64,000 bases of DNA from Halomarina litorea (lineage in GTDB: Archaea > Halobacteriota > Halobacteria > Halobacteriales > Haloarculaceae), in the NCBI RefSeq assembly GCF_024227715.1, contig NZ_CP100449.1:186001-250000 (forward strand). The letters run 5' to 3'. Below the pieces are notes generated by a model. That model did no database searches. It was not told where the DNA came from and worked only from the letters and a program-made list of their open reading frames with translations. Every line of letters starts with the position of its first letter. Within the stretch, counting starts at the first letter, position 1. Below, piece after piece: positions 1 to 64,000 of the stretch. A program made the position numbers and the translations under genes.

Positions 1-281
1 AAGGCGGGAACCAGGCTCTCCTCCCACTTCTGTTGCCAGGCCTCGTTGTTGTAGTCGGTAATGACGTGGACGGCCGCGCCGCCCGGCCCGCCACCACTCC
101 CGTTCCCGTCCCCGTTCCCACCACCGCCGCTGTCGTTCCCGCCCCCACCGCCGAGACAGCCCGCGAGGCCCGCTGCACTCGCGCTCGCGAGGGCGAGGGC
201 GTGACGCCGCGTCACTGACCAGTCGCCGTCGAGGTCGCCGAACTCATCGTGCTCACTACTCTCGTGGTCGTTGTTAACCAT
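1..281 (-). CDS. ABC transporter substrate-binding lipoprotein, N-terminal part (runs off left edge)
   Basis: Only the first 93 codons lie in the window. The start is the ATG at 281, with an A/T-rich TATA-like element at 310-316 on the minus strand. Residues 24-45 hold a twin-arginine-like signal (TRRHALA, then a hydrophobic Ala-rich stretch) and a lipobox ending LAGC. A Gly/Asn/Asp-rich linker follows, typical of haloarchaeal Tat lipoproteins tethered outside the membrane. The mature part begins with a beta strand and then NNEAWQQKWEES, which resembles family 1 (sugar-type) binding proteins. The ligand cannot be told from this fragment; the transporter genes would lie to the left. Confidence 0.75.
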   Translation of the reverse strand, partial: MVNNDHESSEHDEFGDLDGDWSVTRRHALALASASAAGLAGCLGGGGGNDSGGGGNGDGNGSGGGPGGAAVHVITDYNNEAWQQKWEESLVPA

Positions 282-457
282 TGTCTACACAACACGGTAC
301 GACTACGGGGTAATAAGTATCCGGGTTGGTCTCATCCCCATTGTCGTTTCGGAACCGGGCGATATCGGCCGCCTTCGGTCGAACTGCACCGGTTCGCACC
401 GGGATGGCTCGACACCGTGACCCCAACCCTTATGTGTAATGTTTGATACCATGTGCC

Positions 458-1654
458 ATGGACTTCAGCGTCCCCTCGGAGGCCGTCCAGATACAGAAGG
501 CGCTCGACGACTTCGTCGAGCGGGAGGTCGAACCCCTGGAGAGCGAGCACCCCGAGTTCCTCGGCGAGGACTACCAGCGCCACATCGTCGACGAGGACCA
601 CTACCAGGTCCCCGAGTATCGAGATATCGTCGAGACCATCCGCGAGAAGTCCGTCGAGGCGGGTTTCTGGGGCATGGGGATGCCCGAGAAGGTGGGCGGC
701 GGGGGGGTGGACCTGCTCACCGACGCCATCGTGACCGAACACCTCGCCAACCGGCCGCCGGGGTTCCACAGCGCTATCATGGGCGGGGCGGGCGGGCCGA
801 CGCCCGTCCTCCTCGCCTGCGACGAGGACCAGCGAGCGAAGTTCCTCGAACCCCTCATAGCCGGCGAGGTGACGACCTGTTTCGCGCTGACGGAACCCGA
901 CCACGGGAGCGACCCTCACTACATGGACGCAACCGCCGAGAAGGAGGGTGACGAGTGGGTGATCAACGGCAACAAGTACTGGATAACGAACGGGCCGTAC
1001 GCCGACTTCGCGATGGTGTTCGCCCGCACCTCGGGCGAGAAGGGCGACTACGAGGGCATCACCTGTTTCCTCGTCGAGAGCGACAACCCGGGCTACCACG
1101 TCGAGAAGGTCCACCGGACGATGGGGCTGACCCCCGGCGGGCAGGCGGAACTCCGCTTCGACGACTGCCGGATCGGCGAGGACCGCGTCCTCGGCGAGGT
1201 CGACCAGGCGTTCCAGACGGCGATGAACTGGATCGGCGGCGGGCGCATCAAGATCGCCGCGAACGCCGTCGGGACCTCGCAGTTCCTGCTGGACCTCGCC
1301 GTGGAGTACGCCCGCGACCGCGAGACGTTCGGCAAGCCCATCGGCCACCGGCAGGGCGTCTCCTTCCAGCTTGCGGACCTCGCGACGGACATCGAGCAGG
1401 TGCGTCAGCTCTACCGCTACGCCGCTTGGAAGATTCAGGAGGGCGAACGCGCCCGCAAGGAGGAGTCGATGGCGAAGCTCAGGGGCTCGGAACTCGCCAA
1501 CCGCGCCGCCGACGTCGCCATGCAGGTGTACGGCGGGGCCGGGTTCATGAAGGACACGCCCATCGAACGGGAGTACCGCTCTGCGCGCGTCCTCCGCATC
1601 TTCGAGGGGACCGACGAGATTCAGCGCCGGACCATCGCCCGCGAACTCGTCTGA
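458..1654 (+). CDS. Acyl-CoA dehydrogenase
   Basis: 398-residue flavoprotein that introduces a trans-2,3 double bond into acyl-CoAs in the first step of beta-oxidation. The FAD/substrate motif FALTEPDHGSD is near residue 150, and the C-terminal helix has YGGAGFM followed by RIFEGTDEIQR, where the Glu of FEGT is the usual catalytic base. Length matches the family (380-400). The ATG at 458 is preferred over an in-frame TTG at 443: it has a TTATGT element at 430-435, about 26 nt upstream, fitting a leaderless transcript. It stands as a single gene between two minus-strand genes. Chain-length preference is not deducible. Confidence 0.93.
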   Translation: MDFSVPSEAVQIQKALDDFVEREVEPLESEHPEFLGEDYQRHIVDEDHYQVPEYRDIVETIREKSVEAGFWGMGMPEKVGGGGVDLLTDAIVTEHLANRPPGFHSAIMGGAGGPTPVLLACDEDQRAKFLEPLIAGEVTTCFALTEPDHGSDPHYMDATAEKEGDEWVINGNKYWITNGPYADFAMVFARTSGEKGDYEGITCFLVESDNPGYHVEKVHRTMGLTPGGQAELRFDDCRIGEDRVLGEVDQAFQTAMNWIGGGRIKIAANAVGTSQFLLDLAVEYARDRETFGKPIGHRQGVSFQLADLATDIEQVRQLYRYAAWKIQEGERARKEESMAKLRGSELANRAADVAMQVYGGAGFMKDTPIEREYRSARVLRIFEGTDEIQRRTIARELV

Positions 1655-1682
1655 CCCGGTTCCGGTCCCGTCGGGGTCGCGT

Positions 1683-2900
1683 TCAGTCGCCGGCCTCGCC
1701 CTCCGCGTCGAGGGGGTAGGCAGGTACGTGTGTCCGGTCGCCGTCGCCCGGCGGTTCGGGGAACTGCTTGCGGTCCATCGCCGCCTCGACCGCGGGTGCG
1801 AGTCGCTCGCGCTTGCGCTCCAGTCGCGCCGGTTCCCGGTCGTGGAACTCGGGCATCACCCGCTCGGCGAACAGTTCGAGCGACTCGCAGATGTGCTCGT
1901 GGCGGTTCTTCCCGCCCTGCTGGATGAAGATGACCTGGTCGACGCCCGCCTCCTCGAACCCGCGGAGGTGCTCGCGGATGCCATCGGGCGTGTCGATGGC
2001 GCTCCCGATGATGGACTCCTCGAAGGCGTCGACGCCGCCCGCGTCCTGGAACGCCTGCCAGATGTCCGTCTCGCCGGGTTCGTGGACGCCCTCGAAGTAG
2101 TAGTGTGCTAGCGCGAACTGGAAGAAGGCGAACCCCTCGGCACCCCGCTCGCGCGCCACCTCTCGGTCCGGGTGACAGGAGAATCCGGTCACCATCGCGA
2201 CGTTGGGGTTGACCGCCCGGCCCACGGGGACGCACTCCTCCTCGAACGTCTCGTAGTAGGTGTCGACCCACGACTCGGCTTCCTCCGGGTCGGCGAAGGT
2301 GAAACAGAGCGCGCCCACCCCGTTGCGGGCGGCCTCCTCGATGGTCTCGCGACTCGAACAGGCCATCCACAGCGGGGGGTGGGGGCGCTGGACCGGCTTG
2401 GGGACGACGTTGCGCGCCGGCATCTGGACGTACTGGCCGTCGTACCCCGGGTACGGCTCCATGTCGAGCATGTGGGCGGTCTGCTCGGTGCACTCCGCCC
2501 ACATCGCGCCTTTCTCCTCGGGAGGGACGCCGAACCCCTCTAGCTCCGTCCGGGAGGCGGACTCACCGGTCCCCCACTCGACGCGCCCGTCGGAGACGAT
2601 GTCGAGGGTGGCGACGGCCTCGGCGACGCGCGCCGGGTGGTTGTACGCGGGCGGCATCAGTTTGATGCCGTGCCCGAGGCGGATGTCCTCGGTCCGCTGT
2701 GCGGCGGCGGCGAGGAACACCTCGGGGGCCGAGGAGTGGCTGTACTCCTCCAGGAAGTGGTGTTCGACCTCCCAGGCGTAGTCGATGCCGAGGTCGTCGG
2801 CCAGTTCGACCTGGTCGAGGGCGTCGTGGTAGAGGCGGTGTTCGTCGCCGTCGTCCCACGGGCGGGGCAACTGGTGTTCGTAGAAGACGCCGAACTTCAC
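1683..2900 (-). CDS. LLM-class flavin-dependent oxidoreductase (luciferase-like)
   Basis: 405 residues. The N-terminus KFGVFYEHQLPRPW and the following strand/helix pattern are those of the bacterial luciferase-like monooxygenase fold, in which reduced FMN or F420 is used to oxidise an organic substrate. VEWGTGES and a C-terminal region with a Glu-rich tail are visible. The GTG at 2900 is taken as start because it gives the conserved N-terminus; an in-frame ATG at 3008 would add 36 non-conserved residues. The gene converges on the upstream acyl-CoA dehydrogenase and is divergent from the MBL gene at 3014. Substrate unknown; a catabolic monooxygenase role fits the surroundings. Confidence 0.88.
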   Translation of the reverse strand: MKFGVFYEHQLPRPWDDGDEHRLYHDALDQVELADDLGIDYAWEVEHHFLEEYSHSSAPEVFLAAAAQRTEDIRLGHGIKLMPPAYNHPARVAEAVATLDIVSDGRVEWGTGESASRTELEGFGVPPEEKGAMWAECTEQTAHMLDMEPYPGYDGQYVQMPARNVVPKPVQRPHPPLWMACSSRETIEEAARNGVGALCFTFADPEEAESWVDTYYETFEEECVPVGRAVNPNVAMVTGFSCHPDREVARERGAEGFAFFQFALAHYYFEGVHEPGETDIWQAFQDAGGVDAFEESIIGSAIDTPDGIREHLRGFEEAGVDQVIFIQQGGKNRHEHICESLELFAERVMPEFHDREPARLERKRERLAPAVEAAMDRKQFPEPPGDGDRTHVPAYPLDAEGEAGD

Positions 2901-3013
2901 GGGTGACTCACGACTGGAGTGTGAATGGCGGTAGCACTTAACACTAGCTTCTGGTTGACACGAGAACGTGCCACGATACCACGATTTATGTCCGTCGCCC
3001 GCACCCACCCGTC

Positions 3014-4039
3014 ATGGACTGTCAGACCGGCCGCGGGACGGACCTCTCGACGTCCCCCGTGCCGATTCACCGCCTCGAGTTCGGTCTCGAGTGGCCGCCG
3101 TGGACGGCCGCCGCCTACCTCGTCGCCACCGACGACCCGGTCCTCGTCGACGCCGGCGTCCCCGGAGACGAGGGCGAGGCGGAACTCCGTGATGGGCTGG
3201 CGGAGTACGGCTACGACCCCGCGGACGTGGGCCACGTCGTCCTCACGCACCCCCACTCGGACCACCTCGGACAGGTGCCCACGCTCCGAGAGGCGGGTGC
3301 GCGCGTCGTCGCCGCCCGTCCCACCCGCGAGCGACTCCGCCGCGACCCGGACGACCTCGCCGCCGCCGTCGAACGGGTCTGTCGCGGTGTCGGCCTCCCG
3401 GACGGGGAGATCCCCGACCAGATCGACCGGGCGCTGGACTCCCTTCGGCGCAACCGCCGACTGCTCGACCCGGACGGCATCGACCACGCCTTCGCGTTCG
3501 GCGAGTCGTTCGAGGCGGGCGGCCTCGCGTTCGACCCCGTCCACACGCCGGGACACCAGGCCGACCACGCCAGTTTCGCGGTCGGCGTCGGTGGCGAGGA
3601 CCTGTTGTTCTCGGGCGACGCCCTCGTGGCGACGTTCCGCGCCGCCGCCCTCAACGTCGGGTTCGACGACGGCGCGTACGGCGCTGTCGACGACTTCTAC
3701 GCGGGCTACGACCGTCTCGACGGTCGAGAGTTCGACCGCGTCTTCCCCGGCCACGGCCCGGTCTTCGAGGACGCGGCGGGCGCACTCGCCGACTCGCGGG
3801 CCGACCTCGACTCCCTCCTCGCGGGGACGCTCGACGCGGTCCGGGCGGTCGGCCCCGCCTCGCCGTACGACCTCACCCGCGAACGCGTCGGCGAGTACGA
3901 ACACCTCGCGCGCCTGTTCGACACGGTCGGTGCCCTCGGGGCGCTGGAACGACGGGGACGGGTCGAACGGGTCGACTCGGGCGCAGAGGGCGACGACGGC
4001 CCCCGACGCTACCGCGTACGCCCGGCCGGGGAGGAGTAG
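3014..4039 (+). CDS. MBL-fold metallo-hydrolase
   Basis: 341 residues with the metallo-beta-lactamase metal ligands: HPHSDHLGQ (HxHxDH, near residue 80), HTPGHQADH, FSGDAL and FPGHGPVF. The C-terminal third (from about residue 270) looks like the helical extension of LACTB2-type hydrolases (ERVGEYEHLARLF). Likely a two-zinc hydrolase of thioesters, esters or glyoxalase II-type substrates; the exact substrate cannot be read. Its stop abuts the convergent dehydrogenase at 4040 with no spacer. Confidence 0.85.
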   Translation: MDCQTGRGTDLSTSPVPIHRLEFGLEWPPWTAAAYLVATDDPVLVDAGVPGDEGEAELRDGLAEYGYDPADVGHVVLTHPHSDHLGQVPTLREAGARVVAARPTRERLRRDPDDLAAAVERVCRGVGLPDGEIPDQIDRALDSLRRNRRLLDPDGIDHAFAFGESFEAGGLAFDPVHTPGHQADHASFAVGVGGEDLLFSGDALVATFRAAALNVGFDDGAYGAVDDFYAGYDRLDGREFDRVFPGHGPVFEDAAGALADSRADLDSLLAGTLDAVRAVGPASPYDLTRERVGEYEHLARLFDTVGALGALERRGRVERVDSGAEGDDGPRRYRVRPAGEE

Positions 4040-4987
4040 TCAGACGACGCGGTTCCGCAGGTCCTCGCCCGCCCGGTAGCGCCGGTAGTTCTCCGCGAAG
4101 ATGTCCGCGGCACGCTCCCAGTAGTGCGGCGTCGTCCCCGCGACGTGGGGCGTCGCGAGGACGTTCTCCATCCCCCACAGCAGGGAGTCCTCGGGGAGCG
4201 GTTCCTCCTCGAACACGTCGAGAGCGGCACCGCGCAGACGGTCGTCGCGGAGTGCCTCGGTGAGTGCTCCCTCGTCGACCACCTCGCCGCGAGCGATGTT
4301 GACGAGGACGCCGTCCTCGCCGAGGGCGTCGAGTTCCTCCCTCCCTATCAGCCCGCGCGTCTCGTCGGTCAGCGGACAGGCGAGGACGACGCGGTCGGAC
4401 CGGGCGAGTGCCTCGCCGAGTTCGTCGGGGGTGACGCAGTCGACGCCGTCGGGTGCGCTCGACGGGTCGCGCTTGACGCCCACCACGTCCGTCCCGAGGG
4501 CGAGACACAGTTCCGAGACGCGCGACCCGATGGCCCCGACGCCGACGACGCAGACGGTGCGGTCGGCGAGTTCGCCCGCGCCGTAGCGCGCCCACTCCCG
4601 GTCGCGTTGCTGGGCGACGGCCCGGTCGAAGCGTCGCTCGAAGTGGAGCAACGCGCCGAGGACGTGGTCGGCGATGGGCCGGGCGTGAATTCCGGAGGCG
4701 TTCGTGAGGACGACGCCGGACTCGCGGAACGCGTCGAGGTCGTAGCTGTCGACGCCCGCCGAGAGCGTCTGTACCCAGCGGACCGGTGCGGTCTCGCGGA
4801 GTTCGGGGTCGAGGCGGTGCGTGACGAGGATGTCGGCGTCGGGCGCGTGGCGGTGCGTCTCCGCCTCGTCGTGGCCGACCCGGAGGTCGACGTCGTCGGG
4901 GAGTCGCTCGCGGATGGCCGCGGCCAGCGGTTCGGTCCCGTCGCCGAAGATGGGGTGGGCGAGGAGGACGGTCGGGTGGTCGGTCAT
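4040..4987 (-). CDS. D-2-hydroxyacid dehydrogenase, NAD(P)-dependent
   Basis: 315 residues of the 2-hydroxyacid dehydrogenase family (SerA/glyoxylate reductase type). The NAD-binding motif GVGAIGSRV lies near residue 145, the catalytic Arg is in NIARGEV, and the catalytic His is in ATPHVAGTTP near residue 280. Start ATG at 4987 gives MTDHPTVLLAHPIF; a longer open frame upstream to 5242 overlaps the ligase gene and is not used. It probably reduces a 2-oxoacid or oxidises a D-2-hydroxyacid. It lies on the same strand as, and 55 nt downstream of, the acyl-CoA synthetase. Confidence 0.9.
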   Translation of the reverse strand: MTDHPTVLLAHPIFGDGTEPLAAAIRERLPDDVDLRVGHDEAETHRHAPDADILVTHRLDPELRETAPVRWVQTLSAGVDSYDLDAFRESGVVLTNASGIHARPIADHVLGALLHFERRFDRAVAQQRDREWARYGAGELADRTVCVVGVGAIGSRVSELCLALGTDVVGVKRDPSSAPDGVDCVTPDELGEALARSDRVVLACPLTDETRGLIGREELDALGEDGVLVNIARGEVVDEGALTEALRDDRLRGAALDVFEEEPLPEDSLLWGMENVLATPHVAGTTPHYWERAADIFAENYRRYRAGEDLRNRVV

Positions 4988-5042
4988 GGTCCGACTCACT
5001 CGGGGCGGGCGAATAACCGCTCCGGGTCGGGACGGGCCGCCG

Positions 5043-6701
5043 TCAGTCCTCTGCGGCGGCGCGGTCGGCGAGGACCGCCCGCTGAATCTTCCCCGTCGCC
5101 GTCTTCGGCAACTCGTCGAGGAACCGCACCTCGCGGGGGTACTCGTGTTTCGAGAGTTCGCGCCGGGCGAAGCCGACGACCTCCTCCGCGAGTTCCTCGT
5201 CGCCCGCGACGCCCTCTCTGAGGGTGACGTACGCCCGAACACGTTCGCCGCGCGTCTCGTCGGGGACGCCCACGACTGCCGCCTCGACGACCGCCTCGTG
5301 GTTCATGAGCGTCGACTCGACCTCCTCGGGGCCGATGCGGTAGCCCGCCGAGACGATGACGTTGTCGGCCCGCGACTCGTACCACCAGTAGCCGTCCTCG
5401 TCCTCGCGGGCGAGGTCGCCGGTCCGGAGCCACCGACCCCCGAAGCGCCGCGCGCTGGCGGCGGGCCGCCCCCAGTACTCGCCCGAGTCCTCCGGGTGGC
5501 GCTCGACTGCCACCTCACCGACTTCCCCCTGTTCGACGGGGTCGCCGGCCTCGTCCAGTAGTGCGACGGTCCGGCCGGGGATGGGTTTGCCCATGCTCCC
5601 GGGTCTGACCTCCCAGTCGCCGAAGGCGTAGTTGCAGACGAGCATTCCCGCTTCCGTCAGCCCGTAGGCGTCCTGTGGCGGCGCGCCGAGGCCCTCCTCG
5701 CACCACCGGACCGTCTCGGCGTCCAGCGCCTCCCCGGCCGACAGGAGCACCCGGAGGTCGACGTCGTACTCGCGCAGGTCGACGCCCGCCCCCCGCGACT
5801 GTCTGAGCGCCGTGGGGGGAACCATCGCGTTCGTCACGCCGAAGTCGTCGAGCGTCCCGAAGAAGGCGTCCGGGTCGAACCGCCCCCGGTAACAGCCGAT
5901 GGCCGTCCCGACGAGTCCGGCCGCGATGGTCCCCATCTGGAGACCGTAGGACCACGCCGGCGAGGCGGCGACGAAGTAGACGTCGTCCGACCTGAGGTCC
6001 ACGACGTGCCGGATGTACGAGTGGAGGCGAACCGGCGAGCGGTGCGCGGAGGGGATGCCCTTCGGTTGGCCGGTCGTCCCGCTGGTGTACGTGACGGTGA
6101 AGGGGTCCGCGGGGTGGGTGTCGACGGCGTCGAACTCGTCCCCGTGTCCCTCGACGACGGGATAGGGTTCGACCGTCGCCCCGCCCATGTCGCCGCCTCT
6201 GGTCCCCTCCCCGTCGCCCACGAGGACGACCCGGTCGAGCGACGGGGCGGCCTCGGGGTCGAACGCTTCCAGTCCGGCACGTTCGGCGAACAGGACCGCC
6301 GCCCCCGAGTCGTCGAGGCGGTAGTTCAGCGCGTCCGGCCCGAAGACGGGCGCGAGGGGGACGTACACCCGGCCCGCCTTCAGCGTCCCGAACACGACGG
6401 CGTACAGTTCGAGTCGCGCGGGGAGCATCGCCCCCACCCGGTCGCCGCGCTCGGTGTGTCCGACGAGATAGTTCGCCACCCTGTTGGCGGCCGCGTCGAG
6501 TTCGGCAAACGTGTACGTCTCCGTCTCGCCCGACTCGAAGTCGCGGATGCGCAGGCCGGTCCGGTCGGAGTCGCCGTGGCGGCCGAGGGCCTCCTCGCCG
6601 AGGTTGAGTCCCGTCCGGTCGCCGACGGTCACGAGGTCGTCCCACCCCGCTTCCGGGTCGTAGAGGTCGGAGACGGCGTCGTAGGCGCTGTCGTACGTCA
6701 T
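5043..6701 (-). CDS. Acyl-CoA synthetase (AMP-forming), medium-chain/benzoate-CoA ligase-like
   Basis: 552 residues of the ANL superfamily. P-loop-like motif TYTSGTTGQPKG near residue 205, adenylate motif DAYGLTEAG near 340, hinge region RTGDLAREDEDGYWW near 435, and the C-terminal catalytic Lys in KTATGKIQR. The overall shape, with a 35-residue N-terminal lead, resembles ACSM/benzoate-CoA ligases more than acetyl-CoA synthetases. It activates a carboxylic acid to acyl-CoA using ATP and CoA in the cytoplasm, feeding the beta-oxidation genes around it. Start ATG at 6701; substrate not deducible. Confidence 0.88.
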   Translation of the reverse strand: MTYDSAYDAVSDLYDPEAGWDDLVTVGDRTGLNLGEEALGRHGDSDRTGLRIRDFESGETETYTFAELDAAANRVANYLVGHTERGDRVGAMLPARLELYAVVFGTLKAGRVYVPLAPVFGPDALNYRLDDSGAAVLFAERAGLEAFDPEAAPSLDRVVLVGDGEGTRGGDMGGATVEPYPVVEGHGDEFDAVDTHPADPFTVTYTSGTTGQPKGIPSAHRSPVRLHSYIRHVVDLRSDDVYFVAASPAWSYGLQMGTIAAGLVGTAIGCYRGRFDPDAFFGTLDDFGVTNAMVPPTALRQSRGAGVDLREYDVDLRVLLSAGEALDAETVRWCEEGLGAPPQDAYGLTEAGMLVCNYAFGDWEVRPGSMGKPIPGRTVALLDEAGDPVEQGEVGEVAVERHPEDSGEYWGRPAASARRFGGRWLRTGDLAREDEDGYWWYESRADNVIVSAGYRIGPEEVESTLMNHEAVVEAAVVGVPDETRGERVRAYVTLREGVAGDEELAEEVVGFARRELSKHEYPREVRFLDELPKTATGKIQRAVLADRAAAED

Positions 6702-6767
6702 ACGTCACCTGTTGACAAGACACCGCATAAATCGTGGGGTCGGTCGGCTCTCCTCCCGCCCGCTCCG

Positions 6768-8345
6768 TCAGTCGTCGGCTTCGTCGTGGTCCTCGACGAG
6801 TTTGAACTTCTGTATCTTCCCGCTTGCCGTCCGGGGGAGTTCCTCGACGAAGTAGACCTCGCGGGGGTGTTTGTACTCCGCGATGCTGTCCAGACAGTAC
6901 TGCTTGAGGCCCTCGCTCGTCACGTCCTCGCCGACCGCGACGCCGGGACGGGGGACGACGTAGGCGACGGGCACCTCGTTGCGCCGGTCGTCGGGGACGC
7001 CCACGACGGCCGCCTCCGCGACGGCCTCGTGTTCGTGGAGGAACTCCTCGACCTCGCTCGGGTAGATGTTGTAGCCCGCCGAGACGATCATGTGCTTCTT
7101 GCGGTCGACGATCTCGAAGTAGTTGTCCACGTCCCGCCGGGCGATGTCACCGGTGCGGAAGTAGCCGCCCTCGGTGAACGCCTCGTCGGTGGCGTCGGGC
7201 ATGCCGTGGTAGCCCGCCATCACCTGCGGGCCCCGGACGAGCAGTTCGCCCTCCTCGCCGATGGACACCTCCTCGTCGTCGTGGTCGACGATTTTGCAGT
7301 CGACCATCCGGAGCGGCTGGCCGATGGTGCCGTGTCGGAGGCCGAACGTGGAGTTCTGCTGGGAGTGGGTCGCGCCGTTCGTCTCGGTGAGGCCGTACCC
7401 CTCGGTCATCGCCACGCCCGCGACCGCCTCGAACTCGCGCTGGACGGCGACGGACATCTTCGCGCCGCCCTCCGAGGCCCGGACGAGACTGCTCAGGTCG
7501 TACTCGCCGAACGAGTCGTCGTTGACCATGTCGACGTACATCGCAGTGACGCCGACGAAGTGGCTGATGCCCTCCGCCTCGATGGTGCGCATGGCCGCCT
7601 CGGCGTCCCAGTTCGTCGGGTTGCGGAGGAACAGCGACCCGCCGCGGACGAGCGGTTGCATGGCGACGTGGGTGAAGCCGGTGATGTGGTAGAGCGGCAG
7701 GTAGAGCAGGCTCCGGACGTCCTCGTCGTCGATGGGGTCGTGGCCCGCGAGGACCGAGAGCAGTTGCGCGGCGAAGTTGCGGTGGGTCAGTCGGACCCCC
7801 TTCGGGCGGCCCGTCGTCCCGGAGGTGTACGGCAGGAGCGCCACGTCGCCGTCCTCGCGGTCGACGGTCAGGGGATCGCCCGAAACGTCGTCGAACGCGA
7901 GGTCGCCGTCGGCGCGTTCGGGGCCCACGGTGAGGACCGTCGGGTCGGCGTCCGCCTCGGCGACGGCCTCTCCCAGCGTCTCCCGGAGCGCGGAGTGCGT
8001 GACGACGCCCGCCACGCCCGCGTCGTCTAGCTGGTAGGAGAGTTCGCGGGACTTGTACTGCGGGTTGACCGGGGAGACGACGACGCCAGCGCGGAACGCG
8101 CCGATGGCGGCGACGAGGTACTCGGGGCAGTTCGGCAGGTAGACCATCAGGACGTCGTCCGCCTCGAAGCCCGCCTCGCGGAGGCCCCCCGCGAACGACC
8201 GGGTGCGAGCCTGCAGTTCGTCGTGCGTGATGCGGTGGCCGTCTACCTCGATGGCGAGGGCGTCGCCGTGGTGTCGGGCCGTCTCGTCGAACAGCCGAGC
8301 GACGTTCCCCGAGTGGACGCTCGGGTCCGTGTCGTCGATGTGCAT
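6768..8345 (-). CDS. Long-chain-fatty-acid-CoA ligase-like AMP-binding protein
   Basis: 525 residues, ANL superfamily. YTSGTTGRPKGV near residue 170, EGYGLTETNG near 315, RTGDIARRDVD near 400, and RTASGKIQKFKL at the C-terminus carrying the catalytic Lys. Length and motif spacing match fatty-acid or 4-coumarate type CoA ligases without the N-terminal extension of acetyl-CoA synthetases. Start ATG at 8345 (MHIDDTDPS); further upstream codons run into the SurE promoter. It follows the same strand as the ligase at 5043, with 66 nt between them, so the two could be one transcription unit. It activates a free acid for degradation. Confidence 0.9.
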   Translation of the reverse strand: MHIDDTDPSVHSGNVARLFDETARHHGDALAIEVDGHRITHDELQARTRSFAGGLREAGFEADDVLMVYLPNCPEYLVAAIGAFRAGVVVSPVNPQYKSRELSYQLDDAGVAGVVTHSALRETLGEAVAEADADPTVLTVGPERADGDLAFDDVSGDPLTVDREDGDVALLPYTSGTTGRPKGVRLTHRNFAAQLLSVLAGHDPIDDEDVRSLLYLPLYHITGFTHVAMQPLVRGGSLFLRNPTNWDAEAAMRTIEAEGISHFVGVTAMYVDMVNDDSFGEYDLSSLVRASEGGAKMSVAVQREFEAVAGVAMTEGYGLTETNGATHSQQNSTFGLRHGTIGQPLRMVDCKIVDHDDEEVSIGEEGELLVRGPQVMAGYHGMPDATDEAFTEGGYFRTGDIARRDVDNYFEIVDRKKHMIVSAGYNIYPSEVEEFLHEHEAVAEAAVVGVPDDRRNEVPVAYVVPRPGVAVGEDVTSEGLKQYCLDSIAEYKHPREVYFVEELPRTASGKIQKFKLVEDHDEADD

Positions 8346-8418
8346 GACCAGTGGTACCGTGAGCCGACAATGAACCTTGTGCCGAACGGTTTTGTGCTCG
8401 CGGGTGTCACCGCCGCAC

Positions 8419-8469
8419 ATGAACGACGACGACGGCAGGCGGGCCGGGAGCGGAGAGGGGAGCGAGTGA
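8419..8469 (+). other. Possible 16-codon leader mini-ORF overlapping the surE start
   Basis: ATG at 8419 opens a 16-codon frame (MNDDDGRRAGSGEGSE) whose TGA at 8467-8469 overlaps the GTG start of surE at 8466 as GTGA. A T-rich stretch about 28 nt upstream (near 8391) could be its promoter element, making the mini-ORF leaderless. The next frame would then be reached by coupling, helped by the purine-rich GGAGAGGGGAG just before the GTG. No homologue is recognised; it may be only a chance frame. Confidence 0.3.
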
Positions 8470-9308
8470 ACGTCCTGCTGACGAACGACGACGGCATCGA
8501 CGCGCCGGGGCTCCGCGCGCTCGCCTCGGCGCTCGGTGAACTGGGGGACGTGACCGTCGTCGCCCCGGCGACCAACCAGAGCGCGGTCGGGCGCGGCCTC
8601 TCGTACGGCCGGATGGGGCCGGACGTGTCGCGGGCGGGCGGGGACTTCGGGCTGAGCGCCGACGAGGAGTTCACGGTGACCATCCCCCACGAGGAACACG
8701 AACTGGGGTACGCTGTCCACGGAACGCCTTGCGACTGCGTCATCCTCGGAGCGGGGGCGTTCGAGCGTCCGGACGTCGTCGTCGCCGGGTGCAACCCCGG
8801 CGCGAACCTCGGCGTCCACGTCCTCCCCCGGTCGGGGACGGCCAGCGCCGCGACGGAGGCCGCGAGTCTGGGCGTCCCCGGCGTCGCCGTCTCGATGGAC
8901 ACGCTCGGCATGACGGGCGAACGCGCCCCCGAGGACTTCGAGCGGGCCTGTGACGTCGCCACGAGCGTCGTCTCGCGGGCCATCGAGGGGGACGCGTTCG
9001 AGACGGTCGACTACCTGAACGTGAACGTCCCCCGGCCCGACCGCCCCCTCGACGGTGTCTCCGTGACCCGGCCGACGCCTGTCTACGAGATGGACGCGAA
9101 GTTCGAGGACGGCCGGTTCCGCCTGCACAACCCGCTGTGGGCGCAGATGGCCGCCGAGTCGCTGCCGGACCCGTCGGGGACCGACCGGCGGGCCATCGCG
9201 GCCGACCGGGTGAGCATCTCGCCGCTCACCCTGCCGGGGGGCGACCCCGACGACGAGACGCTGTCGGGGTTCGCGGACCTCTTCGAGGGCGTCGTTGAGA
9301 GCCGCTGA
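8466..9308 (+). CDS. surE: 5'/3'-nucleotidase SurE
   Basis: 280 residues. The N-terminus NVLLTNDDGIDAPGL carries the Asp-Asp metal ligands, followed by VVAPATNQSAVGRG, GTPCDCV and SGTASAATEA, all classic SurE positions. It dephosphorylates nucleoside monophosphates, and SurE enzymes may also act on short polyphosphate. The GTG at 8466 is chosen because it puts the conserved NVLLTNDDG at the N-terminus; the long open frame upstream of it is non-conserved. It overlaps the TGA of a possible leader mini-ORF. The neighbours on either side are unrelated enzymes, so it looks like a monocistronic housekeeping gene. Confidence 0.94.
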   Translation: MNVLLTNDDGIDAPGLRALASALGELGDVTVVAPATNQSAVGRGLSYGRMGPDVSRAGGDFGLSADEEFTVTIPHEEHELGYAVHGTPCDCVILGAGAFERPDVVVAGCNPGANLGVHVLPRSGTASAATEAASLGVPGVAVSMDTLGMTGERAPEDFERACDVATSVVSRAIEGDAFETVDYLNVNVPRPDRPLDGVSVTRPTPVYEMDAKFEDGRFRLHNPLWAQMAAESLPDPSGTDRRAIAADRVSISPLTLPGGDPDDETLSGFADLFEGVVESR

Positions 9309-9372
9309 TACCGGGGAGACGGGTCGAACCGCCGACAGGACTATGTGGGTCTGTCACGCACGACCGACACCG

Positions 9373-10317
9373 ATGAACCGCTACAGCGACACCTCCAGGA
9401 CCCACCGACTCGACCCCGACTCCTTCGCCAACGGCTACTTCCGCAACGCCGTGTACCGCCACTGGGACCCCATCGAGGACATCCCACAGGAACTGCTCGA
9501 ACAGGACCGTGAGCGACTCGTCGCCCGCGAGCAGACGGAAGCACAGTTCGACGGACTCCGGCGGACGCTCGCGCTGTTCGGCGCGGGCGAGGAGGCGGTG
9601 ACCGAGGACCTCGCCCCGATGGCCATCGCGCTCGACGACGTCGACAAGCAGCTGTTTCTCACCTCGCAGCTCTACGAGGAGGCGAAGCACACGCAGTTCT
9701 TCGACCGCTACTGGCGGGAGGTCGTCGACCCCGTCGCGGAGGCCTGCGGCTTCGAGGTGACCGCACCGACCGACGACCGCTACTTCCCCGACCCGTACGT
9801 CGAACTGTTCGACCGCACCGAGGCGGCGATGTACGCGTTACTGGAGGACGACAGCCCCGAGGCGCTGGCACGGGCGTTCTGTCACTACCACCTCGTCGTC
9901 GAGAGCGTCCTCGCCCAGACGGGCTACTACGGCATCCAGTCGACGTGGAGTCCGACGGGTGCCGACATGCCGACGCCGGGCGAACCCGTCCACCTCGAAG
10001 GGCTCATCGAGGGCATCACGCGGGTGCGCTCGGACGAGGGGCGACACGTCGGCTTCGGGATGCACGAGGTCCAGCGACTCATCGCCGAGGAGGGCGTCGA
10101 CCCCGAGATCGTCCAGGGTACCCTCGGCGAACTCCTCCCGCTGGTCGCCGGCACCGTCGACAACCCCGAGGCGGAGGGCGACACCACGCAACTCGTGGAG
10201 TACGCGAGCGAGAAACTCCAGCGGCGCATCGAGATAATCACGGACAGCGAGGCGGACCTGCCGCCCGTCGAGGACCTCGTTCACGTCGAGGGCGGACGGG
10301 ACATCAGCGCGGACTGA
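9373..10317 (+). CDS. R2-like ligand-binding oxidase / ribonucleotide reductase small-subunit family protein
   Basis: 314 residues. Ferritin-like four-helix di-metal protein: GEEAVTEDLAP (first Glu ligand, about residue 74), YEEAKHTQFF (Glu-x2-His, about 103-106), VVES (about 167) and SDEGRHVGFG (Glu-x2-His, about 220). The spacing and sequence match R2lox proteins (mixed Mn/Fe oxidases) better than true NrdB/NrdF, and no R1 subunit gene is nearby. Start ATG at 9373 (MNRYSDTSR). Function of archaeal R2lox proteins is unsettled; an oxidation of a hydrophobic substrate is the usual proposal. Confidence 0.8.
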   Translation: MNRYSDTSRTHRLDPDSFANGYFRNAVYRHWDPIEDIPQELLEQDRERLVAREQTEAQFDGLRRTLALFGAGEEAVTEDLAPMAIALDDVDKQLFLTSQLYEEAKHTQFFDRYWREVVDPVAEACGFEVTAPTDDRYFPDPYVELFDRTEAAMYALLEDDSPEALARAFCHYHLVVESVLAQTGYYGIQSTWSPTGADMPTPGEPVHLEGLIEGITRVRSDEGRHVGFGMHEVQRLIAEEGVDPEIVQGTLGELLPLVAGTVDNPEAEGDTTQLVEYASEKLQRRIEIITDSEADLPPVEDLVHVEGGRDISAD

Positions 10318-10362
10318 ACGTCCGGCGGCGACCCCCGACAGTTCCTGACAGCTCGGCGAAAG

Positions 10363-10369
10363 CTATAAG
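10363..10369 (+). promoter_or_regulatory. TATA box
   Basis: CTATAAG, centred about 28 nt before the ATG at 10394. It makes 10394, not the in-frame ATG at 10379, the likely leaderless start of the small membrane protein. Confidence 0.5.
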
Positions 10370-10393
10370 CGACACGTCATGGTTGTCCATACC

Positions 10394-10645
10394 ATGGCTA
10401 TCGGACGCTACCGGGACGTACCGGGGGAGATGGACGACGTGGAGTGTCGCGTCGCGGCTGCCCAGTACCCCGAGGGAGGGCTGGTCGCGGGGATGGGTCT
10501 CGGCATCGCCCTCCCGCTCCTCGTGGCCCCGGCGTTCGTCGCCCTTGGTCCCCTCGTCGGTGCCCTCTGCGGGTTCGCCGCCGGTCGGTGGTACCGGGCG
10601 CGACTGCTCGCGCGCCATCGTGGAGACCGGGACGTCGAGCGATGA
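10394..10645 (+). CDS. Small glycine-zipper-like membrane protein
   Basis: 83 residues, not recognised. The N-terminal 25 residues are soluble (AIGRYRDVPGEMDDVECRV), followed by one long or two short hydrophobic segments (about 32-62) rich in Gly and Ala, then a basic tail RWYRARLLARHR. Its TGA overlaps the ATG of the APC permease (ATGA), so the two are translationally coupled. It may be an accessory or regulatory subunit of that permease, but nothing in the sequence proves this. Confidence 0.6.
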   Translation: MAIGRYRDVPGEMDDVECRVAAAQYPEGGLVAGMGLGIALPLLVAPAFVALGPLVGALCGFAAGRWYRARLLARHRGDRDVER

Positions 10646-12108
10646 GTCCCCCGGCCGGGCCGGCCGGAGGTGGGGACGGGGGTCACGGCACGAGCGACGG
10701 GGGGAGTGACGACGGGACTGACGGCCGACTCACCGACCGGGTGGGGCTCCCCGCGGTCCTCGTCCTCCTCGTCGGGAACGCCGTCTCGGTGCCCATCTAC
10801 GTCCTCTCCGGCCCACTCGCGGGCGGGGAGGGCCTCGGCGCGGGTCCGGCAGTCGTCCTCGCGGCGGTGCTTGCGGCGATACCGGCGGGGTTCGTCGTGC
10901 TCTACAACGCCCTGCTCGGCTCTGCGGTCCCCGTCGCGGGCGGCCTCTACGTCTACATCTCGCGGCTCACCGCCCCGTTCTGGGGCTTCCTCGTCCCGTG
11001 GACGCTCCCGCTGGTCGTCTGGGCGACGTTGCTCGTCACCGCGACGGGGTTCGCCGAGTACGCCCGCTTCTTCGTGGACGTGCCCGCAATCGTGCTGATG
11101 TACGTCCTCTTGGCGGGCGTCGTCGCCCTCAACGTCGTCGGCCTGCGCCTCGTCGTGCAGGCGCAGGCGCTGTTCGTCGCGGGCCTCGCCCTCGCCCTCC
11201 TCGCGTTCGTCGTCCCCGGCGCGACGGCCGTCGACCCCGCGAACTACACCCCCGTTCTCCCCGACGCGGGCGCGTTCGGCGTCGCCGCAGTCGCCCTGTT
11301 CTATCCGTTTCTCGGGTTCGGCCTGCTGACGGAACTCGGCGAGGAGATAGACGACCCCGGTCGGACCATCCCGCTCGCACTCGGCATCGGCATCGTCGTC
11401 GTCGCCGTCTGTTACGTCGCGCTCATCGCGGTGCTCGTCGGCGTCGTCCCGTGGCGAGAACTCGGCCACCCGGCGGACGTGGCGCTCGCGGCACGCCGGT
11501 TCCTCCCGCCGTGGGGCGTCTCGCTCGTCGCGGCGGGGGCGCTGTTCGCCGTCGTCACGAGCGTCAACACCTCCGTGCTCGTCGCCTCGCGCACCGTCAT
11601 GCGCGCCGGGCGCGACGGCATCCTCCCCGAGTCCGTCTCGCGCATCCACCCCCGCTTCGACACGCCGTGGGTCGCGGTGCTGGTCCTCGGCGGCCCGCCC
11701 TTCCTGCTGGTCCCCCTCGCGGACGACGTGGTCGGTCTCTCGGCGTTCATCGGGCTGGCGAGCCTCACAGCGTACTTCTTCAGCGCCGTCGGCCTCTGGA
11801 ACCTCCCCCGCGAGTTCCCCGCCCACTACGCGGCGGCCCCGTTCCGCCTCCGCCGCGACCGGGGCCTCCCGCTCGCGGTGCTGGGCGGCGCCCTCGCGAC
11901 GGGGGCGTTCTGGGTCGTCACGCTTGTCCGCCTGCCGACGGTGGGCGTCGTCCTCGTCGGCTGGTTCCTGCTCGGGTACGCCTACTACCGACACCGACTC
12001 CGGGGGGTCGACCGCGTCGCCATGTACCGTCGGATGACGACGCTCGCCGACCACGAGGGAGTCGCCCGTGCGGACCGACCGGCCGACGGGCGCGAGTCGG
12101 ACGCCTGA
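10642..12108 (+). CDS. APC superfamily amino acid permease
   Basis: 488 residues, with a Gly/Asp-rich soluble N-terminus (about 30 residues) and then roughly 11-12 hydrophobic segments. TM1 has the unwound-helix pattern LVGNAVSVPIYVLSGPLAG typical of APC transporters, and GFGLLTELGEEIDDPGRTIP near residue 215 matches the conserved TM6/loop region of amino acid-polyamine-organocation permeases. It probably imports or exchanges an amino acid or amine across the cytoplasmic membrane. The start ATG at 10642 overlaps the stop of the small membrane protein. Substrate not deducible. Confidence 0.88.
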   Translation: MSPPAGPAGGGDGGHGTSDGGSDDGTDGRLTDRVGLPAVLVLLVGNAVSVPIYVLSGPLAGGEGLGAGPAVVLAAVLAAIPAGFVVLYNALLGSAVPVAGGLYVYISRLTAPFWGFLVPWTLPLVVWATLLVTATGFAEYARFFVDVPAIVLMYVLLAGVVALNVVGLRLVVQAQALFVAGLALALLAFVVPGATAVDPANYTPVLPDAGAFGVAAVALFYPFLGFGLLTELGEEIDDPGRTIPLALGIGIVVVAVCYVALIAVLVGVVPWRELGHPADVALAARRFLPPWGVSLVAAGALFAVVTSVNTSVLVASRTVMRAGRDGILPESVSRIHPRFDTPWVAVLVLGGPPFLLVPLADDVVGLSAFIGLASLTAYFFSAVGLWNLPREFPAHYAAAPFRLRRDRGLPLAVLGGALATGAFWVVTLVRLPTVGVVLVGWFLLGYAYYRHRLRGVDRVAMYRRMTTLADHEGVARADRPADGRESDA

Positions 12109-12139
12109 GGAGTGCCTATCGCGAAGACGGGCGGGAGAC

Positions 12140-12145
12140 TTATTT
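12140..12145 (+). promoter_or_regulatory. TATA-like element of the HTH-NMT1/ABC operon
   Basis: TTATTT centred about 27 nt before the ATG at 12170, in otherwise GC-rich sequence. It fits a leaderless transcript and supports the 12170 start. Confidence 0.5.
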
Positions 12146-12169
12146 CGGAGAGGGCGTCAGGTGGTAGGT

Positions 12170-13468
12170 ATGCAGACTCGCGAGTGCCCCGTGCTGGCCG
12201 AGGAGGACCGCCCGCTGCTGGACCGACTGGCCCTCGGGACGAGCGAGTCGGCCGCCCGCGTCCTCGGCTACCTGCTCCTCCGCGAGTCGGACCCGACGTT
12301 CGCGGGCGACCCCGCTACTCGACTGGACATCCGCGTCGGGACGGGTGCCAGCAGGAGCGCCGTCTCGGACGCCCTCTCGACGCTCGACGACCGGGGGCTG
12401 GTCACGTCCACGACCGTCGACCGCGACCGGTCGGGCCGTCCGCCGCGAGCGTGGCGGGCGAAGTGGGGGACCCGCGAGACGCTCGACCACCTCTACGCGA
12501 CTCACGCGGCGTCGCTCCTCGAACGGGGCGTCGCCGTCACCGATGAGACGTGGTCGACGGCCCTCGACGCCGGGAGCGTCGCCGGCGCCCGCCCCGCCGG
12601 TGGTGACCTCGCCGTCGGCCTGAACTGGCGGCCCAACGTGCTCCACGCGCCGATACTCGCGGCCCGCGAGGTGGGTGGGTTCGCGGCCCGCGACCTGTCG
12701 GTCTCGGTCGACCCCTTCGAGGGGTCCGGGCTGGCCATCGACGCCCTCCTCGCCGGCGACGTGGCCGTGGCGGTCTGCGGAGCGGCGACGGCCGTCGGCG
12801 CACGCGCGACCGGAGCCGAACTGGTCCCGCTCGCCCCCGTCTACCAGCGGGCGATGACGGTCCTCTACACCACGCGAGAGGTGTTCGGCGGACCGCTCGA
12901 CAGCGTCGAGGACCTCCGGGGACGGCGGGTCGGCCTCCCCGAGGGGTCGGAGATGGGGCTGCTCGGCCGCCTGTTCCTCTCGCAGTCGGGGGTCCTCGAC
13001 GACCTCACCGTCGTCGACGTCGCGGGCGAGGAGCGCACGGCGCTCGAAGCGGGCCACGCCGACGTCGTCACCGGCACTTTCCGCGACCCGGGTGCGCTCC
13101 CGGCGGACGACCGGGTGGACGTCCTCACGCTCGCCGACCACTTCCCGCTGTACGGTCCGACGCTCGTGACGACCGAGGACGCCGTCGAGGCGCGCCCGGG
13201 GGAACTCGTGGCGTTCCTCGCGGGCGTCCTCCGGGGTCAGGAGGTGGTCGTGACGGACCCCGAGCGGGCGGTCCGTGCGGTCGCAACCCTCGCGGTCGGC
13301 GGGGCCGGGCGGGCGGAGCGGCGGGCCGCGGACCTCCGCGAGGCGACCGAACGCTTCGGCGAGAGCGCCGCCGTCGCGGACCACGGGTGGGGGTGGCACC
13401 GCCCCGAGGAGTGGCGGCGGCTGACGACCGCGCTCCGGCAGGCGGGACTGGTCGGGGGGCGCGCGTGA
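12170..13468 (+). CDS. Winged-HTH / NMT1-fold fusion protein (ligand-sensing regulator of the adjacent ABC genes)
   Basis: 432 residues with no signal peptide. Residues about 20-100 form a winged helix-turn-helix: SRSAVSDALSTLDDRGL (61-77) is the recognition-helix region, and DRDRSGRPPRAWR the basic wing. From about residue 146 the rest is an NMT1/SsuA-type periplasmic-binding-protein fold, starting GLNWRPNVLHAP, the same LNWxPN signature as the binding lipoprotein at 22687 and the protein at 36552. Seen: the two domains in one frame. Inferred: a cytoplasmic one-component regulator that senses the transported ligand. It overlaps the ATPase gene by 4 nt (GTGA), so it heads a regulator-ATPase-permease operon that lacks a separate binding protein. 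Confidence 0.8.
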   Translation: MQTRECPVLAEEDRPLLDRLALGTSESAARVLGYLLLRESDPTFAGDPATRLDIRVGTGASRSAVSDALSTLDDRGLVTSTTVDRDRSGRPPRAWRAKWGTRETLDHLYATHAASLLERGVAVTDETWSTALDAGSVAGARPAGGDLAVGLNWRPNVLHAPILAAREVGGFAARDLSVSVDPFEGSGLAIDALLAGDVAVAVCGAATAVGARATGAELVPLAPVYQRAMTVLYTTREVFGGPLDSVEDLRGRRVGLPEGSEMGLLGRLFLSQSGVLDDLTVVDVAGEERTALEAGHADVVTGTFRDPGALPADDRVDVLTLADHFPLYGPTLVTTEDAVEARPGELVAFLAGVLRGQEVVVTDPERAVRAVATLAVGGAGRAERRAADLREATERFGESAAVADHGWGWHRPEEWRRLTTALRQAGLVGGRA

Positions 13469-14244
13469 GCCGGACGGCCATCGGTGTGTCCGACCTCACG
13501 GTCGCCTACGGCGACGTGACGGCGGTCGAGGGGGTCTCCCTCGACGTGGCCGAGGGGGAGTTCGTGACCGTCATCGGTCCCTCCGGCTGTGGCAAGACGT
13601 CGCTGTTGCGGGCGGTGGGAGGCCTCGAAGCGCCGACCGAGGGGTCGGTCCGGGTGGCGGGCGACCCTCCCGAACGGGCACAGGAGCGCGGGAACGTCGG
13701 GTTCGTCTTCCAGCGTCACACCCTGCTCCCGTGGAAGAGCGCACTGGGGAACGTCACCTTCCTCCGGCGACTGGCGGGGAAGGAGCCGCGACCGGAGGCG
13801 GCCCGCGCCCTGCTCGACCGGGTCGGCCTCGGCGGGTTCGAGGACGCCCGCCCCGACGAACTCTCGGGCGGGATGCGCCAGCGGGTCGCAATCGCCCGGG
13901 CGCTCCACTTAGACGCCGACGTGCTCCTGATGGACGAACCGTTCGGCGAACTCGACGAACTCACCCGCGAGACGATGGGCATCGAGGTGCGCCGGGTCTG
14001 GCGCGAGGCGGAGAAGACCGTCGTGTTCGTCACCCACAGCATCCCCGAGGCCGTCCTGCTCGGCGACCGGTGTGTCGTCGTCCGGGGACAGCCGGGACGG
14101 GTCGTCGGCGCGTTCGACGTGGACCTGCCGCGCCCGCGGGACCGCGCGGTCCTCGACTCCGCGGCGTTCCGCGAGCGGGTGGCGACGGTCCGCTCGGCGC
14201 TCACGGGCCGCGAGGACGGCGGCGAGGAGGCCCCGGTTCGATGA
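13465..14244 (+). CDS. ABC transporter ATP-binding protein, NitT/TauT (SsuB/TauB) type
   Basis: 259 residues. Walker A GPSGCGKT near residue 38, Q-loop VFQRHTLLPW, signature LSGGMRQR near 135, Walker B VLLMDEPFGELD and H-loop VTHSIPEA. This is the ATPase type that pairs with SsuC/TauC-like permeases for organic sulfonates, nitrate or pyrimidine precursors. The GTG at 13465 overlaps the preceding stop. It is the only NitT/TauT-type ATPase in the window, while two permeases of this type are present (14241 and 21858), so it may power both. Confidence 0.92.
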   Translation: MSRTAIGVSDLTVAYGDVTAVEGVSLDVAEGEFVTVIGPSGCGKTSLLRAVGGLEAPTEGSVRVAGDPPERAQERGNVGFVFQRHTLLPWKSALGNVTFLRRLAGKEPRPEAARALLDRVGLGGFEDARPDELSGGMRQRVAIARALHLDADVLLMDEPFGELDELTRETMGIEVRRVWREAEKTVVFVTHSIPEAVLLGDRCVVVRGQPGRVVGAFDVDLPRPRDRAVLDSAAFRERVATVRSALTGREDGGEEAPVR

Positions 14245-15023
14245 GCGTCGCCGAGCGCGTCCCCGCACCGAGCCTGACGCTCCCCGGCGCGGCCCTCCTC
14301 ACGGCCGTCGCCTGCTGGTGGGCGGCAACGGTCACCTTCGCGCTCCCGGCCTACGTCCTCCCCTCGCCGGTCGCCGTCGCCGCGCGCCTCCTCGACAGTC
14401 CGGGACTGTACGCGACGAACGCGCTCGCGACGGCCCGTCGCGTCCTCCTCGGGGGGAGCGTCGGCGTCCTCGTCGGGGCGAGCCTCGCGGTGCTCGTCGT
14501 CCACGTCCCGGTCGCCCGGCGGGCGCTGGTGCCGTACCTCGTCGCCGCGCGCGTCCTCCCGAAGATAGCCGTCGCGCCCGTGTTGCTCATCTACCTCGGG
14601 ACGGGTGCGACGACGGGGCTGGTGTTCGTCGCGCTGGTCACGTTCTTCCCGATGGTCGTGAGCACCGTCGCGGGACTGGAGCGCCCGCCGGCGACCCACC
14701 ACGACCTCTTCGACTCCGTCGACGCCGGCCCGCTTCGGACGTTCCTCCACCTCCGCGTTCCCCACGCCCTCCCCGACGCCTTCGCGGGGCTGAAGCAGGC
14801 GACGACGCTCGCCGTCGTCGGGAGCGTCGTCGCGGAGTGGGTCGTCTCCACGGAGGGCCTCGGCGCGCTGATCCTGTTCGCCCTGGAAGACGTCCAGACG
14901 GACGTGCTGCTGGCGGCGCTGGTCGTCCTGTTCGCCCTCGGACTCGCGCTGTACGGCCTCGTCGCCCTCCTCGAACGGCACGTCCTCTGGGCGTACGGGC
15001 ACGCACGCCGCTCGCGGGCGTGA
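14241..15023 (+). CDS. ABC transporter permease, NitT/TauT (SsuC) type
   Basis: 260 residues with about six hydrophobic segments. The EAA-loop region LFDSVDAGPLRTFLHLRVPHALP (near 155-177) matches the BPD_transp_1 permease family, as does LPSPVAVAARLL near the N-terminus. The ATG at 14241 overlaps the ATPase stop (ATGA). It is a paralogue of the permease at 21858, sharing the layout VLPSPxxV and SxDAxPLRTFLxxRVP, which would allow a heterodimeric channel. Substrate unknown. Confidence 0.9.
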   Translation: MSVAERVPAPSLTLPGAALLTAVACWWAATVTFALPAYVLPSPVAVAARLLDSPGLYATNALATARRVLLGGSVGVLVGASLAVLVVHVPVARRALVPYLVAARVLPKIAVAPVLLIYLGTGATTGLVFVALVTFFPMVVSTVAGLERPPATHHDLFDSVDAGPLRTFLHLRVPHALPDAFAGLKQATTLAVVGSVVAEWVVSTEGLGALILFALEDVQTDVLLAALVVLFALGLALYGLVALLERHVLWAYGHARRSRA

Positions 15024-15079
15024 ATGCGTCCCCGGGAGACGTGAGACGCGGAGGACCGACTCCGGGACGGAGCGCCGCG

Positions 15080-17263
15080 TCAGTCGTCGCGGCGCGTGTC
15101 GTCGGTCGGGTCCCCGCCGGACGGGACGGCCCCGTCGCGGTCGTCCCGCACCGCGGCGAGTCCCGCCTCGAAGTGGTCTGCGGTGAGGTGGATGTCCTCG
15201 ACGTGGCCGCCGTCGTGAACGAACTCGCGGACGGCGGTCGCGGCGGCCTCTCGGCAGACCGCTTCGAGGTCCGCGCCGACGTAGCCCTCCGTGCGGGCCG
15301 CCAGTCCGTCGAGATCGACGTCGTCTGCGAGGGGTCGGTCGCGGGTGTGGACGGTCAGAATTTCGCGGCGGGCGGTCTCGTCCGGCGTCCCGACGTGGAC
15401 GTGGCGGTCGAAGCGGCCCGGCCGGAGGAGGGCGTCGTCCAGGAGGTCACGACGGTTGGTCGTGGCCACGACCACCACGTCCTCCAGTTCCTCCAGGCCG
15501 TCGAGTTCCGTCAACAACTGCGAGACGACTCGCTCGGAGACGCCGCTGTCGGCGGCCCCGCCCCCGCGTTCTGCGGCGAGGGCGTCGATTTCGTCGAAGA
15601 AGACGACGGTGGGGGCGTTCGCGCGGGCCTTCTCGAACACCTCGCGGACCCCTTTCTCGGACTCGCCGACGAACTTGTCGAGCACCTCGGGGCCCTTCAC
15701 CGAGATGAAGTTCGCGTCGGACTCGTTGGCGACGACTTTGGCGAGGAGGGTCTTGCCGGTTCCCGGCGGGCCGTAGAGGAGCACGCCCTTGCTCGGGCGC
15801 AACGAGACGCGCTCGAAGGCGTCGGGGTACGCGAGGGGCCACTGGACCGTCTCGCGCAGGCGGGACGTCGTCTCCTCGAGGCCGCCGACGTCGTCCCACG
15901 TCACGTCGGGCACCTCCACGAACACCTCCCGCAGCGCCGACGGGTCGACGCTCGTCAGGGCGTCGTCCAGGTCCGTCGCGTCGACCGTGAGGTCCGCCAG
16001 CGTCGCGGCCTCGACGGGTCGCTCGGCGTCCGGGCCGAGGCCGTGTCGCCGCACCGTCCGCAGCGCCGCCTCCCGGACCAGTCGTTCGAGGTCGGCCCCG
16101 ACGAACCCGTGAGTGCGCCCCGCCACGCGGTCCAGGTCGACGTCGTCGGCCAGCGGGACGTCCCGCGTCAGCACGTCGAGTACCGCACGGCGGCCGCTCC
16201 GGTCGGGGACCGGCACCGGCACCTCGCGGTCGAAGCGACCGGCCCGCCGCAGGTCCGGGTCGACGGCATCCAGTCGGTCGGTCGCCCCGACGACGGCGAC
16301 CCGGTCGTCCGTCTCGCGGTCGTCGAGCAGCGACACGAGGCGGGCGACGCGACGGCGACCCCGTTCCCCCCGGTGTTCGTCCAGCGCGTCGAGGTCGTCG
16401 AGGAAGAGCACCGCGGGGGCCGCCTCGGTCGCCTCGGCGAGCGCCGCCCCGACGGGGTCGGCGTCGCCGGCATCGGCTGAGACCACCTCCGCGCCGGTGA
16501 TGCGGACGACCGGCACCCCCGCCTCGTTCCCGAGCGCCTCGACCAGACGGGTCTTGCCGGTCCCCGACGGGCCGTGCAACAGGACGCCGTTCGGGGGGTC
16601 GACGTCCAGCGCGCGGAACACCTCCGGGTGCGCGAGGGGGAGTTCGACGAACTCCCGGAGGCTGGCGACGGCGTCCGTCTGCCCGCCCACGTCGTCGTAC
16701 CCGATCGCCCGTGCCCGGTCGAGCGGGACGGTTCCGGGGCCGTCCGTGGCCGTCCCCGAGAGGCGGATGGCGGACCAATCGCGGACGACGACCGGCCCCT
16801 CGGGGGCCGTCTCCGCCACGTGGACCGGGACGGCGTGGTCCGCGTCCGCGGTGTGGCCGCCGCCCCCCGCCCCGCCGGCGTCCCGTCCGAGCGCGAGGGT
16901 CTGTCCGGCGACGACTGCCCGCCCGACCAGCGCGTCCTTGAGGTCGAACGCCGCGGACTCGGAGGCGGCCGCCGGGAGCGAGAGGGTCACCCGCTCGGCG
17001 GTGGCCGGGTCGGCGCGCCGGACCGTCACGGTGTCGCCGACACCCACGTCGAGCGTCCGGCGGAGCGCACGCGGGAGGCGGGCGACGCCCTCGCCGGTGG
17101 TCGCGCCCGCCCCCACGCGGGCCGTCGCGACGGCGACGGCACCGTCGGATTCGAGCCGAACCGACTCGCCGTCCTCGACACCGAGCGCTCGTATCGTCCC
17201 GGCGGCGACGTCGGCCTCGCCGGCGGCGGTCGACCCCAGCGCACCCTTGACGGTCAACTCCAT
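15080..17263 (-). CDS. CDC48/p97-like AAA ATPase, copy 1 (degenerate D1)
   Basis: 727 residues: N-terminal double-psi-barrel-like substrate domain (1-175), AAA domain D1 (about 185-440) and D2 (about 455-700). D2 is canonical: Walker A GPPGTGKT at about 498-505, Walker B FFDEID near 555 and sensor ATTNR. D1 has a good Walker A (GPSGTGKT, 231-238), but its Walker B is FLDD rather than DE and its sensor-1 is ATDR rather than ATNR. D2 is almost identical in DNA to that of the copy at 32020. The gene diverges from the 17422-20087 PQQ-dehydrogenase operon, suggesting a dedicated unfoldase or remodelling factor for it. ATG at 17263 has a GATATG element about 27 nt upstream. Confidence 0.9.
15168..15649 (-). 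repeat. D2-coding segment nearly identical to 33646-34127 (inverted copy)
   Basis: By hand alignment, 482 bp of the D2 region of this AAA gene matches 33646-34127 with about 11 mismatches, including uninterrupted runs of 194, 119 and 104 bp in which synonymous sites are also identical. The flanking D1 and N-terminal coding regions are strongly diverged. The copies are in opposite orientation about 18 kb apart. Confidence 0.85.
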
Positions 17264-17421
17264 CGCAATCGTGTCACGGCCCAACGCATATCAAGGCGTG
17301 GGTGCGAACGACCGGTATCGGCCTGCCCTCCGGAGTGGCGACGCTCGACCCCGCGGGGGTATCCTCGTCCGTCTCGGTCGGCAACATTTAATAACGCCTA
17401 AGCGTTGTGCTGACACGGTTC
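17264..17421. promoter_or_regulatory. Divergent promoter region between AAA copy 1 and the PQQ-dehydrogenase operon
   Basis: 158-bp spacer. For the rightward operon, TTTAATAA at 17387-17394 is a clear TATA box about 31 nt before the ATG at 17422. For the leftward AAA gene, a GATATG element near 17288-17293 (minus strand) lies about 27 nt before its ATG. A short inverted repeat (17393-17406) sits at the rightward TATA box. The equivalent spacer in the second module is 31788-32019. Confidence 0.6.
17393..17406. repeat. Inverted repeat AACGC-CTAA-GCGTT (candidate operator)
   Basis: Perfect 5-bp arms with a 4-bp spacer, overlapping the 3' edge of the TATA box and the expected transcription start zone of the 17422 operon. 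A repressor bound here would block TBP/TFB or polymerase. It is short enough to be chance. Confidence 0.35.
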
Positions 17422-18348
17422 ATGGGAGAGACATACAAGCCCCGGGTCACCGCTCGCGACAGGGAGCGGTTGGCGGCGGACCTCGGCACCCCCGAGGTGT
17501 CCGCCGATGGCGAGGCGACGTTCGCCGACCTCAGAGCGGCGGTCGCTGCGGGTGCGGACCCGCAGTTCGCCTCGATGGGGGCGGCCATCAGAGCCGACCT
17601 CCGGGGGCAGTTGGACGCGGAACGTATCGACGAGGCGCTGGCCGGACTGGACGAACAGCTCCGTCGGGCCGAGGAGGTCCGCGAGGTGGGCGTCCCCGAG
17701 CGCGTCGGGAAGGGGGACGCCGGGGTGCCGGAGGCCTACCGGGAGCTCATCGCCCCCGTCTGGGAGGCGTACGACCACCTCGTCGAGGTGGGGTTCTTCG
17801 AGAGCCTCTCGTCGAACCTCCCGGCGTTCACCCCCGAGCACATCGACGGGACAGCGCGGGGTCTGCTGACGGCCGACGCGCTGGCGACCGACCTCGCGGA
17901 CGTCGGGTTCGACGAGCGCGAGCGGACGGCCCTCCTGATGGACGTCGTCAACAACGACACCCGCCTCTCGCGGTGGGTCCCGACGGCCGACATCCCGGAG
18001 GGCGTCGAGTTCAACGTGGACTACGTCCCGCCGCTGTACCACCGCGCGGTGGGCGGGGGCCTGCTCTGGGTGAAGTCGCTCGACCGGCACCTCGTCCAGA
18101 AGGAGATTCTCCTCACCGAGGACGTCCTCGACGACGCCTTCTGGCGGGCGAAGGCCATCCTCGGCGGGGTGGCCGTGTTCCTGCGGGCGGCCCGCGACGT
18201 CGCCAGCGACGAACCGGAACAGACCGACGAGCAGCTGGTCGCGGGCCTCAGCGGGGGCGCGGCCATCACCATCGTCAACCAGGAGGAGCTGATGCGCGAG
18301 GCGTACTGGCTCACCGAGGAGAAACGAGCGCCCACCCGGGCGAGGTAA
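17422..18348 (+). CDS. Unrecognised protein of the PQQ-dehydrogenase module, copy 1
   Basis: 308 residues, no signal peptide or membrane segment, acidic and mainly helical. Homologous along its length to the protein at 30876: both contain GFFxS (about residue 130), GFDERExTxLLM, RWVPTAxIPxGVEFNVxxVPPL and AVGGGLLW-like segments, and a C-terminus ending in a conserved INQ/VNQ-E motif plus APTRAR or APSEVR. The invariant RWVPT, EFNV and VPPL stretches may mark a binding surface. It is followed after 17 nt by the PQQ dehydrogenase, an order kept in both copies. A subunit, cofactor-insertion or maturation factor is plausible; no known family is recognised. Confidence 0.8.
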   Translation: MGETYKPRVTARDRERLAADLGTPEVSADGEATFADLRAAVAAGADPQFASMGAAIRADLRGQLDAERIDEALAGLDEQLRRAEEVREVGVPERVGKGDAGVPEAYRELIAPVWEAYDHLVEVGFFESLSSNLPAFTPEHIDGTARGLLTADALATDLADVGFDERERTALLMDVVNNDTRLSRWVPTADIPEGVEFNVDYVPPLYHRAVGGGLLWVKSLDRHLVQKEILLTEDVLDDAFWRAKAILGGVAVFLRAARDVASDEPEQTDEQLVAGLSGGAAITIVNQEELMREAYWLTEEKRAPTRAR

Positions 18349-18365
18349 CGCGGCGACGACTATCA

Positions 18366-20087
18366 ATGGCGACAAACCAGGAAGACAAGGCGATCCAGGC
18401 AGCGAGCGAGACTATCGTCGAGGAGACGGAACTCGGCTACCAGGTGTTCAACGCGCCCGACGAGTCCGTGCTCCACCAGCACGACACCGACCGCATCCCC
18501 CAGTTCGACGTGACACAGGAGATGCTCGACGACGCCGGCGAGGACCCCGAGAGCTGGCTGATGTTCGGCAAGAACTACGAGGCCCACCGCTACACGACGG
18601 CCGACGTCATCACGCCCGAGAACGTCGACGGGCTGGAACTCGAATACGAGATGGAGGTCGGCGCGAACTCCAGCATGGAGGGTTCGCCGGTCATCGTGCC
18701 GGGCGACCCGCCGGTGATGTATCAGACGAACGGCCCGAGCCACGTCAAGGCCATCGACGCCCGCGAGGGCGAGGTGCTCTGGAGCTACACCTACCCGGCA
18801 CCCGAGGACGCGGTGCTGTGCTGTGACGACAACAACCGTGGCGTGGCCGTCTGGGAGGACAAGGTGTACATGACCTCGCTGGACTCGGGCGTGCAGGCGC
18901 TCGACCGCTACACCGGCGAGGAACTCTGGTACACCTCCACGGCCGACTACAAGGAGGGCTACTCGGCGACGTGGGCGCCCATCGTCTACGACGGGAAACT
19001 GTTCACGGGGAGCGCGGGCGGCGAGTACGGCGTTCGCGGGTTCCACTGCTGTATCGACGCGGAGACGGGCGAGGAACTCTGGCGGATGCACCCCTGCCCC
19101 GAGGAGGAGTACATCGGCGACTCCATCAAGCAGTCGGGGGGGACCAACTGGATGAGTCCGACGCTCGACACCGAGCGCGAACTGCTGTACTTCAACGTCG
19201 GCAACCCGAGTCCCGACTTCAACGGCACCGTCAGGCCGGGCCCGAACCGCAACACCTGCTCGACCATCGCGGTGGACATCCACACCGGGGACGTCGTCTG
19301 GTCGCACCAGGAGTCGGCCCACGACATCTGGGACTACGACTCGGCGATGCAGCGCATGCTCATCCGCGACGTGGAGATAGACCACCTCGACTACTCCGGC
19401 GACATCGTCTACAACGCCGGGAAGACGTCGTGGTCGTACACGATGCACCCCGACACGGGCGACCTGTTGGTCCGGGGTGAGCCCCTCACCCAGCAGCTCA
19501 ACTTCATGCGGCAGGTGCCCCACGTCGAGGAGGAACGCGAGTACGTGATGCTCCCCGGCCTGCTGGGCGGTCAGGACTGGCAGCCCGCCTCCTACAGTCC
19601 CGAGACCGGGCTGTGCTACCACAAGGTGCTCAACACGCCCCACTCTGTGGCGTGGCGCAACGAGGAGTACCGCCCCGGCGAGAAGTTCTGGGGCGGCATC
19701 GTCGACGTCGAACCCGACGAGGAGGACATCCCGGACGAGTACAACGGCCACATCAGCTGCATCGCGGCCGTCGACCCCACCACCGGGCAGGTGAAGTGGC
19801 GCGACTGGATCGACAGCGACCGGTACCTCTGGGGCGGCTCGATGACCACCAGCACCGGTTTGCTGTTCGCCGGGACGCAGAACGGCCAGCTCGTCGCCTA
19901 CGACGCCGAGGACGGCGAGCGACGCTGGGAGTTCGACCTCTCGGACAAGGCCGTCTCCGGCGACCCGGTCAGCTGGTACGACCCCGACACGGAGAAGCAG
20001 TACGTCGCCATCCAGGTGGGCGGCAGCGGATTCGTCGGCCGCGGCCCGCGCGGCGACCGACTCGCCGTCTTCTCGCTGGCGAAGTAA
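18366..20087 (+). CDS. PQQ-dependent (XoxF-like) alcohol dehydrogenase, copy 1, without signal peptide
   Basis: 573 residues of the eight-bladed quinoprotein propeller family. Visible active-site features: adjacent cysteines LCCDDNNRG (152-153, PQQ-clasping disulfide), metal ligands Glu220 in GGEYGVRG and Asn280 in VGNPSPDF, and IWDYD with the catalytic-type Asp323 plus Asp325. The second Asp is the hallmark of lanthanide-dependent enzymes; calcium enzymes have Ala or Ser there. W-motif repeats (DAETGEELWR and similar) recur. The N-terminus (MATNQEDKAIQAASE) is hydrophilic with no Sec or Tat signal, unlike periplasmic homologues. Substrate unknown, probably a primary alcohol or aldehyde. Confidence 0.88.
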   Translation: MATNQEDKAIQAASETIVEETELGYQVFNAPDESVLHQHDTDRIPQFDVTQEMLDDAGEDPESWLMFGKNYEAHRYTTADVITPENVDGLELEYEMEVGANSSMEGSPVIVPGDPPVMYQTNGPSHVKAIDAREGEVLWSYTYPAPEDAVLCCDDNNRGVAVWEDKVYMTSLDSGVQALDRYTGEELWYTSTADYKEGYSATWAPIVYDGKLFTGSAGGEYGVRGFHCCIDAETGEELWRMHPCPEEEYIGDSIKQSGGTNWMSPTLDTERELLYFNVGNPSPDFNGTVRPGPNRNTCSTIAVDIHTGDVVWSHQESAHDIWDYDSAMQRMLIRDVEIDHLDYSGDIVYNAGKTSWSYTMHPDTGDLLVRGEPLTQQLNFMRQVPHVEEEREYVMLPGLLGGQDWQPASYSPETGLCYHKVLNTPHSVAWRNEEYRPGEKFWGGIVDVEPDEEDIPDEYNGHISCIAAVDPTTGQVKWRDWIDSDRYLWGGSMTTSTGLLFAGTQNGQLVAYDAEDGERRWEFDLSDKAVSGDPVSWYDPDTEKQYVAIQVGGSGFVGRGPRGDRLAVFSLAK

Positions 20088-20146
20088 CGACCCGACCACC
20101 CAGTATTTCGGCGGAGCGCGGCCCCACAGCGACACTCGACAGAGAC

Positions 20147-20914
20147 ATGCCACCGAAGGACATCGAGGCGGTCGACGACCTGGAACGAGCGGTCCGGGCA
20201 GACCCGACCGTCCTCCCCGACATCGCGGACCGTATCGACGCCCGACTCGCGGGCGAGGACCTGACCGACCGCCTCGACGCGGGGCGGGCGCTGCGAGCCG
20301 CGGCGAGCCACGACCCCGAACTGGTCGAACCGCACGTCGAGACGCTCGTGGCCCTCCTCTCGTCCGAGCAGGGGTCCCTGCAGCTCTCGGGGGCCATCGG
20401 TGTCGCCGAGTACGCCGGCCTCGCGCCCGAGGACCCGCGGGTGCTCCGAGCCGTCCCGCGACTCGTCGAACTCCTCGACGAGACGGTCGCGCCGGCCATC
20501 GAGGAGGCGACGGTCCGCACGCTCGGCCGGGTCGGGATGCGGGACCCCGCGGCCGTCACCGACGCCGACCCCGTCGTGGCAGCCCTGTTCCGCGAGGCGA
20601 CGTTCCCGACGCGGACGGTCATCTGCAAGTGGTTCGTCCGGGCCGTCGCCGAGGACCCGCGGCAGTTTCCCGAGACGGTGGCGGCCTACGCCGCCGTCGT
20701 CGCCGACGAGGACGACGCGATGGCCCGCTTCGCCGCCGAGGCGATAGCGCGGGTGGCGAGCGCCGACCCCGGGGCCGTCTCGGACCCGGCGCGGGTGCTC
20801 GCTGACCTCGAAGCGCTGGAGGCGAAAGTGGACGCCGACCCCCGCCGCGGCGTCGGCGAGGGCGTCAGGGACGCCGCGCGGACCTTCCGCGAACTGCACT
20901 CGGCGAACGGGTGA
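20147..20914 (+). CDS. HEAT/ARM-repeat-like protein
   Basis: 255 residues, all-helical, Ala/Val/Glu/Asp-rich, with repeated helix pairs of about 35-40 residues: VEPHVETLVALLSSEQG, LRAVPRLVELLDE and ATVRTLGRVG are typical HEAT signatures. No catalytic motif, signal or membrane segment. It follows the PQQ dehydrogenase by 59 nt on the same strand and is likely in the same transcript. HEAT proteins are scaffolds for protein assembly, so an adaptor role for the dehydrogenase or AAA protein is possible but unproved; no copy accompanies the second module. Confidence 0.7.
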   Translation: MPPKDIEAVDDLERAVRADPTVLPDIADRIDARLAGEDLTDRLDAGRALRAAASHDPELVEPHVETLVALLSSEQGSLQLSGAIGVAEYAGLAPEDPRVLRAVPRLVELLDETVAPAIEEATVRTLGRVGMRDPAAVTDADPVVAALFREATFPTRTVICKWFVRAVAEDPRQFPETVAAYAAVVADEDDAMARFAAEAIARVASADPGAVSDPARVLADLEALEAKVDADPRRGVGEGVRDAARTFRELHSANG

Positions 20915-20928
20915 GTCGGTCGGGTGGG

Positions 20929-21420
20929 TCAGTCGTCGGTCGCCGACTCGACCGGCCGCCCGTCGTCCGCCCCCCGGTCCGCGGCCAGTTTCGGCAGGGA
21001 GTTGAAGACGACCCGAACGTGGTCGCTCTCCGGTTTGCAGACGCAGGTGAGACGCATGTTCCCCTCCTCGACCTCCTCGTCGGTCAGCGCGAGATTCATG
21101 TCCATCTCCGCCTCCCCCTCCAGCAGGACGGCCGTACAGACGTTGCAGGTCCCCGACCGGCACTGGGACCCCCACTTGAGGTCGTTCGCCTCCGCCGAGC
21201 GCAACAGCGTCTCGTTCCGGTCGACCTCCATCCGCCCGTAGTCGAGGTCGCTCAGGTCGAGGGCCGCCGCCTTCTCGAAGACGTCGTCCTCCTCGAGGTC
21301 CCACCCGTTGCGCTGGACGACCCGATAGTCGAGGTACTCCACCTCCGCCGGGGGGAGGTCCTCGGAGTCCGCTTCCGACGTCTCGACGCCCGGACCGACT
21401 GCGGGCAGCTCGATGTCCAT
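20929..21420 (-). CDS. 2Fe-2S ferredoxin, divergent haloarchaeal type
   Basis: 163 residues. Plant-type cluster motif CRSGTCNVC (C-x4-C-x2-C) near residue 98, with a fourth Cys in LTCVC about 30 residues later. The N-terminal region VEYLDYRVVQRNGWDLEEDDVFEKA is the acidic insertion domain of haloarchaeal ferredoxins. The C-terminus diverges from the usual form: KLAADRGADD replaces the HLDYLRDRV seen in the copy at 27984. Likely a dedicated electron carrier, perhaps for the PQQ dehydrogenase to which its gene is convergent. Start ATG at 21420. Confidence 0.9.
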   Translation of the reverse strand: MDIELPAVGPGVETSEADSEDLPPAEVEYLDYRVVQRNGWDLEEDDVFEKAAALDLSDLDYGRMEVDRNETLLRSAEANDLKWGSQCRSGTCNVCTAVLLEGEAEMDMNLALTDEEVEEGNMRLTCVCKPESDHVRVVFNSLPKLAADRGADDGRPVESATDD

Positions 21421-21545
21421 GTGCCATGGTACTCACGTTCACGGATATACCTTGGCCCGATCGTCGCCAGCGCTCGCGCTATCGGCCTGCTCGGGGGCGC
21501 GAGCGTCCGAACCGAGCGCCGCAGAAACCGAGCGCGGGTCGTCGC

Positions 21546-21803
21546 TCAGTCCCTGACGAACCGGTAGGTGTCGCCCTCGACGTGTTCGATGTCCCCGAAG
21601 CCGTGGGCCGCGATCTCGTCGGGGAGGTTGCGCGTGGAACTGTACGCCGACGCGATTTCGGTCACCTCGCGGACGTCGATGTCGAGTTCGTCCGTCGCCC
21701 GTTGCAGGTCGGCCTTGTCGAAGGTGACGTCCTCGTCGGTGTCTGCCCCGTCCTCGACCCTGTTTTCGAAGACGCGAACGAGCGTCGCGGGATAGTTTCG
21801 CAT
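21546..21803 (-). CDS. Small uncharacterised haloarchaeal protein
   Basis: 85 residues (start ATG at 21803, MRNYPATLVRVFENRV), acidic, alpha/beta, ending GDTYRFVRD. No motif recognised and no membrane segment. It lies between the ferredoxin and the ABC permease, all on the minus strand but with separate spacers. It looks coding because of its strong GC bias in third codon positions. Confidence 0.6.
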   Translation of the reverse strand: MRNYPATLVRVFENRVEDGADTDEDVTFDKADLQRATDELDIDVREVTEIASAYSSTRNLPDEIAAHGFGDIEHVEGDTYRFVRD

Positions 21804-21857
21804 GCGCCCGTGAGGTAGGGGGGCGGCGGGATAAACGTGGGCCACCGGGGGAGGACG

Positions 21858-22685
21858 CTACACGTCCGTCGGTCCTCGGGCGGCCGTCCGCCGTTCGAGC
21901 CAGGCGGGCAGGAGGTAGAACGCGAGGCCGAGTGCGACCAGCGCGGCGAGGGCGGCGTACGTCCGGTCGGTCCGGAGCGCCGTCGAGGTGACGAACACGC
22001 GGTAGCCGAGGCCGGCGGTGAGCGTGACGAACTCGGAGACGACGGTCCCGATGACCGACAGCGCCGCCGCCAGTTTCACCCCCGCGAGGACGCTCGGCGC
22101 GGCGGCGGGGACGCGCACCCGCAGGAAGGTCCGGAGGGGCGAGGCGTCGACGGAGCGCGCGAGGTCGAGGTACGGGTCGGGGACGGCTCGGAGTCCCCCG
22201 ACTGAGGCGACGGCGACGGGGAACTGCGTCAGCGTCGTCACGAGGAGCGCGCGGGCGGGGAGGCCCCGCCCGAACCAGAGAAAGAGCAGCGGGGCGATGG
22301 CGACCAGCGGCGCGATACGGAGGCCGACGACGAACGGGCGCGCGACGAGTTCGACGGTCCGCGAGACGGTCATCCCGAAGGCGACGAGGAGGCCGACGAC
22401 CACCCCGCCGAGCAGTCCCAGCGCCGCGGTCGCACCCGTGACGGCGGCGTCGCCGAGCAACACCCGCCACGACGCGACGAGTTCCGCCCCCACGTCGGTC
22501 GGCGAGGGGAGGACGACGGTCGGTATCGCGTAGACGACGGTGGCGGCCTCCCATGCCGCGAGGACGGAGACGAACAGGAGTGCGGCGGGGCCGTACCGAC
22601 CGGCGAGTCGGCGGGCTTCGTCCACTCGCCACGAGACGTCCCCGACCACCGGGTCGTGGTCCTGTTCCCGCCGGGACTCGCCCAT
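21858..22685 (-). CDS. ABC transporter permease, NitT/TauT type
   Basis: 275 residues with a 30-residue hydrophilic lead and about six membrane segments. LPSPTDVGAEL and the EAA-loop LARSVDASPLRTFLRVRVPAAAP place it in the SsuC/TauC family. It starts one base after the binding-protein stop, so the two are coupled. No ATPase gene follows; the paralogous permease at 14241 comes with an ATPase but no binding protein, suggesting the two loci form one transporter. Confidence 0.9.
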   Translation of the reverse strand: MGESRREQDHDPVVGDVSWRVDEARRLAGRYGPAALLFVSVLAAWEAATVVYAIPTVVLPSPTDVGAELVASWRVLLGDAAVTGATAALGLLGGVVVGLLVAFGMTVSRTVELVARPFVVGLRIAPLVAIAPLLFLWFGRGLPARALLVTTLTQFPVAVASVGGLRAVPDPYLDLARSVDASPLRTFLRVRVPAAAPSVLAGVKLAAALSVIGTVVSEFVTLTAGLGYRVFVTSTALRTDRTYAALAALVALGLAFYLLPAWLERRTAARGPTDV

Positions 22686-22686
22686 G

Positions 22687-23832
22687 TCAGTCCCCGACCT
22701 GCTCGGCGTACGACCCGACGTACGTCGCCTCGAGGTCGAGGTAGTCGTTCGTCCAGACGCTCGCCGGGTCGACCTCCCCGCCCAGCGAGTCCGCGCCCGT
22801 CAGGGTCTCGTGCATCGTCGCCCACGGGTCCGACTGGCTCCACCCCCACCCCTGCTCGCGGACCGCCCCCGAGAGGACGAACTCGCGGCTCATCAGCTCC
22901 CACTTGTCGCGCTGGCGGTCGCGCGACTCGCTCAGCGCCGGCACCGCCTCGACGAGGTGGTCGGTGGCCGCCTCGGGATTGTTCGTCGCCCAGGCCGCCC
23001 CGTGGGCCGTCGCGCGCAGGAACGCCCGTACCGTCTCGGGGTGCTCCTCGCCGAGCGAGGGCGGGGTGGCGATGACGTGCCCGTAGGAGGGTATCTCGGC
23101 GGCGACGGGCACCGAGTCGACGGTCGCCCCCTGGTGGCGGGCGTCGACCACGTCGCCGAAGACGCCCCCCGCGGCGTCGATGTCGCCCGTGAGGAGGCGC
23201 TGGACGGTGTCGAACCCCGTGTCGACCAGTTCCACCTCCTCGCGGACACCGGCTTCCTCCAGGAGGAGCGTCGAGAGCAGGCGGACCATGCCGGGGCCGG
23301 TCCCGAGTCGTTTGCCCCGCAACTGCTCGACGCCGGTGAACTCCCCGCCGAGGGACTCGCGCGTGGCGAACAGGACGACCGGACTCCGCTGCATCACGAC
23401 GCCGACCGACCGCGGTGAGAGTTCGCGACTGTTGACGTTGAGCACCTGGTCGGCGCTCGTGACGGCGAAGGGGGTGTTGCCGAGGCCGACCTGCTTCGCG
23501 GAGAAGTCCGATCCCTGCCCGCTCTCGATGCTCGATAGCGTCAGCCCCTCCGCCTCGTAGAACCCCTCGGCGCGCGCCGCGTAGTAGGGGACGTGCAGGC
23601 CGCTCGGCTTCCAGTTCAACAGAAGCGACACGTCCGACCGGGTCGGCGTCGCCTCGTCGGGCGTCCCCGAGGCGGTGTCGTTCCCGGCCGTCGTCTCCGT
23701 GGTCGCCCCGCCGTCGGTCGTCCCGTTCCCGGTGTCACCGTCCCCGTCGCCGGACGGCCCACCGATGCCGAGACACCCGGACGCCACGGTCACCCCTGCC
23801 GCCGAGAGGAACGCTCTCCGAGGGTAGCTCAT
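22687..23832 (-). CDS. NMT1/THI5-type ABC substrate-binding lipoprotein
   Basis: 381 residues. Tat-like signal YPRRAFLSAAG and lipobox ASGC within the first 20 residues, then a Gly/Thr/Asp linker to about residue 60. The binding domain begins SLLLNWKPSGLHVPYYAARAEGFY, the NMT1/THI5 signature, and ends with GWGWSQSDPW and VWTNDYLD, shared with the signal-less protein at 36552. It is the only exported member among five NMT1-fold proteins in the window. Members of this family bind pyrimidine precursors of thiamine, sulfonates, nitrate or aromatic acids; which applies here is unknown. Confidence 0.9.
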   Translation of the reverse strand: MSYPRRAFLSAAGVTVASGCLGIGGPSGDGDGDTGNGTTDGGATTETTAGNDTASGTPDEATPTRSDVSLLLNWKPSGLHVPYYAARAEGFYEAEGLTLSSIESGQGSDFSAKQVGLGNTPFAVTSADQVLNVNSRELSPRSVGVVMQRSPVVLFATRESLGGEFTGVEQLRGKRLGTGPGMVRLLSTLLLEEAGVREEVELVDTGFDTVQRLLTGDIDAAGGVFGDVVDARHQGATVDSVPVAAEIPSYGHVIATPPSLGEEHPETVRAFLRATAHGAAWATNNPEAATDHLVEAVPALSESRDRQRDKWELMSREFVLSGAVREQGWGWSQSDPWATMHETLTGADSLGGEVDPASVWTNDYLDLEATYVGSYAEQVGD

Positions 23833-23895
23833 GTCTACCGGTAGCTATCACCACGGTAAGTTAAAACATCGGGTGGAACGTTCAAATAGGGAGGC

Positions 23896-24186
23896 CTACT
23901 CGACGCTGAGGCCGTCCGCCGCCCCGCCGGTGAACTCCAGTTCGATCTCCAGTTCCCCCTCCTCGTGGCTCACGAACTCGACTTCCACCTCGATGGGTTC
24001 GCGGAACGAGAAGGGGACTTCCCACTCGTCGCTGGCGACGGTGAGTTCGGTGCCCGCGTCCAGTTGGTCGGCGAGTTCTCGGAGGAACGCCGCGGTGTCG
24101 GTCCGCGAGAGGTGGACCTCGCGTTCGAAGTACCCCTCCGTCACAACCGTCCGGCCCTCGTCACCGTCGCCTGGCAGGTTCGGCAT
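23896..24186 (-). CDS. Amphi-Trp domain-like protein
   Basis: 96 residues. FEREVHLSRTDTAAFLRELADQL followed by alternating strand pattern WEVPFSFREPIEVEVEF and ELEIELEF matches the amphi-Trp domain, a short haloarchaeal module of unknown function. Start ATG at 24186. It is divergent from the HTH regulator at 24290, with about 100 nt between the two starts. Confidence 0.7.
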   Translation of the reverse strand: MPNLPGDGDEGRTVVTEGYFEREVHLSRTDTAAFLRELADQLDAGTELTVASDEWEVPFSFREPIEVEVEFVSHEEGELEIELEFTGGAADGLSVE

Positions 24187-24259
24187 GGCCGGCCCTTCGC
24201 GCCGACCCGCATAAACACTGGGTGTCACGCGCTCCCGTGAGCCGTGTTCACGTCGCCAG

Positions 24260-24265
24260 TTACTT
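24260..24265 (+). promoter_or_regulatory. TATA-like element
   Basis: TTACTT centred about 28 nt before the ATG at 24290, consistent with a leaderless transcript of the regulator. Confidence 0.4.
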
Positions 24266-24289
24266 CTCGGCGGACGCCGACGTGGGGGT

Positions 24290-24625
24290 ATGTCGCTGTT
24301 CGACGTGCTCGGGAGCAAGGCGCGCCTGCGGATTCTCCAGGAGCTCTCGTCCGAACCCCGGTACGTCTCGGAACTGGCCGAGCGGGTCGGGATGGACGGG
24401 AAGACGGCGGTCCACCACCTCTCGGTGCTGGAGGAGGCGGACGTCGTCACGAGCTACTGGGTGAGTCGGCGGAAGTACTACCGCCTCGCGAAGACGGTCG
24501 AGTTGCGGGCGGCACCGCCGCCGGACCGGACGTTCGTCCTGCACGCCCAGCACGCCGACGAGAAGCCGACACCCAGTGACGCCACGGCCGGCGAGGGGGC
24601 CGAGAGCGAGGGCGCCGGCGACTGA
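24290..24625 (+). CDS. ArsR-type winged-HTH transcriptional regulator
   Basis: 111 residues. LGSKARLRILQELSSEPRYVSELAERVG then KTAVHHLSVLEEADVV is a complete ArsR-like winged helix (residues 5-60) with a wing SYWVSRRKYYRLA. The C-terminal tail is disordered and acidic. No metal-binding Cys/His cluster is visible, so it is not an obvious metal sensor. It stands 81 nt upstream of the exchanger-family gene on the same strand and may control it. Confidence 0.85.
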   Translation: MSLFDVLGSKARLRILQELSSEPRYVSELAERVGMDGKTAVHHLSVLEEADVVTSYWVSRRKYYRLAKTVELRAAPPPDRTFVLHAQHADEKPTPSDATAGEGAESEGAGD

Positions 24626-24706
24626 CCCGGCTACCGTGTACCGTCGTTCAACGAAGGGCCCTACACGAAGGGTAACGTATAGTTACCAGCCCTCGATTGG
24701 AGTGAT

Positions 24707-25906
24707 ATGCGCTTCGGTAGCAGGCCACTAGGTGTCGTACTGGTCGCTGTGGTCCTTCTGGGGGTGGTCGCGGCCGGCGGCGTCGTGGCACAGGAGGCCG
24801 ACGAGGCACGCGAGGCCGGTGAGGAAGGTGAGGAAGGGGGTATCGAGGGGATGCTCGCCGGGTTCGTCGAGGGACAGGGGCTGGTGGGGGCGGTGCTCGT
24901 CCTCGTCGCGGGGATGCTCCTCCTGACGGCGTGCGTCGAGAAACTCATCAGCTACCTCACGCGCGCGGCCTTCGGGTTGCAGGTGTCGCTGTTCGCCCTC
25001 GCCGTCGTCTTCACGGGCTTCGAGTTCGACGACACCATCCTCGCGCTGGTCCTCTCGGCGGGTGACCTGGAGGGGGCGGCGCTGGGGACGGCGCTCGGGA
25101 CGGGGCTGGCCATCGTCGGCGTGACGCTGGCGCTCGCGGCCATCGTCGAGCCGTTCCCGGTCGACCTCCCGACCGACTACGTGGCCCTGTTCGGCCTCTC
25201 CCCGCTGCTCCTCGTCCCGTTCGTCCTCGCGGGGACGCTGACGTTCGTCCACGGGCTGCTCCTCCTCGGAGCGTTCGTCCTCATGTTCGGCTACATCGTC
25301 GTCCGCGAGTTCCAGCGCGACTCGCGGGTGTTCTGGGACACGGACGTCGGCGGTCGGGTGCAGGCGGACGGCGGCGTCGCCCTCCCCAAGGCTGTCTCGC
25401 GTATCCCCGAGGACCGGTTCGTCGGCGGGCGGACCGGGTCGGGGGCCATCTGGCTGGTGCTCGCGGTGCTCGCACTTGCGGGCATCGTCTTCGCATCCAT
25501 GTTGCTGGAGGTAGGGTCCGAGGTGGTCGTCGAGGGCTTCGGCATCGAGCAGACGGTGTTCGGCGCGACGGTGCTCACCGCCATCCTCACGTTCGAGGAT
25601 ATCATGCTCACGCTCGAACCGGTCCGCCGGGGGGTCCCCGAAATCGGCGTCGGGAACGTCATCGGGAGTGTCCTCTTCTCGCTGACGGGCAACGTCGGCG
25701 TCATCATGCTCCTGAGCGAACTCGACATCTCGGGGTCGGTGCTCACCTTCCACCTCCCCGTCGTGGTGCTCGTGACGGCGCTCGCGGCGTACTTCCTCCA
25801 CGAGGGCCGACTGGAACGCTGGCACGGCTACCTGCTCGGCGGCCTCTACGTCGCCTACTGGGTGGTCGCCATCGCCCTCTTCGGCGGCGTCCCGCTCGGT
25901 GGCTGA
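24707..25906 (+). CDS. CaCA-family (Na+/Ca2+ exchanger-like) membrane protein with signal peptide
   Basis: 399 residues. A hydrophobic N-terminal signal (LVAVVLLGVVAAGGVVAQ) precedes an acidic stretch, then about ten membrane segments arranged as two related halves. The alpha-repeats contain TGFEFDDTILAL...GTALGTGLA and TFEDIMLTLEPVRRGVPEIGVGNVIGS, the exchanger pattern with acidic residues in the ion path. A central hydrophilic loop separates the halves. Likely exports Ca2+ or another cation against Na+/H+. It is convergent with a paralogue at 25920. Confidence 0.82.
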   Translation: MRFGSRPLGVVLVAVVLLGVVAAGGVVAQEADEAREAGEEGEEGGIEGMLAGFVEGQGLVGAVLVLVAGMLLLTACVEKLISYLTRAAFGLQVSLFALAVVFTGFEFDDTILALVLSAGDLEGAALGTALGTGLAIVGVTLALAAIVEPFPVDLPTDYVALFGLSPLLLVPFVLAGTLTFVHGLLLLGAFVLMFGYIVVREFQRDSRVFWDTDVGGRVQADGGVALPKAVSRIPEDRFVGGRTGSGAIWLVLAVLALAGIVFASMLLEVGSEVVVEGFGIEQTVFGATVLTAILTFEDIMLTLEPVRRGVPEIGVGNVIGSVLFSLTGNVGVIMLLSELDISGSVLTFHLPVVVLVTALAAYFLHEGRLERWHGYLLGGLYVAYWVVAIALFGGVPLGG

Positions 25907-25919
25907 ACGCACACTGTGA

Positions 25920-27002
25920 TTACATCAGGTAGTTCGCGCCCCAGTAGGCGGCGTACGTTCCGAGCAGGAGGACGCCGACGGGTCGTCCGACGCGCCCCCT
26001 GAGGAACGCGCCCGCGACGACGACCAGCGTGAGCAGGAAGAACGGCCAGTGGACGGTGAACACCGCCCCGCCCGTGTCGATGGGGCGGACGAGCGCGAGG
26101 ACGCCCGCGTTGGCGGTGACGAAAAAGAGGGCGCTCCCGACGACGTTCCCCACCCCGAGGTGCGGGCGGCCCTGCCGGACGGGTTCGACGGTCAGCGCCA
26201 GTTCCTCCAGCGAGGCGACGAAGCTCATCACGGTCGCGCCGAAGGCAAGCCCCGAGAGGTCGAACGCCGACAGCAACCCCCGCGCGCCCGAGACGGCGAG
26301 TTCCGATCCGACGGTCATCCCGGCCATCGCGAGGAGGGCGACGCCGAGGCGGTACCACCCCTCGTGGCGCTCCCGGAGGGCGTCCAGTCGCTCGCTCTCG
26401 ACGACGTCGTCGAGGTCGAGGTCGAGGTCGAACCCCCCCTCGTCCTCGTCGTCCCCGTCCCCCTCTCCCTCCTCCTCCTCCCGTCCTCCGTCTCCGGCCG
26501 CGACGCCCTCGCCGAGTTCTTCGCTGGCGAGGTAGCGCGTCGACGACCCGGCTTCGAGGACGTAGACGGCGACCACCAGCGGGAGGTACGCTCCGGTCAG
26601 GACGACGCCGTCGAATCGCGTGAGCGTCCCGTCCATCGCCAGCGCGAAGAACAGCGCCGGCGTCCCGAGAAAGAGCAGGAGGTACGGCCGGGGGACCCGC
26701 GTCTCGAACGGGGTGACCACGCCCGCGACGCCGACGGCCACCCCGAAGATGAACAGCGCCTCGCCGAAGACGGTGCCGAGTGCGACCGCGGGGAGGCCGT
26801 CGAGGACGGCGGCCAACCCGAGCACCGCGTTCTCGAGGTCCGTCCCCGCGAGCAGGACCGTCAGGAAGAACGCCGAGACGCCCAGCGCGACGGCGCTCTC
26901 GGCGATGGCCTCCACGAACGTCTCGACGCTCTCGACGACGAGAACGACGCCGACGAGGAACACGACGGCACCGACGAGGACTCCGGGCGCGCCGAACTGC
27001 AT
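25920..27002 (-). CDS. CaCA-family (Na+/Ca2+ exchanger-like) membrane protein with acidic cytoplasmic loop
   Basis: 360 residues, two halves of about five membrane segments. Alpha-repeat motifs LLAGTDLENAVLG...GTVFGEAL and SLEELALTVEPVRQGRPHLGVGNVVGS parallel those of the neighbouring 24707 protein. The central loop (about 165-210) is a low-complexity run of Glu/Asp/Gly ending FDLDLDLDD, which could bind Ca2+ as a regulatory loop; the DNA there is made of short tandem GTCGAG-type repeats. The start ATG at 27002 is preceded by a usable minus-strand A/T element near 27030. Confidence 0.82.
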   Translation of the reverse strand: MQFGAPGVLVGAVVFLVGVVLVVESVETFVEAIAESAVALGVSAFFLTVLLAGTDLENAVLGLAAVLDGLPAVALGTVFGEALFIFGVAVGVAGVVTPFETRVPRPYLLLFLGTPALFFALAMDGTLTRFDGVVLTGAYLPLVVAVYVLEAGSSTRYLASEELGEGVAAGDGGREEEEGEGDGDDEDEGGFDLDLDLDDVVESERLDALRERHEGWYRLGVALLAMAGMTVGSELAVSGARGLLSAFDLSGLAFGATVMSFVASLEELALTVEPVRQGRPHLGVGNVVGSALFFVTANAGVLALVRPIDTGGAVFTVHWPFFLLTLVVVAGAFLRGRVGRPVGVLLLGTYAAYWGANYLM

Positions 27003-27092
27003 GGTCGGATCAGCGGCGGGGTCACCTTATAGGGATGGGCCGTGACGGCCCGCCGAGTTTATGTCCCTCGACCCGAAGGTGTCGACGACTGC

Positions 27093-27920
27093 ATGCGTGT
27101 CTCTCACAGCCTCGGACGGGTCAGCCGACCCGAGTACACCGGGGAGAACCGGTGTCTCCCCTGTACGGTCGTGAACGTCCTTCTCGCCGCCGCCCTCGGC
27201 GTCGCGCTCTCGGCGCTGACCCCGGTGGTCGGCGTCGGGGCCTTCCTCGCGTCGCTCGTCGTCGTCTACCTCCGGGGGTACCTCGTCCCGGGGACCCCGG
27301 AACTCACGGAGCGCTACCTGCCCGCGTCGGTACTCGCCCTGTTCGGGAAGGAGCGCGTCGAACCGACGGTCCGGGCGGACGCGACCGACCGCGAGGCGGG
27401 CGTCGAACTCCTGACCGACGCCGGCGTGTTCACGCGCGATGGAACGGCTCCCCCCCTCTCCGAGGGCTTCCGCGCGGCGTGGCACGACCGGATGGCGGCG
27501 TGGGACGGGGGCGACCCGGAGGAGAGCGTGGCCCGCCTGTTCGACGCCGAGTCGGTCGACGCCAAGAGCGAGCGGTCGTTCGTCGTCGACGGGAACGCGA
27601 TGGTCCGGTGGCCCTCCCGGGCCGCCCTCCTCGCGGACGTGACCGCGGGGGCCGAACTCCGCGCGCGAATCGAGGGGTGGGAGATGCTCGACCGGTCGAC
27701 CCGACAGGACCTCCTCACGGCCCTCCGACTCTCCCTCGTGACGTGTCCGGCCTGCGACGGCCCCGTCGAGACGGAGACGCTGACCGACGACCCCTGCTGT
27801 CAGCCCGAGTACACCGCCTACGACGCGGCCTGCACGGACTGTGAGACGCCGATCGCCAGCGCCACCGTCCGCGGTGAGGACGACGGGACGCCCCCCGGTC
27901 GCCGAGTGCTCGACGCCTGA
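27093..27920 (+). CDS. Uncharacterised membrane-anchored protein with C-terminal cysteine motifs
   Basis: 275 residues. Two hydrophobic segments at about 25-65 (VVNVLLAAALGVALSAL and VGAFLASLVVVYL), then a soluble domain with an alpha-helical middle. The C-terminus holds CPACDG, DPCCQPEY and CTDCET, arranged like a zinc ribbon. The N-terminus carries RCLPC. Not recognised beyond the haloarchaeal membrane/zinc-ribbon style. Start ATG at 27093; a TTTATG element at 27058-27063 is the likely promoter. It precedes the ferredoxin on the same strand by 63 nt. Confidence 0.7.
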   Translation: MRVSHSLGRVSRPEYTGENRCLPCTVVNVLLAAALGVALSALTPVVGVGAFLASLVVVYLRGYLVPGTPELTERYLPASVLALFGKERVEPTVRADATDREAGVELLTDAGVFTRDGTAPPLSEGFRAAWHDRMAAWDGGDPEESVARLFDAESVDAKSERSFVVDGNAMVRWPSRAALLADVTAGAELRARIEGWEMLDRSTRQDLLTALRLSLVTCPACDGPVETETLTDDPCCQPEYTAYDAACTDCETPIASATVRGEDDGTPPGRRVLDA

Positions 27921-27983
27921 CCAGTAAGTGTCGGATGCTATCTAGTAGCAACCTTCTAACCGCTCGCCCCCGTTCGACGACGC

Positions 27984-28469
27984 ATGTGCCCGCAGCCGCA
28001 GTTGCCGAACGTCAAGGTCGGTCGTGACGCCGAGGCGGACGCCGCGGACGAAGAACCCGAAGCGACCCGGACGGTCGAGTATCTGAACTACCAGGTCCTC
28101 ACGGAGCGAGGGTGGACGCTGGAGGACGACGATCTCTTCGAGAAGGCGGCCGAGGCGGACCTGGACGACGCCGACCACGGCACGTTCGAGGCCGGGGCGA
28201 CCCGCTACATTCTCGACGCCGCTGAGGACCAGGGCCACCAGTGGCCCTTCGAGTGTCGCGCGGCCTCTTGTGCGAACTGCGCGGCCATCCTCGTCGAGGG
28301 CGAGGTGACGATGGACATGGACCTCATCCTCACCGACGAGGAGGTCGAAGAGAAGGGAATCATCCTCACCTGTCAGAGCCTCGCGGTCACCGACCGGGTG
28401 GGGATCGTTTACAACGCCCAGCACCTCGACTATCTCCGCGACCGGGTCATCGGCGTGCGGGAGGTGTGA
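27984..28469 (+). CDS. 2Fe-2S ferredoxin, haloarchaeal type
   Basis: 161 residues with the complete haloarchaeal ferredoxin pattern: acidic insertion domain [25 protein letters not shown], cluster motif CRAASCANC, fourth Cys in LTCQS, and C-terminal HLDYLRDRV. The plant-type [2Fe-2S] centre is used as a cytoplasmic one-electron carrier for oxidoreductases such as 2-oxoacid:ferredoxin and aldehyde:ferredoxin oxidoreductases. Near the second PQQ-dehydrogenase module and in the same window as AOR, either of which could donate electrons. Start ATG at 27984. Confidence 0.93.
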
Positions 28470-28500
28470 AACGGGGGCAGGGTGGATAGGGACGGAGTGG

Positions 28501-29025
28501 TCAGAACCGCTGGACGGCCGCCTCCAGTCGCTCCTCCGGCGTGGTGTTTACGACCACCTGGTCCTGCTGGTAGCGTTCGACCTCGCTCAAGTCGAGGTCG
28601 ATGTCCTCCTCGCTCAACCCCTCGAGGACGGCCGACAGTAAGAGCGCCTGCGAGTCCATCCGCGCTTCGAGTTCGTTGATGTCGTCGAACGCCTTCTCGG
28701 CGAACCCGGTCAGCGAGTCCGAGAACTCCGAGAGGTTCCCCTCGGCCTGTTTGATCTTGCGCTCGTTGAGGCTGATGCGCGCGAAGTTGTCCACCTCCTC
28801 CAGTTGCCGTTCGAGCGCCTCCACCTCGCGTTCGAGTTCGCCGATGCGCGATTGAATCATCTCCTCGACGAGCTGTTCGAACGTCGACCCGACGTCCTCG
28901 CCCCCCGCGTCCCGCCCGTCGCGTCCCACCCGCTGTTTCGCGACGGGGTCCTCGGCCGTCCCGTCGCGGTCGGTCGCCTCGCGCTCGTCGCTGCGGTCCG
29001 GGGTCTGTCGGTACGCTCGTGACAT
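28501..29025 (-). CDS. Coiled-coil protein of unknown function
   Basis: 174 residues. The first 45 are disordered and charged. A coiled coil (about 52-125) follows with heptads such as IGELEREVEALERQLEEVDNF and a second helix KIKQAEGNL...FAEKAFDDINELEARMD. The C-terminus is acidic (EEDIDLDLSEVE). No enzymatic motif. It lies 134 nt downstream of the second PQQ dehydrogenase on the same strand and could be cotranscribed with it. Not recognised. Confidence 0.65.
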   Translation of the reverse strand: MSRAYRQTPDRSDEREATDRDGTAEDPVAKQRVGRDGRDAGGEDVGSTFEQLVEEMIQSRIGELEREVEALERQLEEVDNFARISLNERKIKQAEGNLSEFSDSLTGFAEKAFDDINELEARMDSQALLLSAVLEGLSEEDIDLDLSEVERYQQDQVVVNTTPEERLEAAVQRF

Positions 29026-29159
29026 GTGCGCACGGTTGGCACGACGCTCCAAATACCTTTGGTCGGGTCGTGGAACCGGGCGACGTGCGGCGGACGGCGC
29101 GGTCGCTGTCGGTGCCGCGTCGCGCGGCAAAAAAGGCGAACTCGGTCGGGGGTCGGGCC

Positions 29160-30872
29160 TCAGGCGGACATCGAGAAGATGGCCAGCCGGGTGTCGCGCT
29201 TGCCGCGACGGAGCCACCCGCTGCCGCCGATCTGGAACGCGATGTACTGCTTGTCCGTCCCGGGGTCGTACCAGCTGACGGGACTGGAGGAGATGGGCGC
29301 GTCGCCCGTGTCGAACTCCCACAGTCGCTCGCCGTTCTCGGCGTCGTAGGCGATGACGTTCCCGTTCTGCGTGCCGGTGAACATCAGGCCCGTCGCCGTG
29401 GACATCGTCCCGCCCCAGAGGTAGGTCTCGCTGTCGATCCAGTCGCGCCAGACCCGCTCGCCCGTCTCGGGGTCGATGGCGCTGATGGAGGCGATGTGGC
29501 CGTTGTACTCGTCGGGCATCGCCTCGGTCTCGTCTTCGAGGATGCCGCCCCAGTACTTCTTGCCCTCTTCGAACTCCTCGAAGCGCCACCACGCCTCCTG
29601 AGCGTTGTTGTGCATCTTGTAGTAGATGAGCCCGGTCTCGTGGTTGTAGGTGGGTGGCTGCCAGTCGTTGCCGCCCATCCCACCGGGCATGAACGTCCCG
29701 CGGCGTCCCTCGTCGATGTGGGGAATCATGCTGAACATGTTCAGCTGCTGGACCCCCGGCTCGGAGCGCTCGATGAGTTGGCCCGTCTCCGCGTCGACGG
29801 TGTACGCCCACCCGGTCTTGCCCGCGTCCACGACGACGTCTTTGGTCTGGTTGCGGTGGGATATCTCGAGGTCCTCGATGAACACGCGCGGGCACGCGGA
29901 GTCGTAGTCCCAAACGTCGTGGGGCGACTCCTGGTGGAACCAGAGTCGTTCGCCCGTCTCGGCGTCGAGACAGAGCGTCCCGCAGGTGTTGCGGTTCGGC
30001 CCCGGGCGCACCGATCCGTCGAAGTCCGGGCCGGGGTTGCCTACTGGTAAGTAGAGGCGGTTGCGCTTCTCGTCGAAGGTGGCCGTCATCCAGTTGGTGC
30101 CGGCGGCCTGGTTGATGGAGTCGCCGACCCACTCCTCCTCGGGGCAGGTGCGGGTGAACCACTTCTCCTCGCCCGTCTCGCAGTCGATGGCGGTGTGGAA
30201 GCCGCGCACCCCGTACTCGCCGCCCGCGCTCCCCGTGTAGAGGGTGCCCTCGTGGACGATGGGCGCCCACGTCGCCGAGTAGCCGCGCTCGTGGTCGGCC
30301 GTCGAGTGGTACCACTCCTCCTCGCCGGTGTAGCGGTTCAGGGCCTGCACCCCCGAGTCGAGGGTCATCATGAACACCTTGTCCTCGTAGACGGCCACGC
30401 CCCGGTTGTTGTCGTCACAGCAGAGCATGACCTCCGAGGGGACGGCGTAGGTGTAACTCCAGAGGACGTCGCCCTCGCGCGGGTCGATGGCCTTCAGGTG
30501 GTTCGGGCCGTTCGACTGGTACATGATGGGCGGGTCGCCCGGCACGATGACCGGCGACCCCTCCATGCTCGACCCGGCCCCGACCTCCAGGTCGTGTTCG
30601 AGTTCGAGTTGGTCGACGTTCTCCTTCGTGATGACGTCGGCCGTGGTGTAGCGGTGCTGATGGTAGTTCCCGCCGTACATCAGCCACGCCTCCTCGTTCT
30701 CCCCGGAGTTGCTCAGCATCTCCTGGGTGACGTCCTTCTGGGGGATGCGGTCGACGTCGTGTTGGTGTGTCACAGACTTGTCCGGCGACCCCAGCACGCG
30801 ATACCCGTTGTCCGTCTCCCGTACGACTGTGTCCTGTGCGGCCTTGACGGCCCTGTCTTCTTCGATTGACAT
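29160..30872 (-). CDS. PQQ-dependent (XoxF-like) alcohol dehydrogenase, copy 2, without signal peptide
   Basis: 570 residues, paralogous to the 18366 protein along its whole length. Active-site features: CC at 151-152 in MLCCDDNNRG, Glu219 in GGEYGVRG, Asn279 in VGNPGPDF, and VWDYD with Asp322 and Asp324, again the Asp-x-Asp pair of lanthanide-type quinoproteins. C-terminal propeller blades have DPETGERVWR and DAENGERLWEF. The N-terminus MSIEEDRAVKAAQDT is hydrophilic, so no export signal is visible. It follows the unrecognised 30876 protein by 3 nt. Substrate unknown; the two copies may differ in specificity or expression. Confidence 0.88.
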   Translation of the reverse strand: MSIEEDRAVKAAQDTVVRETDNGYRVLGSPDKSVTHQHDVDRIPQKDVTQEMLSNSGENEEAWLMYGGNYHQHRYTTADVITKENVDQLELEHDLEVGAGSSMEGSPVIVPGDPPIMYQSNGPNHLKAIDPREGDVLWSYTYAVPSEVMLCCDDNNRGVAVYEDKVFMMTLDSGVQALNRYTGEEEWYHSTADHERGYSATWAPIVHEGTLYTGSAGGEYGVRGFHTAIDCETGEEKWFTRTCPEEEWVGDSINQAAGTNWMTATFDEKRNRLYLPVGNPGPDFDGSVRPGPNRNTCGTLCLDAETGERLWFHQESPHDVWDYDSACPRVFIEDLEISHRNQTKDVVVDAGKTGWAYTVDAETGQLIERSEPGVQQLNMFSMIPHIDEGRRGTFMPGGMGGNDWQPPTYNHETGLIYYKMHNNAQEAWWRFEEFEEGKKYWGGILEDETEAMPDEYNGHIASISAIDPETGERVWRDWIDSETYLWGGTMSTATGLMFTGTQNGNVIAYDAENGERLWEFDTGDAPISSSPVSWYDPGTDKQYIAFQIGGSGWLRRGKRDTRLAIFSMSA

Positions 30873-30875
30873 GTA

Positions 30876-31787
30876 TTATCTGACTTCGCTCGGGGCGCGC
30901 ATCTCGTCCGTGATACGGTAGGCGTCCCGGCAGATCTCCTGCTGATTGATGATGGCGATGGCGGTGCCCGCCGTGAGCGCCGCCGTCGCCTGGCTGTCCG
31001 TCAACTCGTCCGTGCCGCCGTCCGCGATCTCGAGGGCCGCCCTCGTCAGGAGGTAGAGCCCGCCGAGCATCGCCTTCACGTCCCAGACGGCGTCGTCGAG
31101 AATCGTCTCGGTGATGAGCACCTGCTTCTGCCACAGGTGGACGTCGAGGGTCTGTATCCACAGCAGCGCCCCGCCCATCGCCCGCTGTTGGAGCGGCGGG
31201 ACGTCCTCGACGTTGAACTCGACCCCGTCCGGGATCTGGGCAGTGGGAACCCATCGCGCCAGCCGGTCGTCGTTGTTCGTCACGTTCATCATCAACACCG
31301 TCTGTTCGCGCTCGTCGAAGCCGGCGTCGGCCAGTTCGTCCGTGAGCGTCTCGGACTCGACGAGTCCCTGCGCGGTGTGTCTGATGTGGTCGCTCGAGAA
31401 GCGTGGTGAGTGCACGTCGACGCTGTCGAAGAACCCGACGTCGAGGAGGTGTTCGTACACCCGCCAGCCCGGTTCGGCGACAGCCCGATACAGCACCTCG
31501 GGTTCCCGGTCCCCGTCGGGGATGCCCACCTCCCGTATCGAGGGGAGGCGGGCCACCTGCTCGACGATGTTCTCCAGTTCGCGTTCGAGGAGGTCCGCGT
31601 CGAGTTCCCCTTCCAGGTCGCGCCGGGTCGACTCGCCGAGCGAGGCGAACGCCGGGTCGGCCTCCGCCTCGACGGCGTCGCGCATCTCCCCGATACTCAA
31701 CGACTTCCCCCCGGCCTCGATGCCGAGCGTCCTCGTCAGCTGTTCCTCGTCCTCGTGCGTCACCTGCGGTGTACTCACATCGACCAT
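30876..31787 (-). CDS. Unrecognised protein of the PQQ-dehydrogenase module, copy 2
   Basis: 303 residues, homologous to the 17422 protein: shared segments include VGFFDS, TAQGLVE/TARGLLT, GFDEREQTVLMM, RWVPTAQIPDGVEFNVEDVPPL, MGGALLWIQTLD and IINQQE. Soluble, acidic and helical, without cofactor motifs I can name. The ATG at 31787 is preferred to one at 31817 because it leaves a plausible CTATAT promoter element at 31824-31829. It is translated immediately upstream of the PQQ dehydrogenase (3-nt gap), the same order as in copy 1. Confidence 0.8.
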   Translation of the reverse strand: MVDVSTPQVTHEDEEQLTRTLGIEAGGKSLSIGEMRDAVEAEADPAFASLGESTRRDLEGELDADLLERELENIVEQVARLPSIREVGIPDGDREPEVLYRAVAEPGWRVYEHLLDVGFFDSVDVHSPRFSSDHIRHTAQGLVESETLTDELADAGFDEREQTVLMMNVTNNDDRLARWVPTAQIPDGVEFNVEDVPPLQQRAMGGALLWIQTLDVHLWQKQVLITETILDDAVWDVKAMLGGLYLLTRAALEIADGGTDELTDSQATAALTAGTAIAIINQQEICRDAYRITDEMRAPSEVR

Positions 31788-34194
<2,407 letters not shown>

Positions 34195-34203
34195 CCCCGC
34201 GAG

Positions 34204-35118
34204 CTACGCCCCCCGCCCGTCGAGGTAGTCGAGGGCGCCGCGCGCGTCGACGGCGGCTACCCCGCGGGCCAGACGCTCGTCCCAGACGGCGTCCATCTCG
34301 GTCCGTTCGACGAAGTGGTCGACGACAGCCTCGTCGTCGCCGAGTTCCGCGCGGGCCGCATCGACTTCCTCTACCCACTCCCGCAGCGCCCCCCCGTAGT
34401 CCGCGAGCGTCCCCTCGGGGGTGGACTGTGGCCCGAAATGGGAGAACAGGAGCGTCTCGGGGTCGAGGTCCCGAATCGTCCGCAGGTCGGCGAGCGACTG
34501 TTCGAGGTCGAAGCTCCACGGCGGCGTAGTTTTCTCCGTCCGCCCGAGCGAGGGCACCCAGACACCCGCGGCGTCACCCGTGAACACCGCCTCGTTGGCC
34601 GGGTCGTGGTAGATGACCTGATGCGGCGCGTGGCCGGGCACGTGGTGGACCTCCAGCTGGTGGTCGCCGAGGTCGACGCGCTCGCCGTCGGCGACCGCCC
34701 TGACCCGCGACTCCGGGACGGGGACCGGGTCGACGTAGAACGCCCAGAGGTCGCCGACGGCCGCCCGGGTGCCCTCGGCGATGCGCGACGGGTCGACGAG
34801 GTGGGGTGCGCCCGCCTCGTGGACCACCACCTCCGCGTTCGGGCACGCGCGTGCGAGGTGGCCCGCGCCGCCCGCGTGGTCGAGGTGGACGTGCGTCACC
34901 GCGAGGACTTCGACCGACGCCGGGTCGATATCGAGGGAGACGAGGGCGTCGAGGATGCGGTCGTGGTGGGCCCCGGTGCCCGTCTCCACGATTGCGGGTC
35001 GTTCGGCGTCGAGGACGTACACCGACCCGTAGCCCGCCGTGTCGTACATTCCCGTGTCGACGTAGGAGAGGTCGCTACACCCGCCCGCCGTGACGCGTTC
35101 GACGTCGCCGATTGCCAT
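34204..35118 (-). CDS. MBL-fold metallo-hydrolase
   Basis: 304 residues. Metal ligands in THVHLDHAGG (near residue 80), VPGHAPHQ (near 165), FTGDAAG (near 180) and FSHFGPQ (near 240). The first 30 residues (VTAGGCSDLSYVDTGMYDTAG) and the C-terminal helical tail resemble the glyoxalase II-like/haloarchaeal MBL group. Likely a zinc hydrolase acting on a thioester or ester; substrate unknown. The stop is 9 nt past the end of the convergent AAA gene. Confidence 0.85.
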   Translation of the reverse strand: MAIGDVERVTAGGCSDLSYVDTGMYDTAGYGSVYVLDAERPAIVETGTGAHHDRILDALVSLDIDPASVEVLAVTHVHLDHAGGAGHLARACPNAEVVVHEAGAPHLVDPSRIAEGTRAAVGDLWAFYVDPVPVPESRVRAVADGERVDLGDHQLEVHHVPGHAPHQVIYHDPANEAVFTGDAAGVWVPSLGRTEKTTPPWSFDLEQSLADLRTIRDLDPETLLFSHFGPQSTPEGTLADYGGALREWVEEVDAARAELGDDEAVVDHFVERTEMDAVWDERLARGVAAVDARGALDYLDGRGA

Positions 35119-35164
35119 GTCCCACCCTCCCGCGCGGGGGCCTTAACCGTTCGAGGTGTGGTCG

Positions 35165-35896
35165 TCACGCGCGCCCGACGACGAGGACGTACTCCCGGCC
35201 GTCGACGGTCCGTTCCTCGCAGTGGTCGACGGTGAACCCCGCCTCCCGGACGAGGTCACGCCAGTACGTCGCCGGGTCCGCGTCCGCGTCGTGCGGGAGG
35301 GGGAGTTCGAGGACGCCCAGGGTCCCGCCCGGCGAACAGGCGCGGTGGGCCTCCCTGACGGCCCGACGCGCGGCCTCGCGAGGCAGGTCGTGAAGGACGC
35401 GACAGGCCGTCACGACGTCGACGCCGCCATCGACGACCGGGAGTCGCGCGGCGTCACCGCGGAGGAGGGCGGGGTCCACACCGGCGAGTCGCGCGTTCCG
35501 GCGGGCAAGCGCCGGCCCGTTGCCGAGGATGACCCGGTCGTCGAAGACGTCGAGTCCGAGGAGCGTCGTCCCCGCTGACAGCGCCCCCGCCAGTCCGACG
35601 AGCGACCGACCCGTCCCGCAACCGACGTCGAGGACGGCGTCGGCGTCGTCGAGCGGGAGCAGTGCTGCCAGCGCCTCGTACTTCGCCGTCTCGACGTGCC
35701 ACGGTGGCGACCCGGCGAGTCGACGGAGTGCCCGTCCCCCGGACCGCGCCCCCCAGCACGCCGCGCCAAGTCCGGCCAGCCGACGGAGTGATCGGCCCGG
35801 ACGGACGGCGAGGAGACCCCCGAGGACGACGGAGAGGGTACCGAGGGCGATGGCTCGCCCGCGTCGCCGCCAGTGGTAGATGCCGAAGTAGTACAT
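35165..35896 (-). CDS. SAM-dependent class I methyltransferase, membrane-anchored
   Basis: 243 residues. A hydrophobic N-terminal segment (about 18-50, GTLSVVLGGLLAV) may anchor it to the membrane. SAM-binding motif I VLDVGCGTGRSL is near residue 88 and post-motifs LLGLDVF, GDAARLPV and TACRVLHDLP follow, the UbiE/Methyltransf_11 pattern. The methyl acceptor (lipid, quinone or small molecule) is not deducible. It lies 46 nt upstream of the MBL gene on the same strand. Confidence 0.85.
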   Translation of the reverse strand: MYYFGIYHWRRRGRAIALGTLSVVLGGLLAVRPGRSLRRLAGLGAACWGARSGGRALRRLAGSPPWHVETAKYEALAALLPLDDADAVLDVGCGTGRSLVGLAGALSAGTTLLGLDVFDDRVILGNGPALARRNARLAGVDPALLRGDAARLPVVDGGVDVVTACRVLHDLPREAARRAVREAHRACSPGGTLGVLELPLPHDADADPATYWRDLVREAGFTVDHCEERTVDGREYVLVVGRA

Positions 35897-35916
35897 GCGC
35901 CGCGAGGCCGGACGCG

Positions 35917-36216
35917 TTACTCGCCCGAGAGCGGGTCGCCGCGTCGCGTCACCTTCGTCGCGGGGAGGCCCGCGCGGTCGGCGTGTTCCCGTACCGTCTG
36001 TTCGTCCTGCGCCTGGTAGTGGCAGAACGTCCCGACGACGCGGTCCTCGTCGTCCGTCAGCACCTCCGAGTCCACCCAGTGGATGTCCTTGCCCTCCTCG
36101 CGGAGTGCCTCCAGGGTCTCCCCGGAGGCGTCGGCGGCCGCCGAGAGGTCCTCCCGGGTGATCGGTTCGTCCAGTTCGCGCAGGATGAGGAAGTCGTGCG
36201 TGTCTCGGTCTGCCAT
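35917..36216 (-). CDS. DUF4242-like (SCO4226-type) small protein
   Basis: 99 residues. HDFLILRELDEPITREDLSAAA, then IHWVDSEVLTDDEDRVVGTFCHYQA and REHADRAGLPATKV, fit the ferredoxin-like DUF4242 family. A Streptomyces member, SCO4226, binds nickel; the Cys/His pair in FCHYQA could do likewise. Start ATG at 36216. Function unknown. Confidence 0.7.
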   Translation of the reverse strand: MADRDTHDFLILRELDEPITREDLSAAADASGETLEALREEGKDIHWVDSEVLTDDEDRVVGTFCHYQAQDEQTVREHADRAGLPATKVTRRGDPLSGE

Positions 36217-36291
36217 GGTCCGTCTAGGGACTGCGGTGTCGCTGTTGTATATCTTTCCGTGGCTGGCGCGGGTCGCCCCCGACCGGCCCGG

Positions 36292-36555
36292 CTACTCGAC
36301 GGGCCACTCCGGGGAGAGCGGTGCGCGACAGCCGGCACAGTGGGCGTTTGTCACCCGGTTCTCGGTGCGACAGTGGGGACAGACGACGCTCGCGTCGCCG
36401 ACCCATCCCCCGACGGCGGTGGCCGGCGAGGGCATCGACCGCCCGACGGGGCGCGTCCCGTCCCCGCCCGTCCCGAGGACCGTCGCGTACCCCGCCCAGA
36501 GTGTGAAGGCGAGTGTGAGGAGGGCGGCGACGACGAGGACGGACGGCGGAATCAC
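36292..36555 (-). CDS. Small membrane protein with zinc ribbon
   Basis: 87 residues from GTG at 36555, which overlaps the stop of the upstream 36552 gene (GTGA). One membrane helix (SVLVVAALLTLAFTLWAG), a Gly-rich linker, then CPHCRTENRVTNAHCAGC, a CxxC...CxxC zinc ribbon. Last gene of the coupled four-gene NMT1-fold operon; role unknown, perhaps membrane recruitment. Confidence 0.65.
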   Translation of the reverse strand: MIPPSVLVVAALLTLAFTLWAGYATVLGTGGDGTRPVGRSMPSPATAVGGWVGDASVVCPHCRTENRVTNAHCAGCRAPLSPEWPVE

Positions 36556-37538
36556 GGGCCCGTCCCCTCCCCGCCCCGCCCGATGCGGGCCGCGTAGTCG
36601 CCGATTTCGGGCGCGTCGTCGTCGAGGTAGTCGTTCGTCCAGAGGGCGTTCGGCGCGACGCCGCCGTCGAGGAGGTCCGTCTCGGCGAGCATCCCCGCGA
36701 GTCGACGCCACCGGTCGGGTTCGTGGGCGCCCCACCCGGCCCGCCGGACGTGGTCGGTGTACTGGAGGTCGGTCGCGGCCGCCTCGAACTTGCGGGTCGC
36801 TATCTCCCGGCGGCGTTCGAGGGTGGCGTTGCGTTCGACGAGAGCGTCGATTGCGGCCTCCGGGTCGTTCGTCGCCGCCGCCCACCCGCGGGCCGTCGCG
36901 CGCAGGAACGCCCGCGTCGCCTCCGGGTGGTCGCCCACGAACGCCCGGTTGCTCACGAGTGTCATCCCGTAGACGGCGAGGTGGTCGCCGACGGGGAGTT
37001 CGTCGGCGGTCCGCCCGTGTTCCCGTTCGAGTTCGAGGCCGTTCGTGACGACGCCGACGGCGGCGTCAACCGACCCGTCGAGCACCTGGTGCTGGACGCG
37101 GTGGTGCGTGTTCGGGTCCACGTCCTTCAGGTCCGCCTCGTCCGCGACTCCCGCCGATTCGAGTAGCTGTGCGGCGAGGATGCGGGTCTTCGTCGCGGAG
37201 GGGGCGACGGTCCGCCCGGCCAGTTGCTCGGGCGAGTCGAGTTCCTCCCCGAAGACGTCCCGGAGGGTGTAGATGGCGGCGGGCGTCTTCTTCGTCACCG
37301 CGGCGACGGCCAGCGGGTCGAACCCCTCGCTCTGCTTGGCGAGGACGGCGCTCGCCCCCGCCAGCCCGATGTCGGCCCGCCCGCGGGCGGCCTCCTCGGC
37401 GGCGAACGGCGACCCGTGGCCCTCCACGAAGCGCACGTCGAGTCCCTCCGCCTCGTAGAACCCCCGCGCCCGGGCGAGGAAGTACGGGGCCTGAAAGCCG
37501 TTCGGTTCCCAGTTGAGTTGGAAGTCGACGGCCGTCAT
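36552..37538 (-). CDS. NMT1/THI5-fold protein lacking a signal peptide
   Basis: 328 residues. Begins MTAVDFQLNWEPNGFQAPY, so the binding domain starts at once, with no export signal. LARARGFYEAEGLDV, GRADIGLAGAS and NALWTNDYLDDD align with the lipoprotein at 22687. Yeast THI5/NMT1, a cytosolic enzyme of this fold, makes the thiamine pyrimidine; a comparable cytosolic enzyme or binding role is possible here, but the THI5 active-site CCCFC-type motif is not seen. Coupled by ATGA to its upstream neighbour. Confidence 0.82.
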   Translation of the reverse strand: MTAVDFQLNWEPNGFQAPYFLARARGFYEAEGLDVRFVEGHGSPFAAEEAARGRADIGLAGASAVLAKQSEGFDPLAVAAVTKKTPAAIYTLRDVFGEELDSPEQLAGRTVAPSATKTRILAAQLLESAGVADEADLKDVDPNTHHRVQHQVLDGSVDAAVGVVTNGLELEREHGRTADELPVGDHLAVYGMTLVSNRAFVGDHPEATRAFLRATARGWAAATNDPEAAIDALVERNATLERRREIATRKFEAAATDLQYTDHVRRAGWGAHEPDRWRRLAGMLAETDLLDGGVAPNALWTNDYLDDDAPEIGDYAARIGRGGEGTGP

Positions 37539-38518
37539 GGGTCGGTGTGGAAGGTCCCCTCGGGGATGTGGTCGACGCCGAGTGCCGCCGGGCCGCCCAC
37601 CTCCAGCAGGTGGTCGAACAGCCGCTCCATCCCACGGACCGTCTCGCCGTTCCAGTCGCGGACGACCATGTCCCGCCAGCCGTCCCGCACCGCCCGGACG
37701 ACGTCGGGGTCGTCGTAGGTCATCAGCTCGCGGCCGACGACCTCCCAGTGTTCGTCCTCTTCGACGAGTCGGTCGACCACGTCGCGGTAGGCGCGCGTGA
37801 ACGCCCGGACCGTCTCCCGGTCCGAGTCGAGGAACGACTCGCTCGTGAGGAACGTCGAAATCGGGAGCTTTCGGTCGGTCCCCGAGAGTCGCTGGACGAG
37901 GTCCGAAACCGGGAACACCTCCTCGTAGGGGCCGTTCTCGGTTATCTCGGGGACGATGGGCCAGAACTGGAGGACGGCGTCCACCTCCCCGTCGTGGAGC
38001 ATCTCGGTGAGACCGACCTTCGACCCGGCCTCGACCGGAGTGGCCGTCTCGTCGGGGTCGAACCCGTGGTACTCCCGGCAGGCCGCCCGGACGAGTATCC
38101 AGTTCTTGTCGAGGCGGCGGACGACGCCGATTCGGTGGCCCGAGAGGTCCGCCAGCCCCTCGATGTCGGTATCCTCGGGTGCGACGAGTCCGCCGACGGT
38201 CCGACCGTAGGGGTGCACGGCGACGATTTCGGCACCCTCCGCCCGTTCGCGTGCCGTCGAGATGTAGTCGATGTCGATGAGGTCGGCCTCGCCGTCCTGC
38301 AGGCGGGCTTCCACGGTCTCCATCCCCCCCTCCAGCGCGTCAGAGACCAACTGCACGTCGAGGTGGAAGCCGTGCTCGTGGTCGAGGCCGAGGCGCTTCA
38401 TGGTGTAGAGCATGTACCGGGGGCTGCCGTTGTGCTCGAAGCGTGCCCGCATCACCGGCAGGTCCCCCCGACTCCCGTGGTGGGCGTCGAGGGCGGTCTG
38501 CTGTGTCTCGACGTTCAT
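37535..38518 (-). CDS. SsuA/NMT1-fold protein lacking a signal peptide
   Basis: 327 residues. The N-terminus is hydrophilic (MNVETQQTALDAHHGS) with no signal or lipobox. MRARFEHNGSPRYMLYTMKRLGL, DADLIDIDYIS-like segments, DLSGHRIGVVRRLDKNW and SKVGLTEMLHDGEVDAVLQFWP give the type 2 periplasmic-binding fold of the NMT1/SsuA group. Middle gene of three coupled paralogue-like genes, with ATGA overlaps on both sides. No ABC permease or ATPase adjoins them, so an enzymatic, chaperone or ligand-storage role in the cytoplasm is more likely than transport. Confidence 0.8.
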   Translation of the reverse strand: MNVETQQTALDAHHGSRGDLPVMRARFEHNGSPRYMLYTMKRLGLDHEHGFHLDVQLVSDALEGGMETVEARLQDGEADLIDIDYISTARERAEGAEIVAVHPYGRTVGGLVAPEDTDIEGLADLSGHRIGVVRRLDKNWILVRAACREYHGFDPDETATPVEAGSKVGLTEMLHDGEVDAVLQFWPIVPEITENGPYEEVFPVSDLVQRLSGTDRKLPISTFLTSESFLDSDRETVRAFTRAYRDVVDRLVEEDEHWEVVGRELMTYDDPDVVRAVRDGWRDMVVRDWNGETVRGMERLFDHLLEVGGPAALGVDHIPEGTFHTDP

Positions 38519-39411
38519 CGCTCGCCCCCCGCGACGATGGCCCGGATGTCGGCGTCCTCGGCGACGAGGCCACGCGCTTGCATCCACCGCAGGTGGGTGT
38601 CCAGTTCGTTCCGGTCGGCGAGTTCCGGCGTCTCGTAGGTCGGCACCTCGATGTCCTCGCGCAGGGCGTCGACGTCCACGCCCTCGAAGAGGTCCGGAGC
38701 GACGGACTCGTCGGCCCGGAGCATCGAGAGGTACTCCTCGCGGAAGGCGGCGGGGTCGGCGTTGATGTCCTCGACGGCCCGTGCGTACCCCCGGAGGAAG
38801 GCGGCGAGTTCCTCGTCCGAGAGGCCGTCGCCCCCGACGACGCCCATGTGGTTCTCGAACTCCATGATGCGACGGAACCCGAGGTGTTCGGCGAGGGTGC
38901 TCTGGGGTTCGAGGAGGGTGACGGCGTCCACCTCCCCCCCGCGCAGGGCGCGCAGGCGGTCGGTCGGCATCCCCTCGTGGACGAGGTCGATGCGGTCTTC
39001 GGGGACGTGCTCTTCCAGCGCCCGCATCGCGGTGTACTCCTGTCCGGTCCGTTCGTTGATGCCCACCGGGACGTCCGCGAGGTCCTCGGGCCCCTCGATG
39101 TCCTCGCGCCGGGTAAACACCGCGTAGGGCTGGTCGGCGAACGTCCCCTTGGCGACGATGCGGCCGTCGCCCATCTCCCACGTCCGCTTGAGCGACTCCC
39201 ACTTGCAGACGGGGTAGACGTCCACGTCGTAGTCGCCGGTCAGCGTCTCGTCCGCCGGGATGTACTTCCAGTCCACCTCCTCCCGTTCGCGTTCGACCAG
39301 TTCCACGTCGAGGCCCTCACGCTCGAAGTACCCCCGCTCGCTCGCCACCCGCTGAGGGAGCATGAACGAGAACGGGAGGTGGAACAGTCGAACTGTGCCA
39401 CTGGATGTCAT
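38515..39411 (-). CDS. NitT/TauT-fold protein lacking a signal peptide (first gene of operon)
   Basis: 298 residues. Begins MTSSGTVRLFHLPFSFMLPQRVASERGYFEREGLDVELV, i.e. the first strand of a type 2 binding-protein fold with no export signal. VPVGINERTGQEYTAMRALEE, RALRGGEVDAVTLLEP and a C-terminal DTHLRWMQARGLV fit the family. The fold also includes 4,5-dihydroxyphthalate decarboxylase-like enzymes, so an enzymatic role is possible. A TTAAGT element at 39436-39441 (minus strand) lies about 27 nt upstream of the ATG, so this is the operon head. Confidence 0.8.
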   Translation of the reverse strand: MTSSGTVRLFHLPFSFMLPQRVASERGYFEREGLDVELVEREREEVDWKYIPADETLTGDYDVDVYPVCKWESLKRTWEMGDGRIVAKGTFADQPYAVFTRREDIEGPEDLADVPVGINERTGQEYTAMRALEEHVPEDRIDLVHEGMPTDRLRALRGGEVDAVTLLEPQSTLAEHLGFRRIMEFENHMGVVGGDGLSDEELAAFLRGYARAVEDINADPAAFREEYLSMLRADESVAPDLFEGVDVDALREDIEVPTYETPELADRNELDTHLRWMQARGLVAEDADIRAIVAGGER

Positions 39412-39496
39412 GCGAGTTACTAGCTACCACTAGCGCCACTTAACGGTTCTGCAGGAACCTTTATGACATTGAGACATCTGTGTGGCAGGTGCTACC

Positions 39497-39871
39497 ATGA
39501 ATATCGTCACGGAGGACGATCGCGACCCGACCGAGGTGGCACAGGACGTCTTCCTGTCCGACCTCGCGGGGGGCGAACGGGCGTCGATGAAGTTCTGGCG
39601 GGTCGAACCGGGAGCGCGCCTCCCGGTCCACGACCACGAGAACGAGCAGGTCGGGTTCGTCATCAGCGGCACGCTGACCGCTCTCGTCGAGGGCGAGGAA
39701 CGACCGCTCCGGCCCGGCGACTCCTACGTCTTCCCGGGCGGGGAGCGTCACGGCGCGGAGAACCGCGGCGACGAACCGGCCGTCGGCATCGGCGTCCTCA
39801 GCCCCCCGCGCGAGGAACCGGACTGGGGAAAGGGGGAGCGCGAACCGCCCATCGCCGGGTCCGACGACTGA
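39497..39871 (+). CDS. Cupin domain protein
   Basis: 124 residues. A single small beta-barrel cupin: PVHDHENEQVGFVISG supplies the first metal-binding motif (His-x-His...Glu) and GDSYVFPGGERHGAEN the second (His). The family includes small dioxygenases, isomerases and sugar or metabolite sensors. Divergent from the NMT1-fold operon (86 nt between starts), so it may act on or sense the same compound. Start ATG at 39497. Confidence 0.85.
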   Translation: MNIVTEDDRDPTEVAQDVFLSDLAGGERASMKFWRVEPGARLPVHDHENEQVGFVISGTLTALVEGEERPLRPGDSYVFPGGERHGAENRGDEPAVGIGVLSPPREEPDWGKGEREPPIAGSDD

Positions 39872-39884
39872 GCGCTCTCCTCAC

Positions 39885-41576
39885 TCACTCCACGCGCGAC
39901 CGGGGGACGGTGCCGTCGTCGTCCCACCCGCGTTTCTCGTAGTACTCGTCGAGAGCCGCCTCGAACCCCGGCAGGTCGTAGGGGAGGGCGTCGTCGCGCC
40001 GGTCGAACCCGCGCCGGTTGTTGAAGTGCCGTTCGAGGTCGACGACCCGCGCGCCCACGGCCTGCAGCGAGTCCACGTCCGTATCGAGGAGGGCGGCGAG
40101 TCGGTCCTCGCCAACCACGTCCCGCGAGAACCGACAGCAGATGGCCGAGTCGAGGACGGCGTTCCGGTTCTCCGTCTCGACCAGTCGCTCGGCCTTCCCC
40201 GCGAACCCCGTCGGGTCGAGGGCGTCGTCGGGGCCGACCAGCGGGTACTCGTAGACGTACATGCTCCCGTAGAGGTGGTCCGCACCCCGGTTCGACGTGG
40301 CGAACGCGAGCGCCTGCCCGTTCAGGGTGCGCCCGTCGTGGGCGGCGAATTCCATCCCCTTCGCCGTCCAGTTCTCCACGTCCAGTCGCCCGTGCGCGCG
40401 GTCGACACCCTCCGCCAACAGGTCGCCGACCCCCTCGCGACGGGCGATCTTGCCGACGAGGTCCGTGACGAGGTCGACGTCCCCGAACGCCCCCTCGCTG
40501 GCGAGGTAGGCGGAGACGGTGTCACCGCAAGAGATGGTGTCCATCCCGAATTCGTCGCACAGGTCGTTGGCGTGCATCACGTCCACGACGTCGTCCACGC
40601 CGGCGTTCGACCCGAACGCCATCACCGTCTCGAACTCCGGCCCCTCCGTCTCGACGCCGCGTTCTTCGTCTCTCGTGGGGAGTTTGCAGGCGAACGCGCA
40701 CTGCGAGCAGGTGCCCTTCCTGTACTTCTTGGCCTCGACGGCGTCTCCCCCCACGTCCGCGGCCCCCTCGAAGGCCAGTTCCGAGAAGTAGCGCGTCGGG
40801 AGCGCACCCACCTCGTCGGCGTACGTCGTCAACCCGGCCGTCCCCTGCCGACGCATCACGCTGTCGCTGGTCGCGGCCCCCCGGTGGACGGCATCGGCTA
40901 CCGCCTCGCCGCTCTCATCGTCCTCGCTCACCTCCCCGCCGACGTCGACGTCCGGCGTCGAGTCGCCGTCGAAGGTGAGGAGTTTGACGTTCTTCGCGCC
41001 GAGGACGGCGCCCAGTCCCCCGCGCCCGAACGCGCGGGACTCGCTGGTCATGACGGCGGCGAAGCGGACGCGGTTCTCGCCGGCGGGGCCGACGCACGCG
41101 ACGTGTTCGGCCCCCTGTCCGTGGCGCTCCTCGACGTGGTCGGTCACCTCGGAGGTGAGCGCCCCCCGCAGGTCAGGGACCGGTTCGACCCGGACCCCGT
41201 CGTCGCGGACGTGGACCGCCACGAGTTCGTCGCTCGCGCCGACGAGTTCGACGGCGCTGTAGCCCGTCGCGCCGAAGTTCCGCGAGAGGAACCCGCCCGC
41301 GTTCGAGGAGCAGAGGCCGCCGGTCAGCGGCGAGAGGCCGGTACACGAGAGCCGGCCGGTGAAACTCGTCCGCGAGGACTGGAGCGGTCCCGTCGCGAAG
41401 ACGAGGCGGTTCTCGGCACCGAACGGGTCGGCGTCGAACGGGATGCGCTCGTGGGCGAGGCGCGTGCCGACGCCGCGTCCCCCGACGAACCGTTCGAGGA
41501 CGTGGTCCACGTCGGACTCGTGTGTCTCCCCGGTCCCCACGTCGACAGTCAGCAGTGGTCCCGTCGCGTGCAACAT
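39885..41576 (-). CDS. aor: Aldehyde:ferredoxin oxidoreductase (tungsten enzyme)
   Basis: 563 residues (AOR family usually about 600). N-terminal RFVGGRGVGTRL and SRNFGATGY are AOR_N signatures for the bis-pterin tungsten cofactor; the [4Fe-4S] motif CSQCAFAC lies near residue 300 and a further Cys pair (AICC) near 500. It oxidises aldehydes to acids and reduces ferredoxin in the cytoplasm. It could take the aldehydes made by the PQQ dehydrogenases and hand electrons to the ferredoxins at 20929 or 27984 (inference). ATG at 41576 gives MLHATGPLLTVDVG; the open frame upstream is not conserved. Confidence 0.9.
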   Translation of the reverse strand: MLHATGPLLTVDVGTGETHESDVDHVLERFVGGRGVGTRLAHERIPFDADPFGAENRLVFATGPLQSSRTSFTGRLSCTGLSPLTGGLCSSNAGGFLSRNFGATGYSAVELVGASDELVAVHVRDDGVRVEPVPDLRGALTSEVTDHVEERHGQGAEHVACVGPAGENRVRFAAVMTSESRAFGRGGLGAVLGAKNVKLLTFDGDSTPDVDVGGEVSEDDESGEAVADAVHRGAATSDSVMRRQGTAGLTTYADEVGALPTRYFSELAFEGAADVGGDAVEAKKYRKGTCSQCAFACKLPTRDEERGVETEGPEFETVMAFGSNAGVDDVVDVMHANDLCDEFGMDTISCGDTVSAYLASEGAFGDVDLVTDLVGKIARREGVGDLLAEGVDRAHGRLDVENWTAKGMEFAAHDGRTLNGQALAFATSNRGADHLYGSMYVYEYPLVGPDDALDPTGFAGKAERLVETENRNAVLDSAICCRFSRDVVGEDRLAALLDTDVDSLQAVGARVVDLERHFNNRRGFDRRDDALPYDLPGFEAALDEYYEKRGWDDDGTVPRSRVE

Positions 41577-41657
41577 CGAGTCAGGCGAGTGACCACACGC
41601 GAATAACGCTTCCGCGTGTCGGCGAAGCTTCAACTGTCCTCCCGCCGAGGGGGGTGC

Positions 41658-42083
41658 ATGGACGCCGTCGACCACATCAACCTCGACGTCGACCGCCTCG
41701 ACGACTGTTACGAGTTCTACGACGAGGTGCTCGGCCTCGAACTGCTCCGCCCCCCCTCGGACTTCGAGGGCGACCACGCCATGTTCGAGGCGGGCGACAC
41801 CGTCGTCACCCTCGCGGAGACGGGCCGCGCCGAAGGGTGGGACGAACGGGGACTCGACCACCCCCTCGACAAGGCCCACGTCGCGTTCGCGACGGACCGC
41901 GAGGACTACGAGTCCCTCGTCGCCGAACTCGACGGGCAGTTCCCCAAGCAGGGTCCCTACGACTGGGGCGACTTCGAGGGGTTCTACTTCCTCGACCCGG
42001 ACGGCAACCTCCTCGAAGTCGTCACGTACGACGCGCCCGACCCGGCCCACGAGCGAACGCTCCTCACCCACGACGACGTGTGA
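41658..42083 (+). CDS. VOC-family (glyoxalase/dioxygenase-fold) protein
   Basis: 141 residues. VDHINLDVDRLDDCYEFYDEVLGLEL and HVAFATDREDYESLVAEL then FYFLDPDGNLLEVVTYD give the two beta-alpha-beta-beta-beta units with His, Glu metal ligands. Could be a glyoxalase I-like, epimerase or ring-cleavage type enzyme. Divergent from AOR (81 nt between the starts). Start ATG at 41658. Confidence 0.85.
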   Translation: MDAVDHINLDVDRLDDCYEFYDEVLGLELLRPPSDFEGDHAMFEAGDTVVTLAETGRAEGWDERGLDHPLDKAHVAFATDREDYESLVAELDGQFPKQGPYDWGDFEGFYFLDPDGNLLEVVTYDAPDPAHERTLLTHDDV

Positions 42084-42658
42084 AGTCGCGGGGCGTCCCG
42101 CCGTTCTCTCCTGTCCTCCCCCCACCGACGGGGCCGTCCGTCGGTCGCCTCTCCACACTCCAACTCACCGTCAGTTTATTCGGGGGAATACTGCCGGGTC
42201 TTACAGCGATACGGTTGTAACACCGTACGTCGGAGCGTGCTCGCCCGATATTCGACAGGTATCAGAACGTTTCCGAACCAATTGTGACCAGATGGTCGAT
42301 AATTACGTCGAACGGTGCAAACTTTCCTGCCACATCCGACGAAGTTATCACGTACCGCGTGGCGGAAATCCCCCCGATGGCGGTGGATCCGCGCTCGTCC
42401 TAACCGACAGGTGATAATATACGGATTCCTGATACTGGCGCGTGTTTACTAATGGATGCTGATGAGAATTTGTGACGAGTTGTCACTGACCACGGGTGAG
42501 ACTCACTGACGTCCCGGCCGGTCCGGCCGCGCACCTGCCCGGCGGTGGGAATCCGGTTGTGGAAGGGGTTGCGCCGACCGATACCTATTAGCACGCGGGG
42601 ACAGAGCATCGGTCACAATGGTACCACGACACACGCGACGGTATCGGAGGGCGGACGA
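42084..42658. other. Intergenic region with an A/T-rich island
   Basis: 575 bp without a convincing gene. From about 42160 to 42480 the base composition is clearly less GC-rich than the rest of the window. It contains a 6-bp-arm inverted repeat TACGGT...ACCGTA (42210-42227), ATAATTA- and ATAATATA-like stretches, and a CCTATTA element at 42584-42590 that is probably the promoter of the downstream operon. No IS ends, integrase or tRNA are seen. Confidence 0.5.
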
Positions 42659-42668
42659 GTGGCGGTAA
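42618..42668 (+). other. Possible 16-codon leader mini-ORF overlapping the HMG-CoA-synthase-like start
   Basis: ATG at 42618 lies about 30 nt after the CCTATTA element, so it could be the leaderless first codon of the transcript. The frame (MVPRHTRRYRRADEWR) ends at TAA 42666-42668, overlapping the GTG start at 42659. A GGAGG before that GTG would allow re-initiation. Same length and overlap style as the frame before surE; not a recognised peptide. Confidence 0.3.
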
Positions 42669-43654
42669 TCGACGGTCACGGCGGGTACGTCCCGCTGTAC
42701 CGCGTCGAGCGCTCGGCGGTCGCAGAACAGTTCGGCGGGTCCGCCAGCGGCGAGAGTGCGGTGCCCGCACGCGACGAGAACCACGTCACGATGGCCTGCG
42801 AGGCGGCGGAGACGGCGCTCGCCCGTTCGTCGGCGTCGGCGGCCGACCTCGACGCGGTGTTCTCCGCGAGCATCACCGACCGGTTCGCCGAACACGGCAT
42901 CGCGGCGCAGGTGGCCTACCGACTGGCGGCGACGGGCGACCTGCGGACGGGCGACTTCCGCGCGACGACGCGGGCGACGACGGACGCGTTGGGCGCGGCC
43001 CGGACGCTCGCGGACGCAGGCGAGACGGTGATGGCCGTCGCGGTGGACGTCCTCCCCGCCGACCCGGTCGCCGACGGGTCGCCGGAGGCAGGGGCGGGCG
43101 CGGCGGCGTTCGTTCTCAGCGAGGACGCGACCGACCCCGTGGCGACCGTCACGGGTGCCGGCAGCGAGACGACCGGGTTCGTCGAGCGCCACCGCGAACA
43201 CGGCGCGGTTGCCGAGGAGGGTGACGCCCGCTTCGAGCGCCGACACGGCGTCCCCGACGCCGTCGCCCCGGCTATCGACCGCGCCCTCGACGGGAGCGAG
43301 GCCCCGGAGAAGGCCGTCGCGGGCGCACCCTCGACGCGCCTCGCACGGACCGCGCTCCGCGGCGTGGACGCCGAGACGGTCTCGACGTTCGACTCGATCG
43401 GGTTCGCCGGGTGCGCGGGCGTGGCACTCGACCTCGTCCACCTCCTCGAAACCGCGGGGGAGGGCGAGTCCGTCCTCGCCGTGAACTACGGCGCTGGCGG
43501 TGCGGACGCCCTCGCCCTGGAGACGGGAAGGGGCGTCGAGCGAACCGAGGGGCTGACCGTCGCCGACCTCCTCGACGCCAAGGAGTACGTCACCTACGCG
43601 AAGCATCTGGAGTACCGCGAACCCGTCGAGTACCAGGGGGTGAGCGGGGCATGA
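42659..43654 (+). CDS. HMG-CoA-synthase-like protein lacking catalytic Cys/His
   Basis: 331 residues from GTG 42659, giving VAVIDGHGGYVPLYRVER, which matches the archaeal HMG-CoA synthase N-terminus (VGIVGYGAYIPRYR-like). The thiolase-like double fold continues to NYGAGGADALALE near the end. Where active enzymes have the catalytic Cys (ACKAGT), this protein reads RATTRATTDAL (about 101-111), and the HQPNGKFP-like His segment reads GAPSTRLART. It heads an operon with a DUF35 protein and a thiolase, the partners of HMG-CoA synthase in archaeal acetoacetyl-CoA channelling complexes. Either a non-catalytic partner or a variant acting on other acyl-CoAs. Confidence 0.75.
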   Translation: MAVIDGHGGYVPLYRVERSAVAEQFGGSASGESAVPARDENHVTMACEAAETALARSSASAADLDAVFSASITDRFAEHGIAAQVAYRLAATGDLRTGDFRATTRATTDALGAARTLADAGETVMAVAVDVLPADPVADGSPEAGAGAAAFVLSEDATDPVATVTGAGSETTGFVERHREHGAVAEEGDARFERRHGVPDAVAPAIDRALDGSEAPEKAVAGAPSTRLARTALRGVDAETVSTFDSIGFAGCAGVALDLVHLLETAGEGESVLAVNYGAGGADALALETGRGVERTEGLTVADLLDAKEYVTYAKHLEYREPVEYQGVSGA

Positions 43655-44091
43655 GCGGCCCGCGCTACCACCGGACCAGAGCGCAGGACCAGCGACTCGT
43701 CGGCTTCGAGTGCACCGACTGCGGGTGGGTCGCCTACCCCGACGAACGGCGTACCTGCAAATCCTGCGGGGCGGCCCCCGCCGAGTTCGAGGAGGTGGCC
43801 CTCGCCACGCGCGGCGAGATTCAGACGTTCGTCGTCCAGCAGTACCTCCCCGACGACATCGAGACGCCACAACCGGTCGCCGTCGTGGACCTGCCACAGG
43901 TCGACGGCGAAGGGGAGGCAGCGCGGGTGTACGGTCTGCTCACCGAGTCGTCACTGGAGGAAATAGACGTCGGGACTGAGGTGGACGCCCGCTTCCGCGA
44001 GATGTTCGCGGACGGGACGCGCCCGGTCAACTCCTTCAAGTTCAGCGTCCCACGTGCCGACAAGGCCGGCGACGGGGGTGACGGCGAGTGA
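43651..44091 (+). CDS. DUF35 (zinc ribbon + OB-fold) acyl-CoA-binding scaffold protein
   Basis: 146 residues. Zinc ribbon CTDCGWVAYPDERRTCKSCG at about 22-41, then an OB-fold (GEIQTFVVQQYLP, VAVVDLPQVDG, VDARFREM). In archaea such proteins bridge acetoacetyl-CoA thiolase and HMG-CoA synthase. It overlaps both neighbours by 4 nt (ATGA upstream, GTGA downstream), so the three genes are made in step. Confidence 0.9.
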   Translation: MSGPRYHRTRAQDQRLVGFECTDCGWVAYPDERRTCKSCGAAPAEFEEVALATRGEIQTFVVQQYLPDDIETPQPVAVVDLPQVDGEGEAARVYGLLTESSLEEIDVGTEVDARFREMFADGTRPVNSFKFSVPRADKAGDGGDGE

Positions 44092-45248
44092 ACGACGCCT
44101 ACGTCGTCGGCGCGGGCATGATCGACTTCGGCGAGCACTACGACCAGTCGTTCGACGACCTGCTGGAGTCGGCGTACCTCGCCTTGCTGGACGACGTCGA
44201 CCACGGCATCGACCCGCAGGCGGACATCGACGCCGCGTGGTACGGCACCATCGACATCGCGGGCGAGGGGTCCTCGGGGGCGTCCGTCGCCCACGCGACG
44301 GGCCTCTTCGAGAAGCCCATCACGCGCGTCGAGAACGCGTGTGCGACCGGGAGCGACGCTTTCCGCAACGCCTCGCTCGCGGTGCGCGCGGGCGCCGCGG
44401 ACGTCGCCCTCGTCATCGGCGCGGAGAAGATGCTCGACGACACCGCCGGCCTCATCGGGAGCGCGGCGCTCGAACGCCTCTGGCGCGGGCGCGGCGTGAC
44501 GATGCCCGCCTACTTCGGGATGCGCGCCACGCGCCACATGGACCAGTACGACACCACGCGCGAGCAGATCGCACAGGTCTCGGTCAAGAACCACGAGAAC
44601 GGGACGAAGTACCCCCACGCCCACCAGCAGTTCGAGTGCTCCGTCAAGGACGTCACGGAGTCACCGACGGTGAGCTACCCGCTCAACCTCTACGACTGCT
44701 GTCCCGTCACCGACGGGGCGTGTGCCGTCCTCGTCGCGAACGAGGACCGCGCCCGGGAGTTCACCGACGACCCCATCCGACACGCCGGCTTCGGCCTGTC
44801 CTCGGACAGTTTCCAGCGTGGCGGCGACGCGGCGCTGACGAACTTCCCGGCCTCCCGGCACGCCTCGCGGGCGGCCTACGAGATGGCGGGCATCGCGCCC
44901 GGCGACGTCGACGTCGCGGAGGTCCACGACTGTTTCTCCATCACGGAACTCGTCACCTACGAGGACCTCGGGTTCTGCGAGGAGGGGCAGGGCGGGCAGT
45001 TCGTCGAAGAGGGCCGCTCGGCGCTCGACGGCGACACGCCCGTCAACCCCTCGGGCGGCCTGCTATCGAAGGGCCATCCCATCGGCGCGACGGGCGTCGC
45101 GCAGGTGGCGGAGATATACGAGCAACTGCGCGGCGAGGCGGGCGACGTGCAGGTCGACGACCCGCAGGTCGGCCTCCAGCACAACATCGGCATCGGGCGC
45201 AACGCCACCGGCGCAGTGAGTTGCGTCAACGTCCTGCAACGGCCCTGA
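44088..45248 (+). CDS. Thiolase-family acetyl-CoA acyltransferase
   Basis: 386 residues, from GTG 44088. The nucleophile Cys lies in ENACATGSDAF (about residue 85), HDCFSITEL near 280, and NPSGGLLSKGHPIGATG near 325 holds the second His and the CoA-loop glycines; a C-terminal CVNVL closes it. This is the SCP-x/archaeal acetoacetyl-CoA thiolase type that works with DUF35. Together with the two preceding genes it suggests condensation or thiolysis of acetoacetyl-CoA-like substrates, for either mevalonate synthesis or degradation. Confidence 0.9.
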   Translation: MNDAYVVGAGMIDFGEHYDQSFDDLLESAYLALLDDVDHGIDPQADIDAAWYGTIDIAGEGSSGASVAHATGLFEKPITRVENACATGSDAFRNASLAVRAGAADVALVIGAEKMLDDTAGLIGSAALERLWRGRGVTMPAYFGMRATRHMDQYDTTREQIAQVSVKNHENGTKYPHAHQQFECSVKDVTESPTVSYPLNLYDCCPVTDGACAVLVANEDRAREFTDDPIRHAGFGLSSDSFQRGGDAALTNFPASRHASRAAYEMAGIAPGDVDVAEVHDCFSITELVTYEDLGFCEEGQGGQFVEEGRSALDGDTPVNPSGGLLSKGHPIGATGVAQVAEIYEQLRGEAGDVQVDDPQVGLQHNIGIGRNATGAVSCVNVLQRP

Positions 45249-45385
45249 GCGACGGGGCTGCTCCCTTCTTCGCGACCGACCGCAGAGCGACGGTCCCGTC
45301 CGGAGCTATACACATCGTCCCGGCGGTCCCTCGACGCTAGGAGTGTTGTGGCAGCGACCTTCGGCGGCCCCCCGCCACGTCGGGT

Positions 45386-45868
45386 ATGACCGAACCGATG
45401 CGCCTGCGCGAACTCGTCTCGTGGGTCGACACGGGGGACGCGACCCACCGTCGGCTCCTCGGGTCCCTCGCCGTCTCGCTGGCCGGGACGGGGGCGACCG
45501 CACTCGCCGCGACCGCCGGAGACGCCCTTCTCGCGGGTGGCTGTGGCGCCGTCGCGCTCGCCGCGTGGACGGCCGGCCTCGCCACGTCGCGCTCGCTCCG
45601 GGCGGCGCGCCGGCGACACCTCCACGTCGCCCTCTTTTTCCTCGGCGGGGCGGCACTCCTCGGAACGACGCTGTACGGTCTCCTCCGGGGGGTCTATCCC
45701 TCCGCGCTGTTCGAGGACGCCGGCTACACGGCGCTCGCGCTGACGGCGGCGGCCCTGCTCGGCGTCGTCGGGGTGGGGCTGGCGGGCGAGGCGGTCGGGT
45801 CCTGGCTCTCGCTCCGCGGGGATCCCTCCGACCCGGAGGAGGTCATCGCCCGCGTCCTCGAGGACTGA
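45386..45868 (+). CDS. Uncharacterised four-helix membrane protein
   Basis: 160 residues with four hydrophobic segments (about 25-45, 48-65, 78-97 and 115-140), separated by a basic cluster SRSLRAARRRHLH. The ends are hydrophilic and acidic. No family recognised. Stands alone between the thiolase and the CBS protein, each with its own spacer. Confidence 0.7.
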   Translation: MTEPMRLRELVSWVDTGDATHRRLLGSLAVSLAGTGATALAATAGDALLAGGCGAVALAAWTAGLATSRSLRAARRRHLHVALFFLGGAALLGTTLYGLLRGVYPSALFEDAGYTALALTAAALLGVVGVGLAGEAVGSWLSLRGDPSDPEEVIARVLED

Positions 45869-45994
45869 CTCGACGGTGGCCGCGAAGGCTCAATCGCTTT
45901 CTCCTCTCGCGTCCTACCCTCTGCCGATGTACTGCGCCGGTGGCGGCAGGACGGTCCGGGCGTCCGGCTACCGTGGACCAGACAGCACAGGACA

Positions 45995-47215
45995 ATGGAC
46001 GTACGAAACATCGTCTCGACTGACTACGTGGACTTCTCGCCAGATATGCCGGTCTCGAAACTCGCCGGTGCCCTCGACGACCCCTCGGTTCCGGGCGTCG
46101 TCGTGGTCGACGACGGAATCCCGACCGGTGTCGTGACCCGCCGGCAACTCGCCGCCTCGCACCGTCACCCCGACGCGAAGGTGGGGTCGCTCGTCTGGCA
46201 CGTGCCGACGGTCGAACCCACGACCGACGTCCGCGAAGTCGCCAGGCTCATGCTCGCGAGCGACGCGCGCCTCCTGCCCGTCGCGGAGGGTCCGCACCTC
46301 CGGGGGGTCGTCACGGCCGACGACCTCCTGCGCGCCGTTCAGGACGCCCTCACCGAGGTGACGGTCGGGGACGCCGCCAGTGACGACCTGCTGACCGTCG
46401 AGCCGGAGACGACGGTCGGGACGGCGCTCAACACGCTCCGTGAGCACCGCATCACCCACCTGCCGGTCGTTGAGGGGGGCCGGGCGGTGGGCGTCCTCAG
46501 CCTCCACGACCTGACGGGCGTCACGACGCGCGCGGTCAGACGGAGCCGTGGGGGCGTTCCGTCGGGCTTCGACGGCCACGGGGGGGCCGGGTCGGGCGGC
46601 GGCTACCGCTCGCACGGCGGGTTCGGCGCCCGCGAGGGCGACCGCGACCGGTTGCTCGACCTGCCGGTCCGCGACGTGATGGTCTCGCCGGCGCGCACGA
46701 CCCTGCCCGATCAGTCGCTCGCCGACGCCCTCGAGGAGATGTTCGCCATCGGCGGGTCGTCGCTCGTGGTCGTCGACGGCGACGAGCACCCGACGGGCAT
46801 CGTGACGAAGTCGGACGTGTTGCGCGCGCTGACGCGCGAGGTGCGCGGCAACCGCGCGGTCCAGGTGTACGGCGTCGACCACCTCGACGACGCGAGCTAC
46901 GACGACGTGGTCGCGATGGTCGACGGCTTCGATACCGCGAACGGGGACACGGCGGTCCTCGGCGCGCGCATCCACCTGCACGAACACGACGAGCGCCACC
47001 GGGGGACGCCCCTCCTCCTCGCTCGCATCCGACTGGAGACCGACCGAGGGCTCTACGTCGTCTCCGGCGAGGGTTACGGTGCCCGCGCCGCCCTCGGCGA
47101 CGCGGGCGATGCGCTCCGCCGACGCCTGCGCGAGGACCGCACCTACGCCCGGACCAAGAAGCACCCGGACGCGGACTTCTGGGAGCGCCGCTGGGGCTGG
47201 CTCCTCGTCGAGTGA
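45995..47215 (+). CDS. CBS-domain protein fused to a C-terminal HPF/RaiA-like domain
   Basis: 406 residues. Four CBS motifs as two pairs: SKLAGALDDPSVPGVVVVDDG (about 13-33), EVARLMLASDARLLPV, VGTALNTLREHRITHLPV and LADALEEMFAIGGSSLVVVDGD; a Gly-rich linker (about 185-210) sits between CBS3 and CBS4. From about residue 288, QVYGVDHLDD...AVLGARIHLHEHDE...GEGYGARAALGDAGDALRRRLRED has the beta-alpha-beta pattern of ribosome hibernation factors (HPF/RaiA). CBS pairs sense adenine nucleotides, so an energy-responsive ribosome-silencing protein is inferred. Start ATG at 45995. Confidence 0.8.
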   Translation: MDVRNIVSTDYVDFSPDMPVSKLAGALDDPSVPGVVVVDDGIPTGVVTRRQLAASHRHPDAKVGSLVWHVPTVEPTTDVREVARLMLASDARLLPVAEGPHLRGVVTADDLLRAVQDALTEVTVGDAASDDLLTVEPETTVGTALNTLREHRITHLPVVEGGRAVGVLSLHDLTGVTTRAVRRSRGGVPSGFDGHGGAGSGGGYRSHGGFGAREGDRDRLLDLPVRDVMVSPARTTLPDQSLADALEEMFAIGGSSLVVVDGDEHPTGIVTKSDVLRALTREVRGNRAVQVYGVDHLDDASYDDVVAMVDGFDTANGDTAVLGARIHLHEHDERHRGTPLLLARIRLETDRGLYVVSGEGYGARAALGDAGDALRRRLREDRTYARTKKHPDADFWERRWGWLLVE

Positions 47216-47767
47216 GTCCCGAAGCGCACTCTCTCAAGACGTCCCGTCGCTCGCCGCGGCCGACGACGCTGTTCGATGTGATTGAACGGCGTCGAGAGGG
47301 GTCCCCGTCTCACCCGCCGTTCGGTGCCCGCGACGGTCCGTCGGCCTCCGTCGGGTCCGTAGCCGCTTCGAGCGGGCGTTTGCCTCCGTGAGAGTCCACT
47401 GTCGCCCGCGGCGCCGCAGGGTGGCAGTGTCCGTGGATGACAGCCATAGTCGTGTAACGCGACGACCGTGCGGGCCGACGATTCGACCAGTCGACACGTT
47501 CGGCCCGTCGTGCCGTCGTGCCGTCGGGCGGCCGTCCCATCGTGTCCACCCGCGAGTGTCCGGCCCCTCCTCGGGTGAATCGTTCGAGCGAGACGAACGG
47601 CGAAATCGGGTCGACAGCCGTCTCTGAATCGTCTGGACTCCATCGTGAGGGTGGAGAGTCCGTCGCCGTTCTGTTCTACACGGTCGAACGGATGCCGGCG
47701 GCGGTTGCGTGGCCCGCAGGCTCCCCCTGCGCGCATGATTTATACCCGTTCGTCGTAAGGCCGTGCC
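47216..47767. other. Intergenic region, no gene seen
   Basis: 552 bp. Open frames exist on both strands but their translations are Arg/Thr/Ser-rich and unlike haloarchaeal proteins. Features: repeated GTGCCGTC units near 47511-47530, a short hairpin CGTTCG...CGAACG at 47581-47599, and the TATA box of the next gene at 47739-47744. Possibly holds a small RNA or long promoter; nothing firmer. Confidence 0.4.
47739..47744 (+). promoter_or_regulatory. TATA box
   Basis: TTTATA centred about 26 nt before the ATG at 47768, consistent with a leaderless acyl-CoA dehydrogenase transcript. Confidence 0.55.
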
Positions 47768-48934
47768 ATGGTCGCTGCCGAGACGGAGGTACACGACATG
47801 ATTCGGGGGGCGGTCCGGGACATCTCAGCGGAGTTCGACCGGGCGTACTGGCGCGAACACGTCGACGAGAAGCGCTTCCCCGAGGAGTACTGGCGGGAAC
47901 TCGCCGACAACGGCTGGCTCGGTGTCGCCATCCCGGAGGAGTACGGCGGCGAGGGGATGGGGATGCTGGAGATGTCGATGGTCATCGAGGAACTCGCCCG
48001 CGGCGGCGGCCAGGGCGGCATCATCTACATCCTCACGCCCGTCTTCGGCGGCATCGGCATCACCCGTCACGGCACCGAAGAACAGAAGGAACACTACCTC
48101 CCGGCCATCGCGAACGGGAACGTGCGCTTCTGCATGGGGCTGACCGAACCGCGTGCGGGGACGAACACGCTGAACATCGACACGTCCGCCGAGCGCGACG
48201 GTGATTCGTTCGTCGTCGACGGCGAGAAGACGTTCATCAGCAGCGTCGAGACGGCCGACGAGATGTTGCTCGTCGCCCGCACCTCCGAGTTCGACCCGTC
48301 GAACCCCACCCACGGCGTCACGATGTTCCTCGTCCCGGACCCGTCGGAGCGAGACGGGGTGTCCACGTCGGTGCTCGACACCGCCGTCCCGTGGTTCGAA
48401 GACCAGTACCACGTCACCTTCGACGGGTTGCGCGTCCCGGCCGACCGGACGCTCGGTCCCGTCGACGAGGGACTGCGCCTCCTGTTCGACACGCTCAACA
48501 CCGAACGCATCGCGGGCGCGGCGAGCGCACTCGGTGGCGGCCTGCGCGCGGTCGACCTCGCGGTGGAGTACGCGAAGGACCGGCGGGTGTTCGACCAGCC
48601 CATCGGCGCGCACCAGGGGATACAGCACCCCCTCGCCGACTCCTACGCGAAACTGCTGGCCGCCCGCCAACTGGTGTACGACGCCGCCGACAAGTGGGAC
48701 CGCGGCGAGAACTGCGGCATGGAGGCGAACGCGGCAAAACTGCTGGCGAGCGAGTTCAGCACGGAGGCCGCCTCGCGGGCCGTCCAGACCCACGGCGGCA
48801 ACGGCTTCACCCGCGAGTACGAGGTGTACGACATCTGGCAGAACGCCCGCGTCACCCAGACGGTGCCCGTCTCCAACGAGATGGCGAAGAACTACATCGC
48901 CGAACACCATCTCGGCCTCCCCCGCTCGTACTGA
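47768..48934 (+). CDS. Acyl-CoA dehydrogenase, variant lacking the usual C-terminal catalytic Glu
   Basis: 388 residues. FAD motif GLTEPRAGTNT near residue 125 and the second domain VEYAKDRRVFDQPIGAHQGIQ near 262 are standard. Near the C-terminus QTHGGNGFTREYEVYDIWQNARVTQTVPVSNEMAKN, the usual (Y/F)EGT catalytic Glu segment is replaced by TVPVS. Some family members place the base elsewhere (isovaleryl-, long-chain-type), so it may be active with another base. It is convergent with the dehydrogenase at 48947. ATG at 47768. Confidence 0.88.
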   Translation: MVAAETEVHDMIRGAVRDISAEFDRAYWREHVDEKRFPEEYWRELADNGWLGVAIPEEYGGEGMGMLEMSMVIEELARGGGQGGIIYILTPVFGGIGITRHGTEEQKEHYLPAIANGNVRFCMGLTEPRAGTNTLNIDTSAERDGDSFVVDGEKTFISSVETADEMLLVARTSEFDPSNPTHGVTMFLVPDPSERDGVSTSVLDTAVPWFEDQYHVTFDGLRVPADRTLGPVDEGLRLLFDTLNTERIAGAASALGGGLRAVDLAVEYAKDRRVFDQPIGAHQGIQHPLADSYAKLLAARQLVYDAADKWDRGENCGMEANAAKLLASEFSTEAASRAVQTHGGNGFTREYEVYDIWQNARVTQTVPVSNEMAKNYIAEHHLGLPRSY

Positions 48935-48946
48935 CCGTCACGACGC

Positions 48947-50185
48947 CTACTGTTCGACGCCGTACTGCTTGGCGATAGTGTTGAGCTGAATCTCGTCGGT
49001 GCCCTCCACGACGCGGAAGATGCGCGCCTGGTGGAGGCGGTCCATGAGGCGGTTCTCCTCGGCGAGGCCGTTCCCGCCGTGAATCTGGACCACGTCGTCG
49101 GCCACGTCCCAGAACACGTTCGTCGCGAAGTACTTGAGGATAGATGAGTCCGCGATGGCCCGTTCGCCCTGGTCGAGCGCCCACGCACACCGGAGACCGA
49201 CCGTGTCGGCGGCGTAGGTCCTCGCTCGCCCCTCGGCGATTTTGTGGGAGACCCCCTGGAACGACCCGATGGAGTGCCCGAACGCCTCGCGGTCGTTCGC
49301 GTACTCGGTCGCCTTCTCGAGGAGGTACTCGGCGCTCCCGACCGCCTGCGCGCCGATTTCGACGCGCCCGAGACCGAGAAAGCCCATCGCCTCGTAGAAC
49401 GCCTCGTCAACCTCCCCGAGGACTCTGTCCCCACCCACACGGACGTCGTCGAGGTGGACCTCCGCCTGCCGGCCGACCGACCCGACGGCGTTGTTGAAGC
49501 TCCCGACCTCGTACTCGTCGGCCTCGACGAGGAAACAGGTGATGCCGCCGTAACGCCCCGCCTCCGCCTGTGGCGTGGTGCGCGCGAACACCTGCAGAAA
49601 GTCGGCGTACGGCGCGTTCGTGATCCACTGTTTGGTGCCGTTGATGACCCACTCGTCGCCTGCGGGGCCGTCGACCCGCTCCGCGGTGGTCTCCATGTTC
49701 GGCGAGTCCGACCCGACGCCCGGTTCGGTCTGCCCGAACCCCGTCGTCTTCTCGGCGCGCATCGTCGGTTCGAGGAATCGCTCGACTTGCTCGCCCTCGG
49801 CCTGTGCGAGCAACGGTTTCGGGCCGGCGGGGCCGGCGAGCACCTGGTTGGAGAGCGGGGTGTCCCGCCGCGCGAGGTGCTTGTTCGCCCGATACCACGT
49901 CACGTACGAGACGCCCTCGCCGCCGACCTCCTCGGGAAGGTTCATCGCGTAGAAGCCCGCCTCGGCACTCTTCCGTCGCACCTCACCTATTGCCTCGCGG
50001 ACCTCCTCGACGATTCGCCCGTCGTCCTCGTGGCGCTTTCTCGGGTTCGTCAGCGTCTCGCCGAGGTCGTCCGCGATCGGTTCGACCTCGCGGTCGACGA
50101 AGTCGTCGAGGCTGTCCAGGATGAGGCGGGTCTCCTCGTCGGTGTCGAACGCGACGCCGGAGGCGTCACCTGCTGCGTCTGCCAT
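48947..50185 (-). CDS. Acyl-CoA dehydrogenase
   Basis: 412 residues with a longer N-terminus (about 25 residues) than the family average. FGQTEPGVGSDS at about 150 is the FAD/substrate loop, YANDREAFGHSIGSFQGVSHKIAE near 285, and RVVEGTDEIQLNTIAKQYG holds the catalytic Glu. Likely a beta-oxidation enzyme with a different chain preference from the other two in the window. ATG at 50185 is preferred over an in-frame codon at 50266 because upstream residues (Arg/His/Pro-rich) look non-coding. Confidence 0.92.
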   Translation of the reverse strand: MADAAGDASGVAFDTDEETRLILDSLDDFVDREVEPIADDLGETLTNPRKRHEDDGRIVEEVREAIGEVRRKSAEAGFYAMNLPEEVGGEGVSYVTWYRANKHLARRDTPLSNQVLAGPAGPKPLLAQAEGEQVERFLEPTMRAEKTTGFGQTEPGVGSDSPNMETTAERVDGPAGDEWVINGTKQWITNAPYADFLQVFARTTPQAEAGRYGGITCFLVEADEYEVGSFNNAVGSVGRQAEVHLDDVRVGGDRVLGEVDEAFYEAMGFLGLGRVEIGAQAVGSAEYLLEKATEYANDREAFGHSIGSFQGVSHKIAEGRARTYAADTVGLRCAWALDQGERAIADSSILKYFATNVFWDVADDVVQIHGGNGLAEENRLMDRLHQARIFRVVEGTDEIQLNTIAKQYGVEQ

Positions 50186-50349
50186 GGCTGTGAGTCGTGT
50201 TGTATTACCGCATACATAACTCTGTGCTCTGCGGTCGGGTCGGTGGTGAGTCGAGTCACCCGGCATCCCGAGTCGCCGTCGGATGTTGGGCGGTGACAGT
50301 CACCACGTGGAACACGAACACTGAAGTCCGTCCACAGGAAGGGTGGGGC

Positions 50350-51501
50350 ATGCAGGACGCGTACATCGTCGACGCCATCCGCACCCCGTTCGGGAAGCGG
50401 GAGGGTTCGTTCCGGGACACCCACCCGCAGGACCTCGCAGCGGAACCGTTGCTCGCGCTGGAGGAACGGAACGGCTTCTTGGGGCGCGAAGACATCGAGG
50501 ACGTCGTCTACGGCTGTGTGACGCCGACCGACGAGCAGGCGAACAACATCGCCCGCCTCGCACCGATGGTCGCCGGGTGGGGCGACGACGTCCCCGGCGT
50601 CCAACTCGACCGGATGTGCGGGTCGGGCCAGCAGGCCATCAACTTCGCCGCGGGGCAGGTCCGCGCGGGCTTCCACGACGTCCTCGTCGCGGGCGGCGTC
50701 GAACACATGACGCGTGTCCCGATGGGGTCGGCCGGGAGCAGCATCACGGACACCTACTTCGAGCACTTCGACGAACTGACGAACCAGGGCGAGGGCGCGG
50801 AGCGCATCGCCGAGAACGGCGGGTTCTCCCGGGAGTACCTCGACGGCATCGCCGTCGACTCCCAGCACCGCTGGGGCGAGGCGGCCGACGCCGGGAAGTA
50901 CGACGAACAGGTCGTGCCCGTCGACGTGGAACTCGACGGCGAGTCGGTCACCGTCGAGCAGGACGAACACCCCCGCCCACAGACCGACCTAGAGACGCTC
51001 TCGGGCATCCCGCTGGCCTTCCGCGAGGAGGGCGAGGGTGTCATCCACGCCGGGAACGCCTCGGGCATCGTCGACGGGTCGGCCGCCACGCTCGTCGCCT
51101 CCGGCGATGCCTGCGAGGAGCACGGCTGGGAGCCGAAGGCCAGAATCGTCGACACCCACGTCGTCGGCGTCGACCCGCTGACGATGCTCCGTGGGCCGAT
51201 TCCGGCGACGAACGAACTGCTCGACCAGAACGACCTCACCGTCGACGACGTCGATCGCTTCGAGGTCAACGAGGCGTTCGCTTCCGTCGTCGCGGCGTGG
51301 CTCGCCGAGACGGGCGCCGACTGGGAGAAGACGAACGTCTGGGGCGGGGCCATCGCTCACGGCCACCCGCTGGGCGCGACGGGTGCGGCACTGCTCGGCA
51401 AGCTCCCCTACCAGCTCGAGGAGTGCGGCGGGCGCTACGGCGTCTGCACCATGTGCATCGGGTTCGGTCAGGGCATCGCGACGCTCGTCGAACGGGTCTG
51501 A
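50350..51501 (+). CDS. Acetyl-CoA acetyltransferase / 3-ketoacyl-CoA thiolase
   Basis: 383 residues. MQDAYIVDAIRTPFGKREGSF is the thiolase N-terminus; the nucleophile Cys is in RMCGSGQQAI near residue 90, NEAFASVVAAW near 312, GHPLGATGAAL near 342 and the second Cys in CTMCIGFGQG near 370. It cleaves 3-ketoacyl-CoA to acetyl-CoA (beta-oxidation) or condenses acetyl-CoA. It is followed on the same strand by enoyl-CoA hydratase and an SDR, forming a beta-oxidation cluster. ATG at 50350. Confidence 0.94.
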   Translation: MQDAYIVDAIRTPFGKREGSFRDTHPQDLAAEPLLALEERNGFLGREDIEDVVYGCVTPTDEQANNIARLAPMVAGWGDDVPGVQLDRMCGSGQQAINFAAGQVRAGFHDVLVAGGVEHMTRVPMGSAGSSITDTYFEHFDELTNQGEGAERIAENGGFSREYLDGIAVDSQHRWGEAADAGKYDEQVVPVDVELDGESVTVEQDEHPRPQTDLETLSGIPLAFREEGEGVIHAGNASGIVDGSAATLVASGDACEEHGWEPKARIVDTHVVGVDPLTMLRGPIPATNELLDQNDLTVDDVDRFEVNEAFASVVAAWLAETGADWEKTNVWGGAIAHGHPLGATGAALLGKLPYQLEECGGRYGVCTMCIGFGQGIATLVERV

Positions 51502-51616
51502 GGGTCCGAGGGGCGTCCCGACCCGCTTTCGTCGAACCGTCGTCACGCCCGTTCGACACCGTCGGACGTCGAACGCGGCGGAGCACTTTTCCCGTCGGTC
51601 GCCCGTGATGTGAGCT

Positions 51617-52420
51617 ATGTCACCTGACGACAAGATTGCGATGTCGAACGGCTTCGCCCGCGTCGAAATCGACGGCCACCGCGCGGACGTGATTCTCTCC
51701 CGCCCGGACAAGCGAAACGCGATGAGTCGCGCCGTCATCGCCGACCTGACGGAGGCGTTCGACCGCGTGGACGACCACGAGGAGGTGCGTGCGGTGGCGC
51801 TCCTCGGGGAGGGCCCGGTGTTCTGCGCCGGGATGGACCTCCCGATGATGCGCGACGGCGACCGGGAGACTCACGAGGAGGTCGGCGAGGAACTCCGGGC
51901 GCTGTTCGACCGAATCGACGGGTTTCGTTGCCCGGTGGTGGTGGGCATCAAGCGCGCCGCCGTCGCGGGCGGGTTCGAACTCACCCTGCCGGCCGACTTC
52001 CGCATCATCGGCTCCGACGCTTCGTACGGGGTCGTCGAGGTGAAACTCGGCGTCTTCCCCAGCGGCGGGTCCACCCAGCGCCTCCCGCGACTCGTCGGCC
52101 TCGCGCGGGCGAAGGAACTCGTCCTGACCGGCGAGTACATCGACCCCGAGGAGGCAGAACGCATCGGCCTCGTCAACGAGGTGTGTCCCGACGAGGAAGT
52201 CGACGGCCGTGCGCGCGACTTCGCGGACACACTGACCGAGAACGCGCCTCTCGGCATGGAACGGGCGCTCCGGGCGTTCGACCACGCGCTTGACGTCCCC
52301 CTCGACGACGGCCTCGACGTGGAGGGCTACCTCGCCTCGCCCCTCTACGAGACCCACGACCGGAAGGAGGGGTTCAGCGCGCGCATCGAGGGCCGCGAAC
52401 CGGAGTTCGAGGGGCGCTAG
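51617..52420 (+). CDS. Enoyl-CoA hydratase/isomerase family protein
   Basis: 267 residues of the crotonase fold. RPDKRNAMSRAVI, FCAGMDLPMM (oxyanion), KRAAVAGGFELTLPADF with the first catalytic Glu position, and VEVKLGVFPSGGSTQRLP with the second. Both acidic residues are present, so hydration of enoyl-CoA is likely; an isomerase role is the alternative. The ATG at 51617 is used; an in-frame ATG at 51644 would also work. Confidence 0.9.
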   Translation: MSPDDKIAMSNGFARVEIDGHRADVILSRPDKRNAMSRAVIADLTEAFDRVDDHEEVRAVALLGEGPVFCAGMDLPMMRDGDRETHEEVGEELRALFDRIDGFRCPVVVGIKRAAVAGGFELTLPADFRIIGSDASYGVVEVKLGVFPSGGSTQRLPRLVGLARAKELVLTGEYIDPEEAERIGLVNEVCPDEEVDGRARDFADTLTENAPLGMERALRAFDHALDVPLDDGLDVEGYLASPLYETHDRKEGFSARIEGREPEFEGR

Positions 52421-52469
52421 GGGGACCCGTCAGCGTCCGACGCTCACTCGTTCCGCCCGAATCCATAGA

Positions 52470-52476
52470 CTATTGT
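52470..52476 (+). promoter_or_regulatory. TATA-like element
   Basis: CTATTGT centred about 28 nt before the ATG at 52501. It favours 52501 over the in-frame ATG at 52489 as start of the SDR gene. Confidence 0.45.
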
Positions 52477-52500
52477 ATCCCCTGACGGATGGTAGCACGT

Positions 52501-53274
52501 ATGTCAGACGCGAGTACGGCAGCGCGGATGGATTTCACCGGCCGGGTCGCCGCGGTGACCGGCGGCGCGAGCGGAATCGGGAAGGGCGTCTGCGAGGCGT
52601 TCGCGGCCCTCGGCGCGGACATGGCCGTCGTGGACGTGGCGGCGGACGCCGCCGAGTCGGTCGCCACCGACCTCGAATCCGACTTCGGCGTCGACGCGGT
52701 GGCCGTCGAGACGGACGTCTCGGAGTACGAGGACGCGGCGGCGATGGTCGAGACGGTGGTCGACGAACTGGGCCGACTGGACTGCCTCGTCAACAACGCC
52801 GGCATCGGCGAGAGCAAACCCTTCGCCGAGACCGACCCCGACGACTGGGACCGGACCATCGGCGTCTGTCACTACGGGACGCTCAACTGCTCGCACGCCG
52901 CCCTCGACCACATGACCGGACGCGGGTCGGGCGTCATCGTCAACTTCGCCAGCGACTCGTTCAAAGGTAACGACCCGGGACTGGCCGTCTACGGCGCGGC
53001 GAAGGCCGCGAACGTCTCGTTCACGAAGACGCTCTCGAACGAGGTGGGCGACGACGGGGTCCGCGTCAACTGCGTCTCGCCGGGGACGACGCGCACCCCC
53101 GCCACCGAGGACTGGATCGACGAACACGAGGAGGGCATCCTCCGCTCGTACGCTCTCTCGCGCATCGGCGACCCCTCGGACATCGCCGACGCCGTCGTCT
53201 TCCTCTGTAGCGACGCCGCCGACTGGGTCACCGGGCAGGTGCTGAGCGTCAACGGGGGGTACATCCGCGGGTGA
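52501..53274 (+). CDS. Short-chain dehydrogenase/reductase (3-oxoacyl reductase-like)
   Basis: 257 residues. NAD(P)-binding TGGASGIGKG near residue 21, NNAG near 96, catalytic Ser (NFASDS) near 143, and Tyr/Lys in VYGAAKAA near 160. A complete classical SDR. Likely oxidises a hydroxyacyl-CoA or other alcohol in the degradation pathway. The same strand as the hydratase (80 nt upstream). Confidence 0.92.
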   Translation: MSDASTAARMDFTGRVAAVTGGASGIGKGVCEAFAALGADMAVVDVAADAAESVATDLESDFGVDAVAVETDVSEYEDAAAMVETVVDELGRLDCLVNNAGIGESKPFAETDPDDWDRTIGVCHYGTLNCSHAALDHMTGRGSGVIVNFASDSFKGNDPGLAVYGAAKAANVSFTKTLSNEVGDDGVRVNCVSPGTTRTPATEDWIDEHEEGILRSYALSRIGDPSDIADAVVFLCSDAADWVTGQVLSVNGGYIRG

Positions 53275-53355
53275 GGGGACCGTCGGCCCGCACGACGCCC
53301 GCTCCCGGGTCGCTGGGAGGACAAGCTTGAAATCCCACCTGTCCGAGCGTGGGGT

Positions 53356-54207
53356 ATGGCCCGAGACCCCCCCGACCTCAGCGGGAAGGCGGCGTTCATC
53401 ACCGGCACGACGCGCGGCATCGGCAAGCAGATAGCCCTCGCACTCGCCGACGCGGGCTGCGACATCGTCTCGACGGGCAAGACGGTCGACGACAGCGACT
53501 CCGACCTCGACGGGACCATCCACAAGACCGCCGAGGCCTGCGAGGACCGCGGCGTGGACGCCCACGCCATCCAGGTGAACCTCCGCGACGAGCAACAGGT
53601 CGAGGCCGCCGTCGAGGAGGCCCTCGACGTGTTCGACGAGATTCCCATCGTCGTCAACAACGCGAGCGCCATCCAACTCGCGTCCGTCGAGGACATGCCC
53701 GTCGACCGCTTCGACCTCGTGACGGACGTGAACGTCCGCGGGACGTACGCCACCTCCCGCGCGTTCGTCCCCCACCTGAAGGAACTCGGCGAGGGACACA
53801 TCCTGACGAACGCGCCGCCGGTGAAGATGGGGAGTGCGCCCGGCAAGGCCGCCTACTCGTGGTCGAAGATGGGCATGACGTTCGTCACCCGCTCGCTGGC
53901 GGAGGAACTGCGCGGCGAGGGCGTCGCGGCCAACGCCTTCTGGCCCGTGACGGCGATCGACACCCGCGCGACGCGGTACTTCGGCCTCGGGACGGAGGAC
54001 GACTGGCGCAAGCCCGAAATCCTCTCGGACACCGTCATGGAACTCCTGAAGCGCGACCCCGACGAGTTCACGGGCAACGCCGTCTACGACGAGGAGGTCC
54101 TGCGCGCGGCGGGCGTCGAGGACTTCTCGGAGTACAACTGCACGCCCGGCGACCCCGCGCCCACCTCCGCGCAGATGTTCGACCCCGAGTTCTCGCGCCC
54201 GGAGTAG
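53356..54207 (+). CDS. SDR-family protein, HSDL2-like, altered catalytic Ser
   Basis: 283 residues. Cofactor motif TGTTRGIGKQ and VNNASAIQL, plus catalytic Tyr/Lys in AYSWSKMGM, are present, but the usual Ser position reads TNAPPVK. The layout and the C-terminal extension resemble hydroxysteroid dehydrogenase-like protein 2 (HSDL2) without its sterol-carrier domain. Related bacterial proteins use the ISPP-type motif, so activity is not excluded. It follows the 52501 SDR by 81 nt. Confidence 0.82.
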   Translation: MARDPPDLSGKAAFITGTTRGIGKQIALALADAGCDIVSTGKTVDDSDSDLDGTIHKTAEACEDRGVDAHAIQVNLRDEQQVEAAVEEALDVFDEIPIVVNNASAIQLASVEDMPVDRFDLVTDVNVRGTYATSRAFVPHLKELGEGHILTNAPPVKMGSAPGKAAYSWSKMGMTFVTRSLAEELRGEGVAANAFWPVTAIDTRATRYFGLGTEDDWRKPEILSDTVMELLKRDPDEFTGNAVYDEEVLRAAGVEDFSEYNCTPGDPAPTSAQMFDPEFSRPE

Positions 54208-54242
54208 GCGGCGTCCGTCGCTCGGTGTCCTGACCCGGCGGG

Positions 54243-54611
54243 TCAGGGTTCGACGAGCACCTTTATCTGGTCGCTCTCCGGGTCGCGGAGCGACTCGAAG
54301 GCCGCCTCGACGCCCTCGAGCGACACCGTGTCGGTGACCAGCGGTTCGGGGTCGATTCGTCCGTCGGCCAGCAGGTGGTCGCCCTCGCTCACCCCGTCGA
54401 CGCCCTCGCCGTCTCACGCCGACTCGGGAATCGCGTGGTCCGTCGCCTCGGCGCGTATCGGGATCGGTCCGACCTCGTACTCGTGGAGATCCGACCCGCA
54501 GATGCCCGTGTACGCGACGTCGACCGCCACCGTTCCCGCCGAGTCGGGGTACGGGTCCACGTCCTCGATGCGCAGGTCGCCGGGACCGTGCAGGTAGATG
54601 GCGTGCATCAT
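54243..54611 (-). pseudogene. Remnant of a zinc-dependent alcohol/2,3-butanediol dehydrogenase
   Basis: Reading the minus strand from ATG 54611: an MDR N-terminus (MMHAIYLHGPGDLRIEDV, then AYTGICGSDLHEYEVGP with the first zinc Cys) runs to a TGA at 54414. The same frame continues past this stop into a matching C-terminus (LLADGRIDPEPLVTDTVSLEGVEAAFESL and QIKVLVEP). The Rossmann domain and second zinc lobe, around 200 residues, are missing. One stop and one large deletion mark it as decayed. Full-length relatives are about 340-360 residues. Confidence 0.85.
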
Positions 54612-54663
54612 CCTGTCGGCTCGTATCGGCCGAGGGTCGTAAAGTCCTCGGCGGTACCGGTAC

Positions 54664-56079
54664 TCAGACGGCATCGAAGGCCCGCCCAGGGAACTCCAGG
54701 TACTCCGCGAGTCGGTCGAGGAAGGCCCCCGAGTCCGCGCCGTCGAGGACGCGGTGGTCGATGGTGAGGCTGAACGTGATGGCTCGCTCGAAGCCCACCT
54801 CGCCGTTCCGCTCGACGGGGACCGGCTTGCGCCGGCCCATCGCGAGGATGGCTACCTCCGGCGGGTTGATGATGGAGTACGAGACGTCCATGTCGAAGAC
54901 GCCGACGTTCGTGACGGTGAAGGTGCCCCCCTGCAGGTCGGCGGCGGTGTGGTCGTTCCCCAGGACGGCGTCGACGAGTCGCCGTCGCTCCGCCGAGAGG
55001 TCCGCCAGACTGCGCCCCGGCACGTCGCGCAGGACCGGGACGACCAGTCCTCGCTCGCCCTCGACGGCGTACCCGACGTTCACTTCCTCCAGCAGGCGGT
55101 GTTCGCCGTCATCGAAGTGCGCGTTGAACGCAGGGAGGTCCTCCAGCACCCGTCCGACGAAGTGGAGGACGAGGTCGTTGAGCGAGAGGTCGAGGTCCCG
55201 TTTCGCCGCGAGTCGGTCCCGCACCTCCTCCAGTCGCTCGATACCAATGTCGCGGGTCCCCATCACGTGTGGCTTCTCGCGTGCGCTTTCGCTCAGGCGC
55301 TCGGCGATGGTCTTTCGCGTCCCGGTGAGCGGCCGGGACTCCGTGACGGTGAGGCCGTCTCCGCCCGACGAGGACGTGTCCGACTCATCCGTTCTCGCAC
55401 TCCCGCCCGAGTTCTCCGCGTCGAGGAATGCCTCCACGTCCGACTCGGTGATAGCGCCCTGCGGGCCGGTCCCCTCGATTCCCGAGAGGCCGACGCCCGC
55501 CTCCTCGGCGCGACGCCTCGCGCGGGGCATCGCCTTCACGTCCGCCTCGTCGCCCGCTCTCGAGGCCTTCGACGGGTCACCGTCGTCGAGATACGCCTCC
55601 ACGTCGGCCTCGCTGATCGCCCCCCGGGGACCGGTCCCGTCGATGGGGCCGAGGTCGACGCCCTCCCGGTTGGCCAGACGCTTCGCGCGCGGGGTGGCCG
55701 TAATGCCTCCCTCGGCTGCGCCGTCACCCGCGTCGTCGGCCCGCGTGACCGCGGACTTCGACCCGTCGCCCCCGGTCACGTCCGGGGCGGCCGGCGCGCC
55801 TCCGTCTTCCAGTTCCGACAGCGCGGGGACCGACTCCCCTGCCTCCCCGATTGCCGCCAGCGGCTTGCCCACCTCGATGGCGAGTTCCTCGCCCTCGGCG
55901 ACGTACTGTTCGAGGAGCGTCCCGCTCACGGGCGCCTCGATCTCCGCGCTCGCCTTGTCGGATTCGATGACCGCCACCACGTCCCCGGCCTCGACGCGTT
56001 CGCCGACGGCGACCTCCCACGAGACGAGGTCGCCGTAGTCGCTCAGCCCGAGCTTCGGAATCCTGACTGCCTCTGCCAT
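54664..56079 (-). CDS. 2-oxoacid dehydrogenase complex E2 (dihydrolipoyl acyltransferase), two subunit-binding domains
   Basis: 471 residues. Lipoyl domain at 1-80 with Lys42 in ESDKASAEI; linker; then two peripheral-subunit-binding domains (about 128-165: ATPRAKRLANREGVDL; about 183-220: AMPRARRRAEEAGVGL), then the catalytic domain with HRVLDGADSG near 440 (catalytic His and Asp). Normally there is a single binding domain. Transfers acyl groups from E1 to CoA. ATG at 56079; downstream of E1beta with a 94-nt gap. Confidence 0.9.
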   Translation of the reverse strand: MAEAVRIPKLGLSDYGDLVSWEVAVGERVEAGDVVAVIESDKASAEIEAPVSGTLLEQYVAEGEELAIEVGKPLAAIGEAGESVPALSELEDGGAPAAPDVTGGDGSKSAVTRADDAGDGAAEGGITATPRAKRLANREGVDLGPIDGTGPRGAISEADVEAYLDDGDPSKASRAGDEADVKAMPRARRRAEEAGVGLSGIEGTGPQGAITESDVEAFLDAENSGGSARTDESDTSSSGGDGLTVTESRPLTGTRKTIAERLSESAREKPHVMGTRDIGIERLEEVRDRLAAKRDLDLSLNDLVLHFVGRVLEDLPAFNAHFDDGEHRLLEEVNVGYAVEGERGLVVPVLRDVPGRSLADLSAERRRLVDAVLGNDHTAADLQGGTFTVTNVGVFDMDVSYSIINPPEVAILAMGRRKPVPVERNGEVGFERAITFSLTIDHRVLDGADSGAFLDRLAEYLEFPGRAFDAV

Positions 56080-56173
56080 TGTGTGGTGGTGCCTCGGACC
56101 ACTGGTATAAATCACCTCGGGGCGAGCGCCCCGGGGCGGGAGGTGGCGGGTCGGTGCCGTGCCCACCGGTCGC

Positions 56174-57139
56174 TCAGAACAGCGACTCGATGCCCGCCGC
56201 GATGCGGTCGGCCGACGGCAGCACCTCCTGTTCGAGGACGGGGCTGAGCGGGATGGGGGTGTCTTTCACGCCGATGGTCTTCGGCGGCGCGTCGAGGCTG
56301 AAGAAGTCGCTCTCGACGACCTCGTTGGCGATGTGACCCTGCGTCCCGTAGCGCTCGACCGTCTCGTCGACGACGACCAGCCGCCCGGTCTTGCGGACGC
56401 TCGCCGCGATGGTCTCGGTGTCGAGGGGGGCGAACGTCCGCGGGTTGACGATTTCGACGTCCGCGTCCACCTGCTCGGCGGCCTCCTTCGCTCGGTGGAA
56501 CATGAGCTGTGTCGCCACGACGGTGACGTCCTCGCCTTCCACCTCGACGGCCGCCTCGCCGAGCGGGAGGGTGTACTCCTCCTCGGGCACCTCCCCGCGC
56601 TGTTCGCTCAGGAACTTGTGCGGGAGGAAGAAGACGGGGTTGTCGTCGCGGATGGCGCTCTTGAACAGCCCCTTCGCGTCGTAGGGCGTCGTCGCGGTGA
56701 CGACGACCCACCCGGGGACGTTCCCGAGCCACGAGTGAACGGACTGGGAGTGCTGTGCGCCAGCGCCGATGCCCGCGCCCGACGGTGCGAAGATGGTCAG
56801 CGGGGCGGTGAGCCGCCCGCCGCTCACGTAGGGCTGTTTGGGAATCTGGTTGAACACCTCGTCGCCGGCCGTCGCGGCGAAGTCGGCGAACTGCAGTTCC
56901 GCGACGGGGCGCATCCCACCGACGGCCGCGCCGAGGGCCATGCCCGCGATGCCGATCTCCGACAGCGGCGTGTTCCGAACCCGGTCGCGCCCGTGTTTCT
57001 CGTACAGCCCCTCCGTCTCGCCGAAGTTACCGCCGAACTCCTCGACGTCCTCGCCGAACAGGACGACGTCGTCGTCGCGCGCCAGTTCCTCGTCGAGCGC
57101 CTCCGCGATGGCTTCTACGTAGGTGATCTCTCTCGTCAT
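56174..57139 (-). CDS. 2-oxoacid dehydrogenase complex E1 beta subunit
   Basis: 321 residues. MTREITYVEAIAEALDEELARDDDVVLFGEDVEEFGGNF, TPLSEIGIAGMALGAA and GTQGHIANEVVES are the transketolase-like Pyr and C-terminal domain signatures of E1beta. The ATG at 57139 is used; the GTG at 57145 overlaps the E1alpha stop and is the alternative. Forms the alpha2beta2 thiamine-diphosphate enzyme with the 57142 gene. Substrate acetoin, branched-chain 2-oxoacid or pyruvate. Confidence 0.92.
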   Translation of the reverse strand: MTREITYVEAIAEALDEELARDDDVVLFGEDVEEFGGNFGETEGLYEKHGRDRVRNTPLSEIGIAGMALGAAVGGMRPVAELQFADFAATAGDEVFNQIPKQPYVSGGRLTAPLTIFAPSGAGIGAGAQHSQSVHSWLGNVPGWVVVTATTPYDAKGLFKSAIRDDNPVFFLPHKFLSEQRGEVPEEEYTLPLGEAAVEVEGEDVTVVATQLMFHRAKEAAEQVDADVEIVNPRTFAPLDTETIAASVRKTGRLVVVDETVERYGTQGHIANEVVESDFFSLDAPPKTIGVKDTPIPLSPVLEQEVLPSADRIAAGIESLF

Positions 57140-57141
57140 GG

Positions 57142-58140
57142 TCACTCACCCTGCCCGTAGAGGGGCAGCTGGTAGACGTTCTCGTAGGCCGCCTCCGGGT
57201 TCGGTTCCGGACTCTCGCGGGCGAACTCGACGGCCTCCTCGACCTCCGCGAGTATCTCCGCGGTCAGCTCCTCGACGTCGGCCTCGGTCAACACCCCCGC
57301 GTCGAGGAGGCGCTCCCGGTAGTTCGCGATGGGGTCCTTCTCGGCTTTCAGCCGTTCGTACTCCTCGCTGTCGCGGTAGGTCTGCTTGTCCCCCTCGAAG
57401 TGCGGGACGAGGCGGGCGACTCGGCTCTCGATGACCGTCGGTCCCCCGCCGTCGCGGGCGCGGTCGATGGCCTCGGAGACGGCGTGGTACACCGCCTCCA
57501 CGTCGCTCCCGTCGACGCTCTCCGTCGGTAGCTTGTGTGGCTTCCCGTAGTCCGAGAGGTGGTCGGGGGAGAGCGACGTGGACGGCGTCGAGATGGCCCA
57601 CTCGTTGTTCTCGATGACGAACACCACCGGGAGGTCCCAGTAGGACGCGAAGACGAGTGCCGTGTGGAACGACCCCCGACTCGTCCCGCCGTCGCCGATG
57701 GTCGTCACGGCGACGTTGTCCGTCCCCTGCATCTCCTCGGCGAGTGCGAGGCCGACCGCCGGGTTCTGGCCCGACCCGATGGTCGCGGCGTGGCCGTACA
57801 GCTTCCGGTCGACGTCGGCGACGTGCATCTGCCCGCCGTACCCCTTGTTCGACCCGCCCACGCGACCGTACAGTTCGGCCATGATCTCGGTCAGCGGGAC
57901 GCCCTTCGCGATGTACTGGCCGATGAGGCGCGCGCCGCCGACGGCCAGCCAGTCGTCCTCGCGCATCGCCGCGCCCATGCCGACGTGCGACCCCTCGTGG
58001 CCCCCGCTGAGGTGAACGAACCCGGGTATCTCCCCCTCGCCGAAGCGGGCTTTCGTCTCCTCCTCGAAGACGTCGATGCGGAGCATCTCCTCGAAGAGGC
58101 GCTTCGCCGTCGCGTCGTCGACGGTGATGTCTCGTGTCAT
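57142..58140 (-). CDS. 2-oxoacid dehydrogenase complex E1 alpha subunit, divergent
   Basis: 332 residues. The ThDP motif GDGGTSRGSF...IENNEW (GDG-x-NN) near 160-195 and GSNKGYGGQMHVAD near 105 identify E1alpha. The region that usually reads RxHG reads GGARLIGQYIAKG here, and the FHEA-type segment reads FHTAL, so the active-site loop deviates from the norm. Start ATG at 58140. First gene of the E1alpha-E1beta-E2 operon; no E3 (dihydrolipoamide dehydrogenase) gene is in view. Confidence 0.9.
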   Translation of the reverse strand: MTRDITVDDATAKRLFEEMLRIDVFEEETKARFGEGEIPGFVHLSGGHEGSHVGMGAAMREDDWLAVGGARLIGQYIAKGVPLTEIMAELYGRVGGSNKGYGGQMHVADVDRKLYGHAATIGSGQNPAVGLALAEEMQGTDNVAVTTIGDGGTSRGSFHTALVFASYWDLPVVFVIENNEWAISTPSTSLSPDHLSDYGKPHKLPTESVDGSDVEAVYHAVSEAIDRARDGGGPTVIESRVARLVPHFEGDKQTYRDSEEYERLKAEKDPIANYRERLLDAGVLTEADVEELTAEILAEVEEAVEFARESPEPNPEAAYENVYQLPLYGQGE

Positions 58141-58274
58141 GCGTACACGTCTCACAGTGGCGGGGTGGTCGATATAAAGGTACGCCGACCGGTCCCGGGA
58201 GGTGAACGAACTGCGCGTGGGGATCGCTCACGATACACGTACTTTCATGTCGGTGGCCCCCGTCGGCCGACGAT

Positions 58275-59024
58275 ATGCGGGGACTTCAGGGGAAGACGGC
58301 AGTGGTCACGGGCGGGGCGTCCGGTATCGGTCGCGCGACCTGTCACCGACTCGCCGAGGAGGGGTGCGACGTCGTCGTGACGGACGTGGACGCGGCGGGC
58401 GGCGAGGAGACGGTCCGTCGAATCGAGGCGGACGACGCCGTCGGCGCGACGGCCGAGTTCCGCCACCTCGACGTCTCGGAGTACGGCGAGTTCGAGGACG
58501 TCCTGTTCGAGGCCGCGGACCGCCACGGCGGACTGGACGTCCTCTTCAACAACGCCGGCGTCGGCGAAGCGCGCTCCTTCCGCGAGACGACGCCCGACCA
58601 CCGGGACGACCTCGTCGAGGTGAACCTGTACGGGGTCTGGAACGGCTGTCACGCGGCGCTCCCGATTCTCGAGGAGGGCGACGGCGGCGCGATAATCAAC
58701 ACGTCGTCGATGGCCGGGTGGCACCCGGCGCCCATCACCACCTACGCGATGACGAAGGCCGCGGTGCTCCACTTCACGCGCTCCGTGGCGGGGGAGTTCG
58801 CCCGGTCGGGCGTCCGCGTCAACGCGGTCTGCCCGGGCCTCGTCAGCACCGCGATGACCGACGAGTGGTACTCCGCGGAGGAACGCGAGGAGATGCGGCG
58901 ACACACGGCGCTCGGGCGGTGGGCCGACCCGGGGGAGATCGCCGCCTGCGTCGCCTTCCTCGCCAGCGAGGACGCCTCCTACGTCACCGGGCGGGCGATG
59001 AAGGTGGACGCGGGGTACGTCTGA
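58275..59024 (+). CDS. Short-chain dehydrogenase/reductase
   Basis: 249 residues. TGGASGIGRA near 14, NNAGVGEAR near 94, catalytic Ser in NTSSMAG near 143, Tyr/Lys in TTYAMTKAA near 156 and a C-terminal VDAGYV. A complete classical SDR. Divergent from the 2-oxoacid dehydrogenase operon (134 nt between starts). Substrate unknown; could reduce or oxidise acetoin- or acyl-type compounds. Confidence 0.92.
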   Translation: MRGLQGKTAVVTGGASGIGRATCHRLAEEGCDVVVTDVDAAGGEETVRRIEADDAVGATAEFRHLDVSEYGEFEDVLFEAADRHGGLDVLFNNAGVGEARSFRETTPDHRDDLVEVNLYGVWNGCHAALPILEEGDGGAIINTSSMAGWHPAPITTYAMTKAAVLHFTRSVAGEFARSGVRVNAVCPGLVSTAMTDEWYSAEEREEMRRHTALGRWADPGEIAACVAFLASEDASYVTGRAMKVDAGYV

Positions 59025-59115
59025 GTGGGGGCGGTCCGCGACGGTCACCCGCTCGGGAAACTGTCAGCGACGACCACAATCTATTTTCGGGAGGGTCGTG
59101 GATTCCGAACGACGC

Positions 59116-61188
59116 ATGTACACACTTGGCATGGACATCGGTGGGACGTTCACCGACTTCACGCTCGTCGACCGGGGGTCGGGGACGGTCACCACCGACA
59201 AGGAACCGACGACGCCGTCGAACCCCGCGGAGGGGGCGCTGACCGGTGCCCGTCGCCTCCTCGGCGACACCGGGGTCGCGTTCGGGGACCTGGAGACGGT
59301 CATCCACGGGACGACGCTCGTCTCGAACACCCTCATCGAGGGAACGGGCGCGACGACGGGACTGCTCACGACCCGGGGGGTGCGAGACGTCCTCCGACTC
59401 CGCCGCGGGTCGCGCTACGACATGTTCGACTGGGAGATGTCGTACCCCGACCCGCTCGTCCCCCGCCAGCGCCGGCTGGAACTCGACGAGCGACTGGCCG
59501 ACGACGGGAGCGTCGTCGAACCGCTGGACGAGAACCAAATCAGAGAGCGGGTCCGTACGCTCGTGGAAGACCACGGCGTCGAGAGCGTGGCCGTCTCGCT
59601 CCTCCACGCCTACGAGTCGGACAGACACGAGCGACGCGTCGCCGACGTAATCGCCGAGGAGTACCCCGACCTGAACGTCTCGCTGTCCTCCCGGGTCGCG
59701 CCCGTCATCAGGGAGTACGAGCGCACGTCGACGGTGGCGATCAACGCCTACGTGGCCCCGGTGGTCGCGGACTACCTCGGGTACCTCCGGTCGGAACTCC
59801 GCGCCGCGGGGTTCGAGGGTGACGTCTACATGATGACGTCCTCCGGCGGCGTCGTGGACGTCGCCACGGCGACGGCCGAACCGATTCGACTGGTCGAGTC
59901 CGGTCCCGCGGCGGGGGTCCTCGCCTCGCGCATCTTTGCCGGGGCGCACGGCCACGACGACGTGTTCACCTTCGACATGGGCGGTACGACGGCGAAGGGG
60001 TCCGTCGTCGAAGACGGCGCGGTCCGGATGAAGTACGCCACCGACGTCGCCCGCGTCCACCGGTTCAAGGAGGGCAGCGGCTACGACCTCGTCTCGCCGC
60101 ACATCGACCTGACCGAGATCGGTGCGGGCGGCGGGTCGGTCGCGTCGGTCAGCGACGTCGGTCTTGTCGAGGTCGGTCCCGAGTCGGCGGGGTCCGATCC
60201 CGGCCCGGTCTGTTACAATCAGGGCGGTGAGCGCCCGACGGTGACGGACGCCTCCCTGTTGCTCGGCTACCTCGACCCGGAGACGTTCTACGGCGGGCGG
60301 ATGGACCTCGCGGCCGACCGGACCCGCGAGGTCTTTCGGGACTCGCTCGCCGAGCCGCTCGGCGTCTCCGTCACCGAGGCGGCCTGGCGCGTCTTCGAGG
60401 TGGTCAACGAGAACATGGCGACCGCGTTCCGCCGCTACGCCGCCTCGCGGGGCATCGACACGCGCGGCCTCTCGATGACCGCGCTCGGCGGTGCCGGCCC
60501 GTCACACGCCTTCCGCGTCGCCCGGAAACTCGGCATCGAGGAGGTGGTCTGTCCCCGCGGGGCGGGCGTCGGCTCCGCCATCGGTCTCATCGAGGCACCG
60601 CGGATGTACGAGGCGAGTTCGACGAGTCAGGCCGTCCTCTCGACGCTCTCCGCGGAGGCGCTCCGCGAGCAGTTCGCGGCGCTGCGCGAGGAGGCCGCCG
60701 GCGTCCTCGACCGGGCGGATATCGACCCCGCCGACGCTGAGACGAGCCTCGGCCTCGACATGCGCCACGTCGACCAGGGCCACGAGATAAAAGTCGGCCT
60801 CGGCGACTGCGACGTGGCCGACGTGACGCCCGACGTGGTGCGCGAGGCGTTCGAGCGAACCTACGAGGAGACGTTCAACCGCGAGACCCTGGAGTTCCCC
60901 GTCGAGGTCCTCACCTACCGCCTCGAACTCAGCGAGGGGGAGCGGGACGACGGGACCGCCCGGCTGGCGACGCCGGACGGCGACTCGGGCGGTCCGACCA
61001 CCCGCGACGTCTACTTCGGACCCGACCACGGCGAGGTGGCGACGGCCGTCCACCGATGGGACGACCTCGACGCCGGAGCGACCGTCGAGGGGCCGGTCGT
61101 CGTCGAGGCCGACCAGACCACCGTCGTCGCCGACCCCGACGCGACCGTGACCGTGACCGACGACTTCGACCTCACCATCCAGCTATGA
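59116..61188 (+). CDS. hyuA: HyuA: hydantoinase/oxoprolinase A subunit
   Basis: 690 residues. N-terminus LGMDIGGTFTDFTLVD (ATP/phosphate loop), HGTTLVSNTLIEG, DMGGTTAKGS near 287 and GGAGPSHAFRVARKLG near 460 are the HyuA signature. With HyuB it forms an ATP-dependent cyclic-amide or N-methylhydantoin hydrolase; related pairs act as acetophenone or acetone carboxylases. Stop overlaps the HyuB start (ATGA). Probably supplied by the transporter at 62894. ATG at 59116. Confidence 0.92.
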   Translation: MYTLGMDIGGTFTDFTLVDRGSGTVTTDKEPTTPSNPAEGALTGARRLLGDTGVAFGDLETVIHGTTLVSNTLIEGTGATTGLLTTRGVRDVLRLRRGSRYDMFDWEMSYPDPLVPRQRRLELDERLADDGSVVEPLDENQIRERVRTLVEDHGVESVAVSLLHAYESDRHERRVADVIAEEYPDLNVSLSSRVAPVIREYERTSTVAINAYVAPVVADYLGYLRSELRAAGFEGDVYMMTSSGGVVDVATATAEPIRLVESGPAAGVLASRIFAGAHGHDDVFTFDMGGTTAKGSVVEDGAVRMKYATDVARVHRFKEGSGYDLVSPHIDLTEIGAGGGSVASVSDVGLVEVGPESAGSDPGPVCYNQGGERPTVTDASLLLGYLDPETFYGGRMDLAADRTREVFRDSLAEPLGVSVTEAAWRVFEVVNENMATAFRRYAASRGIDTRGLSMTALGGAGPSHAFRVARKLGIEEVVCPRGAGVGSAIGLIEAPRMYEASSTSQAVLSTLSAEALREQFAALREEAAGVLDRADIDPADAETSLGLDMRHVDQGHEIKVGLGDCDVADVTPDVVREAFERTYEETFNRETLEFPVEVLTYRLELSEGERDDGTARLATPDGDSGGPTTRDVYFGPDHGEVATAVHRWDDLDAGATVEGPVVVEADQTTVVADPDATVTVTDDFDLTIQL

Positions 61189-62849
61189 ACCACGACGACA
61201 CGACCGACGACGCCGTGGGTCTCGAGACCCAGGTGCTGTGGAATCGCCTGCAGGCGACCGCAGACGAGATGTACGACGCCGCCGAGCGACTGGCCTACTC
61301 CTTCTCCATCCGGGAGGCGGCCGACGCCTCGACGGCAGTCATGACCGCCGACGGCCACGCGGTCGGCCTCTCGAATCAGTCAGTCCCGGTCCTCTCGGGG
61401 GCGCTGTCCCGCACGACGCGCATCGTCCTCGAAGAGCACTTCCCGCCGGAGTCACTGGAGCCGGGCGACACGGTCATCACGAACGACCCGTGGATCGGCG
61501 GCGGCCACCTCTCGGACGTCGTCGTTCTGAACCCCGTGTTCCACGACGGCGACCTCGTCGGCATCACGGGGAGCCTGGGCCACACCGACGACGTGGGCGG
61601 CAACCGCGGCGGGTGGTCGACCGACGCCGGGCAGGTCTACGAGGAGGGGCTGTTGATTCCCCCGGTGAAGCTCTACGAAGCCGGCGAGCGCAACGGCGTC
61701 GTCGACGACATCGTCCGGGGGAACGTCCGCATCCCCCAGCAGGCGCTCGGGGACCTCGAGGCGCTTCGCTCGGGCAACACCGTCGGGGAGCGCCGACTGG
61801 TCGAGACCATCGACGACTACGGGGTCGGGACGTTCGACCGCGTCTCCGAGGAGATCCTCGACCGCTCGGAGCGCGCGCTCCGCGAGCGACTCGCCGACCT
61901 GCCCGACGAGACCACCGAGGGGAAAATCGAGTTCACCGTCGGGGACGACGACATCCGCATCGAGGTGGCCACGACCGTCGACGGCGACTCCCTCCGCGTC
62001 GACTTCGCGGGGACCTCGGCGGCGGTCGACGGCGGCGTCAACTGCCCGTTCGGGAACGTCGTCACCGTCACCGAGTACATCGTGAAGTGCATGCTCGTCC
62101 CCGACCTGCCGAACACGGACGGCTTCTTCCGCCCCATCGAGGTGACCGCGCCCGAGGGGTCCGTGCTCAACTGCGAGCGGCCGGCGGCGACGATGGCCCG
62201 CCACATCACCTACTCGCACGCGGAGGACGCACTCATCCGCGCGCTGGGCGAGGTGGTGCCGGAGTCGGCGCTCGCCGAGATGGCAGGCATCCAGTTGGCG
62301 CCGTTCTCCGGGGCCGACGAGAGCGGCGAGGAGTTCATCGCCGTCGGGGGCACTGCGGGCGGCTTCCCGCCGAGTGCCTCCACCGACGGCATCCCCGGCG
62401 TGTTCTTCCCGTACAACGGGCAGAACACGCCAATCGAGATGTTCGAGCGCTACAGCCCGCTCCGGTGGGAGGAGACGGCGCTCGTCCCGGACAGCGAGGG
62501 GGCCGGCGAACACCGCTCCGGCCCGGCGATGCGCACCACCTACACCAACCCGACGGACCGGCCGGTGTACTTCTCGCTCACGTCCGGCCGGGCCGACCGC
62601 GACCCCTCGGGGTTCCGCGGCGGGTCGCCGGGGAAGCGGGCGACCGTCGAGTCCTCAGGGGAGGACGTCACGCCCAACGGCCCCGGTGTACTGGCGCCCG
62701 GCGAGACGCTCACGCTGATCTCCGCGTCACCGGGCGGGTTCGGCGACCCGACTGAGCGCGACCCCGAACGCGTCGAGGCCGACGTCGTGCGCGGTCTCGT
62801 CTCCGAGGAGCGCGCCCGCGAGGTGTACGGCTACGAGCGGGAGGACTGA
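61185..62849 (+). CDS. hyuB: HyuB: hydantoinase/oxoprolinase B subunit
   Basis: 554 residues, normal for HyuB. LWNRLQATADEMYDAAERLAYSF, NDPWIGGGHLSDV, GGNRGGWSTDAG and GVNCPFGNVVTVTEYIVKCML are HyuB motifs. The ATG at 61185 overlaps the HyuA stop. It is the partner subunit; the pair hydrolyses a cyclic amide in the cytoplasm with ATP. The C-terminal tail is acidic. Confidence 0.92.
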   Translation: MNHDDTTDDAVGLETQVLWNRLQATADEMYDAAERLAYSFSIREAADASTAVMTADGHAVGLSNQSVPVLSGALSRTTRIVLEEHFPPESLEPGDTVITNDPWIGGGHLSDVVVLNPVFHDGDLVGITGSLGHTDDVGGNRGGWSTDAGQVYEEGLLIPPVKLYEAGERNGVVDDIVRGNVRIPQQALGDLEALRSGNTVGERRLVETIDDYGVGTFDRVSEEILDRSERALRERLADLPDETTEGKIEFTVGDDDIRIEVATTVDGDSLRVDFAGTSAAVDGGVNCPFGNVVTVTEYIVKCMLVPDLPNTDGFFRPIEVTAPEGSVLNCERPAATMARHITYSHAEDALIRALGEVVPESALAEMAGIQLAPFSGADESGEEFIAVGGTAGGFPPSASTDGIPGVFFPYNGQNTPIEMFERYSPLRWEETALVPDSEGAGEHRSGPAMRTTYTNPTDRPVYFSLTSGRADRDPSGFRGGSPGKRATVESSGEDVTPNGPGVLAPGETLTLISASPGGFGDPTERDPERVEADVVRGLVSEERAREVYGYERED

Positions 62850-62893
62850 CACCGACAGGAATCGCTCCCGACCGTCGCCGGGTGGTACTTCCA

Positions 62894-64000
62894 TCACCCG
62901 GAGAGGTCACACCCGTTCTCGCCGCACGGGCGGGCGTTCGTCCCGGCGTCCGAGACGGCGAGAATCTCGCGGGTGGGGAAGTCCTTCTTCCCCCACCAGC
63001 CCTCCCGGCTCTCGACGGTCTCCGTGACGGCGATGTTGTGCGTCGCCTGGTGGTCGCATTCGCGGAGCGTTGACTCGCCGGTGGGGCCCTCGACGGACAT
63101 CCCGCTGAGCGCGGAGACGAGCGCCGCGCTGTCGCCCGACCCCGCCGACGCGTCCGCCTCCGTCCCCGCCTGTGCCGCCGCCAGCGTCGCGTTGTAGGCG
63201 GTCATCGACCACAGGTCGGGCACCGCCCCGTCCTGCTTCTCCATGTAGTTCTCCACGAACTGCCGGTTCGCCTCGGTGTCCTGTTCGAAGTAGTAGCCGG
63301 CCCCGTACGTGCCGACGGCGGCCTCGCCCGCGCCCTTCATCACGTCCACCGAGTTGAGGACGAGGACGTTCGTCTCGTCCATCAGCCCGAAGCTCTCGAT
63401 CTGCTTGGTCGACTTCACCGCGTCGGCGCCGGCCGTGCGGACGCAGACGATGTCCGCGTCGGCGTCGGAGAGCTTCTGGATCTGGGAGGAGTAGTCGCTG
63501 GCGCCGAGTTTGGGCCAGACCTGTTCGACCACCTCGCCGCCGTTGGCTTCCGCGACTTCCACGAAGCCGCCGACGCTGGCGCGCCCCCACGAGTAGTCCG
63601 CGCCCATCGTGGCGACCGTCGTCCCGAGGTTCTCCATCGCGTACTCCGCCAGCCCCTTCGTGTTCTGGTAGGTGTTGCCGATGGTGCGGAACGTGTACCG
63701 GTTGCAGTTCTCGCCGGTGACGGACTCCGCCGCCGCCCCGGTGACGACGAGCGGCGTCTTCGTCTGTTTCGCGTGTTCGGCCACCGCCGTCGCCACGGCC
63801 GAACTGTTCACCCCGACCATCAGGTCCACGTTCTCCTTGTCGGTGAGTTCGCGCGCCCGCCGGAGTCCCTCCTGCGGGTCGAGTTTCGTATCGAGGATGC
63901 CGACGTTCTCTATCTCGATGTCCATCTCCGAGGCGATGCGGTCGAGTGCCACCTCGGTCCCGCCCACCTGGTACTCGCCGAGGACGGAGTAGGGGCCGCT
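62894..64000 (-). CDS. Branched-chain amino acid/amide-type ABC substrate-binding protein, C-terminal part
   Basis: Runs off the right edge; about 368 residues are seen. VGVNSSAVATAVAEHAKQTKTPLV, TFRTIGNTYQNTKGLAEY, LGASDYSSQIQKL and YFEQDTEANRQFVENYM form the type I (LIV-BP/AmiC) binding fold. The C-terminus carries a Cys pair (RPCGENGC) that may form a disulfide. It converges on hyuAB. Likely ligands are amides, ureas, short-chain amino acids or hydantoins. The N-terminal signal is beyond the window. Confidence 0.88.
   Translation of the reverse strand, partial: SGPYSVLGEYQVGGTEVALDRIASEMDIEIENVGILDTKLDPQEGLRRARELTDKENVDLMVGVNSSAVATAVAEHAKQTKTPLVVTGAAAESVTGENCNRYTFRTIGNTYQNTKGLAEYAMENLGTTVATMGADYSWGRASVGGFVEVAEANGGEVVEQVWPKLGASDYSSQIQKLSDADADIVCVRTAGADAVKSTKQIESFGLMDETNVLVLNSVDVMKGAGEAAVGTYGAGYYFEQDTEANRQFVENYMEKQDGAVPDLWSMTAYNATLAAAQAGTEADASAGSGDSAALVSALSGMSVEGPTGESTLRECDHQATHNIAVTETVESREGWWGKKDFPTREILAVSDAGTNARPCGENGCDLSG

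Follow-up and report, generated by a model that had tools for sequence, protein, structure and literature searches.

The window, by which we mean the whole 64-kb stretch of DNA that was analysed, carries two genes of a haloarchaeal quinoprotein family in which, according to the explanation favoured here, signal-less enzymes would cross the membrane by Tat hitch-hiking on a helical partner protein (P313), while the subclade that includes both window copies has been rewired and is most likely cytoplasmic. We hold this overall explanation with moderate confidence. Copy A would be a PQQ-type alcohol/aldehyde dehydrogenase whose metal site (Glu220, Asn280, Asp323, and Asp325) is of the lanthanide type, and the enzymes are predicted to act in complex with P313. 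The two gene pairs are as follows.

17407..18348, + strand: P313-A, all-helical and without known family, with an eroded Tat signal (DRERLAADLGTPEVSADGEATFADLRAAV)
18366..20087, + strand: PQQ-DH copy A, 573 aa, 8-bladed quinoprotein fold, no signal peptide
29160..30872, - strand: PQQ-DH copy B, 570 aa, 63% identical to copy A
30876..31817, - strand: P313-B, partner of copy B, no Tat signal

Copy A falls within the PQQ alcohol dehydrogenase superfamily by its propeller fold and its PQQ domain match, with Pfam hits to PF01011 (1e-55) and PF13360 (1.7e-26). Against TIGR03075, the NCBI methanol/ethanol family, copy A scores 380 bits (1.8e-113) and copy B 369 bits, both below the curated cut-off of 480 bits; copy A therefore appears to be a relative of this family and not a clean member. 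The solved structures closest to copy A by sequence are the quinohaemoprotein alcohol dehydrogenase 1yiq, PedH (6zcv/6zcw), and XoxF (6dam/4mae). An AlphaFold2 model of copy A, built together with seven relatives, is of modest quality (pLDDT 71, pTM 0.79), and a Foldseek search of the PDB with this model returned the lanthanide alcohol dehydrogenase PedH first (E = 5e-36). The active site of copy B is complete and the same as that of copy A. Both genes are under purifying selection, with dN/dS values against Halomarina sp. BND7 of 0.10 for copy A and 0.12 for copy B. The family is present in 76 of the 392 Halobacteriales genomes sampled, about a fifth, and in 21 of 90 genera. A search confined to the open-access literature turned up no account of a lanthanide-dependent or cytoplasmic quinoprotein in haloarchaea, nor of this quinoprotein family, of P313, or of the Tat/cupredoxin switch described below.

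A sequence-only reading of this DNA had picked out a Cys-Cys clasp, Glu220, Asn280, and Asp323/Asp325 in copy A. All of these were confirmed with the numbering right (Cys152-Cys153; D323-Y-D325), and Glu105, Arg158, Trp262, and Lys353 make up the rest of the PQQ/metal site. The comparison of these residues took in 61 different haloarchaeal relatives as well as 13 bacterial homologues. D323, D325, N280, W262, R158, and K353 are found in all 61 haloarchaeal relatives and E220 in 60 of them. The main PQQ and metal ligands are invariant in clades A to C (50/50), as are the Cys-Cys clasp and E105 (50/50), which are mostly lost in the divergent clade D. Conservation of the active-site residues is far from chance. 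The clade D relatives (L101-L106, L125, L134) keep the Glu/Asn/Asp/Asp metal site with the Cys-Cys clasp and Glu105 mostly gone, and their quinone pocket, judged from these residues, may be different.

Use of Ln3+ by the window enzymes is a fair prediction. The Asp-x-Asp pair is a recognised signature and a good predictor for XoxF and PedH, in which the second Asp coordinates Ln3+ (PMC11845868). It is present in 61/61 haloarchaeal relatives and 11/13 bacterial homologues; the XoxF controls (L127, L128) read W-D-[FY]-D, whereas the MxaF-like control from Paracoccus denitrificans (L129) reads W-D-Y-A, with Ala at the Asp325 position. Gly219, which precedes Glu220 in copy A, is likewise of the XoxF/PedH type, as opposed to the Ala of MxaF. 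The lanthanide-type site proposed earlier thus holds as far as its signature goes, but the motif is not proof of lanthanide use because it also occurs in the membrane glucose dehydrogenase of E. coli, for which lanthanide dependence is not established (PMC11996626). This shared motif would also suit an ordinary Ca2+ (or Mg2+) quinoprotein in which Asp325 is ancestral and confers no lanthanide dependence, an alternative that we take seriously without favouring it. Its near-universal occurrence in our sample points the same way, as do the Na+/Ca2+-exchanger genes nearby and a neighbourhood in which no known lanthanide-handling protein was recognised; the role of the second Asp in XoxF and PedH and the XoxF/PedH-type Gly219 argue for the lanthanide instead.

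Copy A shares with PedH/ExaF (6zcv/6zcw) the fold, the Cys-Cys clasp, the Glu/Asn/Asp/Asp site, and the Trp under PQQ, at about 27% identity. PedH, however, is periplasmic with its own signal, whereas the window enzyme has none and carries instead an N-terminal extension of about 45 residues; it also has Lys353 where PedH has Arg, and its partners are P313, AAA, and ferredoxin proteins. With the XoxF methanol dehydrogenases it has in common the D-x-D motif, the clasp, and a Gly just ahead of the Glu that binds the metal, but it has Pro in place of the XoxF Thr in the GNPS-P/T-loop and no signal peptide, and the genes for cytochrome c (xoxG), XoxJ-like substrate-binding, and CxxCW proteins at the bacterial XoxF control loci have no counterpart in the annotated island of the window. 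The HMT thaumarchaeal quinoproteins are also archaeal PQQ dehydrogenases, some with DYD and some without predicted signal peptides (signal peptides occur in 15/21 families and transmembrane segments in 19/21), but they lack the Cys-Cys motif that the window enzymes have (PMC7300363).

The lack of a Sec or Tat signal on copy A, remarked on in the sequence-only reading, was borne out and extends to copy B and to all 61 haloarchaeal relatives. Near the N-terminus, the highest 13-residue Kyte-Doolittle mean does not exceed 1.02 in the 61 haloarchaeal proteins and lies at 1.58-2.47 in 12 of the 13 bacterial homologues, whose N-termini are clearly hydrophobic; the exception is a Streptomyces homologue (L132). 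This D-x-D quinoprotein of Streptomyces sp. NBC_01483 (L132 3001-4500) is also without a clear signal peptide. In 34/61 haloarchaeal relatives an in-frame stop no more than five codons from the start rules a signal out, and such a stop stands 1-2 codons before the ATG of copy B. The reading frame of copy A stays open 5' of its ATG, but only 17 nt separate this ATG from the end of the partner gene, and the upstream stretch contains no h-region. To our knowledge, descriptions of PQQ dehydrogenases present them as periplasmic or exported enzymes, and every lanthanide enzyme known so far belongs to this type. The missing signal had been offered as the reason for a cytoplasmic location. The location is plausible, but this reason is insufficient and was rejected as decisive proof: absence of an own signal cannot alone mark the window enzymes as cytoplasmic because all 61 haloarchaeal members lack one, many of them exported-looking and encoded beside a Tat-P313 and a Tat-cupredoxin.

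P313, a protein of about 313 aa, is an uncharacterised and nearly obligate partner of the haloarchaeal quinoproteins. A homologue lies directly upstream of the quinoprotein gene in 59 of the 61 haloarchaeal loci, and none was found beside the bacterial quinoprotein homologues. No Pfam or NCBIfam family was assigned to it, apart from the Tat signal in the Tat-type homologues. AlphaFold2 predicts an all-helical structure for it with good confidence (pLDDT 84, pTM 0.87), yet Foldseek found nothing in the PDB with an E below 0.39, and searching the PDB sequences with a profile yielded a single chance match of 0.08. An assignment of P313 as a PqqC/TenA-like cofactor enzyme was rejected, there being no PDB fold or profile match.

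A textbook twin-arginine signal stands at the start of P313 in 19 loci (e.g., DRRNFLKVLGVAGSVGAASELSLSDLRGAV). These are 19 of the 29 loci outside the window subclade, compared with 0/30 inside, and it is in these 19 relatives that the quinoprotein has a partner with a functional-looking Tat signal. The window partners have no such signal: the homologous stretches read DRERLAADLGTPEVSADGEATFADLRAAV in P313-A and DEEQLTRTLGIEAGGKSLSIGEMRDAV in P313-B, and neither protein matched TIGR01409, the NCBI Tat model, against which four tested P313 proteins scored above the cut-off. Subunit 3 of gluconate 2-dehydrogenase is a Tat hitch-hiker small subunit, that is, a small Tat-signal protein encoded beside a signal-less oxidoreductase. 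The P313 gene is placed in the same way next to a signal-less quinoprotein gene, but P313, unlike subunit 3, has no Pfam/NCBIfam family or PDB fold match, and in the window its signal is lost. Collectively, this pattern suggests that in the exported-type relatives the quinoprotein hitch-hikes through the Tat system on P313. P313 is not the sole possible carrier, because ten exported-looking loci have a cupredoxin gene and a P313 without a Tat signal.

The window subclade comprises 31 sequences (clade A/B), and the remaining 30 haloarchaeal loci formed the outside set. A homologue of the Tat-signal cupredoxin set lies near the quinoprotein gene in 22 of the 30 outside loci and in 0/31 inside; the Pfam Copper-bind cut-off was passed by 5/6 cupredoxin representatives scanned. 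Neither the whole 64-kb window nor four plasmid loci from the subclade, each 37-42 kb long, were found to contain a cupredoxin gene. A 2Fe-2S ferredoxin or Cdc48-like AAA gene occurs within 9 kb in all 31 subclade rows versus 0/30 of the others. In a quick-search tree, the haloarchaeal family forms one side of a branch with an SH-aLRT of 97, and the 31-row subclade sits on a branch with an SH-aLRT of 100. The switch from Tat/cupredoxin to ferredoxin/AAA neighbours happened once, on one branch of the tree, and as a single event it leaves the correlation without independent replicates. The family offers a natural before-and-after comparison between relatives with a Tat carrier and a blue-copper protein and a subclade without both. 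A decayed cupredoxin gene with frameshifts and stops was seen in the clade A/B locus of Natronococcus sp. AD-5 (L118 15906-16408, - strand); it is a possible fossil of the exported form.

Quinoproteins with azurin as acceptor are known (PMC12124388), and an exported-type enzyme of the present family would pass its electrons to the Tat-exported blue-copper protein. In the subclade with both window copies, the P313 Tat signal and the copper protein gene are gone, and the quinoprotein genes are linked instead to genes for ferredoxins, for Cdc48-like AAA ATPases, and for an aldehyde:ferredoxin oxidoreductase (AOR). This combination of losses and gains supports a cytoplasmic enzyme and is the reason that we consider both window enzymes probably cytoplasmic. 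That they are still exported, on another Tat substrate or through assembly outside, with the signal having moved from P313 to a different partner, seems unlikely to us. The ten relatives with a Tat-cupredoxin and a Tat-less P313 allow for another carrier, the island itself encodes a Tat-lipoprotein binding protein (22687-23832), and quinoproteins are described as periplasmic (PMC12124388); but neither a cupredoxin nor any other obvious Tat carrier is found in the window or in the four 37-42-kb relatives, and the newly linked partners are cytoplasmic protein types. If the cytoplasmic reading is true, PQQ and a lanthanide (or Ca2+) have to get into the archaeal cytoplasm, and the electrons from PQQ pass to some intracellular acceptor.

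The genes of the island around both copies are listed below.

15080..17284, - strand: Cdc48-like double AAA ATPase A, conserved in clade A/B loci
20147..20914, + strand: HEAT-like protein directly 3' of copy A (weak HEAT_EZ match, below cut-off)
20929..21420, - strand: haloarchaeal 2Fe-2S ferredoxin A (Fer2)
21858-22685, - strand: ABC permease
22687-23832, - strand: NMT1-type binding protein with a Tat-lipoprotein start (RRAFL...GC)
23896-24186, - strand: amphi-Trp protein, conserved with the exchangers
24290-24625, + strand: ArsR-type winged helix regulator, conserved with the exchangers
24707-25906, + strand, and 25920-27002, - strand: two Na+/Ca2+-exchanger family proteins
27984..28469, + strand: haloarchaeal 2Fe-2S ferredoxin B (NF041393, 196 bits, above cut-off)
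31975..34194, + strand: Cdc48-like double AAA ATPase B
35165-35896, - strand: SAM methyltransferase, conserved in the island
35917-36216, - strand: SCO4226-like/DUF4242 protein, conserved in the island
36552-37538, 37535-38518, and 38515-39411, - strand: three tandem NMT1/periplasmic-binding-fold proteins, no signal peptides
39482..39871, + strand: cupin, conserved in the island
39885..41576, - strand: AOR family protein (AFOR_N and AFOR_C; CxxCxxxC motif)
41658..42083, + strand: VOC/glyoxalase-superfamily protein, conserved in the island

The sequence-only reading had suggested ferredoxin as the electron acceptor. The genes are indeed linked (20929-21420 and 27984-28469), in support of some connection between the two, but the redox potentials are unfavourable for electron transfer from PQQH2: with PQQH2 at about +0.09 V and the low-potential haloarchaeal 2Fe-2S ferredoxin at about -0.35 V, the ferredoxin is not readily reduced. 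Its role as direct acceptor is thermodynamically doubtful, and the linked ferredoxin may serve the neighbouring AOR instead. The simplest reading of the island is a route from alcohol through aldehyde to acid, in which the window enzymes would oxidise an imported alcohol and the AOR would take the resulting aldehyde further. P313 and the AAA protein would help to fold or load the window enzymes in the cytoplasm.

The supply of PQQ counts against a cytoplasmic enzyme because no PqqC, and no PqqE scoring above cut-off, turned up in carrier genomes. The searches for both covered more than 50 carrier genomes. PqqC was found in 0/43 carriers and in none of 12 genomes of an earlier test, while the Paracoccus control scored 382 bits; no carrier genome had a PqqE above cut-off, against 547 bits for the positive control. 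The best PqqE-like match (139 bits, cut-off 381) was read by eye as a generic radical SAM/SPASM protein and rejected as a PQQ maker. The MBL protein at 34204-35118, considered as PqqB, had no match to a PqqB model among the families listed. The HMT genomes, in contrast to that of the window, in which neither PqqC nor PqqE was recognised, encode a PQQ synthase (PMC7300363). The carriers must scavenge PQQ, make it through a route not recognised here, or use a different quinone in its place. Among bacteria with PQQ enzymes, many do not synthesise the cofactor but scavenge it (PMC12124388). Scavenged PQQ for a cytoplasmic enzyme would need import across the membrane, for which the ABC transporter of the island is a speculative candidate.

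We are nonetheless fairly confident that PQQ is the cofactor of the window enzymes. A quinone other than PQQ, or a propeller without cofactor, would agree with the empty PqqC and PqqE searches, with the scores below the TIGR03075 cut-off, and with the existence in NCBIfam of a related empty-quinoprotein family (TIGR04528), but we judge it improbable, given that the TIGR04528 score is far below cut-off (261 versus 650), that the main PQQ/metal ligands are invariant in clades A to C, and that scavenging without synthesis is common in bacteria. Taken jointly, the window enzymes could be the first cytoplasmic lanthanide-dependent quinoproteins, derived from an exported copper-coupled enzyme through loss of the carrier's Tat signal, with rewiring to ferredoxin and AOR, AAA-assisted cofactor loading, and no PQQ synthesis by a known route; we put this full combination forward tentatively.

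The island cassette is common to Natrinema, Halococcus, Halalkalicoccus, Natronococcus, and other loci and is often plasmid-borne. Two AAA ATPases, two P313 proteins, and two ferredoxins form its pairs, and its other members are the AOR, three NMT1-fold proteins, the cupin, VOC, methyltransferase, and SCO4226-like proteins, the ABC transporter, the Na+/Ca2+-exchangers, and the winged-helix regulator. The order of the tandem NMT1-fold trio (36552-39411) is conserved across the island; these signal-less proteins are possibly cytoplasmic enzymes rather than transporter parts, and the one at 38515-39411 had no match in the PDB. The exchanger pair (24707-27002), with the ArsR-type regulator and the amphi-Trp protein, recurs beside several quinoprotein clades, and this group is perhaps tied to metal supply. 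A conserved Cys-rich protein (window 27042-27920) with a GENRCLPCTVVN motif, about 9 Cys, and hydrophobic segments is found again in most clades, whether or not P313 carries a Tat signal there. The quinoprotein-P313 pairs of clade C (L087-L093, L124) appear to lie not in an island but among translation genes whose products were read by eye as NusA-like, S7, and EF-2.
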